Source: Aquiluna sp. KACHI24 (GTDB lineage Bacteria; Actinomycetota; Actinomycetes; Actinomycetales; Microbacteriaceae). From it: DNA of 64,000 nt. Made by a program: the position numbers and the translations under genes. Shown here piece by piece: positions 1 through 64,000 of this stretch. Position 1 is the first letter of the stretch, and each line of letters begins with the position of its first letter. The notes under the pieces were generated by a model that saw only the letters and a program-made list of their open reading frames with translations, was not told where the DNA came from and searched no databases. Location: assembly GCF_025997915.1 (NCBI RefSeq), contig NZ_AP026677.1:1302001-1366000 (forward strand). Direction: 5' to 3'.

Positions 1-1
1 C

Positions 2-799
2 AAAGCTGGCAAGGCAGTGCTGCTTGATCTAACGCTCTTCTCAATTACATCCTTCAGAAACGGTTCGATTGCGGCTCTGATCATCTCCATGGGTGAGTTT
101 GGTCTGCTATTTGCAATCCCGCTTTGGCTGCAGAACGTGCTTGATCTGAGTCCGATCAGCTCTGGTCTGGTGCTGCTGTGGTTGGCCGCGGGAGCGTTTT
201 TGGCTTCGGCAGTGGGAGGTGCCCTCAGTGGCAAGCTGCCTCCTGCCAGGGCAGTTCAAATCGGCGTCTTGCTTGAGTTGATTGGTGTTGTTGGCGTCGG
301 AGTATTCGCGTCAGTTGGAGCCGGCTGGGTGCCGATTGCACCACTACTCTTCGTTTATGGCATCGGCGTTGGCCTAGCCACCGCTCAGCTCACCGGCGTG
401 ATTATGGTCGATGTTCCAAACGAGCAAGCGGGTCAGGCGTCAGGATCTCAGTCGACCGTTCGTCAGGTTGGTTCCGCTCTGGGCATTGCAGTCCTGGGAA
501 CCATGCTGTTCTCTGGAACCCAGGCCTCACTCGAGTCAAGGCTTGATGGGCTATCTGTCCCAGAGGCCAACCAGGTGATGATTGTTGACGCTGTGGTCGA
601 CTCTGCTGGTGGAGCCATCCCCGCCCTCGAGGGTGCTCTTGCCCCTTTGGTTGGTAGTGAGTTAGCTCAGGACATTGTTCTTGCCTCCGAGGAAGCCTTC
701 ACTGATGGGGCAAAACTCTCGGCGTGGGCAGCGGCGGCATTCCTACTTCTGGGCTTTTTCTCGACCTTCCGACTTGGGAGTCGAGTCAAGAAAGATTAG
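2..799 (+). CDS. MFS efflux transporter, DHA2-like, C-terminal part (5' end outside window)
   Basis: The reading frame is open from base 2 (KAGKAVLLDLTLF...), so the true start lies upstream and the GTG at 17 is probably not a start. The visible 265 residues are strongly hydrophobic with about seven membrane spans. The segment FAIPLWLQNVLDLSPISSG and the pattern GQASGSQSTVRQVGSALGIAVLGT are typical of the second half of 14-span drug/proton antiporters of the DHA2 group. It would export a small molecule using the proton gradient; the substrate cannot be read. Its last 14 bases overlap the end of the convergent TipAS-domain gene, so the drug-binding protein and the exporter sit tail to tail, which suggests but does not prove a shared resistance role. 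Confidence 0.85.
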   Translation, partial: KAGKAVLLDLTLFSITSFRNGSIAALIISMGEFGLLFAIPLWLQNVLDLSPISSGLVLLWLAAGAFLASAVGGALSGKLPPARAVQIGVLLELIGVVGVGVFASVGAGWVPIAPLLFVYGIGVGLATAQLTGVIMVDVPNEQAGQASGSQSTVRQVGSALGIAVLGTMLFSGTQASLESRLDGLSVPEANQVMIVDAVVDSAGGAIPALEGALAPLVGSELAQDIVLASEEAFTDGAKLSAWAAAAFLLLGFFSTFRLGSRVKKD

Positions 800-1124
800 T
801 GTCGGCGAAATGGGTAATCGCGTCATAGACGTATTTACCGAGTCCTGGCGCGTAGCCCTCATAGGTGTCGCGATAGCCGGTGGGCAGGATAAAGCTCATA
901 GCTAGGGACTTATAAGCCTCGCGATTTGGAGTCCAAAACCTCAGGCAAAACTCATAGTGTTCTCTGACCGCCTGCTGCATAGCCTGAGAGTCAAAGCTCT
1001 CTCCCGCCTGCATGCTGGCGACCATCTTCTTCGTGATTTCATCAAAGATGGCGGCAAATTGTTGGTTCTCCTGCTCGGAGTATTTGTTTTGATACAGCCC
1101 CGCATGTAGGTAGTTGTCGTTCAT
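786..1124 (-). CDS. stand-alone TipAS-type antibiotic-recognition domain protein
   Basis: This 112-residue soluble protein resembles the C-terminal drug-binding domain of TipAL (TipAS family). The pattern VREHYEFCLRFWTPNREAYKSLA followed by YEGYAPGLGKYVYDAI matches the family core (RxHxxWxxxF-P-xxxxY...DxYAPGLAxYxxxAI). The MerR-type DNA-binding half found in TipAL is absent. TipAS domains bind thiopeptides and other amphipathic drugs, so this may be a sequestering protein or a ligand sensor. It starts at an ATGA overlap with the response regulator and is the last gene of the four-gene two-component operon, so it is made together with that sensor system. What the domain does in this operon is inference. 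Confidence 0.8.
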   Translation of the reverse strand: MNDNYLHAGLYQNKYSEQENQQFAAIFDEITKKMVASMQAGESFDSQAMQQAVREHYEFCLRFWTPNREAYKSLAMSFILPTGYRDTYEGYAPGLGKYVYDAITHFADTNLS

Positions 1125-1789
1125 GCCTTTACCAACCTGTACCCGGAACCTCGGACGGTCTGAATCACATCGGCACCAAGTTTCTGCCGCAGATAGCGAA
1201 CGTAGACATCAACCACATTGGTGCCTGGATCAAAGTCGTAGGTCCAGACCCCAGAAAGGATCTGTTCACGCGAGAGCGTCTGACCCGGATGCTTCATGAA
1301 GTACTCGAGCACTTCAAACTCTTTGGTGGTCAGCTCGATCTCCTGACCTTCAAGATGAGCCTTCCGCTCAATCAAATCTAGAGACAGGGCGCCGACCGTA
1401 AGGAGCTGGCTCTGCGGCAGTTGGGCTGGTGATCTCCGAAGCCTGGACTTAACTCGCACCAGCAGCTCTTCAAAGGCAAATGGTTTTCCGATGTAATCAT
1501 CGGCTCCCTCTTCAAAGCTAGTGACCGTGCTGTCAACCGAGTGCCGTGCGGTGAGGACGATGATTGGGATGTCGAATCCACTTCCACGAAGCTGCCTGAT
1601 GACCTCGAATCCATCGATGCCGGGCAATCCGATATCCAAGATCACCAGATCAAAATTGGCACTTCGAGTTATTGCAAGAGCATCCTCACCGGATGTCACA
1701 TGAGTGACTCGATATCCATTGGCACGCAAACCTTTGGAGATGAACGAGGCAATCTTTTCAGTGTCCTCGACGAGCAATATTTCGGTCAT
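1121..1789 (-). CDS. OmpR/PhoB-family response regulator
   Basis: This 222-residue regulator has an N-terminal receiver domain (residues 1-115) with acidic E8/D9, phospho-acceptor D52 in VILDIGLPG, T80 and K102 (GKPF). The C-terminal winged helix (about 125-220) contains ELTTKEFEVLEYF and NVVDVYVRYLRQKLG, typical of OmpR/PhoB. Phosphorylation by the neighbouring kinase should promote dimerisation on direct repeats. Its ATG overlaps the kinase stop codon (ATGA) and its stop overlaps the TipAS gene, so it is translationally coupled on both sides. Direct repeats with an 11-bp period lie upstream of the operon and are candidate binding sites. Confidence 0.92.
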   Translation of the reverse strand: MTEILLVEDTEKIASFISKGLRANGYRVTHVTSGEDALAITRSANFDLVILDIGLPGIDGFEVIRQLRGSGFDIPIIVLTARHSVDSTVTSFEEGADDYIGKPFAFEELLVRVKSRLRRSPAQLPQSQLLTVGALSLDLIERKAHLEGQEIELTTKEFEVLEYFMKHPGQTLSREQILSGVWTYDFDPGTNVVDVYVRYLRQKLGADVIQTVRGSGYRLVKA

Positions 1790-3171
1790 TTGTGAATCGG
1801 CAACCTCACTGTGAATTTCGCACCACCGAGCTCAGAGTCGGCAACCTCGAGGTCACCACCGTGCGCCTTGGCTATCGCCCTGGATAGTGCTAAGCCTAGG
1901 CCTGAACCCTCTGAACCTGCGCTGGCCTTGGAGCGATAGAACGGCTCAAAGATCCGCTCTCGTTCCTCGGGGTCAACTCCCTGACCGCTGTCCTCCACCC
2001 CAACCAGCACCTCATCGCCGAGTTGGCGAAGGGTGAGCCTGATTCTGGGTTTTTCGCCAGCATACTTCTGGGCATTCTCGACCAACTGCAAAACGATTTG
2101 GATTAGCTTTTGCCGATCGGCAACAAATTCAAAGCTCTCATGTTCGATCTCTAGGCCCTGCAGCTTTAGTTTCGACAGACTGGCCAAATAGGAGCAAAGG
2201 TCATCGGAGTTAATCTGGTCTAACCGTAGAAAATTTGGATCATCGGCCTTGGTCAGGGACTGAAGCTCTTGGGTGAGCCGAGTCATGCGGACTAGCTCCT
2301 CAGCGACCACCTCTGCCGAATCTGCATTCTGCTTCGGATCGGATTTAAACAGCTCGAAGTGACCTTGGATGATGGTGAGCGGAGTCCGCAGTTCGTGACC
2401 TGCGGCATCGATGAACTGACGCTGATTTTCAAATGACTCTCGAATTCGATCGAGCATCTTATTGAAATCTTCGGCCAGCATTCCAAGTTCAGAATCGCTA
2501 CTTTGAACTTCAATTCTTTGATTGAGTTCTCCAGATGAGATTTTTCTGGTTGCCTCTCTAAGCCCCTGTATTGGTGCTAGGACCCGACCGGCCACAAACC
2601 AGGCAATGGCTGAAACGCATGCGAATGCAAGCAGAAGGTAGCCAGCTAGCTGAGTGAGCAGCTGTCTCAGCCCTGCAGAATATAGATCGCTGTAGATAAC
2701 CGCTACCAACGCGCCATTGTCGTTGGATCCGCTGACTGGAACCACGATGTATCGAGCGCTACCGAACTCGGTCTGAATGGAACCAAGACTTACTCGATCG
2801 GTTTCGTTCGCAATCTCAATTAGCTCCAAATTGCGATCGACCTGAAAGCCAGATCGATCGCTTGCTTTGGCCAAAACCACACCGTTTGATTGAACGAACA
2901 TCGATTCAAATTCGTCTGGGATGGTTCTGGAAATGTATAGGCGAAGCAGTGCCTCAGCCGAATCAAAGGCCTTACCGCTATTGGGGTCAACACCATTTGA
3001 TGCCAGCAGGTTTAGCTCGTTGGCCTCGCGCTCCAGATGCGAATCGATCTCTCGACTGTTTTCACTGAGCAGCAGGCTTCCAACGATTGCCAACGAACTC
3101 GCCATAAAGACAAACAGCGGCACCAAGACCCAAGCCAGGATTCTTACGCGCGCACTTCGGACCCTAGCCAC
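1786..3171 (-). CDS. membrane sensor histidine kinase
   Basis: This 461-residue HisKA/HATPase_c kinase has two membrane spans (about 9-31 and 167-190) flanking an extracytoplasmic sensor region of about 130 residues. A HAMP domain follows (VAGRVLAPIQGLREATRKI). The H-box is AAGHELRTPLT, with the phosphorylated His near residue 258. The ATP-binding domain has an N-box (LVENAQKYA), G1 (VGVEDSGQGV), F-box (FEPFYRS) and G2 (GSGLGLAL). The GTG start is preceded by GAGG at suitable spacing and overlaps the end of the lipoprotein gene. It should phosphorylate D52 of the next gene product. The signal it senses is unknown; the linked lipoprotein and TipAS gene suggest an envelope or antibiotic cue. 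Confidence 0.92.
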   Translation of the reverse strand: MARVRSARVRILAWVLVPLFVFMASSLAIVGSLLLSENSREIDSHLEREANELNLLASNGVDPNSGKAFDSAEALLRLYISRTIPDEFESMFVQSNGVVLAKASDRSGFQVDRNLELIEIANETDRVSLGSIQTEFGSARYIVVPVSGSNDNGALVAVIYSDLYSAGLRQLLTQLAGYLLLAFACVSAIAWFVAGRVLAPIQGLREATRKISSGELNQRIEVQSSDSELGMLAEDFNKMLDRIRESFENQRQFIDAAGHELRTPLTIIQGHFELFKSDPKQNADSAEVVAEELVRMTRLTQELQSLTKADDPNFLRLDQINSDDLCSYLASLSKLKLQGLEIEHESFEFVADRQKLIQIVLQLVENAQKYAGEKPRIRLTLRQLGDEVLVGVEDSGQGVDPEERERIFEPFYRSKASAGSEGSGLGLALSRAIAKAHGGDLEVADSELGGAKFTVRLPIHK

Positions 3172-3643
3172 CAGTTACCTCATACCAGAAGCTCTCGGCC
3201 ACATCATCCTCGTGCTCTTCTACCAAAATCGGATCGGTGTCCAGATTCAAGACGCCATCACCATCATCCCAGCGAAGCTGAGCCGACAGCTCTTGGGATT
3301 TGGTTAGCGGCGAAGTTAATACGACGGTCACCGGCTGGGACTGGGGATCGATGGGGGCCGCGCCAAGAATCTGGCCCGCCTGATTGAGAATTACCAAGAA
3401 AGCTGCTCCGCGCTCTACCCGAGCAAATTCGACAGCCACTGAAGCACCGTCACCGGATTGATCTTCAATCTCTATCTCTGCACGAGAGTCAAGAATGTAT
3501 TTTGGGCGGGCTTCGGGTTCCGCGGTCAACACCTCGGCTGATTTGGTCAACTGCACCTGGTCAAACTGCAGCGTGGTGGGGTTCTCAACGCTGGCGCAAC
3601 CAGTCAACATCAGAATAAGAGAAGCGGCCAGAACAGGTTTCAT
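3164..3643 (-). CDS. lipoprotein with DUF7282-like domain
   Basis: The start at 3643 gives a classic lipoprotein signal: a short basic N-terminus, a hydrophobic stretch and the lipobox LTGC with Cys near residue 16. An ATG at 3667 would add eight polar residues and is less likely. The C-terminal 100 residues carry a pattern (AFLVILNQAGQILG, then TSPLTKSQELSAQLRWDDG) like DUF7282, a small extracytoplasmic beta domain of unknown function. The gene leads the two-component operon and overlaps the kinase start, so an accessory sensing role at the outer face of the membrane is a reasonable inference. The domain call is by pattern only. Confidence 0.75.
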   Translation of the reverse strand: MKPVLAASLILMLTGCASVENPTTLQFDQVQLTKSAEVLTAEPEARPKYILDSRAEIEIEDQSGDGASVAVEFARVERGAAFLVILNQAGQILGAAPIDPQSQPVTVVLTSPLTKSQELSAQLRWDDGDGVLNLDTDPILVEEHEDDVAESFWYEVTGG

Positions 3644-3671
3644 GTGCCTATTCCAACGCTCCATCATGAGA

Positions 3672-3692
3672 GACAGGTTAGCGACAGATTAG
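3672..3692. promoter_or_regulatory. 11-bp-period direct repeat, candidate response-regulator site
   Basis: Two copies of GACAGnTTAG lie at 3672-3681 and 3683-3692. They sit between the divergent lipoprotein/two-component operon and the ferric-reductase-like gene. OmpR-family regulators usually bind direct repeats offset by one helical turn, so this may be an autoregulatory site that also affects the divergent gene. The repeat is seen directly; the binding role is inferred. Confidence 0.45.
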
Positions 3693-3742
3693 AGAACTCT
3701 CATTTTTGATATTTGTCGCCCCACCTGCCGCAAACTGATGCC

Positions 3743-5131
3743 ATGAACTCCACTTCAGGCGTGCTTATCCTGGGCGAACGAAAGGCCGTTGCACTGCAGC
3801 GGCAGCGCGATGCAGTGCAGTCGCTTGGATTGTGGGTGCCACTTATTCCAGTGCTGTTACTGATCGCCTTCGGCGACCTCCGCTTTGGCAATTTGGGTGA
3901 GAGTCTAAGCTCCACAAACCGCCTACTTGCGGTCTTCGGAACTGCACTGCTAATGGTGCACCTGGCATTGGTCGCAAGAATCCCCTGGATCGAAAGAATC
4001 CTCGGACTAGACAAGATGACATCCGCCCACAAAAAGTTGGGCAAGCCTTTGGTGGGGGTTCTATTAGCGCACATGATCGCCTCGCTGGCTGCTTTTGCAG
4101 CGGTCAGCAGAATCTCGATTTGGCAAGCCGTTACTGATTTAAACCTGCACTATCTCAGCGTCGGACTTGCCACAGTTGGTTTATTGCTGATGCTGGTGGT
4201 CACCATCAGCTCAATTCGAGCGGCTCGAAAAGTTTTGAGCTATGAGGCGTGGTTCTTGATTCACCTCACGGCCCACATAGCGGTTGCTATTGCAATCCCG
4301 CATCAATACGAACTGGGCACTGACCTGCTGGCCCAGCCACCGGTGGCAAGCTTCTTCACCCTGTTATACGCATTTGTATTTGGCAACATGCTCGTGTTCA
4401 AGCTGATTACCCCACTCGTCATGTCTTTCCGCAGCAAGCTCAAAATAGCCAAAATCCAAAGGCTCGACGAGCGCACAATTTACGTAGAGATCAGTGGTAA
4501 AAATCTCGGCAGCTTTGACTTTCAGGCCGGGCAATTTTTCATGCTCCGCATTTTGACCGGTAAACAGTGGTGGCGACCGCACCCATTCTCACTCTCACAC
4601 TTCGACAATCAATCGCTTGGTTTCACCATCGGTATTCGTGGAGATGACACTTCTTGGCTGACTGAAAACCAGGTTGGCACGAGCGTGATTTTGGAGGGGC
4701 CGTTTGGAGTCTTCACCGAACTGAAGCGCTCCAAGCAAGACGTGGTTCTAATGGGTTCGGGCATTGGCATCACACCGATTCTTTCCCTGGCAAACACCGT
4801 CGCTGCGCAGCCAGGTGATGTCAGCATCCTCTATCGAGTCAGCGATCTAGCTAGTGCTCCACTACTGAGCGAACTGGAAGCGGTAGCCAGCGAGCGCGGC
4901 CACGTGCTGCAAGTTGAAGCTGGGCCGCGCGGTCAAGGTGGCGTGCTCTCCGCTAACAGTGACTCCCTAAACAGCAACGATGCCTCTCAGATGCTGAGCA
5001 AGTTTCCAAAGCTGCACTCGTCAGACATTTACATCTGTGGCCCAAAGCCATGGACTGACAAAGTGCTAGACACTCTCGATCAGCTGGGTGTTGCCAAAAC
5101 TCAAATCCACCTCGAGGAGTTTGCCTGGTGA
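3743..5131 (+). CDS. ferric-reductase-like transmembrane flavoprotein
   Basis: About 462 residues. The N-terminal half has roughly six membrane spans with paired histidines (AHKKLGKP, LLAHMIAS, FLIHLTAHIAVA, IPHQYE) typical of haem-binding ferric reductase-like domains. The C-terminal half is a ferredoxin-reductase module: an FAD site RPHPFSLSH, an NAD(P) site VLMGSGIGITPILSL, and the terminal CGPKPW block. It should pass electrons from cytoplasmic NAD(P)H across the membrane through FAD and haem. I prefer the ATG at 3743 over an upstream TTG at 3713, although neither has a strong ribosome site. It overlaps the next gene, whose FMN-binding domain is a likely extracellular electron acceptor. 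Confidence 0.9.
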   Translation: MNSTSGVLILGERKAVALQRQRDAVQSLGLWVPLIPVLLLIAFGDLRFGNLGESLSSTNRLLAVFGTALLMVHLALVARIPWIERILGLDKMTSAHKKLGKPLVGVLLAHMIASLAAFAAVSRISIWQAVTDLNLHYLSVGLATVGLLLMLVVTISSIRAARKVLSYEAWFLIHLTAHIAVAIAIPHQYELGTDLLAQPPVASFFTLLYAFVFGNMLVFKLITPLVMSFRSKLKIAKIQRLDERTIYVEISGKNLGSFDFQAGQFFMLRILTGKQWWRPHPFSLSHFDNQSLGFTIGIRGDDTSWLTENQVGTSVILEGPFGVFTELKRSKQDVVLMGSGIGITPILSLANTVAAQPGDVSILYRVSDLASAPLLSELEAVASERGHVLQVEAGPRGQGGVLSANSDSLNSNDASQMLSKFPKLHSSDIYICGPKPWTDKVLDTLDQLGVAKTQIHLEEFAW

Positions 5132-5640
5132 GAACAACGACGAAGTTTCTGAATGCCTCGCTAGCCCTGAGCTCGATTCTCTTTGCGGTGAATAATGCGC
5201 TCAGTGTTCAACCTGCTGTGACACCGCTGCCGACGCTGAGTCAAGAGCCTGTAGCGGCGCCAAATCCCGACACCGGTGCGACTCAGGGATCGACATCTAA
5301 TCCAGCAACAACTGGCGCTGCAAAGCCGCAGGCCGGTGCAGCCAAACCTAGCCAATCAACGACCCCGCAACCCACTGCGCCAGTCGCCAAGACCATAGTT
5401 TCGGATCGAATCCCCTATAAATACGGTGAGATTCAGTTGCAGCTGACGACAAGTGGCGGGCAGATAACCGACATCAGTGTGCTGGTTGGCGATATGAGTT
5501 ATGGCAGGGATGTGGCTTACCAGACCCTGGTGGCTGCCACGATTTCAACTCAAGGTACTAACTACGGCAATGTCTCCGGAGCCACCTTCACAACCGAAGC
5601 CTTCAAACAGGCCGTGCAGAATGCGCTAGCCAAGGGCTAG
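5128..5640 (+). CDS. secreted FMN-binding domain protein (covalently flavinylated)
   Basis: 170 residues with an N-terminal signal or anchor segment, a long Pro/Thr/Ala-rich linker (about 30-90) and a C-terminal FMN-binding domain. Near the C-terminus is SGATFTTEAF, the S/T-G-A-T type motif to which ApbE attaches FMN through a phosphodiester to Thr. It starts at GTGA overlapping the ferric-reductase stop, so the two are coupled. It most likely accepts electrons outside the membrane from that reductase. An ApbE gene lies convergently next to it, its stop overlapping this stop. The physiological terminal acceptor (Fe(III) or other) is not shown by the sequence. Confidence 0.88.
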   Translation: MRTTTKFLNASLALSSILFAVNNALSVQPAVTPLPTLSQEPVAAPNPDTGATQGSTSNPATTGAAKPQAGAAKPSQSTTPQPTAPVAKTIVSDRIPYKYGEIQLQLTTSGGQITDISVLVGDMSYGRDVAYQTLVAATISTQGTNYGNVSGATFTTEAFKQAVQNALAKG

Positions 5641-6431
5641 ATAGTGGCCAGTAGATCAACAAAGCCTGAAGTGGTGATCAGTGAACCATCGGCCGTGGTG
5701 ACGACCGCGACTAGGTTTTCTTCCTGGCACTGAGCACGAAACTTCTCAAGGGCCTTCGACCCACCCGCAATCAAAGCGGTCGCCCAGACGTCGGCCGCTA
5801 GGTAATCGGACCCGATGACCGACACCTGCCTAAAGCGCTCAACATCGGATGTGGCCCAAATGTGCTCACCGCGCTCTGCTGAGCCACTAGTGGCAACCGC
5901 ACAAAAACCCGTGTCTGCAAGTTCGAGCACAAAGTTGGCACCGGCATCAGCGGCGCGAATAGAGCGTGGGGCGGAGAGCCCAACCCGGGTCAACATCCCG
6001 CGCTTTAGCTCTGTCGAGAGATACACGTCCCCGCCAGCATTAAGAGTAAAACTGCGAATCCCATTGGCCTCTAAGAAGCTTGCAGCTCTGGCTGCGGCCC
6101 AAACCTTCACCACCCCAGAGGGGTCATAGTCAGCTCCAGAGCGAGCATCAAAGAAACCTGATGTTCTGGACTGCCATGCCTCGCACAACTCTCGAACTTC
6201 AATCTGTTCGACGCTTGCATCACCCCAACCGAGGTCGCCGCGATTTAGCTTCGAAATCTCGGAGTCAGTTTTATAGAGGCTGAATTTTTTATCTGCCCAG
6301 TCCAGTATTTCCATCGCGGAGTCGACCATGCGCTCCGCCTCAACTTGGGACAACGGATCCTGAAGTTGAAATAGGAAGAAGGTGCCCATGCATTCACGAG
6401 CGATGCGATGAGTGTTTGGCTCAGTCGTCAT
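5637..6431 (-). CDS. apbE: FAD:protein FMN transferase (ApbE)
   Basis: About 264 residues, ApbE/RnfF type. Family signatures are the start ECMGTFFLF, SLYKTDSEISKLNRG, ARSGADYDPSGVVKVWA, SFTLNAGGDVYLS, AVATSGSAERGEHIW and YLAADVWATALIAGG. It transfers FMN from FAD onto a Thr or Ser of FMN-binding domains using Mg2+, and its expected substrate is the adjacent FMN-binding protein. The open frame extends upstream, but that stretch is the acidic-tail gene read in another frame. The ATG at 6431 (MTTEPNTHRIARECMGT) is the best start, overlapping that gene by 11 bases; an ATG at 6389 is the minimal alternative. No clear signal peptide is seen, so it may act in the cytoplasm before export or be exported atypically. 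Confidence 0.88.
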   Translation of the reverse strand: MTTEPNTHRIARECMGTFFLFQLQDPLSQVEAERMVDSAMEILDWADKKFSLYKTDSEISKLNRGDLGWGDASVEQIEVRELCEAWQSRTSGFFDARSGADYDPSGVVKVWAAARAASFLEANGIRSFTLNAGGDVYLSTELKRGMLTRVGLSAPRSIRAADAGANFVLELADTGFCAVATSGSAERGEHIWATSDVERFRQVSVIGSDYLAADVWATALIAGGSKALEKFRAQCQEENLVAVVTTADGSLITTSGFVDLLATI

Positions 6432-6993
6432 CTTCGTCGTCATCGTCGTGGTCTTCGCGCTCATCATCGTCGTGGTCCTCGCGCTCATCTTCGTCTTCGT
6501 CATCCTCATCATCTTCATAGACGCCTCCGGCAGGAGTAGCGGATGAGAGGTTTCCGTTGGCAGAGGTTGAGCCAGCTGCGCCGACGCCAGCGGTTGGCGT
6601 GGCAGAGGAGATATTTCCACTTGAGGCAGGCGTCAGTGGCACGAGAGCCTGATCAACTGCGACCGCAGTCGGATCGATTGGTTGAGAGGTTGCAGGCAGA
6701 GCATCTGAGTTCGCTCCTTGCACCTGAACTTGACCCAGGAATCCTGGGTCCTCGTTGGTTTGAGAGTTTGCGGTAACGCCTACGGCGACTGGGGCCCCAA
6801 TGTTATCGGGCGAGCCCTTTGGCAACAGGGCTGATTCCTGCGTGGGGTTTGAGGTCGAAAGATTTGCAAAGGCAAGCACACTTGGTGCGATGGAGGTTGC
6901 CGCAAGACTCAGGGAACCAATTGCTACAGCGACGCTTCCAATCTTTGGTAGCGGGCTTGGCTTGCGAGAATCCACCTGATAGGTCTTCTTCAT
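6421..6993 (-). CDS. secreted protein with Asp/Glu/His-rich acidic tail
   Basis: 190 residues with a textbook ribosome site (GGAGG, 7 bases before the ATG). A hydrophobic segment at about 18-45 acts as signal peptide or anchor, followed by a low-complexity Ser/Thr/Ala/Pro/Gly region with two related SSATP-containing segments. The C-terminal ~30 residues are almost purely Asp/Glu with interspersed His, including two copies of EREDHDDD. No family is recognised. Such tails can bind Ca2+, Fe or other cations. Location directly upstream of and overlapping apbE, and beside a ferric-reductase module, points to a cation or iron-related envelope role, but that is inference. Confidence 0.75.
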   Translation of the reverse strand: MKKTYQVDSRKPSPLPKIGSVAVAIGSLSLAATSIAPSVLAFANLSTSNPTQESALLPKGSPDNIGAPVAVGVTANSQTNEDPGFLGQVQVQGANSDALPATSQPIDPTAVAVDQALVPLTPASSGNISSATPTAGVGAAGSTSANGNLSSATPAGGVYEDDEDDEDEDEREDHDDDEREDHDDDDEDDD

Positions 6994-7110
6994 TTCTTTT
7001 CCTCCTGCGAGTAGTCAACTCTCGCTAGTTAAGAAATTGGTGAGCTAAAGATTAGGAATCCTTAACCTTTGAAGCTATGCAGCCATGGTGAAGAGCAGTA
7101 GGGTTTGACC

Positions 7111-7491
7111 ATGTCCGGCAACTGGAGAATGCTCGGGTATGTGTTCCTTGGTGGCTCTTTGGGAACCATGCTTCGGTATTTAATCTTTGAGGTAATCAAC
7201 CTAAATTTTGATTACCCAGTGGGTGAGCTGACGGCAATATTCGTGGTGAACATCTTCGGGTCCTACTTCCTAGGACTCACCGCCAGACACCCATACTTCC
7301 AACTCGAGTGGTGCAGAAACCTATGGGGTGTTGGTTTTGCCGGTGGCTTCACAACCATGAGTGCGGTGACTCTATTTGTTGACTACAACTTCCTCACCTA
7401 TGAATTCGCAGTCATGCTCTTTGGTGGGGTAATGCTCTACGGCATTGGCTATCACCAGGGCCGTAGAGTCGCAAAGAAGCGTGACACTTGA
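7111..7491 (+). CDS. crcB: fluoride exporter CrcB/Fluc, first subunit
   Basis: 126 residues with four membrane spans. It has the Fluc motifs GGSLGTMLRY at the N-terminus, VVNIFGSYFLG (conserved Asn and Gly) in the second span, and GFAGGFTTMSAV in the third (the Thr/Ser track region). Fluc proteins are dual-topology or paired antiparallel fluoride channels that relieve cytoplasmic fluoride stress. The start is taken at ATG 7111; a TTG six bases upstream is possible. It overlaps the second crcB gene by four bases. No fluoride riboswitch consensus was found in the 90 bases upstream. Confidence 0.93.
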   Translation: MSGNWRMLGYVFLGGSLGTMLRYLIFEVINLNFDYPVGELTAIFVVNIFGSYFLGLTARHPYFQLEWCRNLWGVGFAGGFTTMSAVTLFVDYNFLTYEFAVMLFGGVMLYGIGYHQGRRVAKKRDT

Positions 7492-7838
7492 TCGCCGAGT
7501 GGTGGTTCGTTCCGCTTGTGGGTATTGCAGGCGGACTTGGGGCCGTGCTCAGATCACTGCTTTCCAACTGGAAGGGTGCGCTGCACTTTGGCCTTCTGAC
7601 AGCAAATGTTTTGGCCGGGGCCTTTTTGGGTTTGGTCTTAGACACCGCAACCTTTGATCAAGCCCTATTCACATTGGGTATCGCTGGGTTTGCCGGAGGG
7701 CTTTCAACCTTCTCCGGAGTATCGCAATCAGCTTGGGAGTTTTGGCATCGAGGTCGCCTGGTTCAGATGCTGCTTACCCTTATCACCAACATTTTGTTCC
7801 CGGTCACCGCGTTACTGTTGGTCCTCTGGCTTCTTTAG
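7488..7838 (+). CDS. crcB: fluoride exporter CrcB/Fluc, second subunit
   Basis: 116 residues, start TTG overlapping the stop of the first crcB (TTGA). It has the same four-span plan with GIAGGLGAVLRS, LTANVLAGAFLG and GFAGGLSTFSGV. Two adjacent divergent Fluc copies usually form an obligate heterodimer with opposite membrane orientation. The strict overlap suggests matched expression. Confidence 0.92.
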   Translation: MIAEWWFVPLVGIAGGLGAVLRSLLSNWKGALHFGLLTANVLAGAFLGLVLDTATFDQALFTLGIAGFAGGLSTFSGVSQSAWEFWHRGRLVQMLLTLITNILFPVTALLLVLWLL

Positions 7839-7920
7839 GGCTGGTAGTATCTTGGGCAAGGTTTCCAAAGGTTTGAAGGGCTAGCGCCCGGATAGAGACA
7901 AAGAGATTAGGGGGCTCGCC

Positions 7921-8130
7921 ATGGGGCGTGGCCGTCAAAAAGCTAAGAACACCAAGGTTGCTCGCGAGCTGAAGTACTACAGCCCAGCCACCGACTATTC
8001 AGCACTCGAAGCCGAGCTCGCCAAAAAAGCCGAATCAGACAACGTTGAATACGTTGACAAGTGGGCAGACCTCTATGACGACGAGCCTGAATCAGACGAG
8101 GACCGCGAAGTCGAGCTAGACCGCGACTAA
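7921..8130 (+). CDS. DUF3073 family protein
   Basis: 69 residues starting MGRGRQKAKNTKVARELKYYSP, a hallmark of DUF3073, a small protein widespread in Actinobacteria. A basic N-terminal half is followed by a strongly acidic C-terminal half (EYVDKWADLYDD and onward). An AGGGGG ribosome site lies seven bases before the ATG. Function is unknown; the charge pattern would suit a nucleic acid or ribosome-associated role, but nothing in the sequence proves it. Confidence 0.92.
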   Translation: MGRGRQKAKNTKVARELKYYSPATDYSALEAELAKKAESDNVEYVDKWADLYDDEPESDEDREVELDRD

Positions 8131-8136
8131 AGCTAG

Positions 8137-8170
8137 TTTTGTACAAAACTTGACATAGTTTCGTACAATT
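8137..8170 (+). promoter_or_regulatory. toxin-antitoxin operator with TGTACA core repeats
   Basis: A perfect 12-bp palindrome TTTTGTACAAAA lies at 8137-8148, and a related site TTTCGTACAATT at 8159-8170, offset by 22 bp (two helical turns). YefM-type antitoxins bind operators with a TGTACA core, and the gene that follows is a YefM/Phd-like antitoxin. The sites lie immediately before its start, fitting autoregulation. Confidence 0.7.
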
Positions 8171-8175
8171 CAGAC

Positions 8176-8445
8176 ATGGCCCAATATTCAGCTTCCCAAG
8201 CTAGAGCGAACTTCAACAACGTTCTCGAGCTTGCCAAATCCGAGGCTGTGGAAATTCATAAGCATGGAAAACCAGCCGTAGTTATTCTCGACGCCATGCA
8301 ATTCGAAAAACTGCTGGACTACATCGAGGACCTAGAGGACACAAACACAATGCTGCGTTATGAACTCGACCCCGAATCTTTCGGTCCCTCGATCCCGCTC
8401 GAAGAGGTTGAGCGTGAGCTCGGACTCAAACCGCTACAAGGTTGA
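8176..8445 (+). CDS. YefM/Phd-type antitoxin
   Basis: 89 residues. The N-terminal MAQYSASQARANFNNVLELAKSEAVEIHKHGKPAVVIL is the Phd/YefM DNA-binding fold. The C-terminal half (residues 45-89) is acidic and likely the toxin-wrapping part. It neutralises the RelE-type toxin encoded next, whose start overlaps this gene by about 32 bases, and represses the operon through the TGTACA repeats just upstream. Confidence 0.9.
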   Translation: MAQYSASQARANFNNVLELAKSEAVEIHKHGKPAVVILDAMQFEKLLDYIEDLEDTNTMLRYELDPESFGPSIPLEEVERELGLKPLQG

Positions 8446-8686
8446 GCTAACCGGTCAGGCCTGTAAAGAGCTATCCAAACTTGAACCCCGCCTGCAGATC
8501 AGGGTAAGGCTGGCTTTTGACCTTTTGGCTTCGAATCCAAGGCCGCCTAAATCCGTCAAGCTTCAGGACAGCGACTGCTATCGGGTCCGAGTTGGGAACT
8601 CTAGGGTTCTCTACAAAGTTTTCGACCGAAAACTAGTGGTTGTAGTGATCAAGGTGGACCACCGCAGTAAGGTGCACCGCCGCTAG
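8414..8686 (+). CDS. RelE/ParE-superfamily toxin
   Basis: About 90 residues, starting from GTG 8414 with an AAGAGG ribosome site six bases upstream; a TTG at 8408 is an alternative. The body YKVELTGQACKELSKLEPRLQIRVRLAFDLLASNPRP followed by YRVRVGNSRVLYKVFDRKLVVVVIKVDHRSKVHRR is a RelE-fold pattern with the usual basic C-terminus (RVRVGNSRVLY and the final H/R residues). Such toxins cleave ribosome-bound mRNA, or in the ParE branch inhibit gyrase. The pattern leans to the RelE mRNase type. Confidence 0.88.
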   Translation: MSSDSNRYKVELTGQACKELSKLEPRLQIRVRLAFDLLASNPRPPKSVKLQDSDCYRVRVGNSRVLYKVFDRKLVVVVIKVDHRSKVHRR

Positions 8687-9058
8687 TTACCAGGCAGTTG
8701 CACCCACGACAAGACCAACCAAGATATCGAGGTTGATTCTTGAGTCGGTGTAATCCTCGGTGAGCGCGAAGCTCTCGCCATCCTCAGAAGCAATTCGATA
8801 GCTGAGTTTCTTTGCCTCGATGTATGAGATTGCCTCAGCCTTGGTCATACCCATCACCTGACAGGCCACAATCTTGGTTTGGACATGCTTCTGAGAGAAC
8901 TGATCCGTTGCTGGATCTTCGAAGCAGTAGGGAGCCGGTTCTGAGCGTGGGTTTGAAACCATCGCGTTATTGGCCCCGGCAATCAAACCAAGTACGAAAG
9001 CGATTGAGGCAGCGAGGACCCCAAGTGCCCCGACCACAACAGTTGCCTTAGCGGGCAT
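8687..9058 (-). CDS. membrane-anchored protein with inhibitor-I78-like C-terminal domain
   Basis: 123 residues from ATG 9058, overlapping the end of purM by 11 bases. One membrane span near the N-terminus (about 7-28) is followed by a short Cys-containing region. The C-terminal 60 residues (GMTKAEAISYIEAKKLSYRI, SFALTEDYTDSRINLDI) show the pattern GxxxAEA-x-IxxxxLxxR...LTxDYxxDRINL of the I78 peptidase-inhibitor fold (potato-inhibitor-I-like). It may be an extracytoplasmic inhibitor or sensor domain. The I78 assignment rests on pattern only. Co-transcription with purF-purM is probably positional rather than functional. Confidence 0.7.
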   Translation of the reverse strand: MPAKATVVVGALGVLAASIAFVLGLIAGANNAMVSNPRSEPAPYCFEDPATDQFSQKHVQTKIVACQVMGMTKAEAISYIEAKKLSYRIASEDGESFALTEDYTDSRINLDILVGLVVGATAW

Positions 9059-10154
9059 AGCTACCAACCATTCGAACTGCCCCACCACGAACGCCCTTGG
9101 CCTCTGAGATGTAACCGGGCAGTTCAGCATCACATGGGGTTGATTCGATTACTCCAAGCTGCCAAGTCTCAACTCCGAGACTCTCCAGGGAGGCCGAAAT
9201 TTGAGCAGCAGATCCAGATCGAACCACAGCCGCGAACCCAAGACCGAGGTTCCAGGTGCCCTCAAGTGCGGTTAGCTCAAGCCCAGCCCAATCAGCTAGC
9301 ACGGAGAAGACTGGGTTTGGATTCCAGCTGGAGCGCTCAACATCTAGCGAGACAGTTTGTGGCAATACTCTCGAAAGGTTTGCCGCAATACCACCACCGG
9401 TGATGTGACTCAGGGTTGAAACCTGCCCCGCGAATGCTGGGTTTTCCAAGATCTGGTTCAGCACACCCGTATATAGCGCGGTTGGCTCTAACAGCTCCTC
9501 GCCAAGTGATCTGGAAAACTCTGGTACCGAGTCGGTGTACTTCAAGCCGCGGTCAGCGACAATCTTGCGAACCAACGAGTATCCATTTGAATGCAAACCT
9601 GAGGCGCGCATTCCAAGCACCACATCGCCGACCTGGACTCGGTGGGCTCCGAGCATCTTGGACTTCTCAACCACGCCAACCGCAGCACCGGCAACGTCGT
9701 ATTCATCCTCGGCCAACAACCCTGGGTGCTCGGCGGTTTCGCCTCCAACAAGAGCAACGTCAACAGCCTTGCAAGCATTTGCAATACCCCGAACGATATC
9801 GGCGATGCGCTGCGGGTGGAGCTTGCCGGTTGCGATGTAGTCGGTCATAAACAAACTGCGAGCGCCGGAGACCACAATGTCGTCAACCACCATGCCGACC
9901 AAATCCTGGCCGATGGTGTCGTGCTTATCGATTGCCTGAGCAATCGCAACCTTGGTGCCAACTCCATCGGTTGAGGTGGCGAGGATTGGATGCTCGTAGT
10001 TCTTTAGAAAACCAGCATCGATCATTCCGGCAAAGCCACCCACCCCACCGAGCACCAGTGAATTATGAGTGGCCGAAACCGCGGCCTTCATAAGCTCCAC
10101 TGCTTTATCTCCAGCTTCGGTGTCTACACCAGCTGCGGCATATGGGTTAGTCAT
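9048..10154 (-). CDS. purM: phosphoribosylformylglycinamidine cyclo-ligase (AIR synthetase)
   Basis: 368 residues from ATG 10154 (MTNPYAAAGVDTEAGDKAVELM); the open frame continues upstream only through purF read in another frame. PurM converts FGAM plus ATP to aminoimidazole ribonucleotide, step five of purine synthesis. Signatures are GGVGGFAGMIDAGF, ATSTDGVGTKVAIA, DLVGMVVDDIVVSGA, GGETAEHPG and SGLHSNGYSLVRK. The start overlaps the purF stop (ATGACTAA), giving a purF-purM operon. Length is normal for the family. Confidence 0.97.
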   Translation of the reverse strand: MTNPYAAAGVDTEAGDKAVELMKAAVSATHNSLVLGGVGGFAGMIDAGFLKNYEHPILATSTDGVGTKVAIAQAIDKHDTIGQDLVGMVVDDIVVSGARSLFMTDYIATGKLHPQRIADIVRGIANACKAVDVALVGGETAEHPGLLAEDEYDVAGAAVGVVEKSKMLGAHRVQVGDVVLGMRASGLHSNGYSLVRKIVADRGLKYTDSVPEFSRSLGEELLEPTALYTGVLNQILENPAFAGQVSTLSHITGGGIAANLSRVLPQTVSLDVERSSWNPNPVFSVLADWAGLELTALEGTWNLGLGFAAVVRSGSAAQISASLESLGVETWQLGVIESTPCDAELPGYISEAKGVRGGAVRMVGSYAR

Positions 10155-11646
10155 TGACGTGAACGTGACCTTCCTCGCGAATGGTCGCGACTCCGCGCTC
10201 CAACAGATTCTTGCCAAGTCTCTCGGCAGCAGGTAGCTCGATTGGATAGACACCCGTGAAGCACGCGGTGCACATCTTCGATTCAGGCTGCTTCGTGGCG
10301 GCCAGCATGCCCTCCTTGGAGAGATAGCCCAGGGAGTCGGCACCGATTGATTGCCTAACTTCGTCAACACCAAGGCCGGAGGCAATCAGCTCGGCACGTG
10401 ATGCAAAGTCGATGCCGTAGAAACAGGGCCAGGTGATTGGTGGCGAGGAGATGCGAACGTGAACCTCGGCAGCACCCGCCTCCTTCAACATCTTCACTAG
10501 AGCGCGCTGGGTGTTACCGCGAACAATTGAGTCATCGACCACAACCAAACGCTTACCGGCAATTACCTCGCGGAGAGGGTTTAGTTTGAGCCTGATGCCA
10601 AGCTGTCTGATGGTCTGTGAGGGCTGAATGAAGGTTCGGCCGACATAGGCATTCTTAACTAGTCCATGTCCGAATGGGATACCCGATTGCTCCGAGTAGC
10701 CAATGGCTGCAGGGGTTCCTGATTCGGGCGTTGGCATCACCAGGTCAGCTTCAACCGGATATTCGCGAGCAAGAGTCCTACCCATCTCCACTCGAGATTC
10801 GTAAACCACCTGTCCAGAGATCGAGGTATCTGGTCGTGCTAGATAGACATACTCAAAAACGCAGCCTGCTCGCTTCTCCTGGGCGAAGCGCTGGGAACGA
10901 AGACCGTTCTCATCGATCGCGATCAGCTCACCGGGTTCAATTTCACGCACGAATGATGCGCCAACAATGTCCAGGGCTGCAGATTCAGATGCGACCACCC
11001 AGCCGCGTTCCAGCCGACCCAGCACCAGCGGCCTCACGCCCTGAGGATCACGAGCCGCATAGAGAGTGTGCTCATCCATAAATGCCAAGCAGTAGGCACC
11101 CTTCACCTTGGGCAAAAGCTCGAGAGCGGTTGCCTCCAATGAACTATCCGGGTTACCGGTCAGCAGCGCAGTTAGGACGGCGGTGTCAGTGGTGTTGCCA
11201 CCACGAAGCTCAGACTCGTGATCGGGATATCGCTGCTCCAACAACTGCATAAGCTCGGCAGTGTTGGTGAGGTTTCCGTTGTGACCGAGTGCGATTGTGC
11301 CAAAGGCAGTCTTACCCAACGTGGGCTGAGCATTGCGCCAGTGTGAGGCACCGGTTGTTGAGTAACGGGTGTGTCCCACTGCAATGTGGCCCTGAAGCGA
11401 CTCAAGTGCGGCTTCGTTGAAGACTTGGGAGACCAGGCCCATGTCCTTATAAATCATGATCTTTTCGCCGGTTGAAGTCGCGATTCCGGCCGATTCTTGA
11501 CCGCGGTGCTGCAGTGCGTAGAGACCGAAGTAGGCGAGTTTTGCAACTTCTTCACCAGGGGCCCAAACGCCGAATACACCGCATTGATCCTGGGGGCCCT
11601 TTTCTCCGGGCAGGATGTCGTGGTTTAAAAGACCGTCACCGCGCAT
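10147..11646 (-). CDS. purF: amidophosphoribosyltransferase
   Basis: 499 residues. PurF makes phosphoribosylamine from PRPP and glutamine, the committed step of purine synthesis. The N-terminal nucleophile is C22 in GPQDQCGVFGVW, so a 21-residue propeptide is expected, as in the Bacillus-type Fe-S enzyme. The glutaminase domain runs to about 240 (LQHRGQESAGIA, GHTRYSTTG, GHNGNLTN). The PRPP loop VVVDDSIVRGNTQ marks the phosphoribosyltransferase domain. Cysteines in KMCTACFTG and elsewhere fit an Fe-S cluster. It is the first gene of the purF-purM operon. Confidence 0.97.
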   Translation of the reverse strand: MRGDGLLNHDILPGEKGPQDQCGVFGVWAPGEEVAKLAYFGLYALQHRGQESAGIATSTGEKIMIYKDMGLVSQVFNEAALESLQGHIAVGHTRYSTTGASHWRNAQPTLGKTAFGTIALGHNGNLTNTAELMQLLEQRYPDHESELRGGNTTDTAVLTALLTGNPDSSLEATALELLPKVKGAYCLAFMDEHTLYAARDPQGVRPLVLGRLERGWVVASESAALDIVGASFVREIEPGELIAIDENGLRSQRFAQEKRAGCVFEYVYLARPDTSISGQVVYESRVEMGRTLAREYPVEADLVMPTPESGTPAAIGYSEQSGIPFGHGLVKNAYVGRTFIQPSQTIRQLGIRLKLNPLREVIAGKRLVVVDDSIVRGNTQRALVKMLKEAGAAEVHVRISSPPITWPCFYGIDFASRAELIASGLGVDEVRQSIGADSLGYLSKEGMLAATKQPESKMCTACFTGVYPIELPAAERLGKNLLERGVATIREEGHVHVND

Positions 11647-11696
11647 TTTGCACCCCTGCCCACCGAGAATGGCCTTAGTTTATCGGGGTTTCCGCG

Positions 11697-11981
11697 CTAG
11701 TCAGATTGCTTCTCCGAACGAACAGCCTCAGCACGCTTCACCCTTCTGGAACTGAACAAATCGAAGAATAGGGAAAAGGCAACACCTAGCCCCAAACCCA
11801 ACGAGCCAAGCGCAACCAGCAGCAAACCGAAAACATCTTCTGAGGAGCGATTGGCTTCTGGAATCAGAACATAGAGCAAGGTTGCAAATACCAGACCAAA
11901 GACTGCCCCGGTCAAGGCCCAAGCCAGAAGCTTGGGGGCCCTTCTAATTTCTACTTCTTCACGCTTTTCCATGGGCACCAT
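11697..11981 (-). CDS. small two-span membrane protein
   Basis: 94 residues. A charged N-terminus (about 1-18) is followed by two membrane spans (about 20-41 and 51-74) and a basic C-terminus (SSRRVKRAEAVRSEKQ). The start codon overlaps the stop of the upstream SCP2-like gene (TAATG), so the two are coupled; purF lies 50 bases downstream on the same strand. I do not recognise a family with a defined function; proteins of this size and position are common beside purF in related actinobacteria, as far as I recall. Confidence 0.65.
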   Translation of the reverse strand: MVPMEKREEVEIRRAPKLLAWALTGAVFGLVFATLLYVLIPEANRSSEDVFGLLLVALGSLGLGLGVAFSLFFDLFSSRRVKRAEAVRSEKQSD

Positions 11982-12325
11982 TAACTCACACTAAGACTGA
12001 GCGGAAAAACACTTGCCACCTCAAGAGCCTTGGCACCGCTCGCACTAATCGACCCCGAAGAGATTGCATCTTCCCAAGAACTAATTCCGAGACAGAGGTC
12101 AAGGAATAGCTCGGGCGAGAGCTCAACCACGTTGGGTGGGGTCCCCCTGCGGTGATCCATTCCCTCGATGCACTGAATTGCACCAAAGGGTGGGACTCTG
12201 AGCTCAACGCTCCCACCCGGGTGGCGTTTTTCAATTTCCTGAAGCAGATACCGAGTGGCTGTTGGCAGATCGCGATTTTCAATCGCAGCGATGCCAACAC
12301 CTGCGGGGATCTGCTTTTTTGCCAT
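11981..12325 (-). CDS. SCP2/sterol-carrier-like small protein
   Basis: About 114 residues starting MAKKQIPAGVGIAAIENR. Segments HPGGSVELRVPPFGAIQCIEG and PNVVELSPELFLDLCLG are typical of the bacterial sterol-carrier ortholog family found in actinobacteria. The fold usually holds a hydrophobic ligand, but the role in bacteria is not established. It is divergent from purD and separated from it by about 138 bases that hold a long inverted repeat. Confidence 0.7.
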   Translation of the reverse strand: MAKKQIPAGVGIAAIENRDLPTATRYLLQEIEKRHPGGSVELRVPPFGAIQCIEGMDHRRGTPPNVVELSPELFLDLCLGISSWEDAISSGSISASGAKALEVASVFPLSLSVS

Positions 12326-12337
12326 GCGCCAATTATC

Positions 12338-12408
12338 CACACCCTGTCTGAAGCAAGCGTCAGTTGCAGACTTAGGCTAAGCGCCGGTGGGCTTGCTTCA
12401 AGAGTGTG
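12338..12408. repeat. long interrupted inverted repeat between divergent genes
   Basis: The arms GAAGCAAGC (12350-12358) and GCTTGCTTC (12391-12399) are perfect 9-bp complements 32 bases apart. They extend outward imperfectly to CACAC (12338-12342) and GTGTG (12404-12408). They lie between the SCP2-like gene and purD. They may be a stem-loop in the purD leader or paired operator half-sites. No known purine regulator box was recognised. Confidence 0.5.
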
Positions 12409-12462
12409 AATCGAATTCAGCCGTCCAGATTCTGAAAGAGCTTGAACGGTAAACTCACCAAG

Positions 12463-13683
12463 ATGAAGATCTTGGTGGTTGGTGGCGGAGCCAGAGAGCA
12501 CGCGATTGTAAAAGCTTTGATTCGCACGGGAACCCCCGCCGAAAACATCATTTGTGCGCCTGGTAATGAACTGATCGCAAAAGAGGTGACAACCCACCCC
12601 GAGATAGTGGCAACCGACAAGCTCGCGGTTGCGACCCTCGCTCTCCAACACAGAATTGATCTAGCGGTCATCGGACCGGAGGCTCCGCTAGTTGCAGGCG
12701 TCTCCGACGCACTTCGCGAGCAGGGCATCGCAGTTTTTGGCCCAAGCCAACAGGCAGCCATGCTCGAGGGCAGCAAAAACTTTGCCAAAGAGGTTATGGC
12801 GGCAGCAGATGTGCCAACCGGCATGGCACGTGAGTGCTCCAGCCTGGAGCAGGTAGAGGATGCCCTCGATCAGTTTGGTGCTCCATATGTAGTCAAAGCA
12901 GATGGACTAGCTGCCGGCAAGGGTGTGATCGTCACCTCCGACAAACAAGCTGCCTTGGACCACGCCGCCAAGTTCATCGAAGATGGCGTTTTAGTAGAGG
13001 AGTTCCTTGATGGCCAAGAGGTCTCGCTGTTTTTCCTAAGCGATGGCAAAAGCGTCATGCCGCTCTCCCCAGCTCAGGATTACAAGCGTGCCTATGACAA
13101 TGACGAGGGTCCGAACACCGGAGGCATGGGTGCCTACTCACCAATCCCCTGGCTGCCCGAGGGCTTCGTCGAAGAAGTGACCGAGCGCGTTGCCCAGCCA
13201 ACCGTGAACGAAATGGCAAGACGCGGAACCGAGTTTGTTGGCCTTTTGTACTGCGGCCTGATCCTGACTTCTCGCGGCGTGAAGGTGATTGAGTTCAACG
13301 CTCGCTTTGGAGATCCCGAGACCCAGGTCGTGCTTCGAAGACTGCAGTCCAACCTCGCCGATCTCTTGATGCGCAGCGCAACCGGCAAGCTTGAGAATGG
13401 TCCCGGTGCTGAGTTCTCCCCTCGCTGTGCGGTAACAGTGGTCCTCGCATCAGAGGGTTACCCAGTTACGAACGCCCCGGTAAGAGAGGTGTTCGGCATC
13501 GAATCCGCTGAGGCCATGGATGATGTTGAGGTTTGCAAGGCAAGCCCAACCGGTCGCGTGCTGTCGGTAGTTGGCTGCGGGCAAACTTTCCAAGAAGCCA
13601 GAACCCTTGCCTATGAGGGGATGGCCCGAATTTCCCTGGAGGGCGGTTTCTACCGCCATGACATCGGGCTCAAGGTGAGCTAG
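12463..13683 (+). CDS. purD: phosphoribosylamine-glycine ligase (GAR synthetase)
   Basis: 406 residues from ATG 12463 (MKILVVGGGAREHAIVKAL, the family N-terminus). It joins glycine to phosphoribosylamine with ATP, step two of purine synthesis. ATP-grasp signatures are VKADGLAAGKGVIV, VEEFLDGQEVSLFF, GPNTGGMGAYSP and IEFNARFGDPE. The stop overlaps the purC start (TAGTG). Consumption of glycine here, with the glycine cleavage operon just downstream, makes a glycine/one-carbon block. Confidence 0.97.
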   Translation: MKILVVGGGAREHAIVKALIRTGTPAENIICAPGNELIAKEVTTHPEIVATDKLAVATLALQHRIDLAVIGPEAPLVAGVSDALREQGIAVFGPSQQAAMLEGSKNFAKEVMAAADVPTGMARECSSLEQVEDALDQFGAPYVVKADGLAAGKGVIVTSDKQAALDHAAKFIEDGVLVEEFLDGQEVSLFFLSDGKSVMPLSPAQDYKRAYDNDEGPNTGGMGAYSPIPWLPEGFVEEVTERVAQPTVNEMARRGTEFVGLLYCGLILTSRGVKVIEFNARFGDPETQVVLRRLQSNLADLLMRSATGKLENGPGAEFSPRCAVTVVLASEGYPVTNAPVREVFGIESAEAMDDVEVCKASPTGRVLSVVGCGQTFQEARTLAYEGMARISLEGGFYRHDIGLKVS

Positions 13684-14531
13684 TGGAGCTGCAGGGTTTT
13701 CGCCACATTTACTCCGGCAAGGTTCGCGAGTTATACGAACCGACCGACCCAAACTTTTCACACCTAGTCCTAATCGTCGCCTCGGATCGAGTCAGCGCTT
13801 TTGACCACGTGTTGGAGCCAGAGATTCCCGGCAAGGGCGAGAACCTGACCGCCATGACCAACTTTTGGTTTGACCGTCTTGATGTCCCAAACCACCGTTC
13901 GGGTGAGTTGGAGGTGCCGGAGGCGGTGGCTGGTCGCGCCATGATTGCCAAGCGACTGGAGATGTATCCCGTTGAGTGTGTGGTCCGGGGTTACCTGTCA
14001 GGCTCAGGCTGGAAGGAGTACCAGCAGTTTGGCACGGTGTGCGGAATCGAACTTCCGCAAGGTCTCGGCTTTGGTGACAAGCTCCCGCATCCGATCTTCA
14101 CACCTGCATTCAAGGCCGAACAGGGTGAGCACGATGAGAACATCACCTTTGAACAAACCATTGAACTGGTTGGCAGGAAGATTGCCGAAGAACTTCGCGA
14201 TTTGAGCATCGGCATTTTCATCAAGGCTTCGCAACTGGCCGCCAAGGCGGGTCTGATCTTGGCCGATACCAAATTCGAATTTGGCAACGACCCACGAACC
14301 AACTTGATGACTTTGGGTGATGAAGTGCTGACCCCCGACTCATCAAGGTATTGGGATCGCGAGCTTTGGGATCAGGGCGTTAGGGACCAGAGCTTTGACA
14401 AGCAAATTGTCAGAAACTGGCTCGCTCAAAACTGGGATCAAACCGGTGCACCACCGACCCTGCCCGAAGAGGTTGTGACCCTAACGGCACAAAAATACTC
14501 GGAGCTGAGAAACAAACTAATCACGATTTAG
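13683..14531 (+). CDS. purC: SAICAR synthase
   Basis: 282 residues, GTG start overlapping the purD stop. It condenses CAIR with aspartate. Motifs are GKVRELYE, LIVASDRVSAFDHVLE, ECVVRGYLSGSGWKEY and LADTKFEFG. The length is at the upper end, as is usual for actinobacterial PurC. It is translationally coupled to purD. Confidence 0.97.
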   Translation: MELQGFRHIYSGKVRELYEPTDPNFSHLVLIVASDRVSAFDHVLEPEIPGKGENLTAMTNFWFDRLDVPNHRSGELEVPEAVAGRAMIAKRLEMYPVECVVRGYLSGSGWKEYQQFGTVCGIELPQGLGFGDKLPHPIFTPAFKAEQGEHDENITFEQTIELVGRKIAEELRDLSIGIFIKASQLAAKAGLILADTKFEFGNDPRTNLMTLGDEVLTPDSSRYWDRELWDQGVRDQSFDKQIVRNWLAQNWDQTGAPPTLPEEVVTLTAQKYSELRNKLITI

Positions 14532-14574
14532 TGACAGCGGAATTGCGTCCAAAAATCTTGGTTAGTGTTTGTCT

Positions 14575-15660
14575 GTGAGGACAACGGCGCTTTACCAAAA
14601 ACACCTTGAGCTAGGGGCAGCTTTCACTGACTTTGGTGGCTGGAACATGCCCGTGCGCTATGGCTCAGACCTCGACGAACATCACGCCGTGAGAAACTCT
14701 GCCGGGCTTTTTGACATCAGCCACATGGCTCAGATCAGCGTCTTGGATGACGCCGCAAATTTCTTGGACTACGCGGTCGTTTCAAAGGTTTCATCGCTCA
14801 AAGATGGCAAAGCCAAATACACGATGATCTGCAATGAGCAGGGCGGCATCATCGATGACCTCATCGTCTACCGCATTGCGGAGCGTGACTACCTGGTTAT
14901 TGCAAATGCCTCGAACCGTGAGGCTGTATTCGCTCAGCTCTCAAACCTTGCCAAAGACTTTGATGTTGAACTCCAAGATCACTCGCTCGACTCAGCCCTG
15001 CTGGCTCTTCAGGGTCCGAAGGCCACTGAGATTTTGAGTGAGCTAGTGGATATCGACCCGACCCCCTTGAAGTACTACTCGATTGCATCGGCAAACCTAG
15101 CCGGCGTCCCAGTCCTCCTAGCTCGCACCGGCTACACCGGTGAAGATGGTTTTGAAATTTCCATGCAGAAGGAGCATGCCGAAAAGGTGTGGGATTTGAT
15201 TCTCGAGACTGGCGGCGATCGAATCAAACCTTGTGGCCTAGCAGCCAGAGACACTCTTCGCCTCGAGGCCGGCATGCCACTTTACGGACACGAACTTGAT
15301 CTTGAGACCAAGCCCCAGGATGCGGGACTGGGTCGAGTGATCGCTCAGGACAAAGACGACTTTGTGGGTAAAGCCGCACTTATTTCTCACCACCCAGCAA
15401 AGCTCCTTCATGCACTTGTGGGTGAGGGGCGCAGAGCTGCGCGCCAAGATTATGAAATCTTTTACCCGGGTACCCAGAACCCGATTGGCAAAGTGACCTC
15501 GGGAGCGCTGAGTCCGACCCTTGGGTATCCGGTAGCGATGGCCTATTTAGATGTGGCAGAGCAACTAGAAGTGGGCACCAAGCTAGAGGCAGATGTTCGT
15601 GGCACGAGAGTGAGCTACGGGGTGGTAGCGATGCCGTTTTACAAGCGAGAGGGAAAGTAA
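14575..15660 (+). CDS. gcvT: glycine cleavage system T protein (aminomethyltransferase)
   Basis: About 361 residues. The start is GTG 14575 (MRTTALYQKHLELGA) or the TTG two codons upstream. It moves the methylene unit from the H-protein lipoyl arm to tetrahydrofolate, releasing ammonia. Motifs are FGGWNMPVRYG, GLFDISHMAQI, ALQGPKA, RTGYTGEDGFEI and GLAARDTLRLEAGMPLYGHEL. The stop overlaps gcvH (TAATG). No glycine riboswitch fits in the 40 bases between purC and this gene, so it probably reads through from purD-purC. Confidence 0.96.
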   Translation: MRTTALYQKHLELGAAFTDFGGWNMPVRYGSDLDEHHAVRNSAGLFDISHMAQISVLDDAANFLDYAVVSKVSSLKDGKAKYTMICNEQGGIIDDLIVYRIAERDYLVIANASNREAVFAQLSNLAKDFDVELQDHSLDSALLALQGPKATEILSELVDIDPTPLKYYSIASANLAGVPVLLARTGYTGEDGFEISMQKEHAEKVWDLILETGGDRIKPCGLAARDTLRLEAGMPLYGHELDLETKPQDAGLGRVIAQDKDDFVGKAALISHHPAKLLHALVGEGRRAARQDYEIFYPGTQNPIGKVTSGALSPTLGYPVAMAYLDVAEQLEVGTKLEADVRGTRVSYGVVAMPFYKREGK

Positions 15661-16031
15661 TGTCGAACCCAGAAAACCTCAAGTACACCAAGGAGCACGA
15701 GTGGGTGCTGATTGATGGCGATGTTGCCACCGTTGGCATCACCCGCTACGCCGCTGATGCCCTGGGGGAGATTGTGTACGTCGACCTACCAAAGGTCGGT
15801 TCAAACACCAGCTACATGAAAATCTGCGGCGAGATCGAATCCACTAAGTCTGTTGGTGAACTCTATGCACCAATGGATGGTGAGGTCGTCGAGGCAAACT
15901 CAGCCTTGGCCAACTCTCCTGAGACCATCAACGATGACCCTTATGGCGCTGGTTGGCTTGTGAAGATCAAGTTCAGTTCACTGCCAGAGCTACTAACCGC
16001 ATCCGAATACAACGCACTAATTGGGGAGTAA
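15660..16031 (+). CDS. gcvH: glycine cleavage system H protein
   Basis: 123 residues with the lipoylated lysine at K63 in GEIESTKSVGEL. It shuttles the aminomethyl group between the P, T and L proteins. N-terminal YTKEHEWV and C-terminal NDDPYGAGWLVKI are standard. It is coupled to gcvT by TAATG and sits five bases before gcvP. Confidence 0.97.
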   Translation: MSNPENLKYTKEHEWVLIDGDVATVGITRYAADALGEIVYVDLPKVGSNTSYMKICGEIESTKSVGELYAPMDGEVVEANSALANSPETINDDPYGAGWLVKIKFSSLPELLTASEYNALIGE

Positions 16032-16035
16032 CTAA

Positions 16036-18864
16036 GTGCTAGAGAAGCACCACAACTTTCAGTATCGCCACGTAGGTCCAACCCTTGACCAGCAGAAGGA
16101 AATGCTGGACTTTGTGGGTGCTTCTTCGCTAACTGACCTAATGGCCAAGGCATTGCCCGAGGCAATCCAGTACCAAGGTGGATCAACCCTCCCAGAGCCA
16201 ATCTCAGAGGATGAAGCGCTCGCCAGATTGCACGAAATTGCAGCCAAAAACCGAATCACTCAAAGCTTTATTGGGCAGGGCTATTTCGGCACCAGAACTC
16301 CCGGCGTGATCAAGCGCAACGTACTAGAAAACCCGAGCTGGTACACCGCCTACACCCCATACCAACCAGAGATCAGCCAGGGTCGACTCGAGGCCCTGAT
16401 TAACTTCCAAACCGTGGTCACGGACCTCACCGGTATGAAGACGGCGAACGCTTCGATGCTGGATGAGTCAACTGCGGTTGTCGAAGCCATGATGGTTGCA
16501 AAGCGCAGTGCTGACTCGCAGTCAAACACCTTCTTTGCAGACAACGATCTCTACCCACAGACCAAACAGCTGCTCGAGCATAGAGCCGAGCCGCTCGGTA
16601 TCACCGTGCGCTACTTCGACCCAGCGAACCTCAGTGAGCTCGACGAGGAATGTTTCGGTGCAGTAGTTCAGTACCCAGGCGGCTCGGGCCGAATCGTGGA
16701 CATGACCAACCTGTTTGCAAAGGTTCACGAATTCGGTGGGCTAGCGATTGCAACTGCAGATCTAATGGCACTCACACTGCTGAAGCCACCGGGCGAGATG
16801 GGGGCAGACGTAGTCTGCGGAACCACTCAACGCTTCGGTGTCCCAATGGGCTTTGGTGGCCCACACGCTGGTTACCTCGCTGTAAGAGAAAAGCTTGAGC
16901 GCACCATGCCGGGAAGACTGGTTGGTGTATCTGTAGATGCCGAGGGTGCACCTGCCTATCGACTGACTCTGCAGACCCGAGAGCAGCACATTCGCCGCGA
17001 GAAGGCCACCAGCAACATCTGCACCGCACAGGTTTTGCTAGCGGTGATGGCGGGCATGTATGCCGTGTATCACGGACCTCAAAACCTGAAGGCGATTGCC
17101 TCTGAGATCCACGCCAAGACCACTGCTTTGGCTACCGTGCTAAAGGAGAGCGGTTTCACACTCCAGCACGAGAACTATTTCGACACCATTCGAGTGATCA
17201 ACACCGATGCACAGAAGTATTTCTCGGAGGCGAGAAAGCACAACCTAACCATGTTCAAGGTGGACTCCTCCACACTTGGCATCTCGGTTGACGAGAGCAC
17301 CACCTGGCAACACCTTGCAGACTTAGCTGCATCATTCGGGGCAAGGGCTCCAAAGCCAAGTGATGCCAAGCTGAAACTTGTCAACTTGCGCACCAGCGGT
17401 TACCTAGAGCACCCGGTCTTCAACAGCTACCACTCTGAGACTGCGATGCTTCGCTACCTCAAAAAGCTCGCTGACTTCGACTATGCGCTGGACCGCGGCA
17501 TGATCCCGTTGGGCTCCTGCACCATGAAGCTCAACTCGGTGACCGAGATGGAGGCAGTAACCTGGCCGGAGTTTGCGAACCTTCACCCCTTTGCACCTGC
17601 CGAGGACACCCAGGGTTACCTCGAACTAATCAATGAGCTAACCAGTTGGCTATCCGACATCACCGGATATGAGGCAGTATCACTGCAGCCAAACGCCGGT
17701 TCGCAGGGTGAGCTTGCTGGTCTACTGGCTATTCGCGGCTACCACCGCTCGCGTGGTGACTTTGGTCGCAATGTTTGCCTAATTCCATCTTCAGCCCACG
17801 GCACCAATGCCGCGAGCGCCGTGCTCGCGGGCATGGAGGTTGTGGTTGTGGCTTGCGATGACAACGGCAACGTTGATGTAGATGACCTGAAGACAAAGAT
17901 CGCTGAAACAGCGGACAAGCTTTCCGCCCTGATGATTACCTACCCATCAACCCACGGTGTCTATGAAGAAGCAGTGGTTGAGATCTGCGACCTGGTTCAC
18001 GCAGCTGGAGGTCAGGTCTATATCGATGGCGCAAACACCAACGCGGTGGTCGGCTTTGCAAAGTTTGGTGAGTTCGGTGGCGATGTCTCGCACCTAAACC
18101 TGCACAAGACCTTCTGTATCCCTCACGGTGGTGGTGGGCCTGGTGTTGGTCCAGTAGTTGCTCGCACCCATCTAGCCAAGTTCCTACCTGGCCACTCGAT
18201 GGCCCAGCAGGAGTTGACCGGCTATGGACCTGTTTCAGCGGCCCCATTTGGATCACCAAGCATCCTGCCGATTTCTTGGGCCTACATCCAGATGATGGGA
18301 TCAGAGGGTCTGAGAGTTGCAACTTCGGTTGCAGTGCTAAGCGCAAACTACGTAGCGAAGAAGCTCTCCGATGCTTTCCCGCTCCTCTACACCGGCAAGC
18401 ACGGCTTGGTAGCTCACGAGGCAATCATCGACATTCGTCCACTGCAGCGCGATGCCGGAATCGGTAATGACGACATCGCAAAGCGCTTAGTTGACTACGG
18501 CTTCCATGCTCCAACCATGAGCTTCCCAGTTGCGGGAACACTGATGATCGAGCCAACCGAATCGGAGCCAAAGGAAGAACTGGATCGCTTCATCGACGCA
18601 ATGCTCGCAATCCGAGCAGAGGCGGCGAAGGTTGAAAGCGGAGAGTGGCCAAGGGAAGACAACCCGTTAGTCAACGCCCCCCACACCGCGAACCACCTGG
18701 TGTCTGAGTGGAACCACCCATACTCTCGTGAAGAGGCAGTTTTCCCGACTGACTCTCAACGGAAGAGCAAGTACTGGCCACCGGTGAGAAGAATCGATGG
18801 GGCATTTGGTGATCGCAACCTCACCTGCACCTGCCCTCCGATTGAGAGTTTTGCAAAAGGTTAG
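16036..18864 (+). CDS. gcvP: glycine dehydrogenase (decarboxylating), P protein
   Basis: 942 residues, the single-chain homodimeric form, GTG start. It decarboxylates glycine with PLP and loads the aminomethyl group onto GcvH. The PLP lysine lies near residue 691 in [18 protein letters not shown]. Other signatures are the N-terminal [18 protein letters not shown] and [13 protein letters not shown]. It is the last gene of the purD-purC-gcvTHP run. The L protein is not in the window. Confidence 0.97.
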
Positions 18865-18871
18865 CTAGGTT

Positions 18872-19078
18872 TCAGGCGTCAGAAAGACGGTCCAAGAGAT
18901 CCTTGTCGCGGACTTTCACGATGTCGAAGATTTCCTTCAGCTGATTCCGCCTAAAGGACTTTGCGTCGAAAGTCTCAATCGCGATAACCAAAGCCTGTTG
19001 CTCGGAGCACCCCAAATCCGCAGCGATTTTTTTGAGCAACACTTGGTGCTTTTCGCTAAGTGAAATCTCTAAATCCAT
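18872..19078 (-). CDS. small hypothetical protein, possible orphan antitoxin-like
   Basis: 68 residues, convergent with gcvP seven bases away. The sequence SEKHQVLLKKIAADLGCSEQQALVIAIETFD has the length and helical pattern of ribbon-helix-helix or short antitoxin-like proteins. The tail is helical and charged. No toxin gene is adjacent. GAGGA lies directly against the ATG, which is too close for an ideal ribosome site. It may be a real small gene of unknown role. Confidence 0.5.
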   Translation of the reverse strand: MDLEISLSEKHQVLLKKIAADLGCSEQQALVIAIETFDAKSFRRNQLKEIFDIVKVRDKDLLDRLSDA

Positions 19079-19162
19079 TCCTCGATGCTAGCCAGTCAAC
19101 GTGAAATTCAAAATGGGCAAATCTGTGGATAAGCTCACGTTTTTCTTGATTGTGGAAAACTC

Positions 19163-20656
19163 TTACTTCGCGAGCAACAGCTCATACGCCTGAACCAGCT
19201 CTTCACCCAAGTCTCTATCTGGTCCCATCCCAGGCACTCGCTCGCGGAGTATCGAGATCAACTCCCCGGTGACGGGCGCTGGCTTAAGTGGGGCGCGAAG
19301 CTCAACGGCCCTCGCCGCAGCAATGAGCTCAACCGCAAGGATTCGTCTCAGGTTGTCTACAACTTTGCGCAGCTTGCGAGCTGCATGCCAACCCATTGAG
19401 ACGTGATCCTCCTGCATCGCAGATGACGGAATCGAATCAACGCTTGCTGGGACAGACAATCTCTTGTTCTCTGAAACCAGCGCTGCCTGGGTGTATTGGG
19501 CGATCATCAAACCTGAGTCGACCCCAGCATCATTTGCCAAGAAGTGGGGCAATCCACGGTTTCTAGAAACATCTAAGAATCGGTCGGTTCTGCGCTCTGA
19601 GATTGAACCTAGGTCAGTTGCAGCGATCGCCAAGAAGTCAAGAACATAGGCGACGGGAGCTCCATGGAAGTTACCGTTCGAGGTGACCTCACCATCTGAA
19701 AGAACCACCGGGTTATCGATCACTGAGGCGAGTTCGCGCTCAGCAACCAGGCGAGCGTGAGCCATGGTGTCGCGCACAGCACCCGATACCTGAGGTGCGC
19801 AACGAAGCGAGTAGGCATCCTGAACAACTCCGTCGCCATGGCGGTGAGAGGCAACAATCTCACTGCCACGAAGTGCTTCAAACATGTTTCTTGCTGAGGT
19901 GGCCTGACCTGGGTGAGGACGAAGGTCCTCATGCAAAGCAGAGCGGAATACCTGGTCGGTACCCATCTGACCTTCAACGCTCATTGCAGCAATGATGTCG
20001 GCCTGATCGAGTAAAACATCCAGATCAGCTAGGGCAAGAATCAACATCCCGAGCATGCCATCGGTGCCATTGATAAGCGCCAGGCCTTCTTTTTCACGCA
20101 GCTCAACTGGCGTGATGCCAGCCTTTGCCAACAACTCGGCAACTGGTCGCTCAACCCCGTCTGGACCGAATGCTCGACCCTCTCCCATCAGCACCATTGC
20201 GCAGTGAGCTAGAGGAGCTAGGTCACCCGAGCAACCAAGGGATCCATACTCCAAAACTCTCGGCGTAATGCCGGCATTCAAGATGGCGGCATAGGTCTGG
20301 GCAACCTCGGGACGAACACCTGTCTGACCCGAGCACATGGTCTTCAGACGAAGCGCCATGAGAGCGCGAACCACTTCGCGCTCAACTGGATCACCCATGC
20401 CAGCGGCATGGGAGCGAATCAAAGACTTTTGCAACTGGACACGTGAGTCGATAGGAATATGGCGCTGGGCAAGCGCTCCAAAACCAGTGGAGATGCCGTA
20501 GACCGGTGATTCCGAAACAGCCAGGCGCTCGATGTGTGCTCGGGTGCGAGCCATCGCATCGAGCGACTCTGCTGAGATTTCAATCTGAGCATTGTGACGA
20601 GCAATAGCGATTACATCGCCAAAGCTCATTCCAGAGGTGGAGATTACGACCTTCAC
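19163..20656 (-). CDS. hutH: histidine ammonia-lyase
   Basis: 497 residues, GTG start right after the hutI stop (TAAGTG). It deaminates histidine to urocanate. The MIO-forming tripeptide is C142-S143-G144 in YGSLGCSGDLAPLAH, where most enzymes have Ala-Ser-Gly; a Cys at the first position is tolerated by the known cyclisation chemistry and I recall it from other actinobacteria. Other signatures are YGISTGFGAL and QEDHVSMG. It is the last gene of the hutU-hutI-hutH operon. Confidence 0.96.
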   Translation of the reverse strand: MKVVISTSGMSFGDVIAIARHNAQIEISAESLDAMARTRAHIERLAVSESPVYGISTGFGALAQRHIPIDSRVQLQKSLIRSHAAGMGDPVEREVVRALMALRLKTMCSGQTGVRPEVAQTYAAILNAGITPRVLEYGSLGCSGDLAPLAHCAMVLMGEGRAFGPDGVERPVAELLAKAGITPVELREKEGLALINGTDGMLGMLILALADLDVLLDQADIIAAMSVEGQMGTDQVFRSALHEDLRPHPGQATSARNMFEALRGSEIVASHRHGDGVVQDAYSLRCAPQVSGAVRDTMAHARLVAERELASVIDNPVVLSDGEVTSNGNFHGAPVAYVLDFLAIAATDLGSISERRTDRFLDVSRNRGLPHFLANDAGVDSGLMIAQYTQAALVSENKRLSVPASVDSIPSSAMQEDHVSMGWHAARKLRKVVDNLRRILAVELIAAARAVELRAPLKPAPVTGELISILRERVPGMGPDRDLGEELVQAYELLLAK

Positions 20657-21811
20657 TTAGTTCCTTTCGAAGACTTTGCGGCCCGAGACATAGGTCTGTG
20701 AGACCAACTGAACCCCCGGGCGGTATGCGAGGTGAATGTGACTTGGTGCATCCAGCACCGCGAAGTCTGCCTTTGATCCGACCTGCAAGGTGCCGAGGTT
20801 ATTGCGAAGCGCTTTTGCACCACCGAGCGTTGCAGCCCAGAGCGCTTGGTCTGGACTAAGACCCATCTCGCGAACCGCAACTGCAATACAAAATGGCATT
20901 GAGGTTGTGTAGCTGGACCCTGGGTTGCAATCAGTAGCGATGGCAACAGTGATACCGGCTTCAACCAACTTCTTGGCATCTGGGTATGGACTTCTAGTTG
21001 AGAACTCTGCTCCAGGCAAAAGCGTGATGACTGTGTTTGAGTGTGCAAGTTTTTCAATGTCGGCATCGCTTAGATGCGTGCAGTGATCAACGGATGCGCA
21101 ATCAAACTCGAGAGCAAGATCAATTGCTCCGATGTTTTCTAGTTGGTTGGCATGCAATCTTGGTTTTAGGCCCTTACCCACAGCGGCAATCAGAACCCGG
21201 CGGGCTTCCTCGACTGAGAATGCTCCTCGGTCCACGAAGACATCAACCCACTTGGAATAGGGAAGTGCTCGATCCAGCATCTCGCCGCAAACCGATGCGA
21301 GATACGCCTCGCGATCTTCTCCGCGTGGGACAACGTGAGCTCCGAGGAAGGTGACATCGGTTGTGTATTCGGAGACGATTCGAAGCAGTCTCGCTTCAGT
21401 ATCGACATCCAACCCATAGCCAGACTTGGCCTCAAAGTGAGTTATTCCAGATGCTAGAAACTCACCCACAATACGTTCGAGATTGGAGCGCAGTTCCTCG
21501 TCGCTTGCTGCCCGAGTGAGACCAACTGTGTAGTTGATGCCACCTGCACCATAGCTTTCGCCCATCATTCGGTGGGCAAACTCTTGAGCTCTGTCACCTG
21601 CAAAAACTGGATGAGCGTGGGAGTCAACAAACCCTGGGATTACGGTCTGACCTGAGAGCGAGACTGTTTCATCTGCTGGTACTCGTTCGGTTCCGATGAA
21701 GGTGACAAAGCCGTCTTCAACTAAGAAGCAGGCGTTCTCAAGAATCTCGAGTTCACCAAATCGCTCCACTGGTGAAACCAGCGAAGCGATATCGGTGAAA
21801 AGGACTTTCAT
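20657..21811 (-). CDS. hutI: imidazolonepropionase
   Basis: 384 residues of the amidohydrolase fold, third step of histidine degradation. The metal site begins with the HxH of GFVDSHAHPVFAGDR. Other signatures are YTVGLTRAAS, FEAKSGYGLD, LHANQLENIGA, SVDHCTHL and ATDCNPGSS. It sits between hutU (two-base gap) and hutH (adjacent). Confidence 0.96.
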   Translation of the reverse strand: MKVLFTDIASLVSPVERFGELEILENACFLVEDGFVTFIGTERVPADETVSLSGQTVIPGFVDSHAHPVFAGDRAQEFAHRMMGESYGAGGINYTVGLTRAASDEELRSNLERIVGEFLASGITHFEAKSGYGLDVDTEARLLRIVSEYTTDVTFLGAHVVPRGEDREAYLASVCGEMLDRALPYSKWVDVFVDRGAFSVEEARRVLIAAVGKGLKPRLHANQLENIGAIDLALEFDCASVDHCTHLSDADIEKLAHSNTVITLLPGAEFSTRSPYPDAKKLVEAGITVAIATDCNPGSSYTTSMPFCIAVAVREMGLSPDQALWAATLGGAKALRNNLGTLQVGSKADFAVLDAPSHIHLAYRPGVQLVSQTYVSGRKVFERN

Positions 21812-21813
21812 GA

Positions 21814-23475
21814 TTACTCAGTGTCGAGCATCGGCACGTGAACGTGCTTGTGTCGCGCAACATCCTTCGCTTCTGGATACCCAGCATCAACGTGACGAAT
21901 CACACCCATGCCTGGATCGTTGGTCAAAACTCGCTGTAGCTTTTGCGCTGCAAGCTCGGTGCCATCGGCAACCGATACCTGACCGGCGTGAATCGAGCGG
22001 CCCATGCCAACACCACCACCGTGGTGGATGGAAACCCAGCTGGCTCCCGATGCGATGTTCACCATCGCATTTAGAAGTGGCCAGTCCGCAATCGCATCGG
22101 AGCCATCGAGCATGGCCTCAGACTCACGGTAGGGGGATGCCACTGAACCGCAGTCGAGGTGGTCACGACCAATAACAATTGGAGCGGAGACCTCACCCTT
22201 GCGAACCAGCTCGTTGAATGCAGCTCCGGCCTTGTCGCGCTCACCGTAACCAAGCCAGCAGATGCGAGCAGGGAGACCTTGGAACTCCACTCGCTCCTGG
22301 GCCATCTTGATCCAACGGCGAAGGTGGTCGTTCTCGGGGAAGAGCTCTAACACTGCCTGGTCAGTGCGGTAGATGTCCCTCTTGTCGCCACTTAGTGCAA
22401 CCCAGCGGAAGGGACCCTTACCCTCACAGAACAAAGGTCTGATGTAGGCGGGGATAAAGCCGGGGAACTTGAAGGCGTCCGAGAAACCACCCTGACGAGC
22501 TTCATCGCGAATCGAGTTTCCGTAGTCAAAGACCTCGGCACCCTTGGCCATGAAACCAACCATCGCCTCAACGTGCTTAGCCATCGAAGCCTTGGATCGC
22601 TCCGAGAACTCCTTTGGGTTCTTGAGCGCATACTCGCGAGCATCAGCAAGATCCACACCCTCTGGGATGTAGTAGAAGGGGTCGTGAGCCGAGGTCTGGT
22701 CGGTCACGATATCGATTGGCACATCGCGCTTTAGCAGCTCAGGGAAGACCGTTGCCGCGTTGCCAACCACACCCACCGAGATTGCCTTGCGCTCGTTCTT
22801 GTAACGCACCACGCGCTCGATGGCATCATCAAGGTTGTCGGCAATCTCATCCAGGTACCTGGTCTCGACTCGCTTCTGAAGACGCGAGGGGTCAATGTCA
22901 ACAATCAGACAGGTGCCCTCGTTCATGGTGACGGCGAGTGGCTGAGCACCACCCATACCACCGCAACCTCCGGTGAGGGTCAAAGTGCCAGCGAGGGTGC
23001 CACCAAACTTTTTGTTAGCAACGGCTGCAAAAGTTTCGTAGGTGCCCTGCAGGATGCCCTGGGTTCCGATGTAGATCCAAGATCCAGCGGTCATCTGGCC
23101 ATACATGGTCAAACCAAGCTTTTCCAGTCTTCTAAACTCCGGCCAGTTGGCCCAGTCACCCACCAGGTTTGAATTGGCTAGCAAAACACGCGGTGCCCAC
23201 TCATGGGTTTGGAAGACACCAACCGGCTTACCGGACTGCACCAGCATGGTCTCGTCGTTTTTTAGATTGGTGAGGGTTCTCACCATCGCATCAAAGCTGT
23301 CCCAGTTACGAGCAGCCTTTCCGTTGCCGCCATAGACGATCAGCTCTTCTGGGTGCTCGGCAACGGAAGGATCGAGATTGTTGTGCAGCATGCGAAGGGC
23401 TGCCTCTTGCTGCCAGCCCTGGGCGGTAAGGGTTGAACCGGTTGCTGCTTTTAGGGTGCGCGACATTGCGTTCAT
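21814..23475 (-). CDS. hutU: urocanate hydratase
   Basis: About 553 residues, starting at ATG 23475 or the ATG three codons later; in-frame codons further upstream run into the promoter and operator. It uses tightly bound NAD+ to hydrate urocanate to imidazolonepropionate. Signatures are [63 protein letters not shown] and [18 protein letters not shown]. It is the first gene of hutU-hutI-hutH, transcribed away from the IclR regulator gene. Confidence 0.96.
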
Positions 23476-23528
23476 AACCAAATTCCACCGCAACCCATCT
23501 AGCGCAACAAGCAATCAATGCCAGCTAC

Positions 23529-23546
23529 TGTCTGAAATCTCAGACA
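23529..23546. promoter_or_regulatory. 18-bp palindrome, candidate hut operator
   Basis: TGTCTGAAATCTCAGACA is an inverted repeat with perfect 7-bp arms and a 4-base centre, in the 82-bp divergent region between hutU and the IclR-type regulator. TACTAA (23547-23552) directly after it could be the regulator's -10 element, placing the transcript start at or next to the ATG (leaderless). Confidence 0.75.
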
Positions 23547-23557
23547 TACTAAATCTC

Positions 23558-24328
23558 ATGACAAAGGTGCCGGCTGCGCTTCGAACGCTAGCGCTTCTAA
23601 AGCTCCTCGCCGAATCACCGCAACCCACCACCGCAAACCGACTGGCCCAAAAACTTGGCATCCCCAGATCCTCGGTATATCAACTACTAGAGGTTCTCAA
23701 AGATCAGGGATTCGCTATCCACTATGAAGATCAAAAACGCTGGGGTTTAGGACTTGCAGCTTGGGAGCTCGGCAGCGCATACCAGCGGCATGAACCGCTC
23801 GAAAGAATGACCCGACCGGTCTTGGAGAAGCTGGTCAATGAGCTCGCAACCAAGACCAGTGTGGTTGGTCACCTCGGAGTCCTCGATGGCTCTGATGTTC
23901 TCTACCTGATTGAGCAACGGCCGCAGAAAAGCTTGAAGCTGGTAACTGATGTTGGGGTGAGACTTCCGGCACACCTAACCGCCTCCGGCCGATCCATGCT
24001 CGCCAAACTCAGTAGCAAACAACTAGCTGCATCGTTTAGAGGCAGAGAGCTCGCCATCAGGACAGGTTTGGGACCCAGAAACCTAACCGAGCTTGGAGAG
24101 CTGCTAGCGAGAGAGCGAACCCAGGGGTTCGCTCTCGAGGTGGATGAGGTGACCATGGGTTATGCCTCTGTTGGAGTCTCGATTCAAGACAACCTCGGTC
24201 ACCCGATCGCGGGTCTAGCAATTACCTTGCAATCGACCGAGCTAGAAAAGCTACAGTTGACAGAGTTAGCGAATGCGCTCACCAAAGCTGCGTCCGAGCT
24301 TTCAAGAAAGTTTGGTAACCATGGCTGA
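23558..24328 (+). CDS. IclR-family regulator of histidine use
   Basis: 256 residues from ATG 23558. The N-terminal winged helix (about 8-70) contains RTLALLKLLAESPQ, TTANRLAQKLGIPRSSVYQLL. The C-terminal IclR effector domain contains LGVLDGSDVLYLIE, LPAHLTASGRSMLAKL and GYASVGVSIQDN. It is divergent from hutU and overlaps hutG by eight bases. Together with the palindrome this makes it the probable repressor of both hut units, with histidine or urocanate as likely effector (inference from context). Confidence 0.92.
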   Translation: MTKVPAALRTLALLKLLAESPQPTTANRLAQKLGIPRSSVYQLLEVLKDQGFAIHYEDQKRWGLGLAAWELGSAYQRHEPLERMTRPVLEKLVNELATKTSVVGHLGVLDGSDVLYLIEQRPQKSLKLVTDVGVRLPAHLTASGRSMLAKLSSKQLAASFRGRELAIRTGLGPRNLTELGELLARERTQGFALEVDEVTMGYASVGVSIQDNLGHPIAGLAITLQSTELEKLQLTELANALTKAASELSRKFGNHG

Positions 24329-25190
24329 GGATCTGCTCTGGCAAAGAGCCAAGACTTTGATTACTGACGCACAGTGCGACGTCGGTCTAATCGACATCCC
24401 AGCCCACAAGACCTCAATCAGCCCAACAAACGCTCACCTCACCCCGAGAGCAATTCGCGAGGCACTTACTCGCTACTCCACGTTCAGCTACACAACAAAC
24501 CAAAACATCGCAGCCCAGAGCATTCAAGACCTCGGTGAAATCGAAGACGCAGATAGCAACGAAGCAACAACCATCGAGGTAATCAATAAGGCAAACAAAA
24601 ACCTCACCATCGCTCTCGGTGGTGACAACTCGATCACCTATGCGGCAGCGCTCGGTGTCTACGGATCAAACCTTGAAACCGCAGGCCTTGTGACCCTGGA
24701 TGCCCATCACGATCTTCGTGATGGCATCTCGAATGGCTCTCCTGTTAGACGACTCATCGAGGCAGGGCTAAACCCAAAGCGAATCGTTCAGATTGGTATC
24801 AACGACTTCTCTAATTCCTATGACTACGCGATGCGAGCAAGAGACCTAGGCATCACGGTCATATCCAGAACCGAGCTCCACGAAATCGGAATCACCAAAG
24901 CCTGTGCCAAGGCTCTTGAGATTGCGGGCTCGGCCAATGGCCCCATCCACGTTGACCTGGATGTCGATGTCTGCGATCGCAGCGTGGTGCCGGCATGCCC
25001 TGCTGCCGCCCCCGGCGGCATCAGCGCATTTGAGATTCGCCAAGCAGCCAGACTGCTTTGCCAAGACCAAAGAGTTAAGGGTCTAGACATCACCGAGATT
25101 GATGCAACCAAGGATCCGGAGGATGCAAGGACAGTCAGACTGGCTGCACTCTTGATACTTGAAGCACTCTCCGGATATCTAAAGCGGTAG
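24321..25190 (+). CDS. hutG: formimidoylglutamase (ureohydrolase family)
   Basis: 289 residues from ATG 24321, overlapping the regulator stop. It should split formimidoylglutamate into glutamate and formamide, the last hut step. Metal-binding motifs are LDAHHDLRDG (D127, H129, D131) and HVDLDVDVCDRSVVPACPAAAPGG. The usual GGDHS motif reads GGDNS (N103), replacing the His that normally binds the first Mn. An Asn here occurs, as I recall, in some formiminoglutamases, so the enzyme is probably active. Agmatinase is a less likely alternative given the hut context. Confidence 0.88.
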   Translation: MAEDLLWQRAKTLITDAQCDVGLIDIPAHKTSISPTNAHLTPRAIREALTRYSTFSYTTNQNIAAQSIQDLGEIEDADSNEATTIEVINKANKNLTIALGGDNSITYAAALGVYGSNLETAGLVTLDAHHDLRDGISNGSPVRRLIEAGLNPKRIVQIGINDFSNSYDYAMRARDLGITVISRTELHEIGITKACAKALEIAGSANGPIHVDLDVDVCDRSVVPACPAAAPGGISAFEIRQAARLLCQDQRVKGLDITEIDATKDPEDARTVRLAALLILEALSGYLKR

Positions 25191-25200
25191 CGAGTTTCCC

Positions 25201-25584
25201 CTACAGGGTTGAGTCCCTAACAAAGTTCAACCCCAGGCTGAGCAACCTCTCATCTGCAGTATAGAAGTCAAGGCCAAGGTGACTGGCCTGAGAAAGAATG
25301 AGCAGATCGATTGGGTCTCTGCCACGCAAGCTACCGAATCTAGTTGCCTCTAAGACTGCCTCGGTGCTGAGTGGCAGCTCTATGAAGCCCATGCTTTTTG
25401 TCGCTTCGATGAGCTTCTTTGCGTTTATGCCTCGGTGATCATCTTTCTGTATCCACTCAAAAAACGTGAGCGGAGAGTAATAAACCGTGCTTGCCTCTGT
25501 GATCCTAGACACCGTCCGCTTACCCAACTTGCTCGGTGCTTGATGCAGCCAAGTGAAGACATTTGTATCAAGCAGGGCTTTCAC
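25201..25584 (-). CDS. vapC: PIN-domain toxin, VapC type
   Basis: 127 residues. PIN-domain acidic residues are seen in LLDTNVFTW, the F/YEWIQKDD region, GRDPIDLLI and FYTADERLL, giving the usual four-acid Mg2+ site. VapC toxins are endoribonucleases, often cutting tRNA. The start overlaps the antitoxin stop (ATGA). It is convergent with hutG. Confidence 0.92.
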   Translation of the reverse strand: MKALLDTNVFTWLHQAPSKLGKRTVSRITEASTVYYSPLTFFEWIQKDDHRGINAKKLIEATKSMGFIELPLSTEAVLEATRFGSLRGRDPIDLLILSQASHLGLDFYTADERLLSLGLNFVRDSTL

Positions 25585-25841
25585 TCTCCGAGCCTCGCCA
25601 ACTTCTCACGCCAGAGAGCCCAGGCTTCATCCATGTGGGAAGTGTCGTCAAAATCAACATCCTCCCAACCCTCGAGCTGACCCTCGAGAGAACCGAATAC
25701 TATGGCTGGCTTCGTGAATGGGGTCATCTTTACCACGGGATTGCCGTGTTTGGTCACCACCACTTCTTCACCCCGAATCACATCCTCAATCACCTCGGAA
25801 AGGCTGGCCTTGGCATCAGTTAGCGACACATACTTAGTCAT
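25581..25841 (-). CDS. Phd/VapB-type antitoxin
   Basis: 86 residues. The N-terminal MTKYVSLTDAKASLSEVIEDVIRGEEVVVTKHGNPVVKM is the Phd-like DNA-binding fold. The acidic/aromatic C-terminus (about 50-86) would block the PIN active site. It leads the antitoxin-toxin operon and is preceded by a 21-bp palindrome. Confidence 0.9.
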   Translation of the reverse strand: MTKYVSLTDAKASLSEVIEDVIRGEEVVVTKHGNPVVKMTPFTKPAIVFGSLEGQLEGWEDVDFDDTSHMDEAWALWREKLARLGE

Positions 25842-25859
25842 GCCTTGATGCTACCTATA

Positions 25860-25880
25860 AATAGTCAATTTGACTATTTA
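25860..25880. promoter_or_regulatory. 21-bp palindromic operator of the VapBC pair
   Basis: Perfect 10-bp arms AAATAGTCAA and TTGACTATTT flank a single central T. It lies 18 bases upstream of the antitoxin start. On the minus strand the palindrome runs into TATTTATAG, a possible -10 region, so bound antitoxin would block the promoter. Confidence 0.75.
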
Positions 25881-26075
25881 CGCCTTCAATTCTTGAAGTG
25901 TATTCGACTGCGCCAACTCCATCGAGATGGGGTTGGCAAAGGTGGATAACTCTGCTATTTGCGAGCCTGTGGATTGGGCAGAATTACCCCAGTAAACTAA
26001 AGCCATTCCCGCAAAGTCGCGACCAAAAACCTATCCATCCCGAAACTGGCGGAGCCAGCAAACCGAAGGGGAAAA

Positions 26076-26321
26076 GTGCCAAAGATCATCGTCGAGATCA
26101 TGCCAAAGCAGGATCTATTAGACCCCCAGGGCAAGGCAGTCGCGAACGCCCTTCACCGCTCCGGTCACCCAGAGATCGTGAACGCCCGAATCGGCAAGCG
26201 AATCGAACTTCACTTTGATCGCGATATCACCAGCGAGGACATGGCTAACGCCGAAAAGCTCGCATCTTCATTTCTCTCCAACGACGTAATCGAAGACGTC
26301 GTAGCAATCACCAAGGAGTAG
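26076..26321 (+). CDS. purS: FGAM synthase subunit PurS
   Basis: 81 residues, GTG start with GAAGGGG as ribosome site. It is the small bridging subunit of the three-part FGAM synthase, with the standard pattern [21 protein letters not shown] and RIGKRIEL. It is two bases before purQ in a purS-purQ-purL operon. The 234 bases upstream, between this gene and the divergent VapBC antitoxin, hold its promoter and no other gene. Confidence 0.96.
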
Positions 26322-26323
26322 TC

Positions 26324-27019
26324 ATGAAGATCGGTGTCATCACCTACCCAGGCACCCTGGATGACCGTGATGCCCAGCGAGCCATCAGGCTCGCCGGTGG
26401 CACCCCGGTGCCACTGTGGCACGCAGACCAAGACCTCAAAAAGGTTGATGCGGTTGTGCTCCCAGGTGGTTTCTCCTACGGTGACTACCTCCGCTGCGGA
26501 GCAATCGCAGCCAAGGCACCTGCCACTCAAGAGGTTGTAAGACTTGCCAAGCAGGGACTGCCGGTTTTGGGCATCTGCAACGGATTCCAGGTATTGGTTG
26601 AGTCTCACCTACTACCCGGTGGCCTGATCAGAAACGAACACCAGCACTTCATCTGCCGAGACCAAAAGCTTCGCGTTGAGAACACCAACACCGCCTGGAC
26701 CAATCTTTTCGAGCAAGACCAGGAGATCACCATTCCGCTAAAGAACGGTGAGGGTGGCTACATCGCAAGCCCAGACACCCTAAAGATGCTCGAGGCAGAG
26801 AACCGAGTCGTGTTCCGCTACCTAGATGTGAACCCAAACGGTTCGATGAACGACATTGCAGGTCTAACCAATGAGCGCGGCAATGTGGTGGGACTCATGC
26901 CACACCCAGAGCACGCGGTTGAGCCAGGCTTTGGCCCCGACACCGACATTGCCATGCGCTCAGGCATCGATGGTTTGAAGTTTTTCCAGAGTGTTTTGAA
27001 AGCGTTGGTGAACAGCTAA
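26324..27019 (+). CDS. purQ: FGAM synthase glutaminase subunit PurQ
   Basis: 231 residues of the class I glutamine amidotransferase fold. The nucleophile is C85 in [11 protein letters not shown]; the His/Glu pair is in [10 protein letters not shown]. It supplies ammonia to PurL. The stop overlaps the purL ATG. Confidence 0.97.
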
Positions 27020-29310
27020 TGGCAAACCTAAGACCCACCAATGTAGACACCGTCTCACAGGCAAGCGAAGACCCAAACAAGTCTCAGCCTTGGAAAGAGC
27101 TTGGTCTCAAAGAAGATGAGTACCTAAGCATCAGAGAGATTCTGGGCAGAAGACCAACCTCCTCAGAGCTAGCGATGTACTCGGTGATGTGGTCTGAGCA
27201 CTGCAGCTACAAGTCTTCAAAGATCTACCTCCGCCAGTTTGGTGAGAAGGTCACCCCAGAGATGAAAAAGCACCTCCTGGTCGGTATGGGTGAGAACGCC
27301 GGTGTCGTAGACATCGGTGAGGGCATGGCAGTCACCTTCAAGGTTGAAAGCCACAACCACCCAAGCTACATCGAACCATTCCAGGGTGCCGCGACCGGAG
27401 TCGGTGGCATTGTCCGCGACATCCTCACCATGGGTGCCAGACCAATCGCGGTCATGGACCAGCTTCGCTTCGGGGCACCAGAGAGCAAAGACACCGCAAG
27501 AGTTGTTCACGGTGTCACCTCAGGTATCTCCTTCTACGGAAACTGCCTAGGTCTTCCAAACATCGGTGGCGAGACTGTCTTTGACAAGGTTTACCAGGGC
27601 AACCCGCTAGTAAACGCTCTCTCGGTTGGTGCCCTAAAGCACGAAGACCTAAAGCTTGCCAAGGCCTCAAACCCAGGTGACCTAGTAATCCTGTTTGGTG
27701 CGAGAACCGGTGCCGATGGCATTGGTGGAGTTAGCGTTCTCGCCTCCGAGACCTTTGAGTCAACCGGCCCAACCAAGCGCCCTGCGGTTCAGGTTGGAGA
27801 CCCATTTGCCGAGAAGGTTTTGATCGAGTGCTGCCTCGAGCTCTTCTACGCGGGAGTGGTTGCTGGTATTCAGGACCTCGGTGGCGCTGGCATCTCTTGC
27901 GCCACCTCAGAGCTTGCCTCCAACGGAGGCAAGGGCATGAGAGTGCAGCTACAGAATGTGCTGCTGCGAGATGAATCACTCACCCCAGAAGAGATTCTGA
28001 TGAGCGAGTCTCAGGAGCGCATGATGGCGATCGTGCCAAAGAAGCACCTGAAGGCATTTGAAGAAATCGTGCAGAAGTGGGAAGTTGAGTACTCGGTCCT
28101 TGGAGAGGTAATCGACGAAGACCGCCTCTACATCAACTGGGGCGATCAGGAAATCGTGAACGTGCCACCAAGAACAGTGGCTCACGATGGACCTGTCTAC
28201 AACCGCCCAGTTGAATACCCGAAGTATCAGGACGCTCTGAATGCAGATAGCTCCAAAAAGCTAAAGCGAGCTGAGTCGAAGACTGAGATCGCAGCTCAGC
28301 TAATGCAGCTGATTGCATCACCAAACCAGGCAGACAAATCTTGGATCACCGCCCAATACGACAAGTACGTCATGGGCAACACAGCACTCGCGATGCCAGA
28401 TGACTCTGGCATGGTGCGAGTGATGGAAGAGTCTGGTCTAGGTGTTGCGCTAGCAACCGATGCCAACGGCAAGTACTGCTACCTAAACCCTTACGAGGGA
28501 GCAAAGCTTGCACTAGCCGAAGCCTATAGAAACGTTGCTGTCACCGGCGCAGTCCCAAGAGCGGTCACCAACTGCCTCAACTTTGGAAGCCCAGAAAACC
28601 CAGAGGTGATGTGGCAGTTCAAGGAGGCAACCGCAGGTCTAGCCGATGGTTGTAAAGAGCTTGGCATCCCGGTAACCGGAGGTAACGTCAGCTTCTATAA
28701 CCAGACCGGCGATGTTGCCATCTACCCAACTCCAGTAGTTGGTGTTTTGGGTGTCATCGACAACGTGGCAAGACGAATCCCTTCTGGTTGGCAAGACGAG
28801 GGCAACAACATCTACCTACTCGGCACCACCTATGACGAGCTAGATGGTTCAGCCTGGGCCAAGGACCTTCACGACCACCTTGGTGGTCAGCCACCAAAGG
28901 TTGATCTAGCAAAAGAGAAGCAGCTAGCCGATCTAATCCACGGTGCATCAATCCAAGGTCTAATCGAATCAGCTCACGACATCTCCGAGGGTGGTCTCGG
29001 CATCGCACTTATCGAAGCTTCGCTTCGATTCAACGTCGGAGCCAGAATCTGGCTTTCGGAGTTGATGGAGCGCGACAAGCTAGATCTCACTGCAGCACTC
29101 TTCTCAGAATCACAGTCACGAGTGATCGTGAGTGTTGGAAGAGAAGACGATGTGAAGTTCCAGGCACTCTGCGAAGCAAGAGGAGTCCCGGTTCTGAGAA
29201 TCGGTGTTACCGACAAGTCAGGCAAGATCGAGTTCCAAGACCTAGCAGACTTTGACCTCAACGAGGTTAGAACTGCTTGGACTAAGACTCTGCCTGAGTT
29301 GTTTGGATAA
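27019..29310 (+). CDS. purL: FGAM synthase large subunit PurL (small PurL form)
   Basis: 763 residues, the short form that needs PurS and PurQ, step four of purine synthesis. Signatures are [62 protein letters not shown] and [16 protein letters not shown]. Its last 29 bases overlap the convergent HEPN-domain gene. Confidence 0.97.
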
Positions 29311-29749
29311 AGCGTTCGACCAAACCTTGGACATCTGCAACCATCAACCTTGACTCTTCGATTATCTGAAGGGCAAAGCTTGAACTGATTTCAATCGGAT
29401 GCTCGTCGTATTCGGCCCGATTTCTGATCTTCTTCAGCTCCTCAAATCCAATCCAAATCTCTTGGTCTAGATGTGTGAGCTTTGATAGGCGAACGTAGCT
29501 TCCGTGCGAGCCTGCTCGCTCGTGAACCTTGAGCCCCACCAGCATCAAAATGGCATTCAACGATTTTCGAGCAGCGCCATAGGCGATCTGCACAGCCGCC
29601 GAGGGGTCGACGCTCACTGCCATCTCTGCAGCGTTTAGGTGCTGACGAGCCCTATCGATGTGAGCCTGACAGCTGGAAGGATCGGCAACGATTGACTTGA
29701 GCTCTTTCGGTTCAAGTAAAGAACGAATTTGGTTCTCTAGCTCATTCAC
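29282..29749 (-). CDS. HEPN-domain protein (toxin-like partner of MNT)
   Basis: 155 residues, mostly helical. The core RNRAEYDEH provides an R-x4-6-H motif as in HEPN RNases, preceded by the usual helical pattern ([31 protein letters not shown]). The start overlaps the nucleotidyltransferase stop by eight bases, the standard HEPN-MNT arrangement. In such pairs the HEPN is an RNase toxin and the MNT modifies it (for example by AMPylation) to neutralise it. The exact target is unknown. Confidence 0.82.
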
Positions 29750-30323
29750 GATTCAACACATTTACAAGTTCAGACTTGGCCAGCGTCTTGAGAAAAGCTG
29801 TGGATTGGTTCTTCCAATCCTTAGCAGATACAACTACTGGGTTCACCTCACGAAGTAGCAAATCTGAGGCCTTGGTAGAAAACTTGGAGACAGCACTCAA
29901 CTTGGGTTCACCAATCAACAACACGTCCACATCCTGCGGGCTAGGTCCTGCCGTTCCCCTGTAACGACTAGCCCAAGACCCAAAGATAAAGGCGCCTTCC
30001 AATCCAGAAACTTCTTTGAGCAACTGGGGGATTACTGCCAAGGGTCCATGACTGTGGATAAAGATTGCGCTGAATTGAAAATAGAGCGGGTGTTCCTTGT
30101 TTGCAGATACAAGACGACTTCTACCAACTCTTCGCTCTGACAGGAATTCGGCTTCAACCAGTCGATCGACGTCACGCATAACGGAAGCAACTGACTGCCC
30201 TGACCTTCGAGCTAAATCGCTCAAGGTGAACTCAGCATCCGGCGCTAGATATACCGATGCCATCAAAAGACCAAGCGCATCGGAGCGCAACAAGGGGCTG
30301 AGTGCTGAAAAACTACTTTTCAT
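29742..30323 (-). CDS. winged-helix plus minimal nucleotidyltransferase (MNT) antitoxin
   Basis: 193 residues. Residues 1-80 form a winged helix (FTLSDLARRSGQSVASVMRDVDRLVEAEFL). About 95-193 is a minimal nucleotidyltransferase with GSWASRYRG then DVDVLLIG (the G-S...D-x-D signature). It likely both represses the operon and modifies the HEPN partner. The built-in DNA-binding domain is a distinct variant from bare MNT genes. Repeats just upstream fit as its operator. Confidence 0.82.
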   Translation of the reverse strand: MKSSFSALSPLLRSDALGLLMASVYLAPDAEFTLSDLARRSGQSVASVMRDVDRLVEAEFLSERRVGRSRLVSANKEHPLYFQFSAIFIHSHGPLAVIPQLLKEVSGLEGAFIFGSWASRYRGTAGPSPQDVDVLLIGEPKLSAVSKFSTKASDLLLREVNPVVVSAKDWKNQSTAFLKTLAKSELVNVLNRE

Positions 30324-30332
30324 AAAACAGAG

Positions 30333-30360
30333 AATAAACCTTGTTTATTGAAAAATAAAC
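30333..30360. promoter_or_regulatory. three alternating AATAAAC half-sites, candidate MNT-HEPN operator
   Basis: AATAAAC (30333-30339), its inverse GTTTATT (30343-30349) and AATAAAC again (30354-30360) form two overlapping palindromes with 3- and 4-base centres. They begin ten bases upstream of the start of the winged-helix MNT gene. Confidence 0.65.
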
Positions 30361-30380
30361 AGCAACGCTTTTTGGGCAGA

Positions 30381-31583
30381 CTAAGCGCTTAGCTTTAGGC
30401 CCCTAAGCGAGCGAGCCAGATAACCAGCCAATACCAGCGCGAGCGCCGGATACATCATTGCCCAGGGCAGTGTGATCTGGTCTGACAGCACACCCACCAG
30501 AGTTGGTCCAACAAAGTATGCGGCGATAGAGATAACTCCGACTCTGGCGATGCCTACCGAGGGTGCAACACCCTTGAGGTTGGCAGCGCCAAGAATGAAG
30601 GCCGGGAACATCGGACCAATTGCAATACCTGCAAAGAAGAACCCGGTGTTCACCACAATCAAAGCAATAAGTGGGCTGTAGTCACTTAGCCAAACACCGA
30701 GCAGAATAGATGCTCCCCAAACCAAACCGCCAACAATCCCCAGCACTCGGACAACTAGGTATGGGCCCCACTTCTCAAGCCAACGATCACCTAAGAACCT
30801 AGACAGGATCATCGCTAGGGCAAAGGTTGCAAATGCCGAGGCATTGAAACCTTTATCGATGTCCATAAAGTCACGCAATAACAGCGCTCCCCAGTCAGCC
30901 GCCGAGCCCTCAGCAATAAACGAGGCGGCTGACCCAATACCCGCAAACCAAAGTGGGATTACCGCAACTGCAAACCAAGGAACCGATGATCCGGTCTTTT
31001 GCTCACCCTCACCCTGGTGGCCATCTAGGTCTGGTGGCAATAGCCGGGTCGCTGCAAAGCCAAAAGCGACAAAGCCATAGGCGGCAACAATCAAGAGGTT
31101 CTGTGACGGAGTCAGCACATAGGCAACAGCACCACCAAACACAGTGACAGCCAAAGTCCCAACGCTCCACATCCCATGAAAGGAGGCGATGTATCTCTTG
31201 TTTAGGTGCTTCTCAATAGCAACAGCCTGGGCATTACCGCCAACATCAAGGGTTGAGTAGCTCAACCCCATTACAAACAAACCAAGCACCAACACCAAAG
31301 GTGTGGTGCTAAGGCCCATGATGATTACGCCCACCGGCACAAACACAGCCGAGAAATACATGGCAGTTCTAGAACCAAACCTATGAACCGCTTTACCCGA
31401 TAGCTGAGCTCCAAAGATTGCACCAACAGAACTGGCTATTAGAACCAAACCAAACTGAGTGTCAGAAAGACCATTGGCTTCTTTGATCTCAGGGATTCTA
31501 GGAACCCAAGCCATAGACACAATGCCCATGGTTAGGAAGGTCATCCATAGGGCATTGCGGGCACGGGTGGCTTGAGTAATCAC
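30381..31583 (-). CDS. MFS transporter
   Basis: 400 residues with about twelve membrane spans, GTG start. The N-terminal pattern GIVSMAWVPRIPEIKEANGLSDTQFGLVLIASSVGAI and the loop GKAVHRFGSRTAM fit the single-domain MFS fold with the signature G-x-x-x-R-x-G. The substrate is not evident. It marks the left border of the accessory region. Confidence 0.85.
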   Translation of the reverse strand: MITQATRARNALWMTFLTMGIVSMAWVPRIPEIKEANGLSDTQFGLVLIASSVGAIFGAQLSGKAVHRFGSRTAMYFSAVFVPVGVIIMGLSTTPLVLVLGLFVMGLSYSTLDVGGNAQAVAIEKHLNKRYIASFHGMWSVGTLAVTVFGGAVAYVLTPSQNLLIVAAYGFVAFGFAATRLLPPDLDGHQGEGEQKTGSSVPWFAVAVIPLWFAGIGSAASFIAEGSAADWGALLLRDFMDIDKGFNASAFATFALAMILSRFLGDRWLEKWGPYLVVRVLGIVGGLVWGASILLGVWLSDYSPLIALIVVNTGFFFAGIAIGPMFPAFILGAANLKGVAPSVGIARVGVISIAAYFVGPTLVGVLSDQITLPWAMMYPALALVLAGYLARSLRGLKLSA

Positions 31584-31863
31584 AGCTCAAGGTTAGACGC
31601 CCGACGACTATCAACTTCAAATTGCATCGCCTGCTCACTGCCGGTGCCATCTCAAGGTAAGCATCTGGAAGGCTCGAAAAGTTGTTGCTTTGGTCCAAGC
31701 TGGGTTTGGTCCTGCCAGTCGCAAGTCATTCCCACCAAGAAGAGGCTCATCACCGAGCTTTACTTGCCCTTAACCAAGTACCTGAAGCCCATTTACTCAG
31801 GCCTCAAGGCAATAGCCCGTCCCGAAGTGCTTCGAATCCCCCGAATTGTTTGAGCGATTTCCC
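31584..31863. other. 280-bp intergenic stretch without a supported gene
   Basis: Between the MFS gene and the next minus-strand gene. Two overlapping plus-strand frames are open here, but neither has a start with a ribosome site nor a recognisable product. A short piece near 31830-31845 (TTCGAATCCCC) resembles a tRNA T-loop by chance but has no complementary stem. Confidence 0.4.
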
Positions 31864-32433
31864 CTATTCCTCAGGGTCAGTAGTGAGGAGATACAGGGTC
31901 TCGTTTGCCAGGCTCGACAGCTTCTTATCATCCAATCCTCTTACTAAGCCAGCAAAATCTAACCGGACGTCATCATCTTCAAGCGGCTCACAATCTAAAG
32001 TTGATTGGAATTCGAGGAACACTACTGGGTCATCCTCATCATCAGCGTCGGCATCATTGACGTAGTGAATGTCCCAGTAGTCTGGGTACTTCTTGAGCAA
32101 ACCCTCGATGACTCCGTGATCCTCCCAAGTTATGTCAATCGAATCCCAGCTACCCCCCAAGTCGCTCAATGCCTCGCCATCGAATGGCCCATAAACCTCT
32201 AAAGCCGGGAAAGGCCTGCCATTACTCAACTGATGGGCCAAAGCTAAAAAGTAAATCGCTTCGAGCTCCTTCTCGCCAATTTCGCCCGCAGAAATGGGCT
32301 CACTCGCCAGCACCTTTGCAACCGCCATCGGCAGGCCGGTCCTATAGCCACATTCTCCACAAGTAGCGTTGAAATGTGTGCCGCTCTCGACCTCTGCCCC
32401 ACAGTTGAAACATTCGCAATTCTGGAAACTCAT
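31864..32433 (-). CDS. zinc-ribbon acidic hypothetical protein
   Basis: 189 residues from ATG 32433, preceded by GGGGGG. The N-terminus has two Cys pairs (CECFNCG and CGECG), a small zinc ribbon. The rest is acidic with an Asp/Glu cluster around NDADADDEDD. No family is recognised. It is divergent from the nuclease-helicase gene and may be regulatory or simply neighbouring. Confidence 0.7.
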   Translation of the reverse strand: MSFQNCECFNCGAEVESGTHFNATCGECGYRTGLPMAVAKVLASEPISAGEIGEKELEAIYFLALAHQLSNGRPFPALEVYGPFDGEALSDLGGSWDSIDITWEDHGVIEGLLKKYPDYWDIHYVNDADADDEDDPVVFLEFQSTLDCEPLEDDDVRLDFAGLVRGLDDKKLSSLANETLYLLTTDPEE

Positions 32434-32685
32434 ATTTCCCCCCATACAAAAAAACGACTGGACGAAGCCAATCAAAGCCTCAGCTTGATGATCTCAAGAC
32501 TTCTCTCACCAAGCTACACCAATCGTGAATCTGGGAGGAAGAGTATTGAAATGGTTTGCTTTGCTTTTCGAAAGCAATCGATTTACTCAACACCCAGCAA
32601 GTCCCCCAAATTGCTGACAAAGGTTATTGCACCCCAAGAAACATTCGGCCATGACTTTGTTATCACTACCTGCAATACTCGAAGA

Positions 32686-35600
32686 ATGCGCAAAATCGGG
32701 GAGTTGTGGTCATTCAACACTCGCGATCTAATGCGAGCTGCCAGCTGTAAACACTGCACGACTTTGTCTGTCGCGCACGCTCTCGAGATTCCAGCGGTGG
32801 AAGAAAAGCTTGCGCCATACATCGAAAAACAGCAACAGCTCAGGGCTGAGGGCAAGGACAAGACCTTGCCGATGAAGTATGGCGCGGTCTTCGAGGAAAC
32901 CTTGATATCGGAGCTAAAGCAACTCTCGCCTGTAGGCGCGGTTGGTCGCCCAGAAGTCGATGGTGACATCGAAGGAACCATCGAATTGATGCGCAGGGGT
33001 ATTCCGGTTATCTATCAGGGTGGCCTGAGGCACGAGCAAGGCAGAACGGTTTTCGTTGGTAAGCCAGATTTCCTAATTCGTAACGATTGGGAGTTTGTAT
33101 TCTCTGCTGAAGGGTTGTTGGCTCGACAAAAGTTCGGGGTTGATTTCACCGGATACAGCGCTTGGGACGCCAAGTTTGCATCAAACGCGAAGGCTGACTA
33201 CGCGCTGCAGGTGGCTATTTACATCGAAGGGCTTGATGCTCTTGGGCTCAAGGCCGAGAACAGTCGGCACGGCCTGCTTCTTGGCAGTCGCACCATCGTC
33301 GATTTTGAAGAAGGCGAGATTGTTCCCGCCACCAGGCTCGCCCGTGACGAGCTCGTTCGAACGATCGAAAGCATCACCTCGGACGGCGACGCAGCGGTGG
33401 CAAGAAAACTCGATGACTTCACCTGGCACTGCGATTCAAACTCCGAATGCTCAATCTGTGAGTACCCCGAACTGTGCGAGGACGACAGGTTAGCGACAAG
33501 CGATTTGCTTCTTGTTGCTGGACTCGGCGGATCCCTGAGGTCGAAGCTAATTGCAGCAGGGCTTGACACCATGGATGAGCTTGCAGCTGCAAGAGAGAAA
33601 CCCCACACGGTCTCTTTGCAAACCTTCGAAAGAGTAAGAGCCCAGGCGCAGATTCAGATAAGGCAACGGGATGCTGACGAGCCAGTTCACGAGATCTTGG
33701 AAAATCCTGCAATTCAGTATCTTCCAAAGCAGGTAGATGGGGATGTCTTCTTTGACATGGAGGGTTTTCCTTACGAAAGCGATGGGGGACTCGAGTATCT
33801 ATTTGGTAACTGGACGAGAGACGGTGGCTTCAAGGGTTTTTGGGCACACAACCGAGAAGAGGAAAAGCAGGCCTTCATCGACTTCATGACCTGGGTAGTC
33901 GAGCGAATGGAGCGTTTCCCCGGAGCGCACATTTACCACTATGCGTCTTACGAGCAGACCGCTCTTCGAAGACTCAGCATTCGGCACGGTGTGATGCAGA
34001 GCGAATTGGCAGATCTTCAAAGAGAAGGTCGATTCGTTGATTTATACCCCATAGTTCTGAAAAGCATGAGAGTGGGCGAGCCCAAGTACTCGATCAAGAA
34101 CTTGGAGAGTCACTACGGTTTCAAGCGCGAGAAGATTGGCGATGCTTCTGTTGCAACAGCCGCCGACAGCATTGTGGGTTACGACGAATGGCGTTTGCAT
34201 ACAAAGGCGGCCAACGATGAATCACTTGATGTTGAGACTAGGGCTAAGTCGGCGAAGCAAGCAGAGGATCTGCTTGATGCGTTGATGCGCTACAACCGAG
34301 ATGACGTGAAGTCAACGCAGTGGTTGTATGACTGGCTGGCTGGGATGCCTGGGGCTTGCACTCGCAAACCGGCCCCCAAAGCAGAGGCCACACCCGAAGA
34401 GGAAGCCAGGATTCTCAAGGCTCAAGAAGCGCTAGCTGAACTTGAAAGGGAAACAGAGAACCTATTTGTTCCACTAGAGGACTGGCCCTGGGGTCAATCT
34501 GAAGAGATGGACAAAAACGCACAAACCTGGGAGACACTTGCAAATTCGATCCTCTTCTACAGAAGAGAGAAGGTGATGCACTGGGTAGACATCTTCGTCA
34601 GGTTGAACCAGAGTGTTGAAGACATGGTCCAGGACAAGGGGACTCTTCCGGTAATCGAGCCGGAAGAAGTAGATACCTATCAACAACAAAAGAATGGGCC
34701 AATTACTCGGGTTTACAGATGCGACCTACCCGATGAGGCGATCTACCGACCCAAGCCTGGAGACCAAATAGTCGTTGGATTCTCTAGAGGTGGAACCACC
34801 AATGACTTCCACAAGGGTGAGGTGCTCGAGATTGATGATTGGTCCTTCACTTTCACAAGAAGGACCAGAAAGCCCGAGGAACTCGATCTTGAGCCTTACT
34901 GCATAATCGAGAACAAAGAGTTTCCAACCGAATCGAAAGAGCAAAGTCTGGTTGAGCTCGTCAAGGGGATTACAGCTAACTGGGGAGACCCTAGTGCGGC
35001 TGCCCCTTCAGGCCCCGCAGCCCTAGATCTAGTAATGCGGCGGCCACCTCGGATGGTTGATGGTAGACCATTGGCACAAACACTTGATGCCGAATACTTG
35101 CCCGCCCTGATTGATTCGGCTTTGCGCATGGATCGAACCACCATGGCAGTCCAAGGCCCTCCGGGAACAGGCAAGACCTACCTTGCATCACACCTAATCA
35201 AGGAGTTATTGACGCAGGGCAAACGGGTCGCAGTAACTGCAAACTCTCATGCCGCCATTGAAAATGTGCTTGAGGCATGCCTTGACGCGGGCGTTGAATC
35301 AGAACGCATATTCAAGGCTCCAGGCAACAAAAATGAGCCATCCGAACTTTGGAACAACTTCCCAGAAGAAATGCCGTATGCGGGTTCTGTTGTATATGGC
35401 GCCACCAGCTTCGCGCTTTGCAACAAGCTGGCAAGAACCCATCACTTTGACTACCTAATAGTCGATGAGGCGGCACAGTTCTCGCTGGTTGACACTCTGG
35501 CTGGTTCGTTGATTGCGGACAACATCATCCTGTTCGGTGACCCACAGCAACTGCCCCAGGTCGTTAAGGCCTCACACCCCGGGGGCGTTGAAGAGTCAGC

Positions 35601-36213
35601 ACTGGGTCACTACATGGGCGAGCACGAGATTCTTCCTGACACCATGGGTTACTTTGTTGAAGTTACAAGGCGCCTCCATCCCGAGATAAACAAGGTGGTC
35701 TCTTGGTTGGCCTATGAGAACAAACTTCGATCTCACGAGCTAACAAGGCAGTTCGTCATCGAGGGCGCTGCGCCAGGCATCCACACAATCGAACTTGATC
35801 ACCTCGGGAACTCAACATCATCAACCGAAGAGGTTGAAAAAGTGCTCGAGTTGGTTTCGAAACACATTGACGAGGTTGGCTCGGGAGAGATCCTCATTGT
35901 TGCACCCTACAACGCCCAAGTGAATGCGATCAGAAGAGCGTTGGACCAGGCGGGTTATGCGGATGTTCAGGTTGGCACCGTCGACAAGTTTCAGGGACGC
36001 GAGGGCCTCGTAGTGATTTACAGCTTCGCTGCCAGTTCATCCCAAGACTCACCAAGGGGTCTCGGATTCTTGCTTGATCGCAATCGCATGAATGTCGCCA
36101 TCAGCCGAGCAAAAAGCGTGTGTTATGTGGTGAGGTCTAAGCACCTGCTGAAGGCAAACTTCTCTTCGGTGGAGGATGTGAAATGCGTCAGCAGGTTGGC
36201 GGGACTGAATTGA
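32686..36213 (+). CDS. RecB-like nuclease, YprB-like RNase H and SF1 helicase fusion
   Basis: About 1175 residues from ATG 32686 (MRKIGELWSFNTRDLM); the open frame starts earlier but overlaps the divergent gene. Three parts are visible. First, a TM0106-type RecB-like nuclease (KPDFLI near 125, WDAKF near 161) ends in a Cys cluster (about 250-264, C-x4-C-x2-C-x5-C) that may hold Fe-S. Second, a YprB-like RNase H domain starts at FFDMEGFPYE near 355. Third, a UPF1-like SF1 helicase has Walker A GPPGTGKT near 823, DEAAQF near 926, FGDPQQLPQV, VDKFQGRE and NRMNVAISRAK. It should unwind and cut DNA or RNA. The context suggests a defence or repair role; the substrate is unknown. Confidence 0.88.
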   Translation: MRKIGELWSFNTRDLMRAASCKHCTTLSVAHALEIPAVEEKLAPYIEKQQQLRAEGKDKTLPMKYGAVFEETLISELKQLSPVGAVGRPEVDGDIEGTIELMRRGIPVIYQGGLRHEQGRTVFVGKPDFLIRNDWEFVFSAEGLLARQKFGVDFTGYSAWDAKFASNAKADYALQVAIYIEGLDALGLKAENSRHGLLLGSRTIVDFEEGEIVPATRLARDELVRTIESITSDGDAAVARKLDDFTWHCDSNSECSICEYPELCEDDRLATSDLLLVAGLGGSLRSKLIAAGLDTMDELAAAREKPHTVSLQTFERVRAQAQIQIRQRDADEPVHEILENPAIQYLPKQVDGDVFFDMEGFPYESDGGLEYLFGNWTRDGGFKGFWAHNREEEKQAFIDFMTWVVERMERFPGAHIYHYASYEQTALRRLSIRHGVMQSELADLQREGRFVDLYPIVLKSMRVGEPKYSIKNLESHYGFKREKIGDASVATAADSIVGYDEWRLHTKAANDESLDVETRAKSAKQAEDLLDALMRYNRDDVKSTQWLYDWLAGMPGACTRKPAPKAEATPEEEARILKAQEALAELERETENLFVPLEDWPWGQSEEMDKNAQTWETLANSILFYRREKVMHWVDIFVRLNQSVEDMVQDKGTLPVIEPEEVDTYQQQKNGPITRVYRCDLPDEAIYRPKPGDQIVVGFSRGGTTNDFHKGEVLEIDDWSFTFTRRTRKPEELDLEPYCIIENKEFPTESKEQSLVELVKGITANWGDPSAAAPSGPAALDLVMRRPPRMVDGRPLAQTLDAEYLPALIDSALRMDRTTMAVQGPPGTGKTYLASHLIKELLTQGKRVAVTANSHAAIENVLEACLDAGVESERIFKAPGNKNEPSELWNNFPEEMPYAGSVVYGATSFALCNKLARTHHFDYLIVDEAAQFSLVDTLAGSLIADNIILFGDPQQLPQVVKASHPGGVEESALGHYMGEHEILPDTMGYFVEVTRRLHPEINKVVSWLAYENKLRSHELTRQFVIEGAAPGIHTIELDHLGNSTSSTEEVEKVLELVSKHIDEVGSGEILIVAPYNAQVNAIRRALDQAGYADVQVGTVDKFQGREGLVVIYSFAASSSQDSPRGLGFLLDRNRMNVAISRAKSVCYVVRSKHLLKANFSSVEDVKCVSRLAGLN

Positions 36214-36280
36214 CGCTGATTATCTAGAAACACAAGTAGATGTGATGTCAGATGAAAAGTAGCGAAACTAAGGGGGCTAA

Positions 36281-36658
36281 ATGTCAGAGATAAGTGCAAA
36301 GGATTGGGCTTCAGAATTCGGAATAACTCAAGTTCTGTTCGCAACTGACGATGGAAAAGTTCCGGCCGATTTGGGCTGGGATCCAAAATTGGTATGGACG
36401 GGTTGGGATAGCTACGACGAGGTTGGGGGCTATGCCGAGCCTGGTTTGACTATGCCGGATGAAGTCGTAGGTGAAAGGTTCGTTTCTTGTTGGTACCTTG
36501 GCTCAAAACCCTGGTCCGAATCGGACATAGATTACGTGGAAACTCTCGAGCGAGAATCTTGTGAGTCCTGCGAAACAGACGGCTGTGAAGAGTGTGATGA
36601 ACTCGGGTGGATCGAAACTAACCTGCTTGAGGATTGCGACATCCGCGAGCTCAGCTAG
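36281..36658 (+). CDS. acidic Cys-rich hypothetical protein
   Basis: 125 residues with a strong AGGGGG site before the ATG. The C-terminal part has CESCETDGCEEC, a C-x2-C-x4-C-x2-C zinc-knuckle pattern like a half DnaJ cysteine repeat, in a very acidic setting. No family is recognised. It follows the nuclease-helicase gene by 67 bases on the same strand and could be its partner. Confidence 0.65.
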   Translation: MSEISAKDWASEFGITQVLFATDDGKVPADLGWDPKLVWTGWDSYDEVGGYAEPGLTMPDEVVGERFVSCWYLGSKPWSESDIDYVETLERESCESCETDGCEECDELGWIETNLLEDCDIRELS

Positions 36659-36707
36659 TACCTTCACGGCTCTCCTAAGAACTGTCTGCCCACGCGCTTT
36701 TGGGGTA

Positions 36708-36732
36708 ATTCAAGGCACCTCTGGCCCTGAAT
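36708..36732. terminator. hairpin between convergent genes
   Basis: The arms ATTCAAGGC and GCCCTGAAT (one mismatch) surround a 7-base loop, lying in the 91-bp gap where two convergent genes end. There is no U-run on either side, so a terminator role is plausible but weak. Confidence 0.4.
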
Positions 36733-36749
36733 CACACAGGAATCCAAAG

Positions 36750-38087
36750 CTAGCTAGCTGATGGCGTACCGAAAACGAGATTGCCAGAAGTGTCAATTGC
36801 TATTGCCCAATCGCGCACGTTCTTTCTCATGGCGATATGCAAAGCTCGACCGCGCAGAGCGATCCATTCGTCAAACGAGCTCCAACCGTTTGCCCATTCA
36901 CGCTCGTTGATAGCCGGATGACGCGGTGTGGACCATCCAAAATCCGTGAATCCGCAAACTCTTCTCATGTTGGCAATTGGCAACACTTCTTGAATTTCAA
37001 AGTTATGGAGGGTGAAGTTTGAGTCGTATGTCGCTTGCCTATGCTTTTCCCAAAATGGTGAGGCAGATCCTACGGTTCCCTCAAGGATATTCTCTGTGCT
37101 AGCGACAAAAGCCCGGAGGCGCTCCTTGAGCTCCACCTCCCCATCAAACTTAAACCTATCGCCAGCCAGTTTCGCGGTTCTGTCGAGGATAGAAGCCCAG
37201 GTCATCACTTGCTGGAGTGCTATCCAAACCTCCCAAAAATTGACTGTCCCCTTCGCAAATCTCAATGCCTGATCTATCGACGCATAGGTCAGGCTTGCCT
37301 TGCGGTCAGTGTCACAGTTGGAATCTTTGGGGACCGCGCCCTGCGTCACCGTTGGATAGGTCCTCCAACCCTCAACGTCAGGAAATCGATCAATTCTTGG
37401 GTAGTGTTGCTCGAAATTTGATGCAAGGTACATCGAGCCACATTCCGAACACGCAAGAACAGAGTCCCCGTAATGATTCGGGAATATGATCCCTGGGTCT
37501 TCACCGTCCCTTTCCATCACAACTCCATCAGACCAAACAATTGGATCCTCGAAGTTTTCCAAATCTGGCTGACCGAGAGGTCCGTCAAGATCAAAGATGT
37601 AGTGTCGCTCAACCGGGACTCCACACCACAGACAGCGCGTTGCCGGGAGTCTCTTTACCTGGGCAGGCGGCTGCTGGACCTCACCAATAGCTCTAAGAAG
37701 GTTGCCTGCGATGATTTCCTCAGGTGTGAAGCCAGAGCCAAATCCCACAAAGTGACTGACTTTGTCTAACTCATCTCGAGTCAAAGCATGGCCCTTGGCC
37801 CATGCTTGGACTACTGGGATTTCCCAGTCCAGGTCATTTTCCGGATCCATTCCTGCTCCAGATCCAGGCTCATCGTCTTGTGATTTCTCATCGAACTGAT
37901 ATATCTCATACTGCTCAGTGAGGAATTCTTGGACAAATCCACTGTCAACCAGAAACCAAATATCCTGAGTCGATGACTCTGATGCCCTGGACCCAAACCT
38001 TGCTGCCAGGGGAGCTCCAAAACCATCGGTCATGAGAACAGCGGCGAGCCGCCCGGTTTGCCTATCTAGAAAAAAGATCCAATCCAC
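36750..38087 (-). CDS. hypothetical protein with paired CxxC motifs
   Basis: 445 residues, GTG start with AGGGGG upstream. A central CLWCG at about 150 and CSECG at about 210 form a split zinc ribbon. The N-terminal 120 residues are acidic, and the C-terminus is Trp-rich (EWANGWSSFDEW) and ends in a beta-like stretch NVRDWAIAIDTSGNLVFG. No family is recognised. Its leader shares an 11-base word with that of the ATPase gene at 50963 (GGGGGCAAGTG), including the start codon. Confidence 0.65.
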   Translation of the reverse strand: MDWIFFLDRQTGRLAAVLMTDGFGAPLAARFGSRASESSTQDIWFLVDSGFVQEFLTEQYEIYQFDEKSQDDEPGSGAGMDPENDLDWEIPVVQAWAKGHALTRDELDKVSHFVGFGSGFTPEEIIAGNLLRAIGEVQQPPAQVKRLPATRCLWCGVPVERHYIFDLDGPLGQPDLENFEDPIVWSDGVVMERDGEDPGIIFPNHYGDSVLACSECGSMYLASNFEQHYPRIDRFPDVEGWRTYPTVTQGAVPKDSNCDTDRKASLTYASIDQALRFAKGTVNFWEVWIALQQVMTWASILDRTAKLAGDRFKFDGEVELKERLRAFVASTENILEGTVGSASPFWEKHRQATYDSNFTLHNFEIQEVLPIANMRRVCGFTDFGWSTPRHPAINEREWANGWSSFDEWIALRGRALHIAMRKNVRDWAIAIDTSGNLVFGTPSAS

Positions 38088-38400
38088 ACTTGCCCCCTGA
38101 GATGTCGATGCAAGCAGCCTATCTACCTTTCAGCACAAGTGTCCTAGACGCTGCAACTTCTCCACGGAAGCATTGCGACTTGACAGCAGGGAATCGTCAA
38201 GTCCGAGTCGACCAAGCTTGAATCATCAGATGCTGCCTAACGCTATTGTTTTTCTCGACCTAAGCAAAGTTGCATAAAGAAGTGTGTAAGTAGCCCATAC
38301 GGAAGAGCGAATTTCGAGCAGTCTTGGCTAGGTATCACAAACAATCTGAGAGGCAAAATTCTCAAGCCCGATAGCCCCAGAGATGTGGTTTACTTTTTTC
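38088..38400. other. 313-bp intergenic region with an inverted repeat
   Basis: Divergent control region between the CxxC protein and the exonuclease. It holds an inverted repeat with perfect 8-bp arms GACTTGAC (38177-38184) and GTCAAGTC (38196-38203) around 11 bases, possibly an operator. No gene is supported. Confidence 0.5.
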
Positions 38401-39348
38401 ATGGGGGAATTAGATTTTGTCGTTGTAGATTTTGAGACCACAGGTCTTCATGCAGATGCAATGCCAATCGAGATTGGCATGGTCAAAGTCACCGATGGGG
38501 CGGTGACAGATACTTTCCAAAGCCTGGTTCATCAGAATTGGGTAAGTCCAGAGGCCACAAACATCCATGGTTTATCAGTGGCGGACTTAGAGCTGGCACC
38601 GAGCGCGAGTGACCTGGTTGATCAATTTGCCAAATTCATCTCAGACCTGCCACTTGTAATGCATAACGCAGCTTTTGATCTTCGAATTGCAAAAGCGTCC
38701 GGTCTTTCTAGATCTCTTTTTGCTAACAAGGTTTATTGCAGTCTTCATCTCAGTAGAGCGACAGTAAATGCGCCGAATCATAAGCTCGCAACACTGGCAG
38801 AGACATTGAATCTGAATCAAAGTCCCGAACACAGGGCACTTGCAGATGCGTTAACCACTGCAGAGCTTGTTCTGGCCCTTCTAAACGAGAGAAGATTCAA
38901 GTCTTTACATAATCTGTACGTAACTTCTGGATTGTGGCCGGGACAAGTAGGTCCCGAAGGTTACAAGCTCCCTAAGAACGGCTCCAAGCAGAGCGCGCAC
39001 ATGACTGCCTCAATTCGGGAATCTATCGCGGCATCCATCACCGATGATGAGTGGGCGCCTCACCCCGAGTGGATTGGCAGGGAGGTCTGCTTCACAGGAA
39101 CCCTGGAGTCTATGGATCGCTCGGAGGCTCACAGATGGGCTATGCGATTGGGGGCAGAGCCACGCATGTCTCTCAACAAAAAAACACAGTTTGTAATTGT
39201 TGGGGGAAACCGGGGTTCATCGAAGTTGGACAAGCTACAGGAGTGGAGATCCAAGGGTTCCACCATCGTGGAAATTGACGAAGAGCAGTTCTTGGGATTC
39301 ATCGAAGAGGCGCAGCATCACAAAGGTCTTGCTGAAGAGGGGGTTTGA
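38401..39348 (+). CDS. DEDDh exonuclease with C-terminal BRCT domain
   Basis: About 315 residues from ATG 38401 (MGELDFVVVDFETTG). The ExoI motif is D10/E12, ExoII is in VMHNAAFDLRIA, and the final HRALADA near 143 gives the DEDDh His/Asp. This is the fold of DNA polymerase III epsilon proofreading enzymes. Residues about 228-305 form a BRCT domain (GREVCFTGTLESMDRSEAHRWAMRLGAEPR). Such exonuclease-BRCT proteins are thought to act in DNA repair. It is followed after two bases by a small gene on the same strand. Confidence 0.88.
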   Translation: MGELDFVVVDFETTGLHADAMPIEIGMVKVTDGAVTDTFQSLVHQNWVSPEATNIHGLSVADLELAPSASDLVDQFAKFISDLPLVMHNAAFDLRIAKASGLSRSLFANKVYCSLHLSRATVNAPNHKLATLAETLNLNQSPEHRALADALTTAELVLALLNERRFKSLHNLYVTSGLWPGQVGPEGYKLPKNGSKQSAHMTASIRESIAASITDDEWAPHPEWIGREVCFTGTLESMDRSEAHRWAMRLGAEPRMSLNKKTQFVIVGGNRGSSKLDKLQEWRSKGSTIVEIDEEQFLGFIEEAQHHKGLAEEGV

Positions 39349-39350
39349 GC

Positions 39351-39779
39351 GTGTCAGACAGATTTGACTACAGCTGGGAAGATCAGGATCCAGAACAGAT
39401 GCAAAGTTGGCATGAGTTCCAGGGTGCGTCGATTGACCCAATTGGGCTCGAGATTAGTGCCACCTCAGGGGATGAAGATGACCTAGATGAGGAAACGTCG
39501 GGCATCTTGACTGATTTTGAGGATTGGCTTGTTGCAAATTTCTCAGAAATGGAAGTTGACATCTTGCTAAGCATGCCAGCGCGAGACTGGCGGAACGGAG
39601 TCGATGCCTCCCATGTCGACATCAAGCGATTGATGAAAACTTACGAGCTCACTTTCCGTCGTTTGCTGGTCACTCACGATTCCTTGCGTAAAGAGGTGCG
39701 CGCGAAGCTTGACGCAGCCGGACTTGCAGAGGTATTCCCGTGGAAAGCCACCCCTTACAGCGACCCTTGGGGCAGATAG
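39351..39779 (+). CDS. hypothetical protein in exonuclease operon
   Basis: About 142 residues from GTG 39351, with GAGGGGG eight bases before it. The N-terminal third is very acidic. The C-terminal part is helical and basic (VDIKRLMKTYELTFRRLLVTHDSLRKEVRAKL). No family is recognised. The tight spacing with the exonuclease gene suggests co-expression. Confidence 0.65.
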   Translation: MSDRFDYSWEDQDPEQMQSWHEFQGASIDPIGLEISATSGDEDDLDEETSGILTDFEDWLVANFSEMEVDILLSMPARDWRNGVDASHVDIKRLMKTYELTFRRLLVTHDSLRKEVRAKLDAAGLAEVFPWKATPYSDPWGR

Positions 39780-40567
39780 TAGCGCTCATCATCTACCCCG
39801 CTTCGAGTTTGTTCAGGTTCTGGACCTTTGATTAGGCTCACGCAGACCAGTTAGAGAGCAAGTGGGCTAGAAAACAAGAATTTGGTGGTGCTGGTATCGA
39901 AGTACCGTGCAGCGGTCTTAATGTTTGGACCCTTCCGCTTCTGATTTCCTTGGGAAACGCGATGAGTGGCAACAACTCGCTTATTTGAAGCAGGGTCGAA
40001 CTTGATCATACTGACCTAGGGGAACTGGGCTGGTGAACGAAATCAGGCCCGAGGAGACTGCTCGACTATGGCCTCGCTACCAATCCTTCGCCTGGCCTTC
40101 GAGGGCGGAACAGGCATCGAATGAGTTTGGCTCCTGTGTGACTTCTGCGGAGCGGGTGAATTTTCCACCCCTGATTCTTGCCAGGAGTTCACAGGCATGG
40201 GAACAGAATATGTAGACGTAGCGGAAGCCTTGGATACGGTGGGTGTTTCTCCCACTGAGGAAGAGATCTGGTCGCTCAGAAAAAGAGGTTGATCTGCAGG
40301 TAACTTTTAGCCTCTCGAGGTTAACATTTCAATGGGGACTTTTTCTCGAAAGCCTAGTCAGCTCTCCAGACCTTGATTGAGGACTACGCCTCGTACAAGC
40401 ACTGGAATTGCGCAGCGTCCAAGGCAATGCTCCTGCTCCCTAGTTTGTGCTCATCAAGTTTCTTTGAGTGACCCTATTCGGGGGATCGGCGTAATGATCG
40501 ATTGAGGCTCAGCTAATCGTCTACAAAACGGATAGGTGAGCGATCAAAAGAGCAATTGAAGAGTCGC
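39780..40567. other. 788-bp region without an intact gene
   Basis: Lies between the exonuclease operon and the end of the methyltransferase operon. It has no intact coding frame with good start signals. Around 40120-40292 one frame reads like protein and is listed separately as a possible remnant. Near the methyltransferase end, short arms at 40532-40539 and 40564-40571 could pair as a weak hairpin. Confidence 0.5.
40122..40292 (+). pseudogene. possible gene remnant or tiny ORF with a CxxC motif
   Basis: After an in-frame TGA at about 40119-40121, the frame reads VWLLCDFCGAGEF and later VDVAEALDTVGVSPTEEEIW, ending at TGA 40290-40292. The composition is protein-like and has a CDFCG zinc-knuckle motif. 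Upstream of the TGA the same frame continues only briefly. An ATG at 40197 would give a 31-residue peptide. It looks like a decayed C-terminus, but coding status is uncertain. Confidence 0.3.
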
Positions 40568-41482
40568 CTATCTCCTCAAGGCAATCGACATTTGGCCTGC
40601 TATGGCGGCAACAACCGGGACGGCCACACTATTACCCAGCTGACGATAAATCCTCCCCCGCGACTGCGGAAGAATGAAGTCGCTGGGAAACCCCATAGCG
40701 GCCAGGCATTCTGAACGACTCAAAAGACGTAGGCCAGTTTCTCCATCTCTCACAAAGGTTCCGGTTAGTCTCTGAATTTTGTAGTAACTCGATACCAGCG
40801 TTTTAATTGGGCCAGTCCAGCCCTGATCAACAATTTCAGGCCTGCCGTCCGACAACTTGAAAACATAAGTTGATTGCAGATGCTTTGAAATAGAGTATCC
40901 AAGCGCTCCCCACTCCACGTGCGGCGCGAAGTCCGCAAGGTCCCCTGTGGGGACAGGGAAAGAAAATGATTCCAAGTCCTGTGGGTCCCGAAATCCCACG
41001 ACGTACAGCCTTCGTCTACGCTGTGGCACACCAAAGTCTGAACTGTCCAAAACCGCATGTTTAACGAAGTAGCCGAGCTCGCTAAGCACTTCCTGAATGG
41101 TGTTCCAGGTAGACCCGTTATTGTTGGTTAGCAGCCCTTTTACATTCTCAAGCAAAAAAGCCCTGGGCGTCGTCTCACTCAAGATTCGCGCAATCTCATA
41201 GAACAATGTCCCCTGCGTCTCGTGTTTGAAGCCTTGCTGCTTACCAATTGTTGAAAACGGTTGACAGGGAAAACCTGCAACTAGAACTTCAAATGGCGGT
41301 ATGTGTTTAGCGGGGATCTCGGTAATGTCACCGTGTGGCAAGTCATCGAAATTTGCCTGATAGGTGGCACGTGCATGAAGATCCCACTCGCTAGAAAATA
41401 CACAGTCGAAAGACTGGCTTTCAAAAGCTAAGCGGGTACCGCCAACCCCTGCGAAGAGATCGATAAACCTAAGAGACTCCAT
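40568..41482 (-). CDS. DNA C5-cytosine methyltransferase
   Basis: 304 residues from ATG 41482 with GGAAGAG upstream, overlapping the giant ATPase stop by 14 bases. All core motifs are seen: I FIDLFAGVGGTRLAF, IV GFPCQPFS with catalytic C73, VI LLENVKGL, VIII QRRRRLYVVGF, X QLGNSVAVPVV. It methylates C5 of cytosine in an unknown target sequence; the recognition region (about 195-250) is short. As the last gene of a four-gene operon with two ATPases and a nuclease domain, it most likely marks host DNA as self. Confidence 0.95.
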   Translation of the reverse strand: MESLRFIDLFAGVGGTRLAFESQSFDCVFSSEWDLHARATYQANFDDLPHGDITEIPAKHIPPFEVLVAGFPCQPFSTIGKQQGFKHETQGTLFYEIARILSETTPRAFLLENVKGLLTNNNGSTWNTIQEVLSELGYFVKHAVLDSSDFGVPQRRRRLYVVGFRDPQDLESFSFPVPTGDLADFAPHVEWGALGYSISKHLQSTYVFKLSDGRPEIVDQGWTGPIKTLVSSYYKIQRLTGTFVRDGETGLRLLSRSECLAAMGFPSDFILPQSRGRIYRQLGNSVAVPVVAAIAGQMSIALRR

Positions 41483-44400
41483 CTCTTCCAACTTCCAAGA
41501 AACTCGAGGCTTTGAGCTTCGTAACCATCAGTTTTTGACTACCGCCTGCGGAATCAAATCTCCTGTACAAGGCCTGACCCGTTTGGAAAGAATTGATTTC
41601 TGTCCTCAATTTTAGGTGATCGCCAACCGGGAAACCGAGCGCTGCGAGGTCACGTTGGTCAGGGTTCGTCACTCTAAATACACACCATTGACTGAGCATC
41701 TCCCTGTAGTCGGTATCGGTTTGAGCAAACTCAGCCATCCCCTGAGTTGCCATCATGATTCCATGTCCGAAACTGCGGCCTTCTCGAATGAGCTTGTCGA
41801 TTGCAAACAAGCCGAAAGGAATTATGTTGTGCGCCTCGTCAATGAAGACAATTTGATTTAGTTTTTGAGTCCCCTTCTGGTCATCGTACTCTCCAGCGGC
41901 ACTGTAGTTCGAGTACATGTTTTGGACAAGAGATTCCAAGACCGCGCTTACAGCGAACTTCGCCAAGAAGGGATCACCGAATGCGCCGAGGGCAGAAAAA
42001 TCAATGATTTGCTTTTTTCCTGGGGCAAAGAACTTATTGAGGTCATTCGCATCCTCTGTTGTCTCCGCAAAAAGCTTAATTAGTTCAACCGATTCGAACA
42101 AAGACGACACTACGTCTGCCCTGGGTGCCAGTTTGGCGTAAGCACTGCTAATTAGGCTCATAGGCGGAAATGGTCGGCCACTTTGGTCTGCTACCTGATA
42201 TGCCCTCTTGATGGCGGATGTAAGGTGACTCGCTTGTACCAACCCCATAGAAGGGGTCATTTTTTGAAGCATGCTCTTGAAGGATGAGGCTTTAGCACCG
42301 ATTGCGAGGTCTCTGTCGCCCCCGAAGCGCCCAAGATCTACCGAAGAGAGCTCCCAAAAATTAAGCCGCAATGCAGATGCCGGAATGGTTTCAAAGCCAG
42401 CCCTTGTCCGAAATCCATCATCTTCCTTCAGGCTGAAATCACCCTTGTAATCGAGAATGAGAATTCCGGGATGAGGCCATGGGGCTTGTGAACCAACGGC
42501 AAGGTCAAAAAGCACCCTCTTCATTAGCTGTGTTTTTCCAGATCCAGAGGCCCCAATAACGCCTAACTGAGGGACTACATCTCTCTTGCTTGGGTGGAAG
42601 TAATGTTTATTACCATGTTCGTCTACTCCAATTAGCGCAGAAAGACCAGGCAGGCATTCGTCACTGTTATGCAATTCGATAGGGTCAGTATCAGGTTCAA
42701 TTTCCTTTTTGTCATCCTCAGATTGGTCGTTATCATCAGCCCGCGAAAAATCGTCCTTATCACGTTCACTGGCGTTTACTTCTGAGGAATCTGTTGGTTT
42801 GGAACCAACCTGAGAAACATGCGATACGTCCAGAGATTTCAAGCTGGCTTGATCAAAAGCGATAGATCCCCACGACCCAGAGAGCTTTTCAAGCTCAAAA
42901 TTGTCAAAGACAACCTCTACCGAGGAAATGAGCACGTTGATGTTCTCTAAGGTGGCGATGTCCGCGGTCTTCTCTGACCTGAACTTCACTGCCTCAGAAT
43001 GGGCCAAGCTCCCAGTGAAATAATTCACCATGGGCGTTCCGAGCTCCAGCGTCACATTTCCAGAAGTTATGTTCTGCATCAACCTGGGAAGCACTTGGCT
43101 AAGGTTTGCCCTCTTTGGAGAGAGCTTTCTGGCTGTGTCTATCAAGGCGGCGAGGTTCGTAAGCCAAAGTGCCTTATCGCCTATTGAGGATAGTTCGCTC
43201 AAAATGTGCTCGTGAGACTCCAGAACGCCCCGCAAAAGTTTCAGTGAGGCTACAGCCTGCTGCTTGGCCTCATCAAGAGCCCGAGAATCTGCGCCTGGAA
43301 GGGTGTTCTGAGCTTGATCTAGACCGTACATCTTTATTTCAATCGGGATAAATCGAATCACGCTCTCGCTTACATCAATCGCTAGAAGATCAGCCTTTCG
43401 TCCCGACTCAGGTACAAATTCAGTACCTGCAAGACTCCTCAAAAAGCCGTCGCATGCATCCATCGGGATGACTAGCAGGTTTCGAGAGCTCTCTATAGAT
43501 TCCAGCACCTTGAATGCAGCATAGAAGCCAATGGCCCCGGATGTGTGAGTCCCCCCCATGGCAAGCAACGCCGCCAAACCCATGCCTCTACCGCCGAGTG
43601 TTTCCAGAATGCCTTGAGTTCTTTTCTTCACCTCGTCTTCAGACAGTTGAAGTGAGCTGAGCTTGGAAGCCAGCTGCAGTTTGAATGAATTCGGAACGCG
43701 AGCAATAGTCATGAATGCTCTTTTACTGACGCTGGGGTCTGCGCTGGAGCTATCCAAAAACGGTGGCCGCCACTCCCAGAGCATTTGGTTGGAACCCGAG
43801 CTTGCAGCGAGCAGCGCAGCCACGGTTGAGGGGCTCAGAAGCCCCTCGCCGCTAACGGTCCAATCCGCTGATCCATCCGCCAAAGCTGGTTTGTTGAGGC
43901 TGCTCAGTATTACGTCGCCCGAAGCGCCGGCTTCCACAACCTCTACCGCATTTCGAAACTGAATCCACCCTGTTTCAGAAGACAGTCGGGGAGCCAGTGA
44001 AGTAATTCCCTTGGCCTGACCCTCTACGTCAGCTATCGAGACAAACCGCCTGAACGGAATCTCGGCTAAAGTGCCTAATTTTGCTGCATTTCTTCGTTCT
44101 ATTCGAACGTGAACACCTGGGTCTTGCAACAAACGAATTTGGCAACGGTGAGAGCCCTGTGTGGTTGATTGGTAACGCCGCCAGCTGAATGGACGAGGTA
44201 ACAAACTTGATGCCGTTTGCAAAATTCTTTCCCTCGGAAATTCCCCCAATCTCGAGAGCGAATCCAAAACATGTATACCGCCAGGCAGGTCTTGCGAATC
44301 GCGTCCAACCGATAGCGCGACCTCATGGATTGCCTCGTCCAAATCGGTAAGGCGGGATGATTTTGAACCTTGGCTAACCGCAAGATCGATGACCAAGCTA

Positions 44401-46982
44401 GAAAGATGCGGATTAACTCTCCTGTAACTTTTCACAGCGGAGACCGAGGCCGATGCATTAAGCCCCGTAGAAGAATTTCCTGGGGCTGTAAAGCCGGCAA
44501 TGTTATTCGGGCCGACAACACCTTGGGCCGAGCTATTAATCGGTACGAGCATGGACCAGCCCAAGAACTGATAATCAGTGCCGTGGTCCGTCGGGACTGC
44601 CAACATGGAGGAACCCGCTTGTGGTGCAGGACCTATCATTGGAAAATCCCAACCCTCGATTGTCCCTGCTAGTTGTCGTGCCTCTTGCGCCTCCCAGAGA
44701 CCGTGCTCGACACTTGCAATCCAGGCCAGTCGAAGCGGATGAAGCGGGCTGAGTAGAACTGAGGAGCACAAGCCAGTCTCCGCATTCCAGACTGATGTAG
44801 AGAATGGGTATGAGGCCCAAAAAACTTCCGACTCCCCGAAATGATCCCTCGCAAAACTGACCATCTCCTCAAACGAGGTCAGAAGTTCATTCAATTTCGT
44901 GGAGTCAGAGTAAAGGTGCCTCCAGCTAGTCTTCGAAGGCCAATTTATGGCTCCGTCCATTTTGGATGTCAGGTTGATTTCAAGGTCTAACTGCTTCACC
45001 TGATCGACAAACTTAGAGACCACGGAGGAAGAGACAAAGTCTGGGTCCACGCCGAACCCTACATTCGAGAGCATTTGTCCCACCTCGCGAGCACACAGAA
45101 TGCCGTGCGGGAAATCCGTATTGATTGACTCTGCAACGCCCAAGGGCTGGTTTTCCTCCAGTGCAACATGGAAGAGACATTTCAGCCATGACTCATTGGA
45201 GATGTTTTCCGACAGCAAATCTTCAAGACGGCCACGTATCGATGTGGCGTTCTCGGGAGACGCCGCAATCGTGGGCAGCATCTCCTTACTAATGGCTGCG
45301 ATGATTGGGGAATGAGTACTCCTGGACTGAGATTCTTTAAACAACTGAATAGAGCAATTCCCGGAGTCGACCTGAATCTGTTCCGAAATAGAAATAGATG
45401 CCCCAAAAAACTCAGAATCAATCAGAGTCGGAAACTCTGTCCCCTCAAACTTCGCTGAGTTGCCCCTAACGAGCAAGCCCAAAGACGTGATTGAAGAATC
45501 GATGCCAACCGATGAGGGTTCGGGAAGGAATTGCTTCGCATTTACTTTTGGAGAGGCTTTGGTGGAATCAAAGAAGCCGAGATAGCTAAGCTCACCCCAT
45601 GACGCTGCCAGAACGAGCTGGGTTTTTCCGGTTTGTTGTACCAGCAGGCTCAGAGGGTTGCTTGGAGGTAACTCATAGGTCATGGTTGCCTGAATCAAGA
45701 ACTCCTGACCAAGTTTTAGAGCGAGTGCATCTGAACCAACTAAGTGGCCGCGAATTCGCACTCCGGAAATGTCACACACCACTTCCTCAGTAATCCATTC
45801 ACAGCCATCCTGGGCTACGTCAAATTCAATCTCGAGGTTTGCGCTCGGAAGCGCTTGTGCATCGTCCCTCGGCTTAAGGTAGACAAGGATAGTGTCAGAT
45901 CTCAACCCATAATCAAACTCCCTAAGGGGCACAAGGTAGGGAGATTGGTCCGCACTTTGGGGCCTAATTCCTAAGGAGCACCCCCGGTCCTCGAGCTGGA
46001 GTTTTTCAATTCCTTGGGCACGGACGAGTGACCGCGGAGTTAGTAAATCTGACTGTGGGTAAGATCCTATGAAACCTCGATCAACAATGGATGAACCGAT
46101 CGCATTCAAGAACGTAAGAACAGAATCGCCGTTCAAAGCAAAGGCATCAACGTAGTGCTCTTCGTCAATGTGGAGCATGGTGCGATCGAAATGATCCGAT
46201 TCCGCCACACGATTCGCAATGAATTGTGCTGAAGTTACGGTTTTGTCCCATGAGCTCCACCAGTCTCCGTAGGCGCGAAGGACCATTTTTGCAGCGGCCC
46301 CGACTTCTCCCAAAAAGAGGCCACCGGAAGATGGATTCGGCAGCCCAAATGCTGGGTAAATTGCCTGTTCCACCCCTTCACAGTCAGCAAACGACGCGAT
46401 TTTTACAAGCCTCTCGAGGGAGGCCTCCACGAATTCAAACCATAGGACATTCCAGGGTTTGATTGAATTAGTCGAGTCGCTCTCCAAGATCGCAGACACA
46501 AGACTCAGAGCATGGGAAAGACGATCCTCACTAAGGCTCCTATCGAAGTCGTAACCATACTCAGCTTGCAACTGACCCAGGAGCTGAACGGACGCGCCTG
46601 AGATGTCGCTGATCTTCAGGTGCGAGGCTTCCGGCTTAGGAAAGCTGCCCCGCAGTAAAACTTTGGATGCATTTGATATCGACTCCACACTGGAAGGGCC
46701 AGAGATGATGAGAAATCTTCTTTCTTCCTCGGAATCGCAGCGAAAGTTCACTAGTTCGAACTCCGACATCGTGAAAGCAGGATCCCCGTCTAAATGGAAC
46801 CCGTGCAAAAATGCGACAGCCTCTGGCGAGCCGTCCGAGCGCTTGATCTCATCATTTATCAATTTGACAACATCGGCAATAAACTCCGTCGAAACGCCAG
46901 ATGGGAACTCAAGCCTCCACGTTTTTGCCGAAGCGGAAGTCATGATCGCCCCAGACAAAGCCCGTCTAAAAAAAGTCGACAA
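41469..46982 (-). CDS. giant PD-(D/E)XK nuclease and HerA/FtsK-like ATPase protein
   Basis: About 1837 residues; the TTG start at 46982 has GGAG before it, and an ATG 13 codons later is an alternative. Residues 1-1150 are mostly unassigned. Near 1190-1215, KADLLAIDV followed 13 residues later by IPIEIKM is a PD-(D/E)XK nuclease signature. The C-terminal ATPase has Walker A GASGSGKTQLMKR near 1480, LILDYKGDF, Walker B IVFIDEAHNI near 1710, and MMATQGMAEF, as in HerA/FtsK DNA translocases. It resembles DptH, the large ATPase of phosphorothioate restriction, in size and plan. It probably senses, translocates on and cuts unmodified DNA; that function is inference. It ends overlapping the methyltransferase. 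Confidence 0.85.
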   Translation of the reverse strand: MSTFFRRALSGAIMTSASAKTWRLEFPSGVSTEFIADVVKLINDEIKRSDGSPEAVAFLHGFHLDGDPAFTMSEFELVNFRCDSEEERRFLIISGPSSVESISNASKVLLRGSFPKPEASHLKISDISGASVQLLGQLQAEYGYDFDRSLSEDRLSHALSLVSAILESDSTNSIKPWNVLWFEFVEASLERLVKIASFADCEGVEQAIYPAFGLPNPSSGGLFLGEVGAAAKMVLRAYGDWWSSWDKTVTSAQFIANRVAESDHFDRTMLHIDEEHYVDAFALNGDSVLTFLNAIGSSIVDRGFIGSYPQSDLLTPRSLVRAQGIEKLQLEDRGCSLGIRPQSADQSPYLVPLREFDYGLRSDTILVYLKPRDDAQALPSANLEIEFDVAQDGCEWITEEVVCDISGVRIRGHLVGSDALALKLGQEFLIQATMTYELPPSNPLSLLVQQTGKTQLVLAASWGELSYLGFFDSTKASPKVNAKQFLPEPSSVGIDSSITSLGLLVRGNSAKFEGTEFPTLIDSEFFGASISISEQIQVDSGNCSIQLFKESQSRSTHSPIIAAISKEMLPTIAASPENATSIRGRLEDLLSENISNESWLKCLFHVALEENQPLGVAESINTDFPHGILCAREVGQMLSNVGFGVDPDFVSSSVVSKFVDQVKQLDLEINLTSKMDGAINWPSKTSWRHLYSDSTKLNELLTSFEEMVSFARDHFGESEVFWASYPFSTSVWNAETGLCSSVLLSPLHPLRLAWIASVEHGLWEAQEARQLAGTIEGWDFPMIGPAPQAGSSMLAVPTDHGTDYQFLGWSMLVPINSSAQGVVGPNNIAGFTAPGNSSTGLNASASVSAVKSYRRVNPHLSSLVIDLAVSQGSKSSRLTDLDEAIHEVALSVGRDSQDLPGGIHVLDSLSRLGEFPRERILQTASSLLPRPFSWRRYQSTTQGSHRCQIRLLQDPGVHVRIERRNAAKLGTLAEIPFRRFVSIADVEGQAKGITSLAPRLSSETGWIQFRNAVEVVEAGASGDVILSSLNKPALADGSADWTVSGEGLLSPSTVAALLAASSGSNQMLWEWRPPFLDSSSADPSVSKRAFMTIARVPNSFKLQLASKLSSLQLSEDEVKKRTQGILETLGGRGMGLAALLAMGGTHTSGAIGFYAAFKVLESIESSRNLLVIPMDACDGFLRSLAGTEFVPESGRKADLLAIDVSESVIRFIPIEIKMYGLDQAQNTLPGADSRALDEAKQQAVASLKLLRGVLESHEHILSELSSIGDKALWLTNLAALIDTARKLSPKRANLSQVLPRLMQNITSGNVTLELGTPMVNYFTGSLAHSEAVKFRSEKTADIATLENINVLISSVEVVFDNFELEKLSGSWGSIAFDQASLKSLDVSHVSQVGSKPTDSSEVNASERDKDDFSRADDNDQSEDDKKEIEPDTDPIELHNSDECLPGLSALIGVDEHGNKHYFHPSKRDVVPQLGVIGASGSGKTQLMKRVLFDLAVGSQAPWPHPGILILDYKGDFSLKEDDGFRTRAGFETIPASALRLNFWELSSVDLGRFGGDRDLAIGAKASSFKSMLQKMTPSMGLVQASHLTSAIKRAYQVADQSGRPFPPMSLISSAYAKLAPRADVVSSLFESVELIKLFAETTEDANDLNKFFAPGKKQIIDFSALGAFGDPFLAKFAVSAVLESLVQNMYSNYSAAGEYDDQKGTQKLNQIVFIDEAHNIIPFGLFAIDKLIREGRSFGHGIMMATQGMAEFAQTDTDYREMLSQWCVFRVTNPDQRDLAALGFPVGDHLKLRTEINSFQTGQALYRRFDSAGGSQKLMVTKLKASSFLEVGRDGVS

Positions 46983-46990
46983 ATTTGCTC

Positions 46991-48448
46991 CTAGAATGCC
47001 GTGTCTATGTTCAATCCAATGTCTGCGTCAGCAGACCCCCGAGCCAGTCCTGCCCTCTCCAGTTCGGAAACAAGTTCAGATGTCGGGGGATTGAGCCCCA
47101 TTGAGTTGAGTTCGAAAAGGAGGTTGCCCATGTTGATCGACTCCCTTGGTGCCCTACTGGAAAGGCTCACGACAGCGGCCAACCATTCTGTTCCTGGGTC
47201 AGGCACTCTGAAGCGACCACCCTTTAGGCTTAGTAGCCCGAAGTGATCAGCTCCCTCGCCGAATTCTTTTCTAATGTTTAGGGAATATGTAACAGCTTCA
47301 ACTGTCGAGGTGTGCCGAGTGGTGGGCAGATTCTTGGCCGCAGCCAGTGATTTCAAAAAATTCGCATTTCGACGAAGGGCTTCTAGGCCAACTTCCAGTG
47401 AAACATCGGCTAAACCCATTTCCTTCACTGTGGTTGAAAGCAATGAGCTAATTTCACTGCCCGTTCGCACCTTCTTGTCGATGTACCCCTTGACCCCTCT
47501 CAGGGAGATAGGCAAATCTGAGGGGGCCCATGGTAGCAACAATGCCCCGCGCATAGACGAAAAGTTGAACTGCTGCGATTCACGGGAAAGAATATTCTCT
47601 GCAACTGTGTGATACCAGGCTGCCTCCCACAAATAAGTCATCCCGAAAGCTGTTCTTAAGACTGCACTCGCCCAATCTGTCCAAACCCTCGGGGGTAATG
47701 CATCGATCCATTGTTCACTCGTGAGATTCTTCCAAGACCGAGTGAACCAGCCCATCGGACTCTGAATCATGAGCTCAGGGTAGGCCTGCCCAATGGCCCA
47801 TGGCTCTGATTGACTCGACCTTGAATTTTTCCGAACTCGAGGACCGAACCCCTTGGTACTATCCAAGGCACGGTCCAATGCCTTGAGGTGCATGTTTCTA
47901 TCTAGCATCCTCTCTGATGCTCTTAGCCAACTCTCGCCGATGGAGTCCTCAGAGTCAACCAAGCCAAGTTGCCAAATCTGCTCAAACATAAGTGCGAAAT
48001 TCGCGTTGGTTCCCTTCATCCCTTTCACAGTCTGGAGCAGAGCCAAAGATGGCGAAAGCGGGCTCACGGCTATCGAATCAGACTTGATGGATGTTGTACC
48101 GGTAACCCCAGATAACAACGCCTTCACGAAATCACTACTTATTAGGAGCTGCTCTCCCACTGAGCCTCTGGATAGAGCAAATCCTGCATCCCGCAGATTG
48201 CTTGCAAATCCAGATGATGGTTCAACTAACCTCTCCCAGCTGTACTCAACCTTTCCACCCCGCTGCTCTCCGGAGGCGTTTTGATCTGAGTGCCTCTGCT
48301 GCCTTCTGAATTTTCGGCGAACGTCCGCGGATACGCCTTCTACATCGAAAAGCCCCCAGGCTATGGAAGTCAGAAAGATCTCGGGAGAAGTTGGGTATTC
48401 GGGTCGGTTTAGCTTTGGAAATAAGTCCCTCACTTTACATTCATTCAT
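46991..48448 (-). CDS. unknown middle subunit of methyltransferase/HerA operon
   Basis: 485 residues from ATG 48448, overlapping the upstream ATPase stop by eight bases; the next start lies nine bases downstream of its stop. No catalytic motif is visible. It is a mixed alpha protein with many Trp and Ser residues. Short segments such as FLTSIAWGLFDVEG and ALLLPWAPSDLPISLRGVKG look conserved-like. Position and size match DptG in dptF-dptG-dptH loci, so it may be a scaffold between the two ATPases; this is position-based only. Confidence 0.75.
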   Translation of the reverse strand: MNECKVRDLFPKLNRPEYPTSPEIFLTSIAWGLFDVEGVSADVRRKFRRQQRHSDQNASGEQRGGKVEYSWERLVEPSSGFASNLRDAGFALSRGSVGEQLLISSDFVKALLSGVTGTTSIKSDSIAVSPLSPSLALLQTVKGMKGTNANFALMFEQIWQLGLVDSEDSIGESWLRASERMLDRNMHLKALDRALDSTKGFGPRVRKNSRSSQSEPWAIGQAYPELMIQSPMGWFTRSWKNLTSEQWIDALPPRVWTDWASAVLRTAFGMTYLWEAAWYHTVAENILSRESQQFNFSSMRGALLLPWAPSDLPISLRGVKGYIDKKVRTGSEISSLLSTTVKEMGLADVSLEVGLEALRRNANFLKSLAAAKNLPTTRHTSTVEAVTYSLNIRKEFGEGADHFGLLSLKGGRFRVPDPGTEWLAAVVSLSSRAPRESINMGNLLFELNSMGLNPPTSELVSELERAGLARGSADADIGLNIDTAF

Positions 48449-50963
48449 CTGATGACCCCACAAACACATCACGTAAGTCGTCACCCAACACCAATGTGAA
48501 ATTAACGCTTCTTTGATTTGAAGACGAAGACAATTTTGTTGCCCCCACTCGGTCCAACCTGGGATCAACGTATGAGGATTGATCTGTAACTCCATGTGTC
48601 ATTCCGGAGGATGAGATGACTTCCCTAAGCAAACCAAAGTCAACTCGAATTCTTCCAAGTTCAAAACCGAGCTCTTTTAGAACTAGGAATAAATCTGGAC
48701 CAGCCTTTACCGTTTCGAGATGCACATTGTCGAGGCTTGTCGCAAGTCTTGGATTTGCCCGAGATTGGAGGCCGAGAGGGGACAGTTTCGAATCCAAAAG
48801 AGGTATGAGTGACGGGGCATCACCATCGCCAGGAATCATCTTTGGCTTGAAAAGAGAGTTGAATCTTGGGAGTATTCCTCCCTCGCTCGGAATAGCAGGC
48901 GATGCATCCCAAAGCAACAGCCAAATTGTCGCCTCCTCGGCACCTGCGCCAAACCCGCAATATGTCGCCAGCATTCGGGAAAGGTGCCGAGCGTACCTCG
49001 CAGTAATTGCACTCGAGCGATCCTCCAAGAGATATCCGTCCGACAATAGAGACGAATACATTTCGTCGACTGCGAAGTCGACTTGGGACAAGGATTCAAC
49101 AAAATCTGCCAGTCCTTGCTCAAGCGCAATTTTCAGAATCGACTCGTCTCGATCTATCGATTGGAAGCAATCGAGTAAGACTTCGATGGGTTGTTTGACC
49201 CTAGTTTTTGCAGCTTGAGCTATCGTGCTTTCAGGCGTGGAGCCAAGGAGCGGGTCGACGGCATGAAGCAACCTCAAGGCGGGATCCTGTGGATTGGCTT
49301 CGAAAGATGCAAAGAGTGAGCCAGGCGAACGATATTGGACGATCAGGCTAAATGATTCGATCGAGTCTTGCCCAGAAGACAGTGAATTCAGTGAAACAAG
49401 GGCTTTTTGCAGGTCGACCAGGGCGATTTGATCGACCAAAGGGCCAAAAATGTACCGAGTGATCAAGGACCAAAAAGCGCGGTAGTTGAGCCTAGTTCCA
49501 GAATTGATTTCGGCAATTCTGAGCAACTGCATTAATCCGGCCACATGTTGTGAATTGGCCAAGTTTTTCAGATTTCCGACAATCGGATTCGTGCTGTCCA
49601 AGGAATACTCTGCAGCAAACACGTCGGACGGAATCGCATTGGCTAGTCTCGAAACTAGTTGTCCCAGGGGCGCTTCAAGTCTGTAGTTCAGATCCTGGCC
49701 GTGCGAAACATTCCCAAGTTTTTGATTCTTAGAAGATATGCCGTCCCAGCCCAATTCATTTACTTCGACAAGGGGGCGAAGCTCTAACAGCGAGCAAACG
49801 TCCATGTACAGCGCTACGAAAATCCTGACATATCCAGCTGGGTCCGAGACGCGAGCGGCCCTTAGGTAATCGCTAGATGCGAGTATGTCGAAACCATTCC
49901 ACCCTTCCTTGCTTGGGCGCTGTGAAAGCCATAGCAATAGGTCGTAGTTGAAACGGTTCTGTTCTACGGAGGTCGAATTCAATTCATCGGCAAACACACC
50001 GCGGTTGGCACAAACCAGCATGTGCATTTCTCCTCGCGATGCCCTCTCGATATCATTCAGAACGGAATCTTGACTTCCATACTGCTTGATCGAAGCGTCG
50101 TTTATGAAGACAATCCCCCGCCCGATTGGAATGTCCATAGATCGAAGGTTTGTTATTCCAGTTGATGGGAAGATGTGACCCAACGAAGTCAGAAAGTCTT
50201 TTGCGAAAGTGGATTTTCCTGAACCTGGACCACCTACGAGAAAAAAGGAGACAGGTGTGCCGTTCGGGGTTCGAATTTCCGACTCAAACAACTCTGCCAT
50301 TTCGACTAATCCTGGACTCCATTCACCCAGAAACTCAGGTGGCAAGGATGTGCTGGCGGGAGACTCCGCCGCAAGGCTTCCGCCGTAAGATCGAGACCAG
50401 ATTGCTCCTACAAGATCGCTGATCTTCCCAGGGTAAGGAGCTTCCACTTGATTGGTTCGACGTTCATCTGGGACGAACGGCACAGGATCGACTGCCTGCA
50501 CGTCAATCGAAACATCGCTCTGGTGCGATCCAAGGAAGGACTTAACAATCCGCTCAATGTGAAGGTGCGAGGCAGTTGAGATGTTAAGAAATCCCAATTC
50601 TCGCCTCCTGCGGGACCAAAACACCAGCATGAGGTCACCATCTTCAAACGTCTCTTCAAGACCAGCCACCTTCATGATTCTCTGTTTATCCGCAATCGCT
50701 TTTTGGAATAGCTCGACAGTGACCTTGAATTCTGCCCCAGTGGCATCTAGGAGCGACCCATTCTGGGTTACCGCACTCGCATACCCGGGCTCTTGATCCG
50801 CGAAGTTATGGATGCCATTTTGAAGCAAAAAGAGGATTCCACTCGAATCTAAAGGAATAGATTCTCCAGCCAGGAATCTATGTAGAAAGAAATCAACGCC
50901 CAGGGCCTGGATGAGCAGCACGCGATTTAGCTCAGACTCGCTGATCTCAATCTCAAAACTCAC
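48441..50963 (-). CDS. P-loop ATPase, first gene of methyltransferase/HerA operon
   Basis: 840 residues, GTG start behind GGGGGG. The Walker A is GGPGSGKSTFAKDF near residue 248. A Walker-B-like GRGIVFINDASI lies about 40 residues on, then LVCANRGVFADEL, a sensor-like element. The first 200 residues and last 400 are unassigned helical regions. The order (ATPase, unknown, HerA) and the finding of an ATPase that loads or licenses a HerA partner resemble DptF. It likely gates the activity of the giant nuclease-ATPase. No homology beyond the P-loop can be claimed by eye. Confidence 0.8.
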   Translation of the reverse strand: MSFEIEISESELNRVLLIQALGVDFFLHRFLAGESIPLDSSGILFLLQNGIHNFADQEPGYASAVTQNGSLLDATGAEFKVTVELFQKAIADKQRIMKVAGLEETFEDGDLMLVFWSRRRRELGFLNISTASHLHIERIVKSFLGSHQSDVSIDVQAVDPVPFVPDERRTNQVEAPYPGKISDLVGAIWSRSYGGSLAAESPASTSLPPEFLGEWSPGLVEMAELFESEIRTPNGTPVSFFLVGGPGSGKSTFAKDFLTSLGHIFPSTGITNLRSMDIPIGRGIVFINDASIKQYGSQDSVLNDIERASRGEMHMLVCANRGVFADELNSTSVEQNRFNYDLLLWLSQRPSKEGWNGFDILASSDYLRAARVSDPAGYVRIFVALYMDVCSLLELRPLVEVNELGWDGISSKNQKLGNVSHGQDLNYRLEAPLGQLVSRLANAIPSDVFAAEYSLDSTNPIVGNLKNLANSQHVAGLMQLLRIAEINSGTRLNYRAFWSLITRYIFGPLVDQIALVDLQKALVSLNSLSSGQDSIESFSLIVQYRSPGSLFASFEANPQDPALRLLHAVDPLLGSTPESTIAQAAKTRVKQPIEVLLDCFQSIDRDESILKIALEQGLADFVESLSQVDFAVDEMYSSLLSDGYLLEDRSSAITARYARHLSRMLATYCGFGAGAEEATIWLLLWDASPAIPSEGGILPRFNSLFKPKMIPGDGDAPSLIPLLDSKLSPLGLQSRANPRLATSLDNVHLETVKAGPDLFLVLKELGFELGRIRVDFGLLREVISSSGMTHGVTDQSSYVDPRLDRVGATKLSSSSNQRSVNFTLVLGDDLRDVFVGSSDE

Positions 50964-51464
50964 TTGCCCCCCAAATTCCCGACGAAGTGCTAGGTCTCAT
51001 CGATCCGAGCCCCCTAAATTCACCTTACAGCAACCAGAGGACAAGGAATAGATGCTGAAGTCGGTGAGCTGCGAGATATCATCAGTTGACTAATCTTGAG
51101 GACGAATCGCTAGCAGGAAAACATGTCCGCCATTTGAAATGATCCCATCAAAAATACAGTTTGTCCGATGGAAATTGATTTGACCTCTGACTCTAAGAAG
51201 TGGTGCAAGCGCTAACTTTCAGAAGCCCCTAGCCAGCATGTCACTCTGCAGGTGGGCAAAGAATTTCCCCACCATGTGGGCATTTGTTCTACCGTAAGAA
51301 ACCAGAGTCCAACCCCAGGCACTTAGCCCCTCTTTTTGTTTCTAGTGAAAATAGGGATCGAAGTCTGGGTAATCTGAGAATCTGTACTCAATCCAGCAAA
51401 CATGTTGAGCTCTCAGACATGAGATTGACCTCCTGAGCTCGTATCTTAGTGACAGGGGGTTGTC
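50964..51464. other. 501-bp divergent intergenic region
   Basis: Separates the methyltransferase/HerA operon from the NERD-helicase gene and should hold both promoters. It contains GGTGGG (51251-51256), CCCACC (51268-51273) and GTGGG (51276-51280), which can form two mutually exclusive hairpins, and two GAGCTC palindromes about 26 bp apart near 51409-51440. No gene is supported. Confidence 0.5.
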
Positions 51465-53216
51465 ATGAAATTCATTCCCGAGTCGCCCAGAGGTGGGGCC
51501 AATGTTTCTGAGGTCAGGCTCTTCGAGGCTCTGAAAGCTCATGGGGCAGAGACAGATTGGACAGCAGTTCACTCGATCTTGATAGGCAGAGACCCAGACG
51601 TATTAGTTGGTGAGGCTGATTTCTTTGTCTTGATACCAAACAGAGGAATCGTTGTAATTGAAGCTAAGGCTCCGACTCAGGTGACCTATAAGTCTGGTGA
51701 TTGGTTTCTTGAAGGCACGCCCAATCCTAAGAAAAACCCCCTGGATCAAGCGAACCGAGCAAGGGGTGCCCTGAGAAAATTCATAGCAGAGCTTGGTATG
51801 GATGATGAAGTTCCTATCGCTCGCATGGTCTGGTTCACTTCATTGGGGCGACACCAGTTCGACCCTGTGTCCCGTGGAGACTTTCAGTTCCACGAGTGGG
51901 AGCTTGGCTGGAAGCAAGACCTAGCAGCACCCGTGAAGGCTATCGAAAACGTCTTGGACAACTTCCTGAGGCACTACTCCAAATCAGAAACCATCAAGAT
52001 ATCCCCAGGGCACTTCACCCAGGATGTATCAGAAAGAATCAGCTCTGCATTATTCGCAGACTTCACAGTGTCTGAGGATCCCAGGGATAGAGCGAAAGAG
52101 CGGGCAGACGAGCGTCGACGATTGCTTGCGGACCAGTTCAAGATATTGAATGCGATAGAGGACAATCCCCACATTTATCTTGAGGGTGCTGCGGGCTCAG
52201 GAAAAAGCTTCCTTATATCGGAAGCCGCAATGAGGTCCCGTCGCGACGAAAAACGCACGCTTGTGACCTGTTGGAATGTTCTAATGGCCGAAGAGTTGGC
52301 TCGGCAAATACCCCATTCAAACGATCTGAATTTTGTTGTCAAGGATATCAACTGCCTAATGCTTGAATTTGCCGGACTGAAAAGTAACCCGAGCGATGCG
52401 AGCTCTGAGTGGTACGAGGAGGAGTTGCCGGAGCTAGCCCTGGCTGGCCTGAAAAGAAAGCCATTTCTTGGAAACTTCAGCGCAATCTTGATCGATGAAT
52501 TCCAAGATTTAGTGGGGAAGCTCAAAGTTCTCGAGTTTCTCTTGTCACTTGGGAAGGGGCTGGGACTCAGCCAAACTAACCTCGTTTTAGCAGGAGATGA
52601 GCGGCAGCAGATCTTGGTGGATCGCCGAGGCTCTATGGGGTCTTTCGCAACAGCTAAGGCTTTGTTGCCTGGGATTGTGAAATACAAGTTGAAAGCAAAC
52701 ACCAGAATGAGCCCAAAGCTTCACAGAGAAATGCAAAAACTTCTCGGCATCAAGTTGGAAGTGGATGAGCACCTCATAAAGTCCGATCAAATCGGCGGAC
52801 TCACTGTTATCGAAACAACTCAAAAGCAGCAGGCTACAGCGTTGAAAGATTGCCTAAATGACCTCTTGCTGTCCTACTCCTCTTCAGAGATTCGCGTTCT
52901 CTCACCGTTTGGTGCTCAACGTTCACTAATAGGAAAGTTGTTTGAATCAGAGGTAAGGGCCAACGATGAGGTTTGGTTGAAATCCCATGCCAGGCATGCG
53001 TCGACAAACGGGGAAATTCGATGGAGATCGATTTCCAAGTTCAAAGGGCTCGAAGATGAGGTTGTCGTTATCACCGACATTGGTCAGGAGTCCGCGGACT
53101 TTTTTGCAGAACGGGGGCAGCCAATAGCAGACTGGCTCTATGTCGGCATTTCAAGGGCTCGACACAGGTGCATTTTGATTACAACAACGCCGATCGATGA
53201 GCTCTTGAGGCAGTAG
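51465..53216 (+). CDS. NERD-domain nuclease fused to SF1 helicase
   Basis: 583 residues with CAGGGGG six bases before the ATG. Residues 1-130 are a NERD domain (SEVRLFEAL, GEADFFVLIPNRGIVVIEAKA), a nuclease fold with D...E-x-K. From about 225 is a UvrD/Rep-like helicase: Walker A EGAAGSGKS near 240, ILIDEFQDL near 342, LAGDERQQI, ISKFKGLEDEVVVI and YVGISRARHRC. It is divergent from the methyltransferase/HerA operon. NERD-helicase fusions occur in defence islands; a single-gene nuclease-helicase defence role is plausible. Confidence 0.88.
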   Translation: MKFIPESPRGGANVSEVRLFEALKAHGAETDWTAVHSILIGRDPDVLVGEADFFVLIPNRGIVVIEAKAPTQVTYKSGDWFLEGTPNPKKNPLDQANRARGALRKFIAELGMDDEVPIARMVWFTSLGRHQFDPVSRGDFQFHEWELGWKQDLAAPVKAIENVLDNFLRHYSKSETIKISPGHFTQDVSERISSALFADFTVSEDPRDRAKERADERRRLLADQFKILNAIEDNPHIYLEGAAGSGKSFLISEAAMRSRRDEKRTLVTCWNVLMAEELARQIPHSNDLNFVVKDINCLMLEFAGLKSNPSDASSEWYEEELPELALAGLKRKPFLGNFSAILIDEFQDLVGKLKVLEFLLSLGKGLGLSQTNLVLAGDERQQILVDRRGSMGSFATAKALLPGIVKYKLKANTRMSPKLHREMQKLLGIKLEVDEHLIKSDQIGGLTVIETTQKQQATALKDCLNDLLLSYSSSEIRVLSPFGAQRSLIGKLFESEVRANDEVWLKSHARHASTNGEIRWRSISKFKGLEDEVVVITDIGQESADFFAERGQPIADWLYVGISRARHRCILITTTPIDELLRQ

Positions 53217-53297
53217 ACACGGGCTTTCGGATTTTGGGGGACTTGACTTTGGCGGCACCAAGAGTAAAAAGTGGCATTAGGCGAGCGGTGTAGGAAG

Positions 53298-55568
53298 ATG
53301 CTGAGAATTCTGCTTTGGCTAATGGCCATAGTCGTGACGGGCCAGACTATTGCCAACTTCTGGGAGGGCGATAAAGCCAATGGAGTCACTGGACTATTTC
53401 TTAGCCCTCTTTTTATCTGGGGAGCTTGGGCCGTGACACGAAGGCACAATCGAAAAAAGAGCAGGCCTGCCGTTCCTACCTCAGGGGAATCGCATGACTC
53501 TCGAAAAGCTGAACTGGCAAAGGCTGTCGGGGATTTTAGAGAAGCCCTGAGACAAGCCCGGGAGGACTTCAGGGATCTTTTTGCAGAATTCAAAAAGGCG
53601 TTCGCTCAGGATAACAGCAACGCTGCAACGAATCCCAGGAAGGGTGCGAACAGGGGGCCGAGCTACAACGAGAAAAGGTTCGAGCCCGCCATGGGAGCAG
53701 CACGAAGGCTGCGGAAAATTGCGACAGACTTTGAAGACCGACGAAACAGCGTCATCCTGAATCTACAGCCAATGCGGGTAACAAGAGGAACCAAAAGTCA
53801 GCTTTACTCGGGGCAAGGTGGCCTGATCATTCGCCGGGACAGCATCCTTGTTGGTTACTCGAATGAGAGATCGAGAAATCCTCAGATGAAGCAGCTGGAT
53901 AAGAAGTGGTCCAAAACTCTTGGACCCGTGCCAACCAGCCCAACTGTTTATTATGAGGACCACTCCTACGTTGAGTTTGAAGCCTTGAACCTTGAAGATC
54001 ACATCCTCTTCAGCGCCTTTTGGCAAGTGCTTGATGGCGATGTGTTCCAGCTACAGGATTACGCGCGTTCGAAATTTGCGACAAAGCTTCGAGCAGCTGC
54101 GAGATACATCGAGGAGAATCGCGAAAAAATCATTTCGGAGAATGGTGCGCTAAGCCTGGATGGTCTGGACTACTCCACGCTGTCCGATGATGAAGACGTA
54201 CTCAAGGAGTTTTCGCAGCCCAAAATCGGATCAATTATTGAGGGCTACAAGCTGGTACGAGAGCTTGGAGGCGGGGCATTTGGATCGGTGTTTCTTGCTC
54301 AAAGCATTGAGGACAAAGACGCCATGGTGGCGTTTAAGCTCATGAAACCAAGACCAGGTCCTGAATTCAAGGCCGGTCAAGTTGGATTCATGCACCAAGC
54401 TGAAGAGTTTCTAGCCGAGGCGAAGAACAGCCTGAACTTCACCGCTGCGCCATATGTAATGAATGCCCACGAAATGGGGATGTATCCATGGCCTTGGATT
54501 GCATATCCACTTGTTAGGGGTGGGACCGTCAAAGAAGTATCTGCGTATCGAGGAATCTCCGACAGGGATTGGTGGGAGCTCGCACATGACCTAGTTTCCG
54601 GTCTCAACTCGATCCATCAAGAAGGACTGGTCCACCTAGACATCAAGCCCGACAACATAATGCGTCATGAGGACAGGTTTATGATCATGGACCTCGGGGT
54701 CTCCATGGTCACGGGATATGAGTTTGGACAATTACCTTCCGGGACGATCGTTTACATGGCACCTGAGATTCTGGAGGCCCGTCTCAGAGGGGACAGGTCT
54801 TTCAAGCCCTCGGGGGTCGCAGACGTGTTCTCAGCTGGACTCACATTGCTTTGGTGCCTAACCGGTCGTTACCACATAGACCCTAGGACGATAACTAGTC
54901 AGGCAACCGCCGAGGAGCAGGTCTTCAGAAGCCTCCTGAAAAATGGGGTTGAGATTTTTGACCTCCCCGCAGAAAAGCAAGCTCTCCTGAAAAAGATGCT
55001 TCAGGTCGATCCAAAGTTACGTGCGACCGCCAATGAGTTGCTCTTTGACATAGCGCCTAAAGTCGACATGGACCTAAAGGTACAGCAAGTCGAGCGGGCT
55101 AAATTCGCTCTCTCTGAAGGAGCATTAGGGCAACTTGAGGGTGGCGAAAATGCGAGATTCAAAGAGCGAATCGATGGGCCTCTAAAAACTTGGATGCCTT
55201 TTCAGAATCAACTGCGAGCAATCACAGAAGAAATCCGACCAGCGTTCTTTAGTGCTGATATCTACTTCAATTCCGGTCGAGAGTGGATGTATGTTCAAGC
55301 TCTCTATGCTGCGGGCGGCTGGGTGTTGGAGTGCCAATCGGAAGTGTTCATGGACAGTGGACTCAAGGACTCACAGAAGCAAAAACTCATTGCTTTGGGC
55401 TGGAACCCGCCAACTGAATCCAGTCCAAATTACGAACGCATAGTGGACATGATCTCTGCGGAGAAAATGGCAAATCTATTTGTCGATGCCCTTGAGCAAG
55501 CCTACGGCGTGCTTCTTTCCGAGATTTCATACATCGAGTTCAAGATCCAGAACAAGAATGCCTACTAG
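53298..55568 (+). CDS. membrane Ser/Thr protein kinase with TY-Chap-like C-terminus
   Basis: About 756 residues from ATG 53298 (AGGA close before it); a GTG at 53271 is the alternative. Two N-terminal membrane spans (about 2-22 and 31-48) precede a charged linker and an unassigned domain (about 110-290). The kinase domain spans about 315-590: LGGGAFGSVFLA, VAFKLMK, catalytic VHLDIKPDN near 444, and DLG in place of DFG (IMDLGVSM). The C-terminal about 150 residues (TWMPFQNQLRAITEEIRPAF, WVLECQSEVF) look like a TY-Chap/YbjN-like domain. It phosphorylates unknown targets. It is ten bases ahead of a gene whose product may have the same C-terminal type. Confidence 0.85.
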   Translation: MLRILLWLMAIVVTGQTIANFWEGDKANGVTGLFLSPLFIWGAWAVTRRHNRKKSRPAVPTSGESHDSRKAELAKAVGDFREALRQAREDFRDLFAEFKKAFAQDNSNAATNPRKGANRGPSYNEKRFEPAMGAARRLRKIATDFEDRRNSVILNLQPMRVTRGTKSQLYSGQGGLIIRRDSILVGYSNERSRNPQMKQLDKKWSKTLGPVPTSPTVYYEDHSYVEFEALNLEDHILFSAFWQVLDGDVFQLQDYARSKFATKLRAAARYIEENREKIISENGALSLDGLDYSTLSDDEDVLKEFSQPKIGSIIEGYKLVRELGGGAFGSVFLAQSIEDKDAMVAFKLMKPRPGPEFKAGQVGFMHQAEEFLAEAKNSLNFTAAPYVMNAHEMGMYPWPWIAYPLVRGGTVKEVSAYRGISDRDWWELAHDLVSGLNSIHQEGLVHLDIKPDNIMRHEDRFMIMDLGVSMVTGYEFGQLPSGTIVYMAPEILEARLRGDRSFKPSGVADVFSAGLTLLWCLTGRYHIDPRTITSQATAEEQVFRSLLKNGVEIFDLPAEKQALLKKMLQVDPKLRATANELLFDIAPKVDMDLKVQQVERAKFALSEGALGQLEGGENARFKERIDGPLKTWMPFQNQLRAITEEIRPAFFSADIYFNSGREWMYVQALYAAGGWVLECQSEVFMDSGLKDSQKQKLIALGWNPPTESSPNYERIVDMISAEKMANLFVDALEQAYGVLLSEISYIEFKIQNKNAY

Positions 55569-55577
55569 GAGTGCGAC

Positions 55578-56231
55578 ATGACTGACCAGGTTCTTTTATG
55601 TGCAAACTGCAAGGCAGTAATTGAGATTGGTGAAGACGTTGGACTGGTCGGGAAAAGCAACATTCCAGAGGAAATGCACATCGTCTGTCTCAAATGCCAT
55701 GAGGCTCAGGACTTTCCAAACATACCTGAGCTTGCAAGAGCGAGCACCAGGTTTGAACTCAAGGGGCCACTGTCTGGTCGCTTTAGGCCCTGCAAAGCTA
55801 ACGACGTAATCATTGAGGAGCGACAAAAGTCTTTCGAAAAACCTAGATGGGATCAGCTCGAGCGGGACACTCTAGATATGTTGCACGAATGGGGAAACAG
55901 GTTTAATGGGTTGACTTTGTCCGGAAGAACCTATCGGGGTTACGACATCAGCTTTGAATGGAGCGACCAAAAGATTGTGGCCCTAGGTTTCCCTGGGAAA
56001 TCAACAAAACTCTTCCCTCCAATGGATATTTATCGTGTACACCGACTAAGGGGTATGGGGCTCGAAGGATCAGGGGTGAATCCAACACACTGGACTATCG
56101 CACTAGACGGCCCCGAAGCCGAATTTGAAAATGTCGCACGAATTATTAGCCACGTGCTTTGCTATGGATACTTGCTGGATTTCTCCCGTATAGATCAAAT
56201 CACCCCAAATCTAGAGACGCGAGATAGCTAA
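55578..56231 (+). CDS. zinc-ribbon protein with TY-Chap-like domain, kinase partner
   Basis: 217 residues starting nine bases after the kinase gene. The N-terminus has CANCK and CLKCH (C-x2-C ... C-x2-C), a zinc ribbon. The C-terminal half (WDQLERDTLDMLHEWGNRFNG, YRGYDISFEWSD, FENVARIISHVLCYGYLLDF) resembles the kinase C-terminal domain in predicted layout. It may be a chaperone, adaptor or substrate of the kinase. Assignment is by pattern and context only. Confidence 0.75.
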   Translation: MTDQVLLCANCKAVIEIGEDVGLVGKSNIPEEMHIVCLKCHEAQDFPNIPELARASTRFELKGPLSGRFRPCKANDVIIEERQKSFEKPRWDQLERDTLDMLHEWGNRFNGLTLSGRTYRGYDISFEWSDQKIVALGFPGKSTKLFPPMDIYRVHRLRGMGLEGSGVNPTHWTIALDGPEAEFENVARIISHVLCYGYLLDFSRIDQITPNLETRDS

Positions 56232-56274
56232 TTGCTCCCTTCATGAACTAATCAACTTCAAGGAACGATGCAAC

Positions 56275-56305
56275 TCACCCCCTAGGAAATTTCCCTAGGG
56301 GGTGA
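56275..56305. terminator. strong hairpin between convergent genes
   Basis: Perfect 12-bp arms TCACCCCCTAGG and CCTAGGGGGTGA enclose a 7-base loop AAATTTC. It lies between the ends of the zinc-ribbon gene and the DUF2130 gene and probably terminates both directions, though no clear U-run follows. Confidence 0.75.
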
Positions 56306-56339
56306 CTGCATCATAAAACTTGACTAAACCACAGTGGTT

Positions 56340-57524
56340 CTACTTCTCTAGCTCCTTGAACTTTTGCTGCATTGTTGGATTGCCCTTGGTCAACTTGGAC
56401 ACAGTTACCTCCTGGGCTTTCTTGTCGATGAGCTGAAGATCGCGAACGAAGAGTCGGAAGTTCTCTTTCATCTTCTCAAGATCACCGATTGTTTTGTCGA
56501 TGTTCTTGATGACCTCTTCATAGTGCTTGGTGGCATCCTTGTGCTTGCCTTCAACATAAGCCTGGAAGTCGGTTAGGTGCTTCTCGAAGTTCGTGACATC
56601 TACGTTCTGAGCGCGCACGGCCTCAAGCTCTGCCTTCAACCGAACATTTCTCAAGGCCGCATTCCGTAGCGTGGTGATCATCGAGATAAAGAACTGCGGC
56701 CTAATTACGTACATCTTCTCGTGCTTGTGAGAGACGTCGACGATGCCGGAATTAAATAGCTCGCTCTCTTTCTCAAGAGTTGTGACTAATACTGCATACT
56801 CGCAATTCTTCTTCTTGCGGTCCTTATCCAGCTTGTCGTAGAAGCTCTCGTTCTTCTGACCTTGCTTGCTGCCCTCAGCCTCGTTCTTCATTTCAAACAT
56901 GATGGAGATGATCTCCACGCCATTCTCGTCATAGTCTCGGAACACGAAGTCACCCTTGGTGTTCTCGACAACTTGTGAGTCTTTCTCGAAGTAGGCGCGA
57001 GGGAATGCAGTTGCCCTGATCTTCTCGAACTCTGTGCGACAGTAATTCTCGAACTCTTCACCAATTCCCTTAGTTGAAAGAGAGGCCTTGTAACGCTGGG
57101 CCTCATCAAGCCGAGCCTGTAGGTCGGAGATTACAAGATCCTTACCTTGTGAGACCTTGTTGATCTCAACCTCTTGCACAAGCGTTGCCTGGTCAAGTTT
57201 GGCCTTCATCTCATCTCGCTCTCTCTCGAGCTTTGAGGTTGCCTCCTGAACGGCCAGCTTCTTCTCAGTCTCGGTAGCATCGAGCTTCGCCTTGAGTTGG
57301 ACCAGTTCTGCCTCCTTCTTGGCAGCCTCGTCCCTGAGCTTTTGCTCAATCTTTGCCTCCGCCAGTGCGATCTCGGACTTCTTGAGCTGATCGGCTTCCT
57401 TCAGTCGGTCGTGCAGTTCTTTTTCAAACTCTGCTGTTCTGACCTGGTTCAGGATGTCGACGTATCCTGCTTCATCAATAGTGAAGGCCTCTCCACAGTG
57501 AGGGCATTTAATTTCGTTGGTCAT
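56340..57524 (-). CDS. DUF2130 coiled-coil protein with nuclease-like core
   Basis: 394 residues. A zinc ribbon CPHCG at 7-11 is followed by a long coiled coil (about 30-145), a globular DUF2130 domain (about 150-290) and a second coiled coil. The globular part has GDFVFRDYDENG...ISIMFEMKNE, a D...E-x-K pattern like restriction-nuclease folds, and TKGIGEEFENY. Function is unknown. It is the third gene of the vWA operon. Confidence 0.88.
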   Translation of the reverse strand: MTNEIKCPHCGEAFTIDEAGYVDILNQVRTAEFEKELHDRLKEADQLKKSEIALAEAKIEQKLRDEAAKKEAELVQLKAKLDATETEKKLAVQEATSKLERERDEMKAKLDQATLVQEVEINKVSQGKDLVISDLQARLDEAQRYKASLSTKGIGEEFENYCRTEFEKIRATAFPRAYFEKDSQVVENTKGDFVFRDYDENGVEIISIMFEMKNEAEGSKQGQKNESFYDKLDKDRKKKNCEYAVLVTTLEKESELFNSGIVDVSHKHEKMYVIRPQFFISMITTLRNAALRNVRLKAELEAVRAQNVDVTNFEKHLTDFQAYVEGKHKDATKHYEEVIKNIDKTIGDLEKMKENFRLFVRDLQLIDKKAQEVTVSKLTKGNPTMQQKFKELEK

Positions 57525-57541
57525 TTCTGTTCCTTAGCTTG

Positions 57542-57898
57542 TTACTTGTTTGATTCTTGAGCGAGCTGCTCGCGTGAGGCATCCTCGGTCTTGAGCATTG
57601 CAACCCAAACCTCGTGCAAAGCGTTCGTGTAATCAAGTCCCCTAGTTAGGGATACTCGACTTTTGAAGTTGTGGTATTCGATCTGGCTGGCCTGGTCGGC
57701 CACCCATTCGGTGAAGACTGCAGGCTCCACAAAGACCCGGTAGGGATAGTCGCCAAGGGGGGAAACGACTATCTCTACCCGGGCCATTGCGGCCAGAGGC
57801 TCCAGGGACCTGCGGTCCCTGGAACGCACAGTGTAGACGTCGGGTCTGTCAGCTTTCCTGACGGCACTGACAAACCCCGTCTCGGTAAAGAGCCACAT
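57542..57898 (-). CDS. conserved-looking small protein in vWA operon
   Basis: 118 residues starting MWLFTETGFVSAV, ATG overlapping the vWA stop (TAATG). It is a compact soluble alpha/beta pattern with RVEIVVSPLGDYPYRVFV and a helical C-terminus. No family is recognised. Translational coupling to the vWA gene suggests a shared complex or pathway. Confidence 0.75.
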   Translation of the reverse strand: MWLFTETGFVSAVRKADRPDVYTVRSRDRRSLEPLAAMARVEIVVSPLGDYPYRVFVEPAVFTEWVADQASQIEYHNFKSRVSLTRGLDYTNALHEVWVAMLKTEDASREQLAQESNK

Positions 57899-59187
57899 TA
57901 CTGACGGCCCTTTCTTGGGTCGTTCTTTGAGCGAGCCGAGCGAATGCTTGACTCTTGGACGCGCTTGGAGAACTCAACTGGTCGATAGTTGAGGATCTCA
58001 TTTAGCTCGTCACGCTCAGAGAGAATGCGGGAACGCAATCTTGGTGAGAGTCGATCAATGTTTCTGATCACCACTTCAATGTCGATCTGCGCCTGCTGAA
58101 TGATTCGCTTCGCGCCGACCATGTCACCTCGGTAGGCAGCCTCAGCAGCAGCCTTCTTGATCTCCGCTAGGCGATAGGCCAGGATCTCTGCACTGACTTC
58201 CTCATCCTTTGGTGGGTTTACAAAGCCAACAGCCTCGGAAATCTCCAGTTTCAACTCCGACCGCTGCGTCACTCTCTGCTCGTTTGAGACATTGGTCCCC
58301 GAGACCTCAATTTCAAAAGCCAGTTCGGTACCGAGTTCAGTTCTGAGTGCCGGCAGCGAAACCAAGAATGCGTAACCTCTTGATTCGTTGGAGGATAGGT
58401 CTCCGACTCTGGTGTGAGATCCATTTGCGAAGTTCTCGACACTTCTTACATAGCCGACTGGCTTAACCTTGAAGTTTCGAATCTCTTTGTTGGTGGTCAC
58501 TTTAATCTCAATGTCTTTGAGTGAGCGCTCGAGCAGTCCATCGATCTCATCCTGCAGACCGGCAACTGCCTCATCCAGCTTTACTGCAGCGAAGTGGTTT
58601 CCCTGCCCAGCGTCAGCCAGCGATGTAAGAATGCGCTCGTCGTAACCTTCGCCGATTCCGATGGCAGAAGTTCGGACCAGGTGTTCGGTCGCATTGGCTG
58701 CAAGGCGCGCAAACGCCTCAGGCTCCTGGTGACCGCTGTTGGCATGTCCATCGGATAGAAGGACAATTCTCGATTCGATGCCCTCTGGCAAGAGGCCTGC
58801 CTGCATAAGTCCAGCTGCATAGCCGAGCTCTATGTTGGTTCCGCCGCGAGGCTCAAGCGATGCCAGCTCACGCCTAATCGCCTGAGGCGTGTGGGTGCCG
58901 ACGGGAGAAATAGCGACATGAGTCTCAATCTCTGTGTCGAAGGAAACGATAGCCAAGTAGTCGGTTGGCGCTAGTCGCCCAACCATCTCGCCAATGGTGT
59001 TCTTGACTAGGTCCAATCGGCCATCGCCCATTGATCCAGACCTATCGACAACAAAGATGATGGCTTGAGGGTTACGGACCAGGTTGGTTGAAGGAAGCTC
59101 GGGAGCTTGAACCTCAACTAGTAGTCCGATCTTGTGTGCGGCACCAGCTTTGATGCGAGGTACCTCTAAACGGGCGGTCTGCTTCAT
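57898..59187 (-). CDS. von Willebrand factor A domain protein
   Basis: 429 residues from ATG 59187 with GGAGAG upstream. The vWA domain (about 40-220) has the metal site VDRSGSMGDGR (DxSxS), a Thr/Gly loop PRGGTNIELGY and LLSDGHAN. The C-terminal half has beta-rich segments then helices. There is no signal peptide or membrane span. vWA proteins bind partners via a metal site and often work with AAA or kinase systems. It is the first gene of an operon with a 118-residue protein and DUF2130, and is divergent from a NrtR-like regulator. Confidence 0.9.
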   Translation of the reverse strand: MKQTARLEVPRIKAGAAHKIGLLVEVQAPELPSTNLVRNPQAIIFVVDRSGSMGDGRLDLVKNTIGEMVGRLAPTDYLAIVSFDTEIETHVAISPVGTHTPQAIRRELASLEPRGGTNIELGYAAGLMQAGLLPEGIESRIVLLSDGHANSGHQEPEAFARLAANATEHLVRTSAIGIGEGYDERILTSLADAGQGNHFAAVKLDEAVAGLQDEIDGLLERSLKDIEIKVTTNKEIRNFKVKPVGYVRSVENFANGSHTRVGDLSSNESRGYAFLVSLPALRTELGTELAFEIEVSGTNVSNEQRVTQRSELKLEISEAVGFVNPPKDEEVSAEILAYRLAEIKKAAAEAAYRGDMVGAKRIIQQAQIDIEVVIRNIDRLSPRLRSRILSERDELNEILNYRPVEFSKRVQESSIRSARSKNDPRKGRQ

Positions 59188-59228
59188 AATCTCTCCTTGA
59201 ATTTGGGTATGTGCAGAATCATAACATG

Positions 59229-59252
59229 AGTTTGCGCGAAAATGCACAAACT
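59229..59252. promoter_or_regulatory. 24-bp near-perfect palindrome, candidate NrtR-like operator
   Basis: Arms AGTTTGCGC and GCACAAACT (8 of 9 paired) flank a 6-base centre. It is in the 123-bp region between the vWA operon (start 42 bases away) and the regulator ATG (59 bases away). It is the expected form of a dimeric winged-helix site. Confidence 0.65.
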
Positions 59253-59310
59253 AATGGATAAATTTTTGATAACTAACCTAATAGGGCTGTTTTATGCCAT
59301 AATTCAGGGC

Positions 59311-60219
59311 ATGGAATCTTCGAAATTGGTTGTCACGGTCGCGCTATTTACCGTGTTGGAGGACTTCAATCTCTACACAGTTCCAACTTCCCTGGTTTCT
59401 GTCGGATCCGTGTCGGACGAAAAGTTCGGCATGGGACTGTTTGTCGTTACCCGTCGGACGAATGACGTATCGCTGGCGTCCGACAGCGAACGCCGAGTGC
59501 TTCCTGCGTCAGAGGTTCGTCCGACAGAAAGTATTGAAGAGGCAGCACAACGTTTGGTGCGTGAGGATCTTGGAATCAGCGTGCCTGTAAAGCTCCGCCA
59601 GGAGCGGATCTTCGATAACCCAGAGCGTCAACGTGGGGAGAGAGTTATCTCCATCACGTTCTGGGGATTTGCCAACCTCGAAGATGTTGCACCTGTTCTG
59701 GGTGGCAAGGAGCAGGTCGGGCTAGAGATGGTGAACAGTAGCTCCTTCATCGATAGATGGGAGAGTGAGCACGGCTTAGAGCAGTATGACGGAGTTTGCA
59801 GATTTGGACTTCGGTATGTCCCAATGCGAGAGCGCGGTCACGACCGTCGACTCGCTCACGAGATTGGAACCGGACCTATCTTGGACATCGACCACGATGA
59901 GATGGTCTTCTTCTCTTGGCGAAAGCTCCGCTACGCATTCCGTGGCAGGTTAGATCCTTTCCGCTACCTGCAGGCCACCGCCCTTCCTGAGGCATTCAGA
60001 CTTAGTGACCTGAAAGAACTAAACGACATTTGCCGGGGTGAGCGTTCTCAGGTTGATCAATTCAGACGCAGTGTTCTAAACGAATCAAGCTTTATCTCAG
60101 AGTCAAGAATTCGCGAAGAGAAGCAGAGGAGGCCGGGTAAACCGGCGACCCTCTACTCCCTCCAAGAATGGGCTAACCCAAGCTCACCAAAGAGTGACTG
60201 GGGTGATGACGGGGACTAG
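59311..60219 (+). CDS. NrtR-like Nudix plus winged-helix transcriptional regulator
   Basis: 302 residues from ATG 59311. Residues about 5-150 are a Nudix domain with a degenerate box (LPASEVRPTESIEEAAQRLVREDLGI; the catalytic RE-x-x-EE-x-G pattern is broken, reading REDLG), as expected for a ligand-binding rather than hydrolytic unit. The C-terminus (FRLSDLKELNDICRG, RSQVDQFRRSVLNES, RRPGKPATLYSL) matches the NrtR winged helix. NrtR proteins sense ADP-ribose or NAD-linked ligands. It likely controls the divergent vWA operon. Confidence 0.88.
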   Translation: MESSKLVVTVALFTVLEDFNLYTVPTSLVSVGSVSDEKFGMGLFVVTRRTNDVSLASDSERRVLPASEVRPTESIEEAAQRLVREDLGISVPVKLRQERIFDNPERQRGERVISITFWGFANLEDVAPVLGGKEQVGLEMVNSSSFIDRWESEHGLEQYDGVCRFGLRYVPMRERGHDRRLAHEIGTGPILDIDHDEMVFFSWRKLRYAFRGRLDPFRYLQATALPEAFRLSDLKELNDICRGERSQVDQFRRSVLNESSFISESRIREEKQRRPGKPATLYSLQEWANPSSPKSDWGDDGD

Positions 60220-60230
60220 TCAGCGATTTC

Positions 60231-61292
60231 TCACTTGCTGAAGGTGATGTCCAATCCGTTGTCCGGGTGATAGGTCCAGAACGCCTCTATTCCGCCAAAC
60301 GTGGCCGAGACCATTCCATCAAGAGCTCTGGTTTGCCCAATCTTGTTCTGAACGCTGCCGGGGATGTTCAGGGCACGGACAACACATGACCAGTCTCTGT
60401 CAGTCAAATCAATTGAACTCCATCCAAGTCCGTATCCATCCAGCTGAAGAGTCTTACCGCCATCTTGAAGGTAGGCGCGTGAGTACCCATACTGTTTTTT
60501 ATAGAGCTTGCATTGGGAGTAGGCCTTGAATGCTGGCTGATTCTGCATGGTGTTGCTGTAGCCCCTTGGGCAAACAGGTGGGTCGCCAGACACCTTCTTG
60601 GTTTTGCCACCTGATTTGCAGGTGATCGTTAACTTGGTTGCGAGAATACGTGCAACGCGCTCTCGTTCTTTTCGATCTGCCTCATCCTGCTTGGCTTTTT
60701 CCGCCGCCGCCTTTGCTGCGTTGTCCGCATCAATCTCAGCCTGTGTCCTTACTGAGACTTGGATTGGGATGTCTGGTATGTCAGCCCCTGAGCCATCCTT
60801 CTTTACCCGCAAAAATACAGTTCCTGACTGGGCAGCGGTGAAATACACAACGGTTTCTCCCCATTCCGCACCGACTGATGCTTGCTTTACGACGGCAGGG
60901 AAAATTGCAGTGTTGCCACTTGAAAGTGGCGTGAGACCAACTATTGATACAAAAAAGAAAGTCGAAGGTTGGTAAGTCCCGACAGGAGCCGCGCTGAACG
61001 GTGTTTCAACGGAGGACCGAACGTAGGCGATGCAATTCGAGAAGTACTGGGAAGAGTAATCCATGCATTTCACCTGCCTAGGTACAGCTATCTTGTACTT
61101 GTTGGAACCAGTTATGTACTTGAGTCCGTCAAAGATGCTTAGTCCGCTAAACGTAAAATCCTGCACTGTATAGGTGACAGGATTAGGTGCTGCTTTCGGG
61201 TCTTTCATCTGCTCATTCGAATATGCTGGGCCCCCTAGCATCAAGCCCAAGGCCATTGCCGTCGTTGCTGTTATCGCAAATTGTCTTTTCAT
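60231..61292 (-). CDS. secreted hypothetical protein
   Basis: 353 residues from ATG 61292 with GGGGG before it. A signal peptide (MKRQFAITATTAMALGLMLGGPAYS) is followed by a beta-rich region, an Ala/Lys/Glu-rich helix (about 190-220) and the motif ITCKSGGKTKKVSGDPPVCP, which I recall from other secreted actinobacterial proteins. The C-terminal about 110 residues have four Cys in total with a Trp-containing end. No family is recognised. It starts ten bases after the surface-protein gene, so they are co-transcribed. Confidence 0.75.
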   Translation of the reverse strand: MKRQFAITATTAMALGLMLGGPAYSNEQMKDPKAAPNPVTYTVQDFTFSGLSIFDGLKYITGSNKYKIAVPRQVKCMDYSSQYFSNCIAYVRSSVETPFSAAPVGTYQPSTFFFVSIVGLTPLSSGNTAIFPAVVKQASVGAEWGETVVYFTAAQSGTVFLRVKKDGSGADIPDIPIQVSVRTQAEIDADNAAKAAAEKAKQDEADRKERERVARILATKLTITCKSGGKTKKVSGDPPVCPRGYSNTMQNQPAFKAYSQCKLYKKQYGYSRAYLQDGGKTLQLDGYGLGWSSIDLTDRDWSCVVRALNIPGSVQNKIGQTRALDGMVSATFGGIEAFWTYHPDNGLDITFSK

Positions 61293-61302
61293 TTCCCCCT
61301 GC

Positions 61303-64000
61303 TTATCTATTGGTTTCAGCATCAGGGTTTGCGGTTCCAACAACCAACAACCCTTCAGCTCTCTTGTTTTCAGATACCCTGCTGTGCACCCAAACCTTCA
61401 ACCCCTTGCGCTGAGTAACCGCATAGGAACAAACCTGCTGGGCTTGCTTGCGAAGAAGCAGTGATTTCGCCTTCGAGGTGTTGGCAGTTCTCACTGCTGT
61501 GCAGGTTAGTTTGGTAGCTGTTGGGTTGGCCTTCAGCAGATCAATGATCGCTTTGCGCTGAGCTTGAGTCAGGGCCTTAGCTCCCGGCTTGAATGGTGCT
61601 AGAGTGCGCTGCACAACCGGTGCAACTGGCTTCGAAGTCGAAGCCGCCTCGGCGACAGCTGGGCTCTGAGTCGCAATTGGTGACGCGGTTGGGCTCTCCG
61701 TAACCACAGGGGATGCTGTGGTTGTGGTGTTAGAGGTAACAGCCTCGATCAGACCACTTCGCGTGATCGCTACCGCCTCAGTTATTGAGGTGATCACGAC
61801 CTGCTCAGACTTGATGATCTCTTCTGGCACTGCGCTCAAGACTGAACTTGTGAGCATCACAGTGATGGCCTCACCCGCATCTGCTGCGGTTGGTTCGTAG
61901 TAACTAAGCGTTGCTCCGGAAATGGGCTGACCCGCTCTGAGCCATTGGTAGCTCACTGGCGCAGAGCCAAGTAGTGATGAGGCTCTAGCTGTCAGCATTC
62001 CGCCCACTGCTGGTGTGCCAGAAACATCGACTAACTTGCCGTTGGTTGGCCAAGTCGGTGTCATGGTTACAGATGTTCTAGTGACTGATTCGATACCAGT
62101 CTTTCTTGCAGTTACCCGAACCGAAATGACCTTGGATGCATCTTGGGCTTTGACTAGATAACTAGATCCAATTGCTCCCGAGATAGCGCTTCCATCAAGA
62201 AGCCACTGGTAGTCAAAGCTGGTGCCGGAGTCCCAGGTGCCTGGTGTTGCAACTAAGAACTGACCAACCACAGCCGAACCCGTAATGGTTGGACTGGAGC
62301 TCTGCTGGAAAGAACCGATTGCAGCAAGTGGGGTTGCTGATGTAGCACTCGATAACTGGGAGTAGCCAACTACGTTGTGAGCGATGATCGCAAAGTAGTA
62401 GGTGACTCCTGGGGTGAGTCCTGTGACAACACAGGTGCGCTGATCCGGTGCTACCAACCCAGCACAGCTACCTGAGGTCACCAATGTGAATGGGCCGTCG
62501 GCGTTTGGTGAGATCCAAATCTTGTAGTAATCGATGAATGCTCCGCCATTCCATGGCTCAGTCCAAGTGAGTCTGACCTCATTGGTGAGAGGAGTTGCAT
62601 TTGGTTGCTCTGGCTTGGAAGGAGTGCCAGGCATGATGAGCTTCGAGGTGGTGGAACCAGTTGCATTTGCAGTCAAGACTCGAGCGTTATCGATTGGGTG
62701 GGTGACTGCAAACGTGAAACGGTCAAAGTATGCCAACTGGCTAGCTGCTAACACCGGGATCTTGGCCTTGCCCTGAGAGTTTGAAATCACAGGGGTGTTT
62801 GAGTAGCCAGATGGCCAGAAGGAGCAACCAGGGTTGGTGGCTCCAGGGAATGGGGTGTACACGTTTCGAGTACACGTCTCCCCGAGTCCTCCGTAAACGA
62901 ACTTTGCTCCTGCTACTGGTTCCTCGGAGGCAAACTCGACGACCGTGTAATCCAGGTACTCAATTCGTGGCAGCGTGATGTCAATGGTTCGGCTAGCAGT
63001 GATTGTCACGGTGCCACCGGCATAAAGACCCCATGGCAGTTGAGGATCTGCGAGGTCAGTCGTAGAGACCCTGCGATTGGTGTTCACGAATAGCTCACCT
63101 TGAGTGCCCGGTGAAACCTGAAGCGAGTACCGACCCTCAGAGTCAGTCTTCACAGCGGGCACGTCATCGAACCCTGGCCCGCCGTTTAGACCAACTGGTA
63201 GCCATTTGACTGGAGCATTCTTGACTACCGTGACACCATCCGCCATAAGTACTCGGCCAGAGACCGTGACCAACTCCGACAGGGTGATTACTTGCGTAAA
63301 GTCCGCAGTCGGAGAGGTTGTAAAAGTACCGACCAGGGCTCCAATTGTTGGGTGAGCAACTGATAGTCGGTATTGAGTAGTAAAGGTCTGGGCTAACTCC
63401 ATCAGCGGGAGCACCAATTCACCATTCAAATTGGTGCGTGGTGCCGCAAACGAATATCCGGTTGGCAAGCTGGTGCAGCCGGGCGAAGTACCACCGGCAA
63501 ATACGGTGTAAACACCAGGTCTACAACCCACGCTGAGATCAGCCGACTGCACAACCGCATTTGCGATTGGCGCTCCAGAACCGTTCACAACTTTTACCGT
63601 GACGTTTTTGTACTTTGGTGCCTTTAGGTTGATCACCTTTGACTCGGTCACCGCAGCAACTGTGGTCCATGCCCAAATACCCCAAGGCAGCAGTGGATTG
63701 CTTCTAGCACCCGACCTGGCATCCCTTGGGGTGTGCAGCGAAATCTGCCCCGCGTTACCAAGCGATACCCGAAGCGTGTACTCACCCTGGGCATTCGTGG
63801 TGGTGGATAGCGCATTGGTGTTTTCACCAGCTCGTGGAGTGCCATCTGGTAGCCACTTAACGGTTGCATTTGCGACCGGAGTTACCCCGTCATCCAAGAA
63901 AACCTGGCCGGTGATGTTTACCGAACCCCTCATCACGACCGAGACGTTGCCACTTGTACTTGGCGTGATTGCAAAGTTCGCAATCCTGCCCGCGCTTGTT
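61303..64000 (-). CDS. modular surface protein, C-terminal part (5' end outside window)
   Basis: The frame is open to the window edge, so about 899 residues are visible of a longer protein. In order: two tandem about 210-residue units, each with a carboxypeptidase-regulatory-like beta domain (SGRVLMADGVT, TDSEGRYSLQVSPG) and a Cys-pair segment (CRPGVYTVFAGGTSPGC, CTRNVYTPFPGATNPGC); a fibronectin-III domain (VRLTWTEPWNGGAF, GLTPGVTYYFAIIAHN); two Ig-like repeats (FDYQWLLDGSAISGA, VSYQWLRAGQPISGA); a Thr/Ser/Pro linker; and a basic C-terminal domain with two Cys. No sorting signal or membrane anchor is seen at the end. It is probably cell-wall associated or secreted. Confidence 0.85.
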   Translation of the reverse strand, partial: TSAGRIANFAITPSTSGNVSVVMRGSVNITGQVFLDDGVTPVANATVKWLPDGTPRAGENTNALSTTTNAQGEYTLRVSLGNAGQISLHTPRDARSGARSNPLLPWGIWAWTTVAAVTESKVINLKAPKYKNVTVKVVNGSGAPIANAVVQSADLSVGCRPGVYTVFAGGTSPGCTSLPTGYSFAAPRTNLNGELVLPLMELAQTFTTQYRLSVAHPTIGALVGTFTTSPTADFTQVITLSELVTVSGRVLMADGVTVVKNAPVKWLPVGLNGGPGFDDVPAVKTDSEGRYSLQVSPGTQGELFVNTNRRVSTTDLADPQLPWGLYAGGTVTITASRTIDITLPRIEYLDYTVVEFASEEPVAGAKFVYGGLGETCTRNVYTPFPGATNPGCSFWPSGYSNTPVISNSQGKAKIPVLAASQLAYFDRFTFAVTHPIDNARVLTANATGSTTSKLIMPGTPSKPEQPNATPLTNEVRLTWTEPWNGGAFIDYYKIWISPNADGPFTLVTSGSCAGLVAPDQRTCVVTGLTPGVTYYFAIIAHNVVGYSQLSSATSATPLAAIGSFQQSSSPTITGSAVVGQFLVATPGTWDSGTSFDYQWLLDGSAISGAIGSSYLVKAQDASKVISVRVTARKTGIESVTRTSVTMTPTWPTNGKLVDVSGTPAVGGMLTARASSLLGSAPVSYQWLRAGQPISGATLSYYEPTAADAGEAITVMLTSSVLSAVPEEIIKSEQVVITSITEAVAITRSGLIEAVTSNTTTTASPVVTESPTASPIATQSPAVAEAASTSKPVAPVVQRTLAPFKPGAKALTQAQRKAIIDLLKANPTATKLTCTAVRTANTSKAKSLLLRKQAQQVCSYAVTQRKGLKVWVHSRVSENKRAEGLLVVGTANPDAETNR

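Follow-up and report, generated by a model that had tools for sequence, protein, structure and literature searches.

The four minus-strand genes found at 40568–50963 of the window (the whole stretch of DNA analysed, 64,000 nucleotides) raise the question of whether two large ATPases, a nuclease domain and a cytosine methyltransferase encoded in one operon constitute a new defence system. The earlier note had proposed an undescribed system, namely a restriction unit of the Dpt type that would recognize 5-methylcytosine (5mC) rather than phosphorothioate. Our analysis indicates that the three large genes are a divergent DndFGH (DptFGH) module and that the operon probably belongs to a type of restriction-modification defence that has no name so far, as the pairing of FGH with a methyltransferase recurs in distant bacteria. 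We give a probability of about three in four to the reading in which FGH damages DNA that lacks the 5mC mark set by the methyltransferase.

All four open reading frames are open without interruption. Gene A (F subunit, DptF-like; 48441–50963, 840 aa, GTG start) is followed by gene B (probable G subunit, DptG-like; 46991–48448, 485 aa), gene C (H subunit, DptH-like; 41469–46982, 1837 aa, TTG start) and gene D (DNA cytosine-5 methyltransferase; 40568–41482, 304 aa from an ATG), so that the large genes stand in the order F, G, H, as in DndFGH/DptFGH. With these starts, the tight coupling claimed before was recovered, with an 8 bp overlap between A and B, an 8 bp gap between B and C and a 14 bp overlap between C and D. 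Alternative starts would give a 534-aa frame from 48595 for gene B (the start of B in locus L006 lies only a few residues from the 485-aa start) and a 307-aa product from a TTG at 41491 for gene D. Beside the operon, a search for a controller gene returned only ORFs of 32–76 aa, without evidence for such a role. Promoter and terminator scans, which were left out of the interpretation, yielded 3 sites vs. a mean of 8.0 in shuffled sequences (i.e., fewer) and 23 sites vs. 13.6 (i.e., more), respectively.

Gene A was confirmed as a P-loop protein, with the Walker A motif GGPGSGKS at residue 244, and also carries IVFINDA (the ND motif) at residue 284. Walker A together with [NQ]DA was present in 35 of the 35 F proteins of the branch, the version in the window being ND. 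F proteins of the DndFGH/DptFGH superfamily combine these two motifs with a P-loop kinase fold. When the profile of these 35 proteins was compared with that of 29 DptF proteins, a match with a probability of 95.9 and an E-value of 5.9e-9 was obtained over 220 columns; on this profile evidence, gene A is DptF-like and homologous to the F subunit. Its N-terminus comprises a variable stretch of approximately 185 aa without a Pfam match, which is unlike that of L006, and the protein passed none of the curated thresholds of Pfam and NCBIfam and had no PADLOC match at E ≤ 1.

The assignment of gene C as a nuclease-HerA protein was likewise upheld. Its layout consists of an N-terminal half without clear domains, a PD-(D/E)XK nuclease at around residues 1130–1250 and a HerA/FtsK ATPase at around 1450–1830. 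The H profile matched DptH with a probability of 100 and an E-value of 2.4e-68 over 1079 columns that span both the nuclease and the HerA parts, and gene C itself matched the PADLOC DndH model (1.6e-28), Pfam DUF87 (3.3e-6) and the solved HerA domain of DptH (7es4, 2.9e-11), with an identity of 13–15% to each of nine DptH rows. Residues D1198, E1215, K1217 and Q1242, as well as the Walker residues, were invariant in 40/40 aligned H proteins (31/35 of the branch plus 9/29 DptH). By homology, gene C is a DptH-like H subunit. A structural model of residues 590–1400 (42783–45215, minus strand; pLDDT 77.4, pTM 0.84) retrieved weak SAM-methyltransferase-like folds as its best PDB matches (E of 0.037 or worse), by which a DndH-type dead-methylase domain is hinted at. 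Among viral contigs, three stretches fitted the pattern of close relatives of gene C and none was confirmed.

Gene B had been left as an unknown, but its predicted fold resembles that of DptG. Its AlphaFold2 model (pLDDT 73.8, pTM 0.81; 92 of 485 residues below 50) is mostly helical, with a small C-terminal helix-strand domain at residues 421–482, and a search of 350,542 PDB chains returned DndG (7exx) as the top match (prob 0.97, E 0.025, TM 0.36–0.39). In the DndFGH/DptFGH superfamily, the G protein has a triple winged-helix fold. The G sequence profile did not match DptG significantly (E 0.042), that against the G protein of an SspF-type locus gave an E-value of 0.0053 with a probability of 6.8, and no solved structure was found by sequence with the B-family profile. 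Sequence comparison is blunt for this subunit, since DptG itself misses the G proteins of loci L098 (0.76) and L099 (0.22). Gene B is, by its predicted fold only, probably DptG-like.

Taken together, the parts of the operon match a known module one for one, B by fold only, and the operon thus represents a branch of the DndFGH superfamily rather than a system built from new parts. No published description of it was among the literature matches listed. The operon shares with DndFGH/DptFGH the F-G-H order, a P-loop F with an ND motif, a probable G fold and an H with nuclease and HerA/FtsK domains; in the branch, the place of the dnd genes is taken by a C5 methyltransferase, in many cases together with Vsr. 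Genes A, B and C did not match the models of DptFGH proper (TIGR03236-8), which do recognize DptF, DptG and DptH of Massilia. In a family scan covering the window (A, B) and loci L012 (F, G), L018 (F, G) and L061 (G), the F and G proteins had no family of their own in Pfam, PADLOC or NCBIfam; F of L018 was the only scanned protein to match a defence model, SspF, weakly (6.7e-4).

SspFGH resembles the operon in having a Walker A protein, a middle protein and a large FtsK-like last protein, and its published example resembles our proposal in restricting unmarked DNA, but it is paired with sspBCD; A, B and C matched no Ssp model in PADLOC at E ≤ 1. One SspF-type locus, L098, is itself flanked by a C5 methyltransferase and Vsr. 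MADS (methylation-associated defence) combines base methylation with a HerA-like protein in a mad1–mad8 set. Among the matches listed for the proteins scanned, its models hit the HerA part of gene C (mad8) and a kinase encoded by a separate gene at 53271 (mad6), other matches being weak P-loop ones only; the operon differs in having no other mad part and a C5 mark from one methyltransferase gene. The PADLOC mad7 model matches a true DptG (4.3e-72). DISARM, Druantia and BREX also have a C5 methyltransferase (DrmMII, DruM) or an ATPase plus a methylase. In line with the earlier observation that dnd modification genes, pglZ, drmA/B and brxL are absent, none of these, nor druE or a type II endonuclease (MspI-/HpaII-type or other), was among the matches listed for the 10 proteins scanned (window 32–56 kb), where DrmMII, hit by gene D, was the only DISARM model. 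A and B matched no component of DISARM, BREX, Druantia or MADS and none of the named Dpt and Ssp models, all of which were rejected as identities for the operon. In the CxC/DndE systems, as outlined by Rakesh et al. 2024 (PMC10853773), a cytosine methylase replaces phosphorothioation on an ABC ATPase and DndE base; these are not built on FGH. The parts of the Z1/PD-(D/E)XK/cytosine-methyltransferase candidate in PMC9523054 also differ from those of the operon.

Gene D, previously called a C5 methyltransferase, was confirmed as one (PF00145, 1.1e-84; M.HhaI-like, 4.7e-61), and its genome encodes no other PF00145 protein. Of the four close relatives inspected, two adjoin genes annotated as MspI- or HpaII-family nucleases, and gene D is 53–54% identical to methyltransferases so placed (52–56% in the target-recognition part, with 65% in its core), from which CCGG is the predicted target. 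The likeness to type II restriction-modification of the MspI/HpaII kind thus covers the methyltransferase and the predicted site, while three large proteins stand where the nuclease would be. CCGG was not depleted in the sampled host DNA (O/E 1.03 vs. 1.01 in one sister genome).

To place the pairing in other genomes, loci were surveyed from H-family seeds and neighbours were counted within the fetched stretches. A C5 methyltransferase adjoined FGH at 35/35 complete loci of this branch vs. 0/29 loci of the DptFGH branch, and at both of two further loci found via the B-family alignment, which fits the proposal. Vsr, which repairs deaminated 5mC, was adjacent at 28/35 vs. 0/29 loci and was not found in the genome of the window. 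Conversely, DndB, DndC or DndD accompanied 21/29 DptFGH-branch loci and none of the 35; DndC exceeded its cut-off in 1/29 genomes of this branch and was not found in that of the window, which, with the F/G/H-like parts and the Dpt order, fits a Dpt-like unit that reads 5mC. None of six incomplete loci that best match the branch H models had a methyltransferase; these loci lack F and G, contain fragments or disrupted copies or match in part (mainly over the HerA region), and in two cases (L027 and L038) sit at contig ends. By a simple pattern, one or two motifs were missing from 4/35 methyltransferases (L029, L030, L031 and L039, that of L031 being truncated where the fetched DNA ends), whose activity is thus less sure.

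The restriction-modification reading is supported by F and H sequence homology, the probable G fold, gene order, operon-like spacing, catalytic residues, methyltransferase linkage and the action of related systems on unmarked DNA. Points against it are the weak match of gene B to DptG, the separate evolution of the methyltransferase described below, the lack of CCGG depletion and of Vsr in the genome of the window, the four methyltransferases with missing motifs and the six incomplete loci without a methyltransferase. Gene D would methylate its site (predicted CCGG) on host DNA. DNA would then be met by an F-G-H complex, in which G is the predicted DNA-binding part, F a predicted nucleotide-binding sensor or assembly ATPase, and the HerA/FtsK motor of gene C is expected to translocate or pump DNA, while its PD-(D/E)XK domain would nick or cut DNA without the mark. 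We infer protection by the mark, formation of and cleavage by the complex, CCGG as the target, and the response of FGH to the methyl mark together with its direction. In the opposite direction, FGH would attack methylated DNA and the methyltransferase would mark invaders or set a threshold. Phosphorothioate-sensing systems such as SspE offer a precedent (PMC8092258), but the host would be methylated as well, Vsr at 28 of 35 loci is in keeping with permanent 5mC in host DNA, and in the related DndFGH and SspFGH it is unmarked DNA that is damaged and cells without the mark that are harmed, according to the same source and a review (PMC12707154); we consider this direction very improbable.

Slightly more improbable still is a DNA-processing or element-maintenance module, serving segregation or transfer, with an attached methylase. 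HerA/FtsK motors do have such roles and several copies of the cassette lie on plasmids; against this, the nuclease residues are conserved, the module is homologous to DndFGH, its neighbours include NERD-helicase and RecB-like nuclease-helicase genes, and its distribution is patchy (3/198 genomes in the taxonomic order, its own included). The cassette occurs in Actinomycetota, Pseudomonadota and Myxococcota. In a quick tree, the window row had a very long branch (6.5) and an unsure placement, and L098 fell outside the main group, so that a single origin of the coupling does not follow.

The methyltransferase evolves apart from FGH (rank correlation 0.63–0.66 vs. 0.88–0.96 among the FGH parts), which is not expected of a fixed site-specific pair. 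Between L031 and L043, F, G and H are 63–72% identical and the methyltransferases, of which that of L031 is truncated, 32% (without gaps) or 20% (gaps counted). Such swaps would suit a solitary or selfish methyltransferase beside a stand-alone FGH whose trigger would be invader nucleotides or DNA and not 5mC; Rakesh et al. argue for such a stand-alone role of DndFGH, which often occurs without sulfur-marking genes (PMC10853773). Nevertheless, linkage is complete among the complete loci surveyed in this branch and nil among those of its sister, it is kept whether the methyltransferase lies upstream, downstream or on the opposite strand, and loci with an exchanged methyltransferase still possess one, which makes such independence improbable. 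A cytosine methyltransferase at every complete locus seen suggests instead that the mark of a 'decoupled' machine can be a different and simple one. As 5mC at the predicted tetranucleotide lends itself to addition or removal in vitro, self/non-self recognition by these DNA-pumping nucleases becomes directly testable. The swaps between similar FGH modules also mean that site choice may rest with the methyltransferase, and we tentatively raise the possibility, as yet doubtful, that it is an exchangeable site-recognition subunit by which an FGH without specificity of its own is retargeted. In nine related loci (9/35 used), no single sharp FGH hotspot tracked the swaps, and small excesses were observed at F 119–179, G 119–179 and H 1086–1146.

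Homology, gene order, conserved catalytic residues and linkage show that the window operon, within bases 1302001-1366000 of a 1.46-Mb genome in one contig, belongs to a genuine branch of the DndFGH superfamily that recurs with a C5 methyltransferase at its side. The small genome and its kinship suggest a freshwater member of the Microbacteriaceae. The four minus-strand genes were present as the earlier note had them; they are A (F subunit; 48441-50963, 840 aa), B (G subunit; 46991-48448, 485 aa), C (H subunit; 41469-46982, 1837 aa) and D (the methyltransferase; 40568-41482). The 8-bp overlap, 8-bp gap and 14-bp overlap between them were also exact when the 485-aa form of B and the 304-aa form of D are used; this form of B begins within a few residues of where its relative in the surveyed locus L006 begins.

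Protein C matched the DndH models of PADLOC (1.6e-28) and 7es4, a solved structure of the DptH HerA domain (2.9e-11). Neither A nor B matched any Dpt, Dnd or Ssp model, and family profiles were therefore compared. The H profile from 35 loci of the window's branch (FGH loci grouping with the window by H) matched that of 29 DptH proteins with a probability of 100 (E 2.4e-68, 1079 columns), and the F profile matched DptF with 95.9 (E 5.9e-9, 220 columns), while all 16 cross-family controls gave E values of 0.086 or worse. The G profile matched DptG at the C end with an E value of 0.042, below significance. Since the DptG profile also missed the G proteins of two actinomycetotal loci, L098 (E 0.76) and L099 (E 0.22), sequence is a blunt instrument for this subunit. 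An AlphaFold2 model of B, built on 31 rows (pLDDT 73.8), was compared with 350,542 PDB chains; the best was the solved DndG 7exx (probability 0.97, E 0.025, TM 0.36/0.39), and the second-best reached a probability of 0.10. On this weak fold match we take B, an unknown in the earlier note, to be a putative DptG-like protein, the sequence profile falling short of significance.

No variation was seen at the nuclease positions D1198, E1215, K1217 and Q1242 or in the Walker A motif of HerA across the 40 H proteins aligned, which comprised 31 of the 35 from the window's branch and 9 of the 29 DptH. A Walker A and an [NQ]DA motif were found in all 35 F proteins of the branch; a strand-2 ND motif is typical of DndF according to excerpts of Rakesh et al. 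(PMC10853773). Residues 1-185 of A form an N-terminal extension without a Pfam match, unlike the extension of the L006 protein; variable N-terminal domains have been described for DndF.

Linkage was surveyed with a six-protein H alignment run against 84,980 species genomes, from which the best 80 of at least 88 confirmed loci were taken. Eight loci from 12 plasmid records matching C (S. fredii GR64 had two records, one of which was among the four left out), two from genomes of the same order, four partial copies and the window itself brought the set to 95 sequences. We then removed L001-L004, which duplicate the window, L005 and L006 in part, and L035, which comes from the L006 genome, and 90 were left. 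Loci were selected by H only, and gene counts cover the sequence retrieved around each match, which reached about 10-12 kb at most on each side. Of these 90 loci, drawn largely from the best 80 of at least 88, 64 had complete F-G-H and 26 were incomplete; the complete loci divided by best H model into 35 of the window's branch and 29 of the DptFGH branch of phosphorothioate-dependent restriction. Among these complete loci, with the same selection, a C5 methyltransferase stood beside 35/35 of the window's branch, bearing out the co-occurrence for which the earlier note had proposed a survey, versus 0/29 of the DptFGH branch. Vsr was found in 28/35 versus 0/29, and DndB, DndC or DndD in 0/35 versus 21/29. 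These counts are given without a probability because the loci share descent. Seven of the 35 loci had seeded the FGH models, and six of those seven the methyltransferase model as well; all 28 loci outside the seeds agreed with the linkage.

No methyltransferase was found in the 26 incomplete loci. Six of these (L027, L038, L046, L072, L093 and L094) matched H models of the window's branch best, lacked F and G, and consisted of fragments, disrupted copies or incomplete matches, the last mostly to the HerA region. L072, L093 and L094 encode HerA-like proteins of ~525 aa, and their stretches also contain DndC and/or DndD. In L013 (Pseudoalteromonas sp. HL-AS1; 7761-13134) the H gene is broken into frames of 164 and 1623 aa, and in the plasmid locus L010 an annotated UvrD-helicase (10147-13158), whose matched part is DptH HerA-like, lies beside conjugation genes.

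When the B-family alignment was used as the query, it matched in 2 of 396 Actinomycetota, neither of them new to the set, and in 3 of 369 genomes in the class of P. aeruginosa PA7, PA7 included; the two new loci, L130 and L131, both had F, G and H with an adjacent C5 methyltransferase. H occurred in 3/198 genomes of the order and 1/398 in the family, the window's own genome being counted in both.

Pairwise identities of the F, G and H parts correlated with one another at 0.88-0.96, and with those of the methyltransferase at only 0.63-0.66 (595 pairs). Between L031 and L043, identity was 63% for F, 71% for G and 72% for H, and for the methyltransferases 32% without gaps or 20% with gaps counted, that of L031 being cut by the stretch edge; for L030 and L026 the values were 66-69% for F, G and H, and for the methyltransferases 34% without gaps and 24% with them. 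The methyltransferase was placed upstream, downstream or on the opposite strand, and no sharp FGH hotspot tracking its swaps was detected in nine related loci. Either FGH reads methylation and has little inherent sequence specificity, or specificity comes from the methyltransferase.

The window's genome encodes no PF00145 protein other than D, and neither DndC nor Vsr was found in it; among the 29 other genomes of the branch, DndC was above the cut-off in one and matched below it in another. D has all five motifs sought, each present by simple patterns in 31 to 35 of the 35 methyltransferases, with one or two missing in L029, L030, L031 and L039. The nearest relatives of D in 4112 matching plasmid records were 53-57% identical, and the surroundings of four were inspected: that on pMsp22 of Acinetobacter sp. 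NEB149 adjoins an annotated MspI-family nuclease, that of Lactococcus petauri an HpaII-family nuclease, and those of Bacillus subtilis and Desemzia incerta each a hypothetical protein of ~200 aa. Residues 179-250 of D, our placement of the target-recognition part, were 56% and 52% identical to the NEB149 and L. petauri relatives, respectively, and a core at 195-246, its limits picked on the alignment itself, shared 34/52 residues with each. CCGG, the site of both MspI and HpaII, is therefore the predicted target of D. Over 200 kb of host sequence CCGG was not depleted (O/E 1.03, versus 1.01 in one sister genome), which speaks neither for nor against the prediction.

The role of Vsr is tied to methylated cytosine, and its presence in 28/35 loci fits host genomes steadily methylated at this base. 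By the proposed mechanism, D would protect host DNA, and FGH would attack unmarked DNA through the HerA motor and nuclease of C. Both DndFGH and SspFGH cause damage in DNA without the mark and are harmful to cells that lack it, according to excerpts of PMC8092258 and PMC12707154. In excerpts of Rakesh et al. 2024 (PMC10853773), DndFGH has no inbuilt modification module and cytosine methylases are reported only with CxC/DndE systems. The comparison also took in parts of PMC12839542, PMC12458937 (preprint) and PMC9523054. By title and abstract opening, no FGH module paired with a C5 methyltransferase was found among the papers listed for the open literature, which does not establish absence from print, nor was a name for this branch found.

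A PADLOC SspF search of 296 Actinomycetota found three loci, of which L098 and L099 were inspected. L098 (5415-15599) has the order C5 methyltransferase, SspF-like, G, H and Vsr, which widens the coupling to another type of FGH; the B-family model misses G in this genome. L099 (2649-14111) encodes a long DndF-like protein (1411 aa), with NERD-like and kinase-like sequence in its N-terminal part as judged by eye, then G- and H-position proteins; the C5 methyltransferase model found none there. On a quick tree with long branches, which does not establish a single origin of the coupling, C5-methyltransferase rows needed one change, rows without either label being left out of the count, and L098 paired with L099 outside the main group. 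The PADLOC mad7 model matched the annotated DptG of L007 (6798-8114) at 4.3e-72, suggesting a DptG-like component in MADS.

Across window positions 30000-58000 the G+C content drops from ~0.54 to ~0.50-0.52, consistent with a defence island acquired by this 1.46-Mb genome. Divergent from the operon, 51465-56231 encodes a NERD-domain helicase, a protein kinase that carries a TY-Chap3 domain and matches MAD6 in its kinase part, and an unknown protein of 217 aa; these are likely other defence genes. A TM0106-family RecB-like nuclease fused to a helicase lies near the cassette (32374-36213), and an annotated TM0106-family protein (1-2072) is directly upstream of the methyltransferase-FGH-Vsr cassette in L012 (Rhizobium leguminosarum plasmid pRL31b4). 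At 38383-39348 of the window, a BRCT domain is fused to a DnaQ-type exonuclease.
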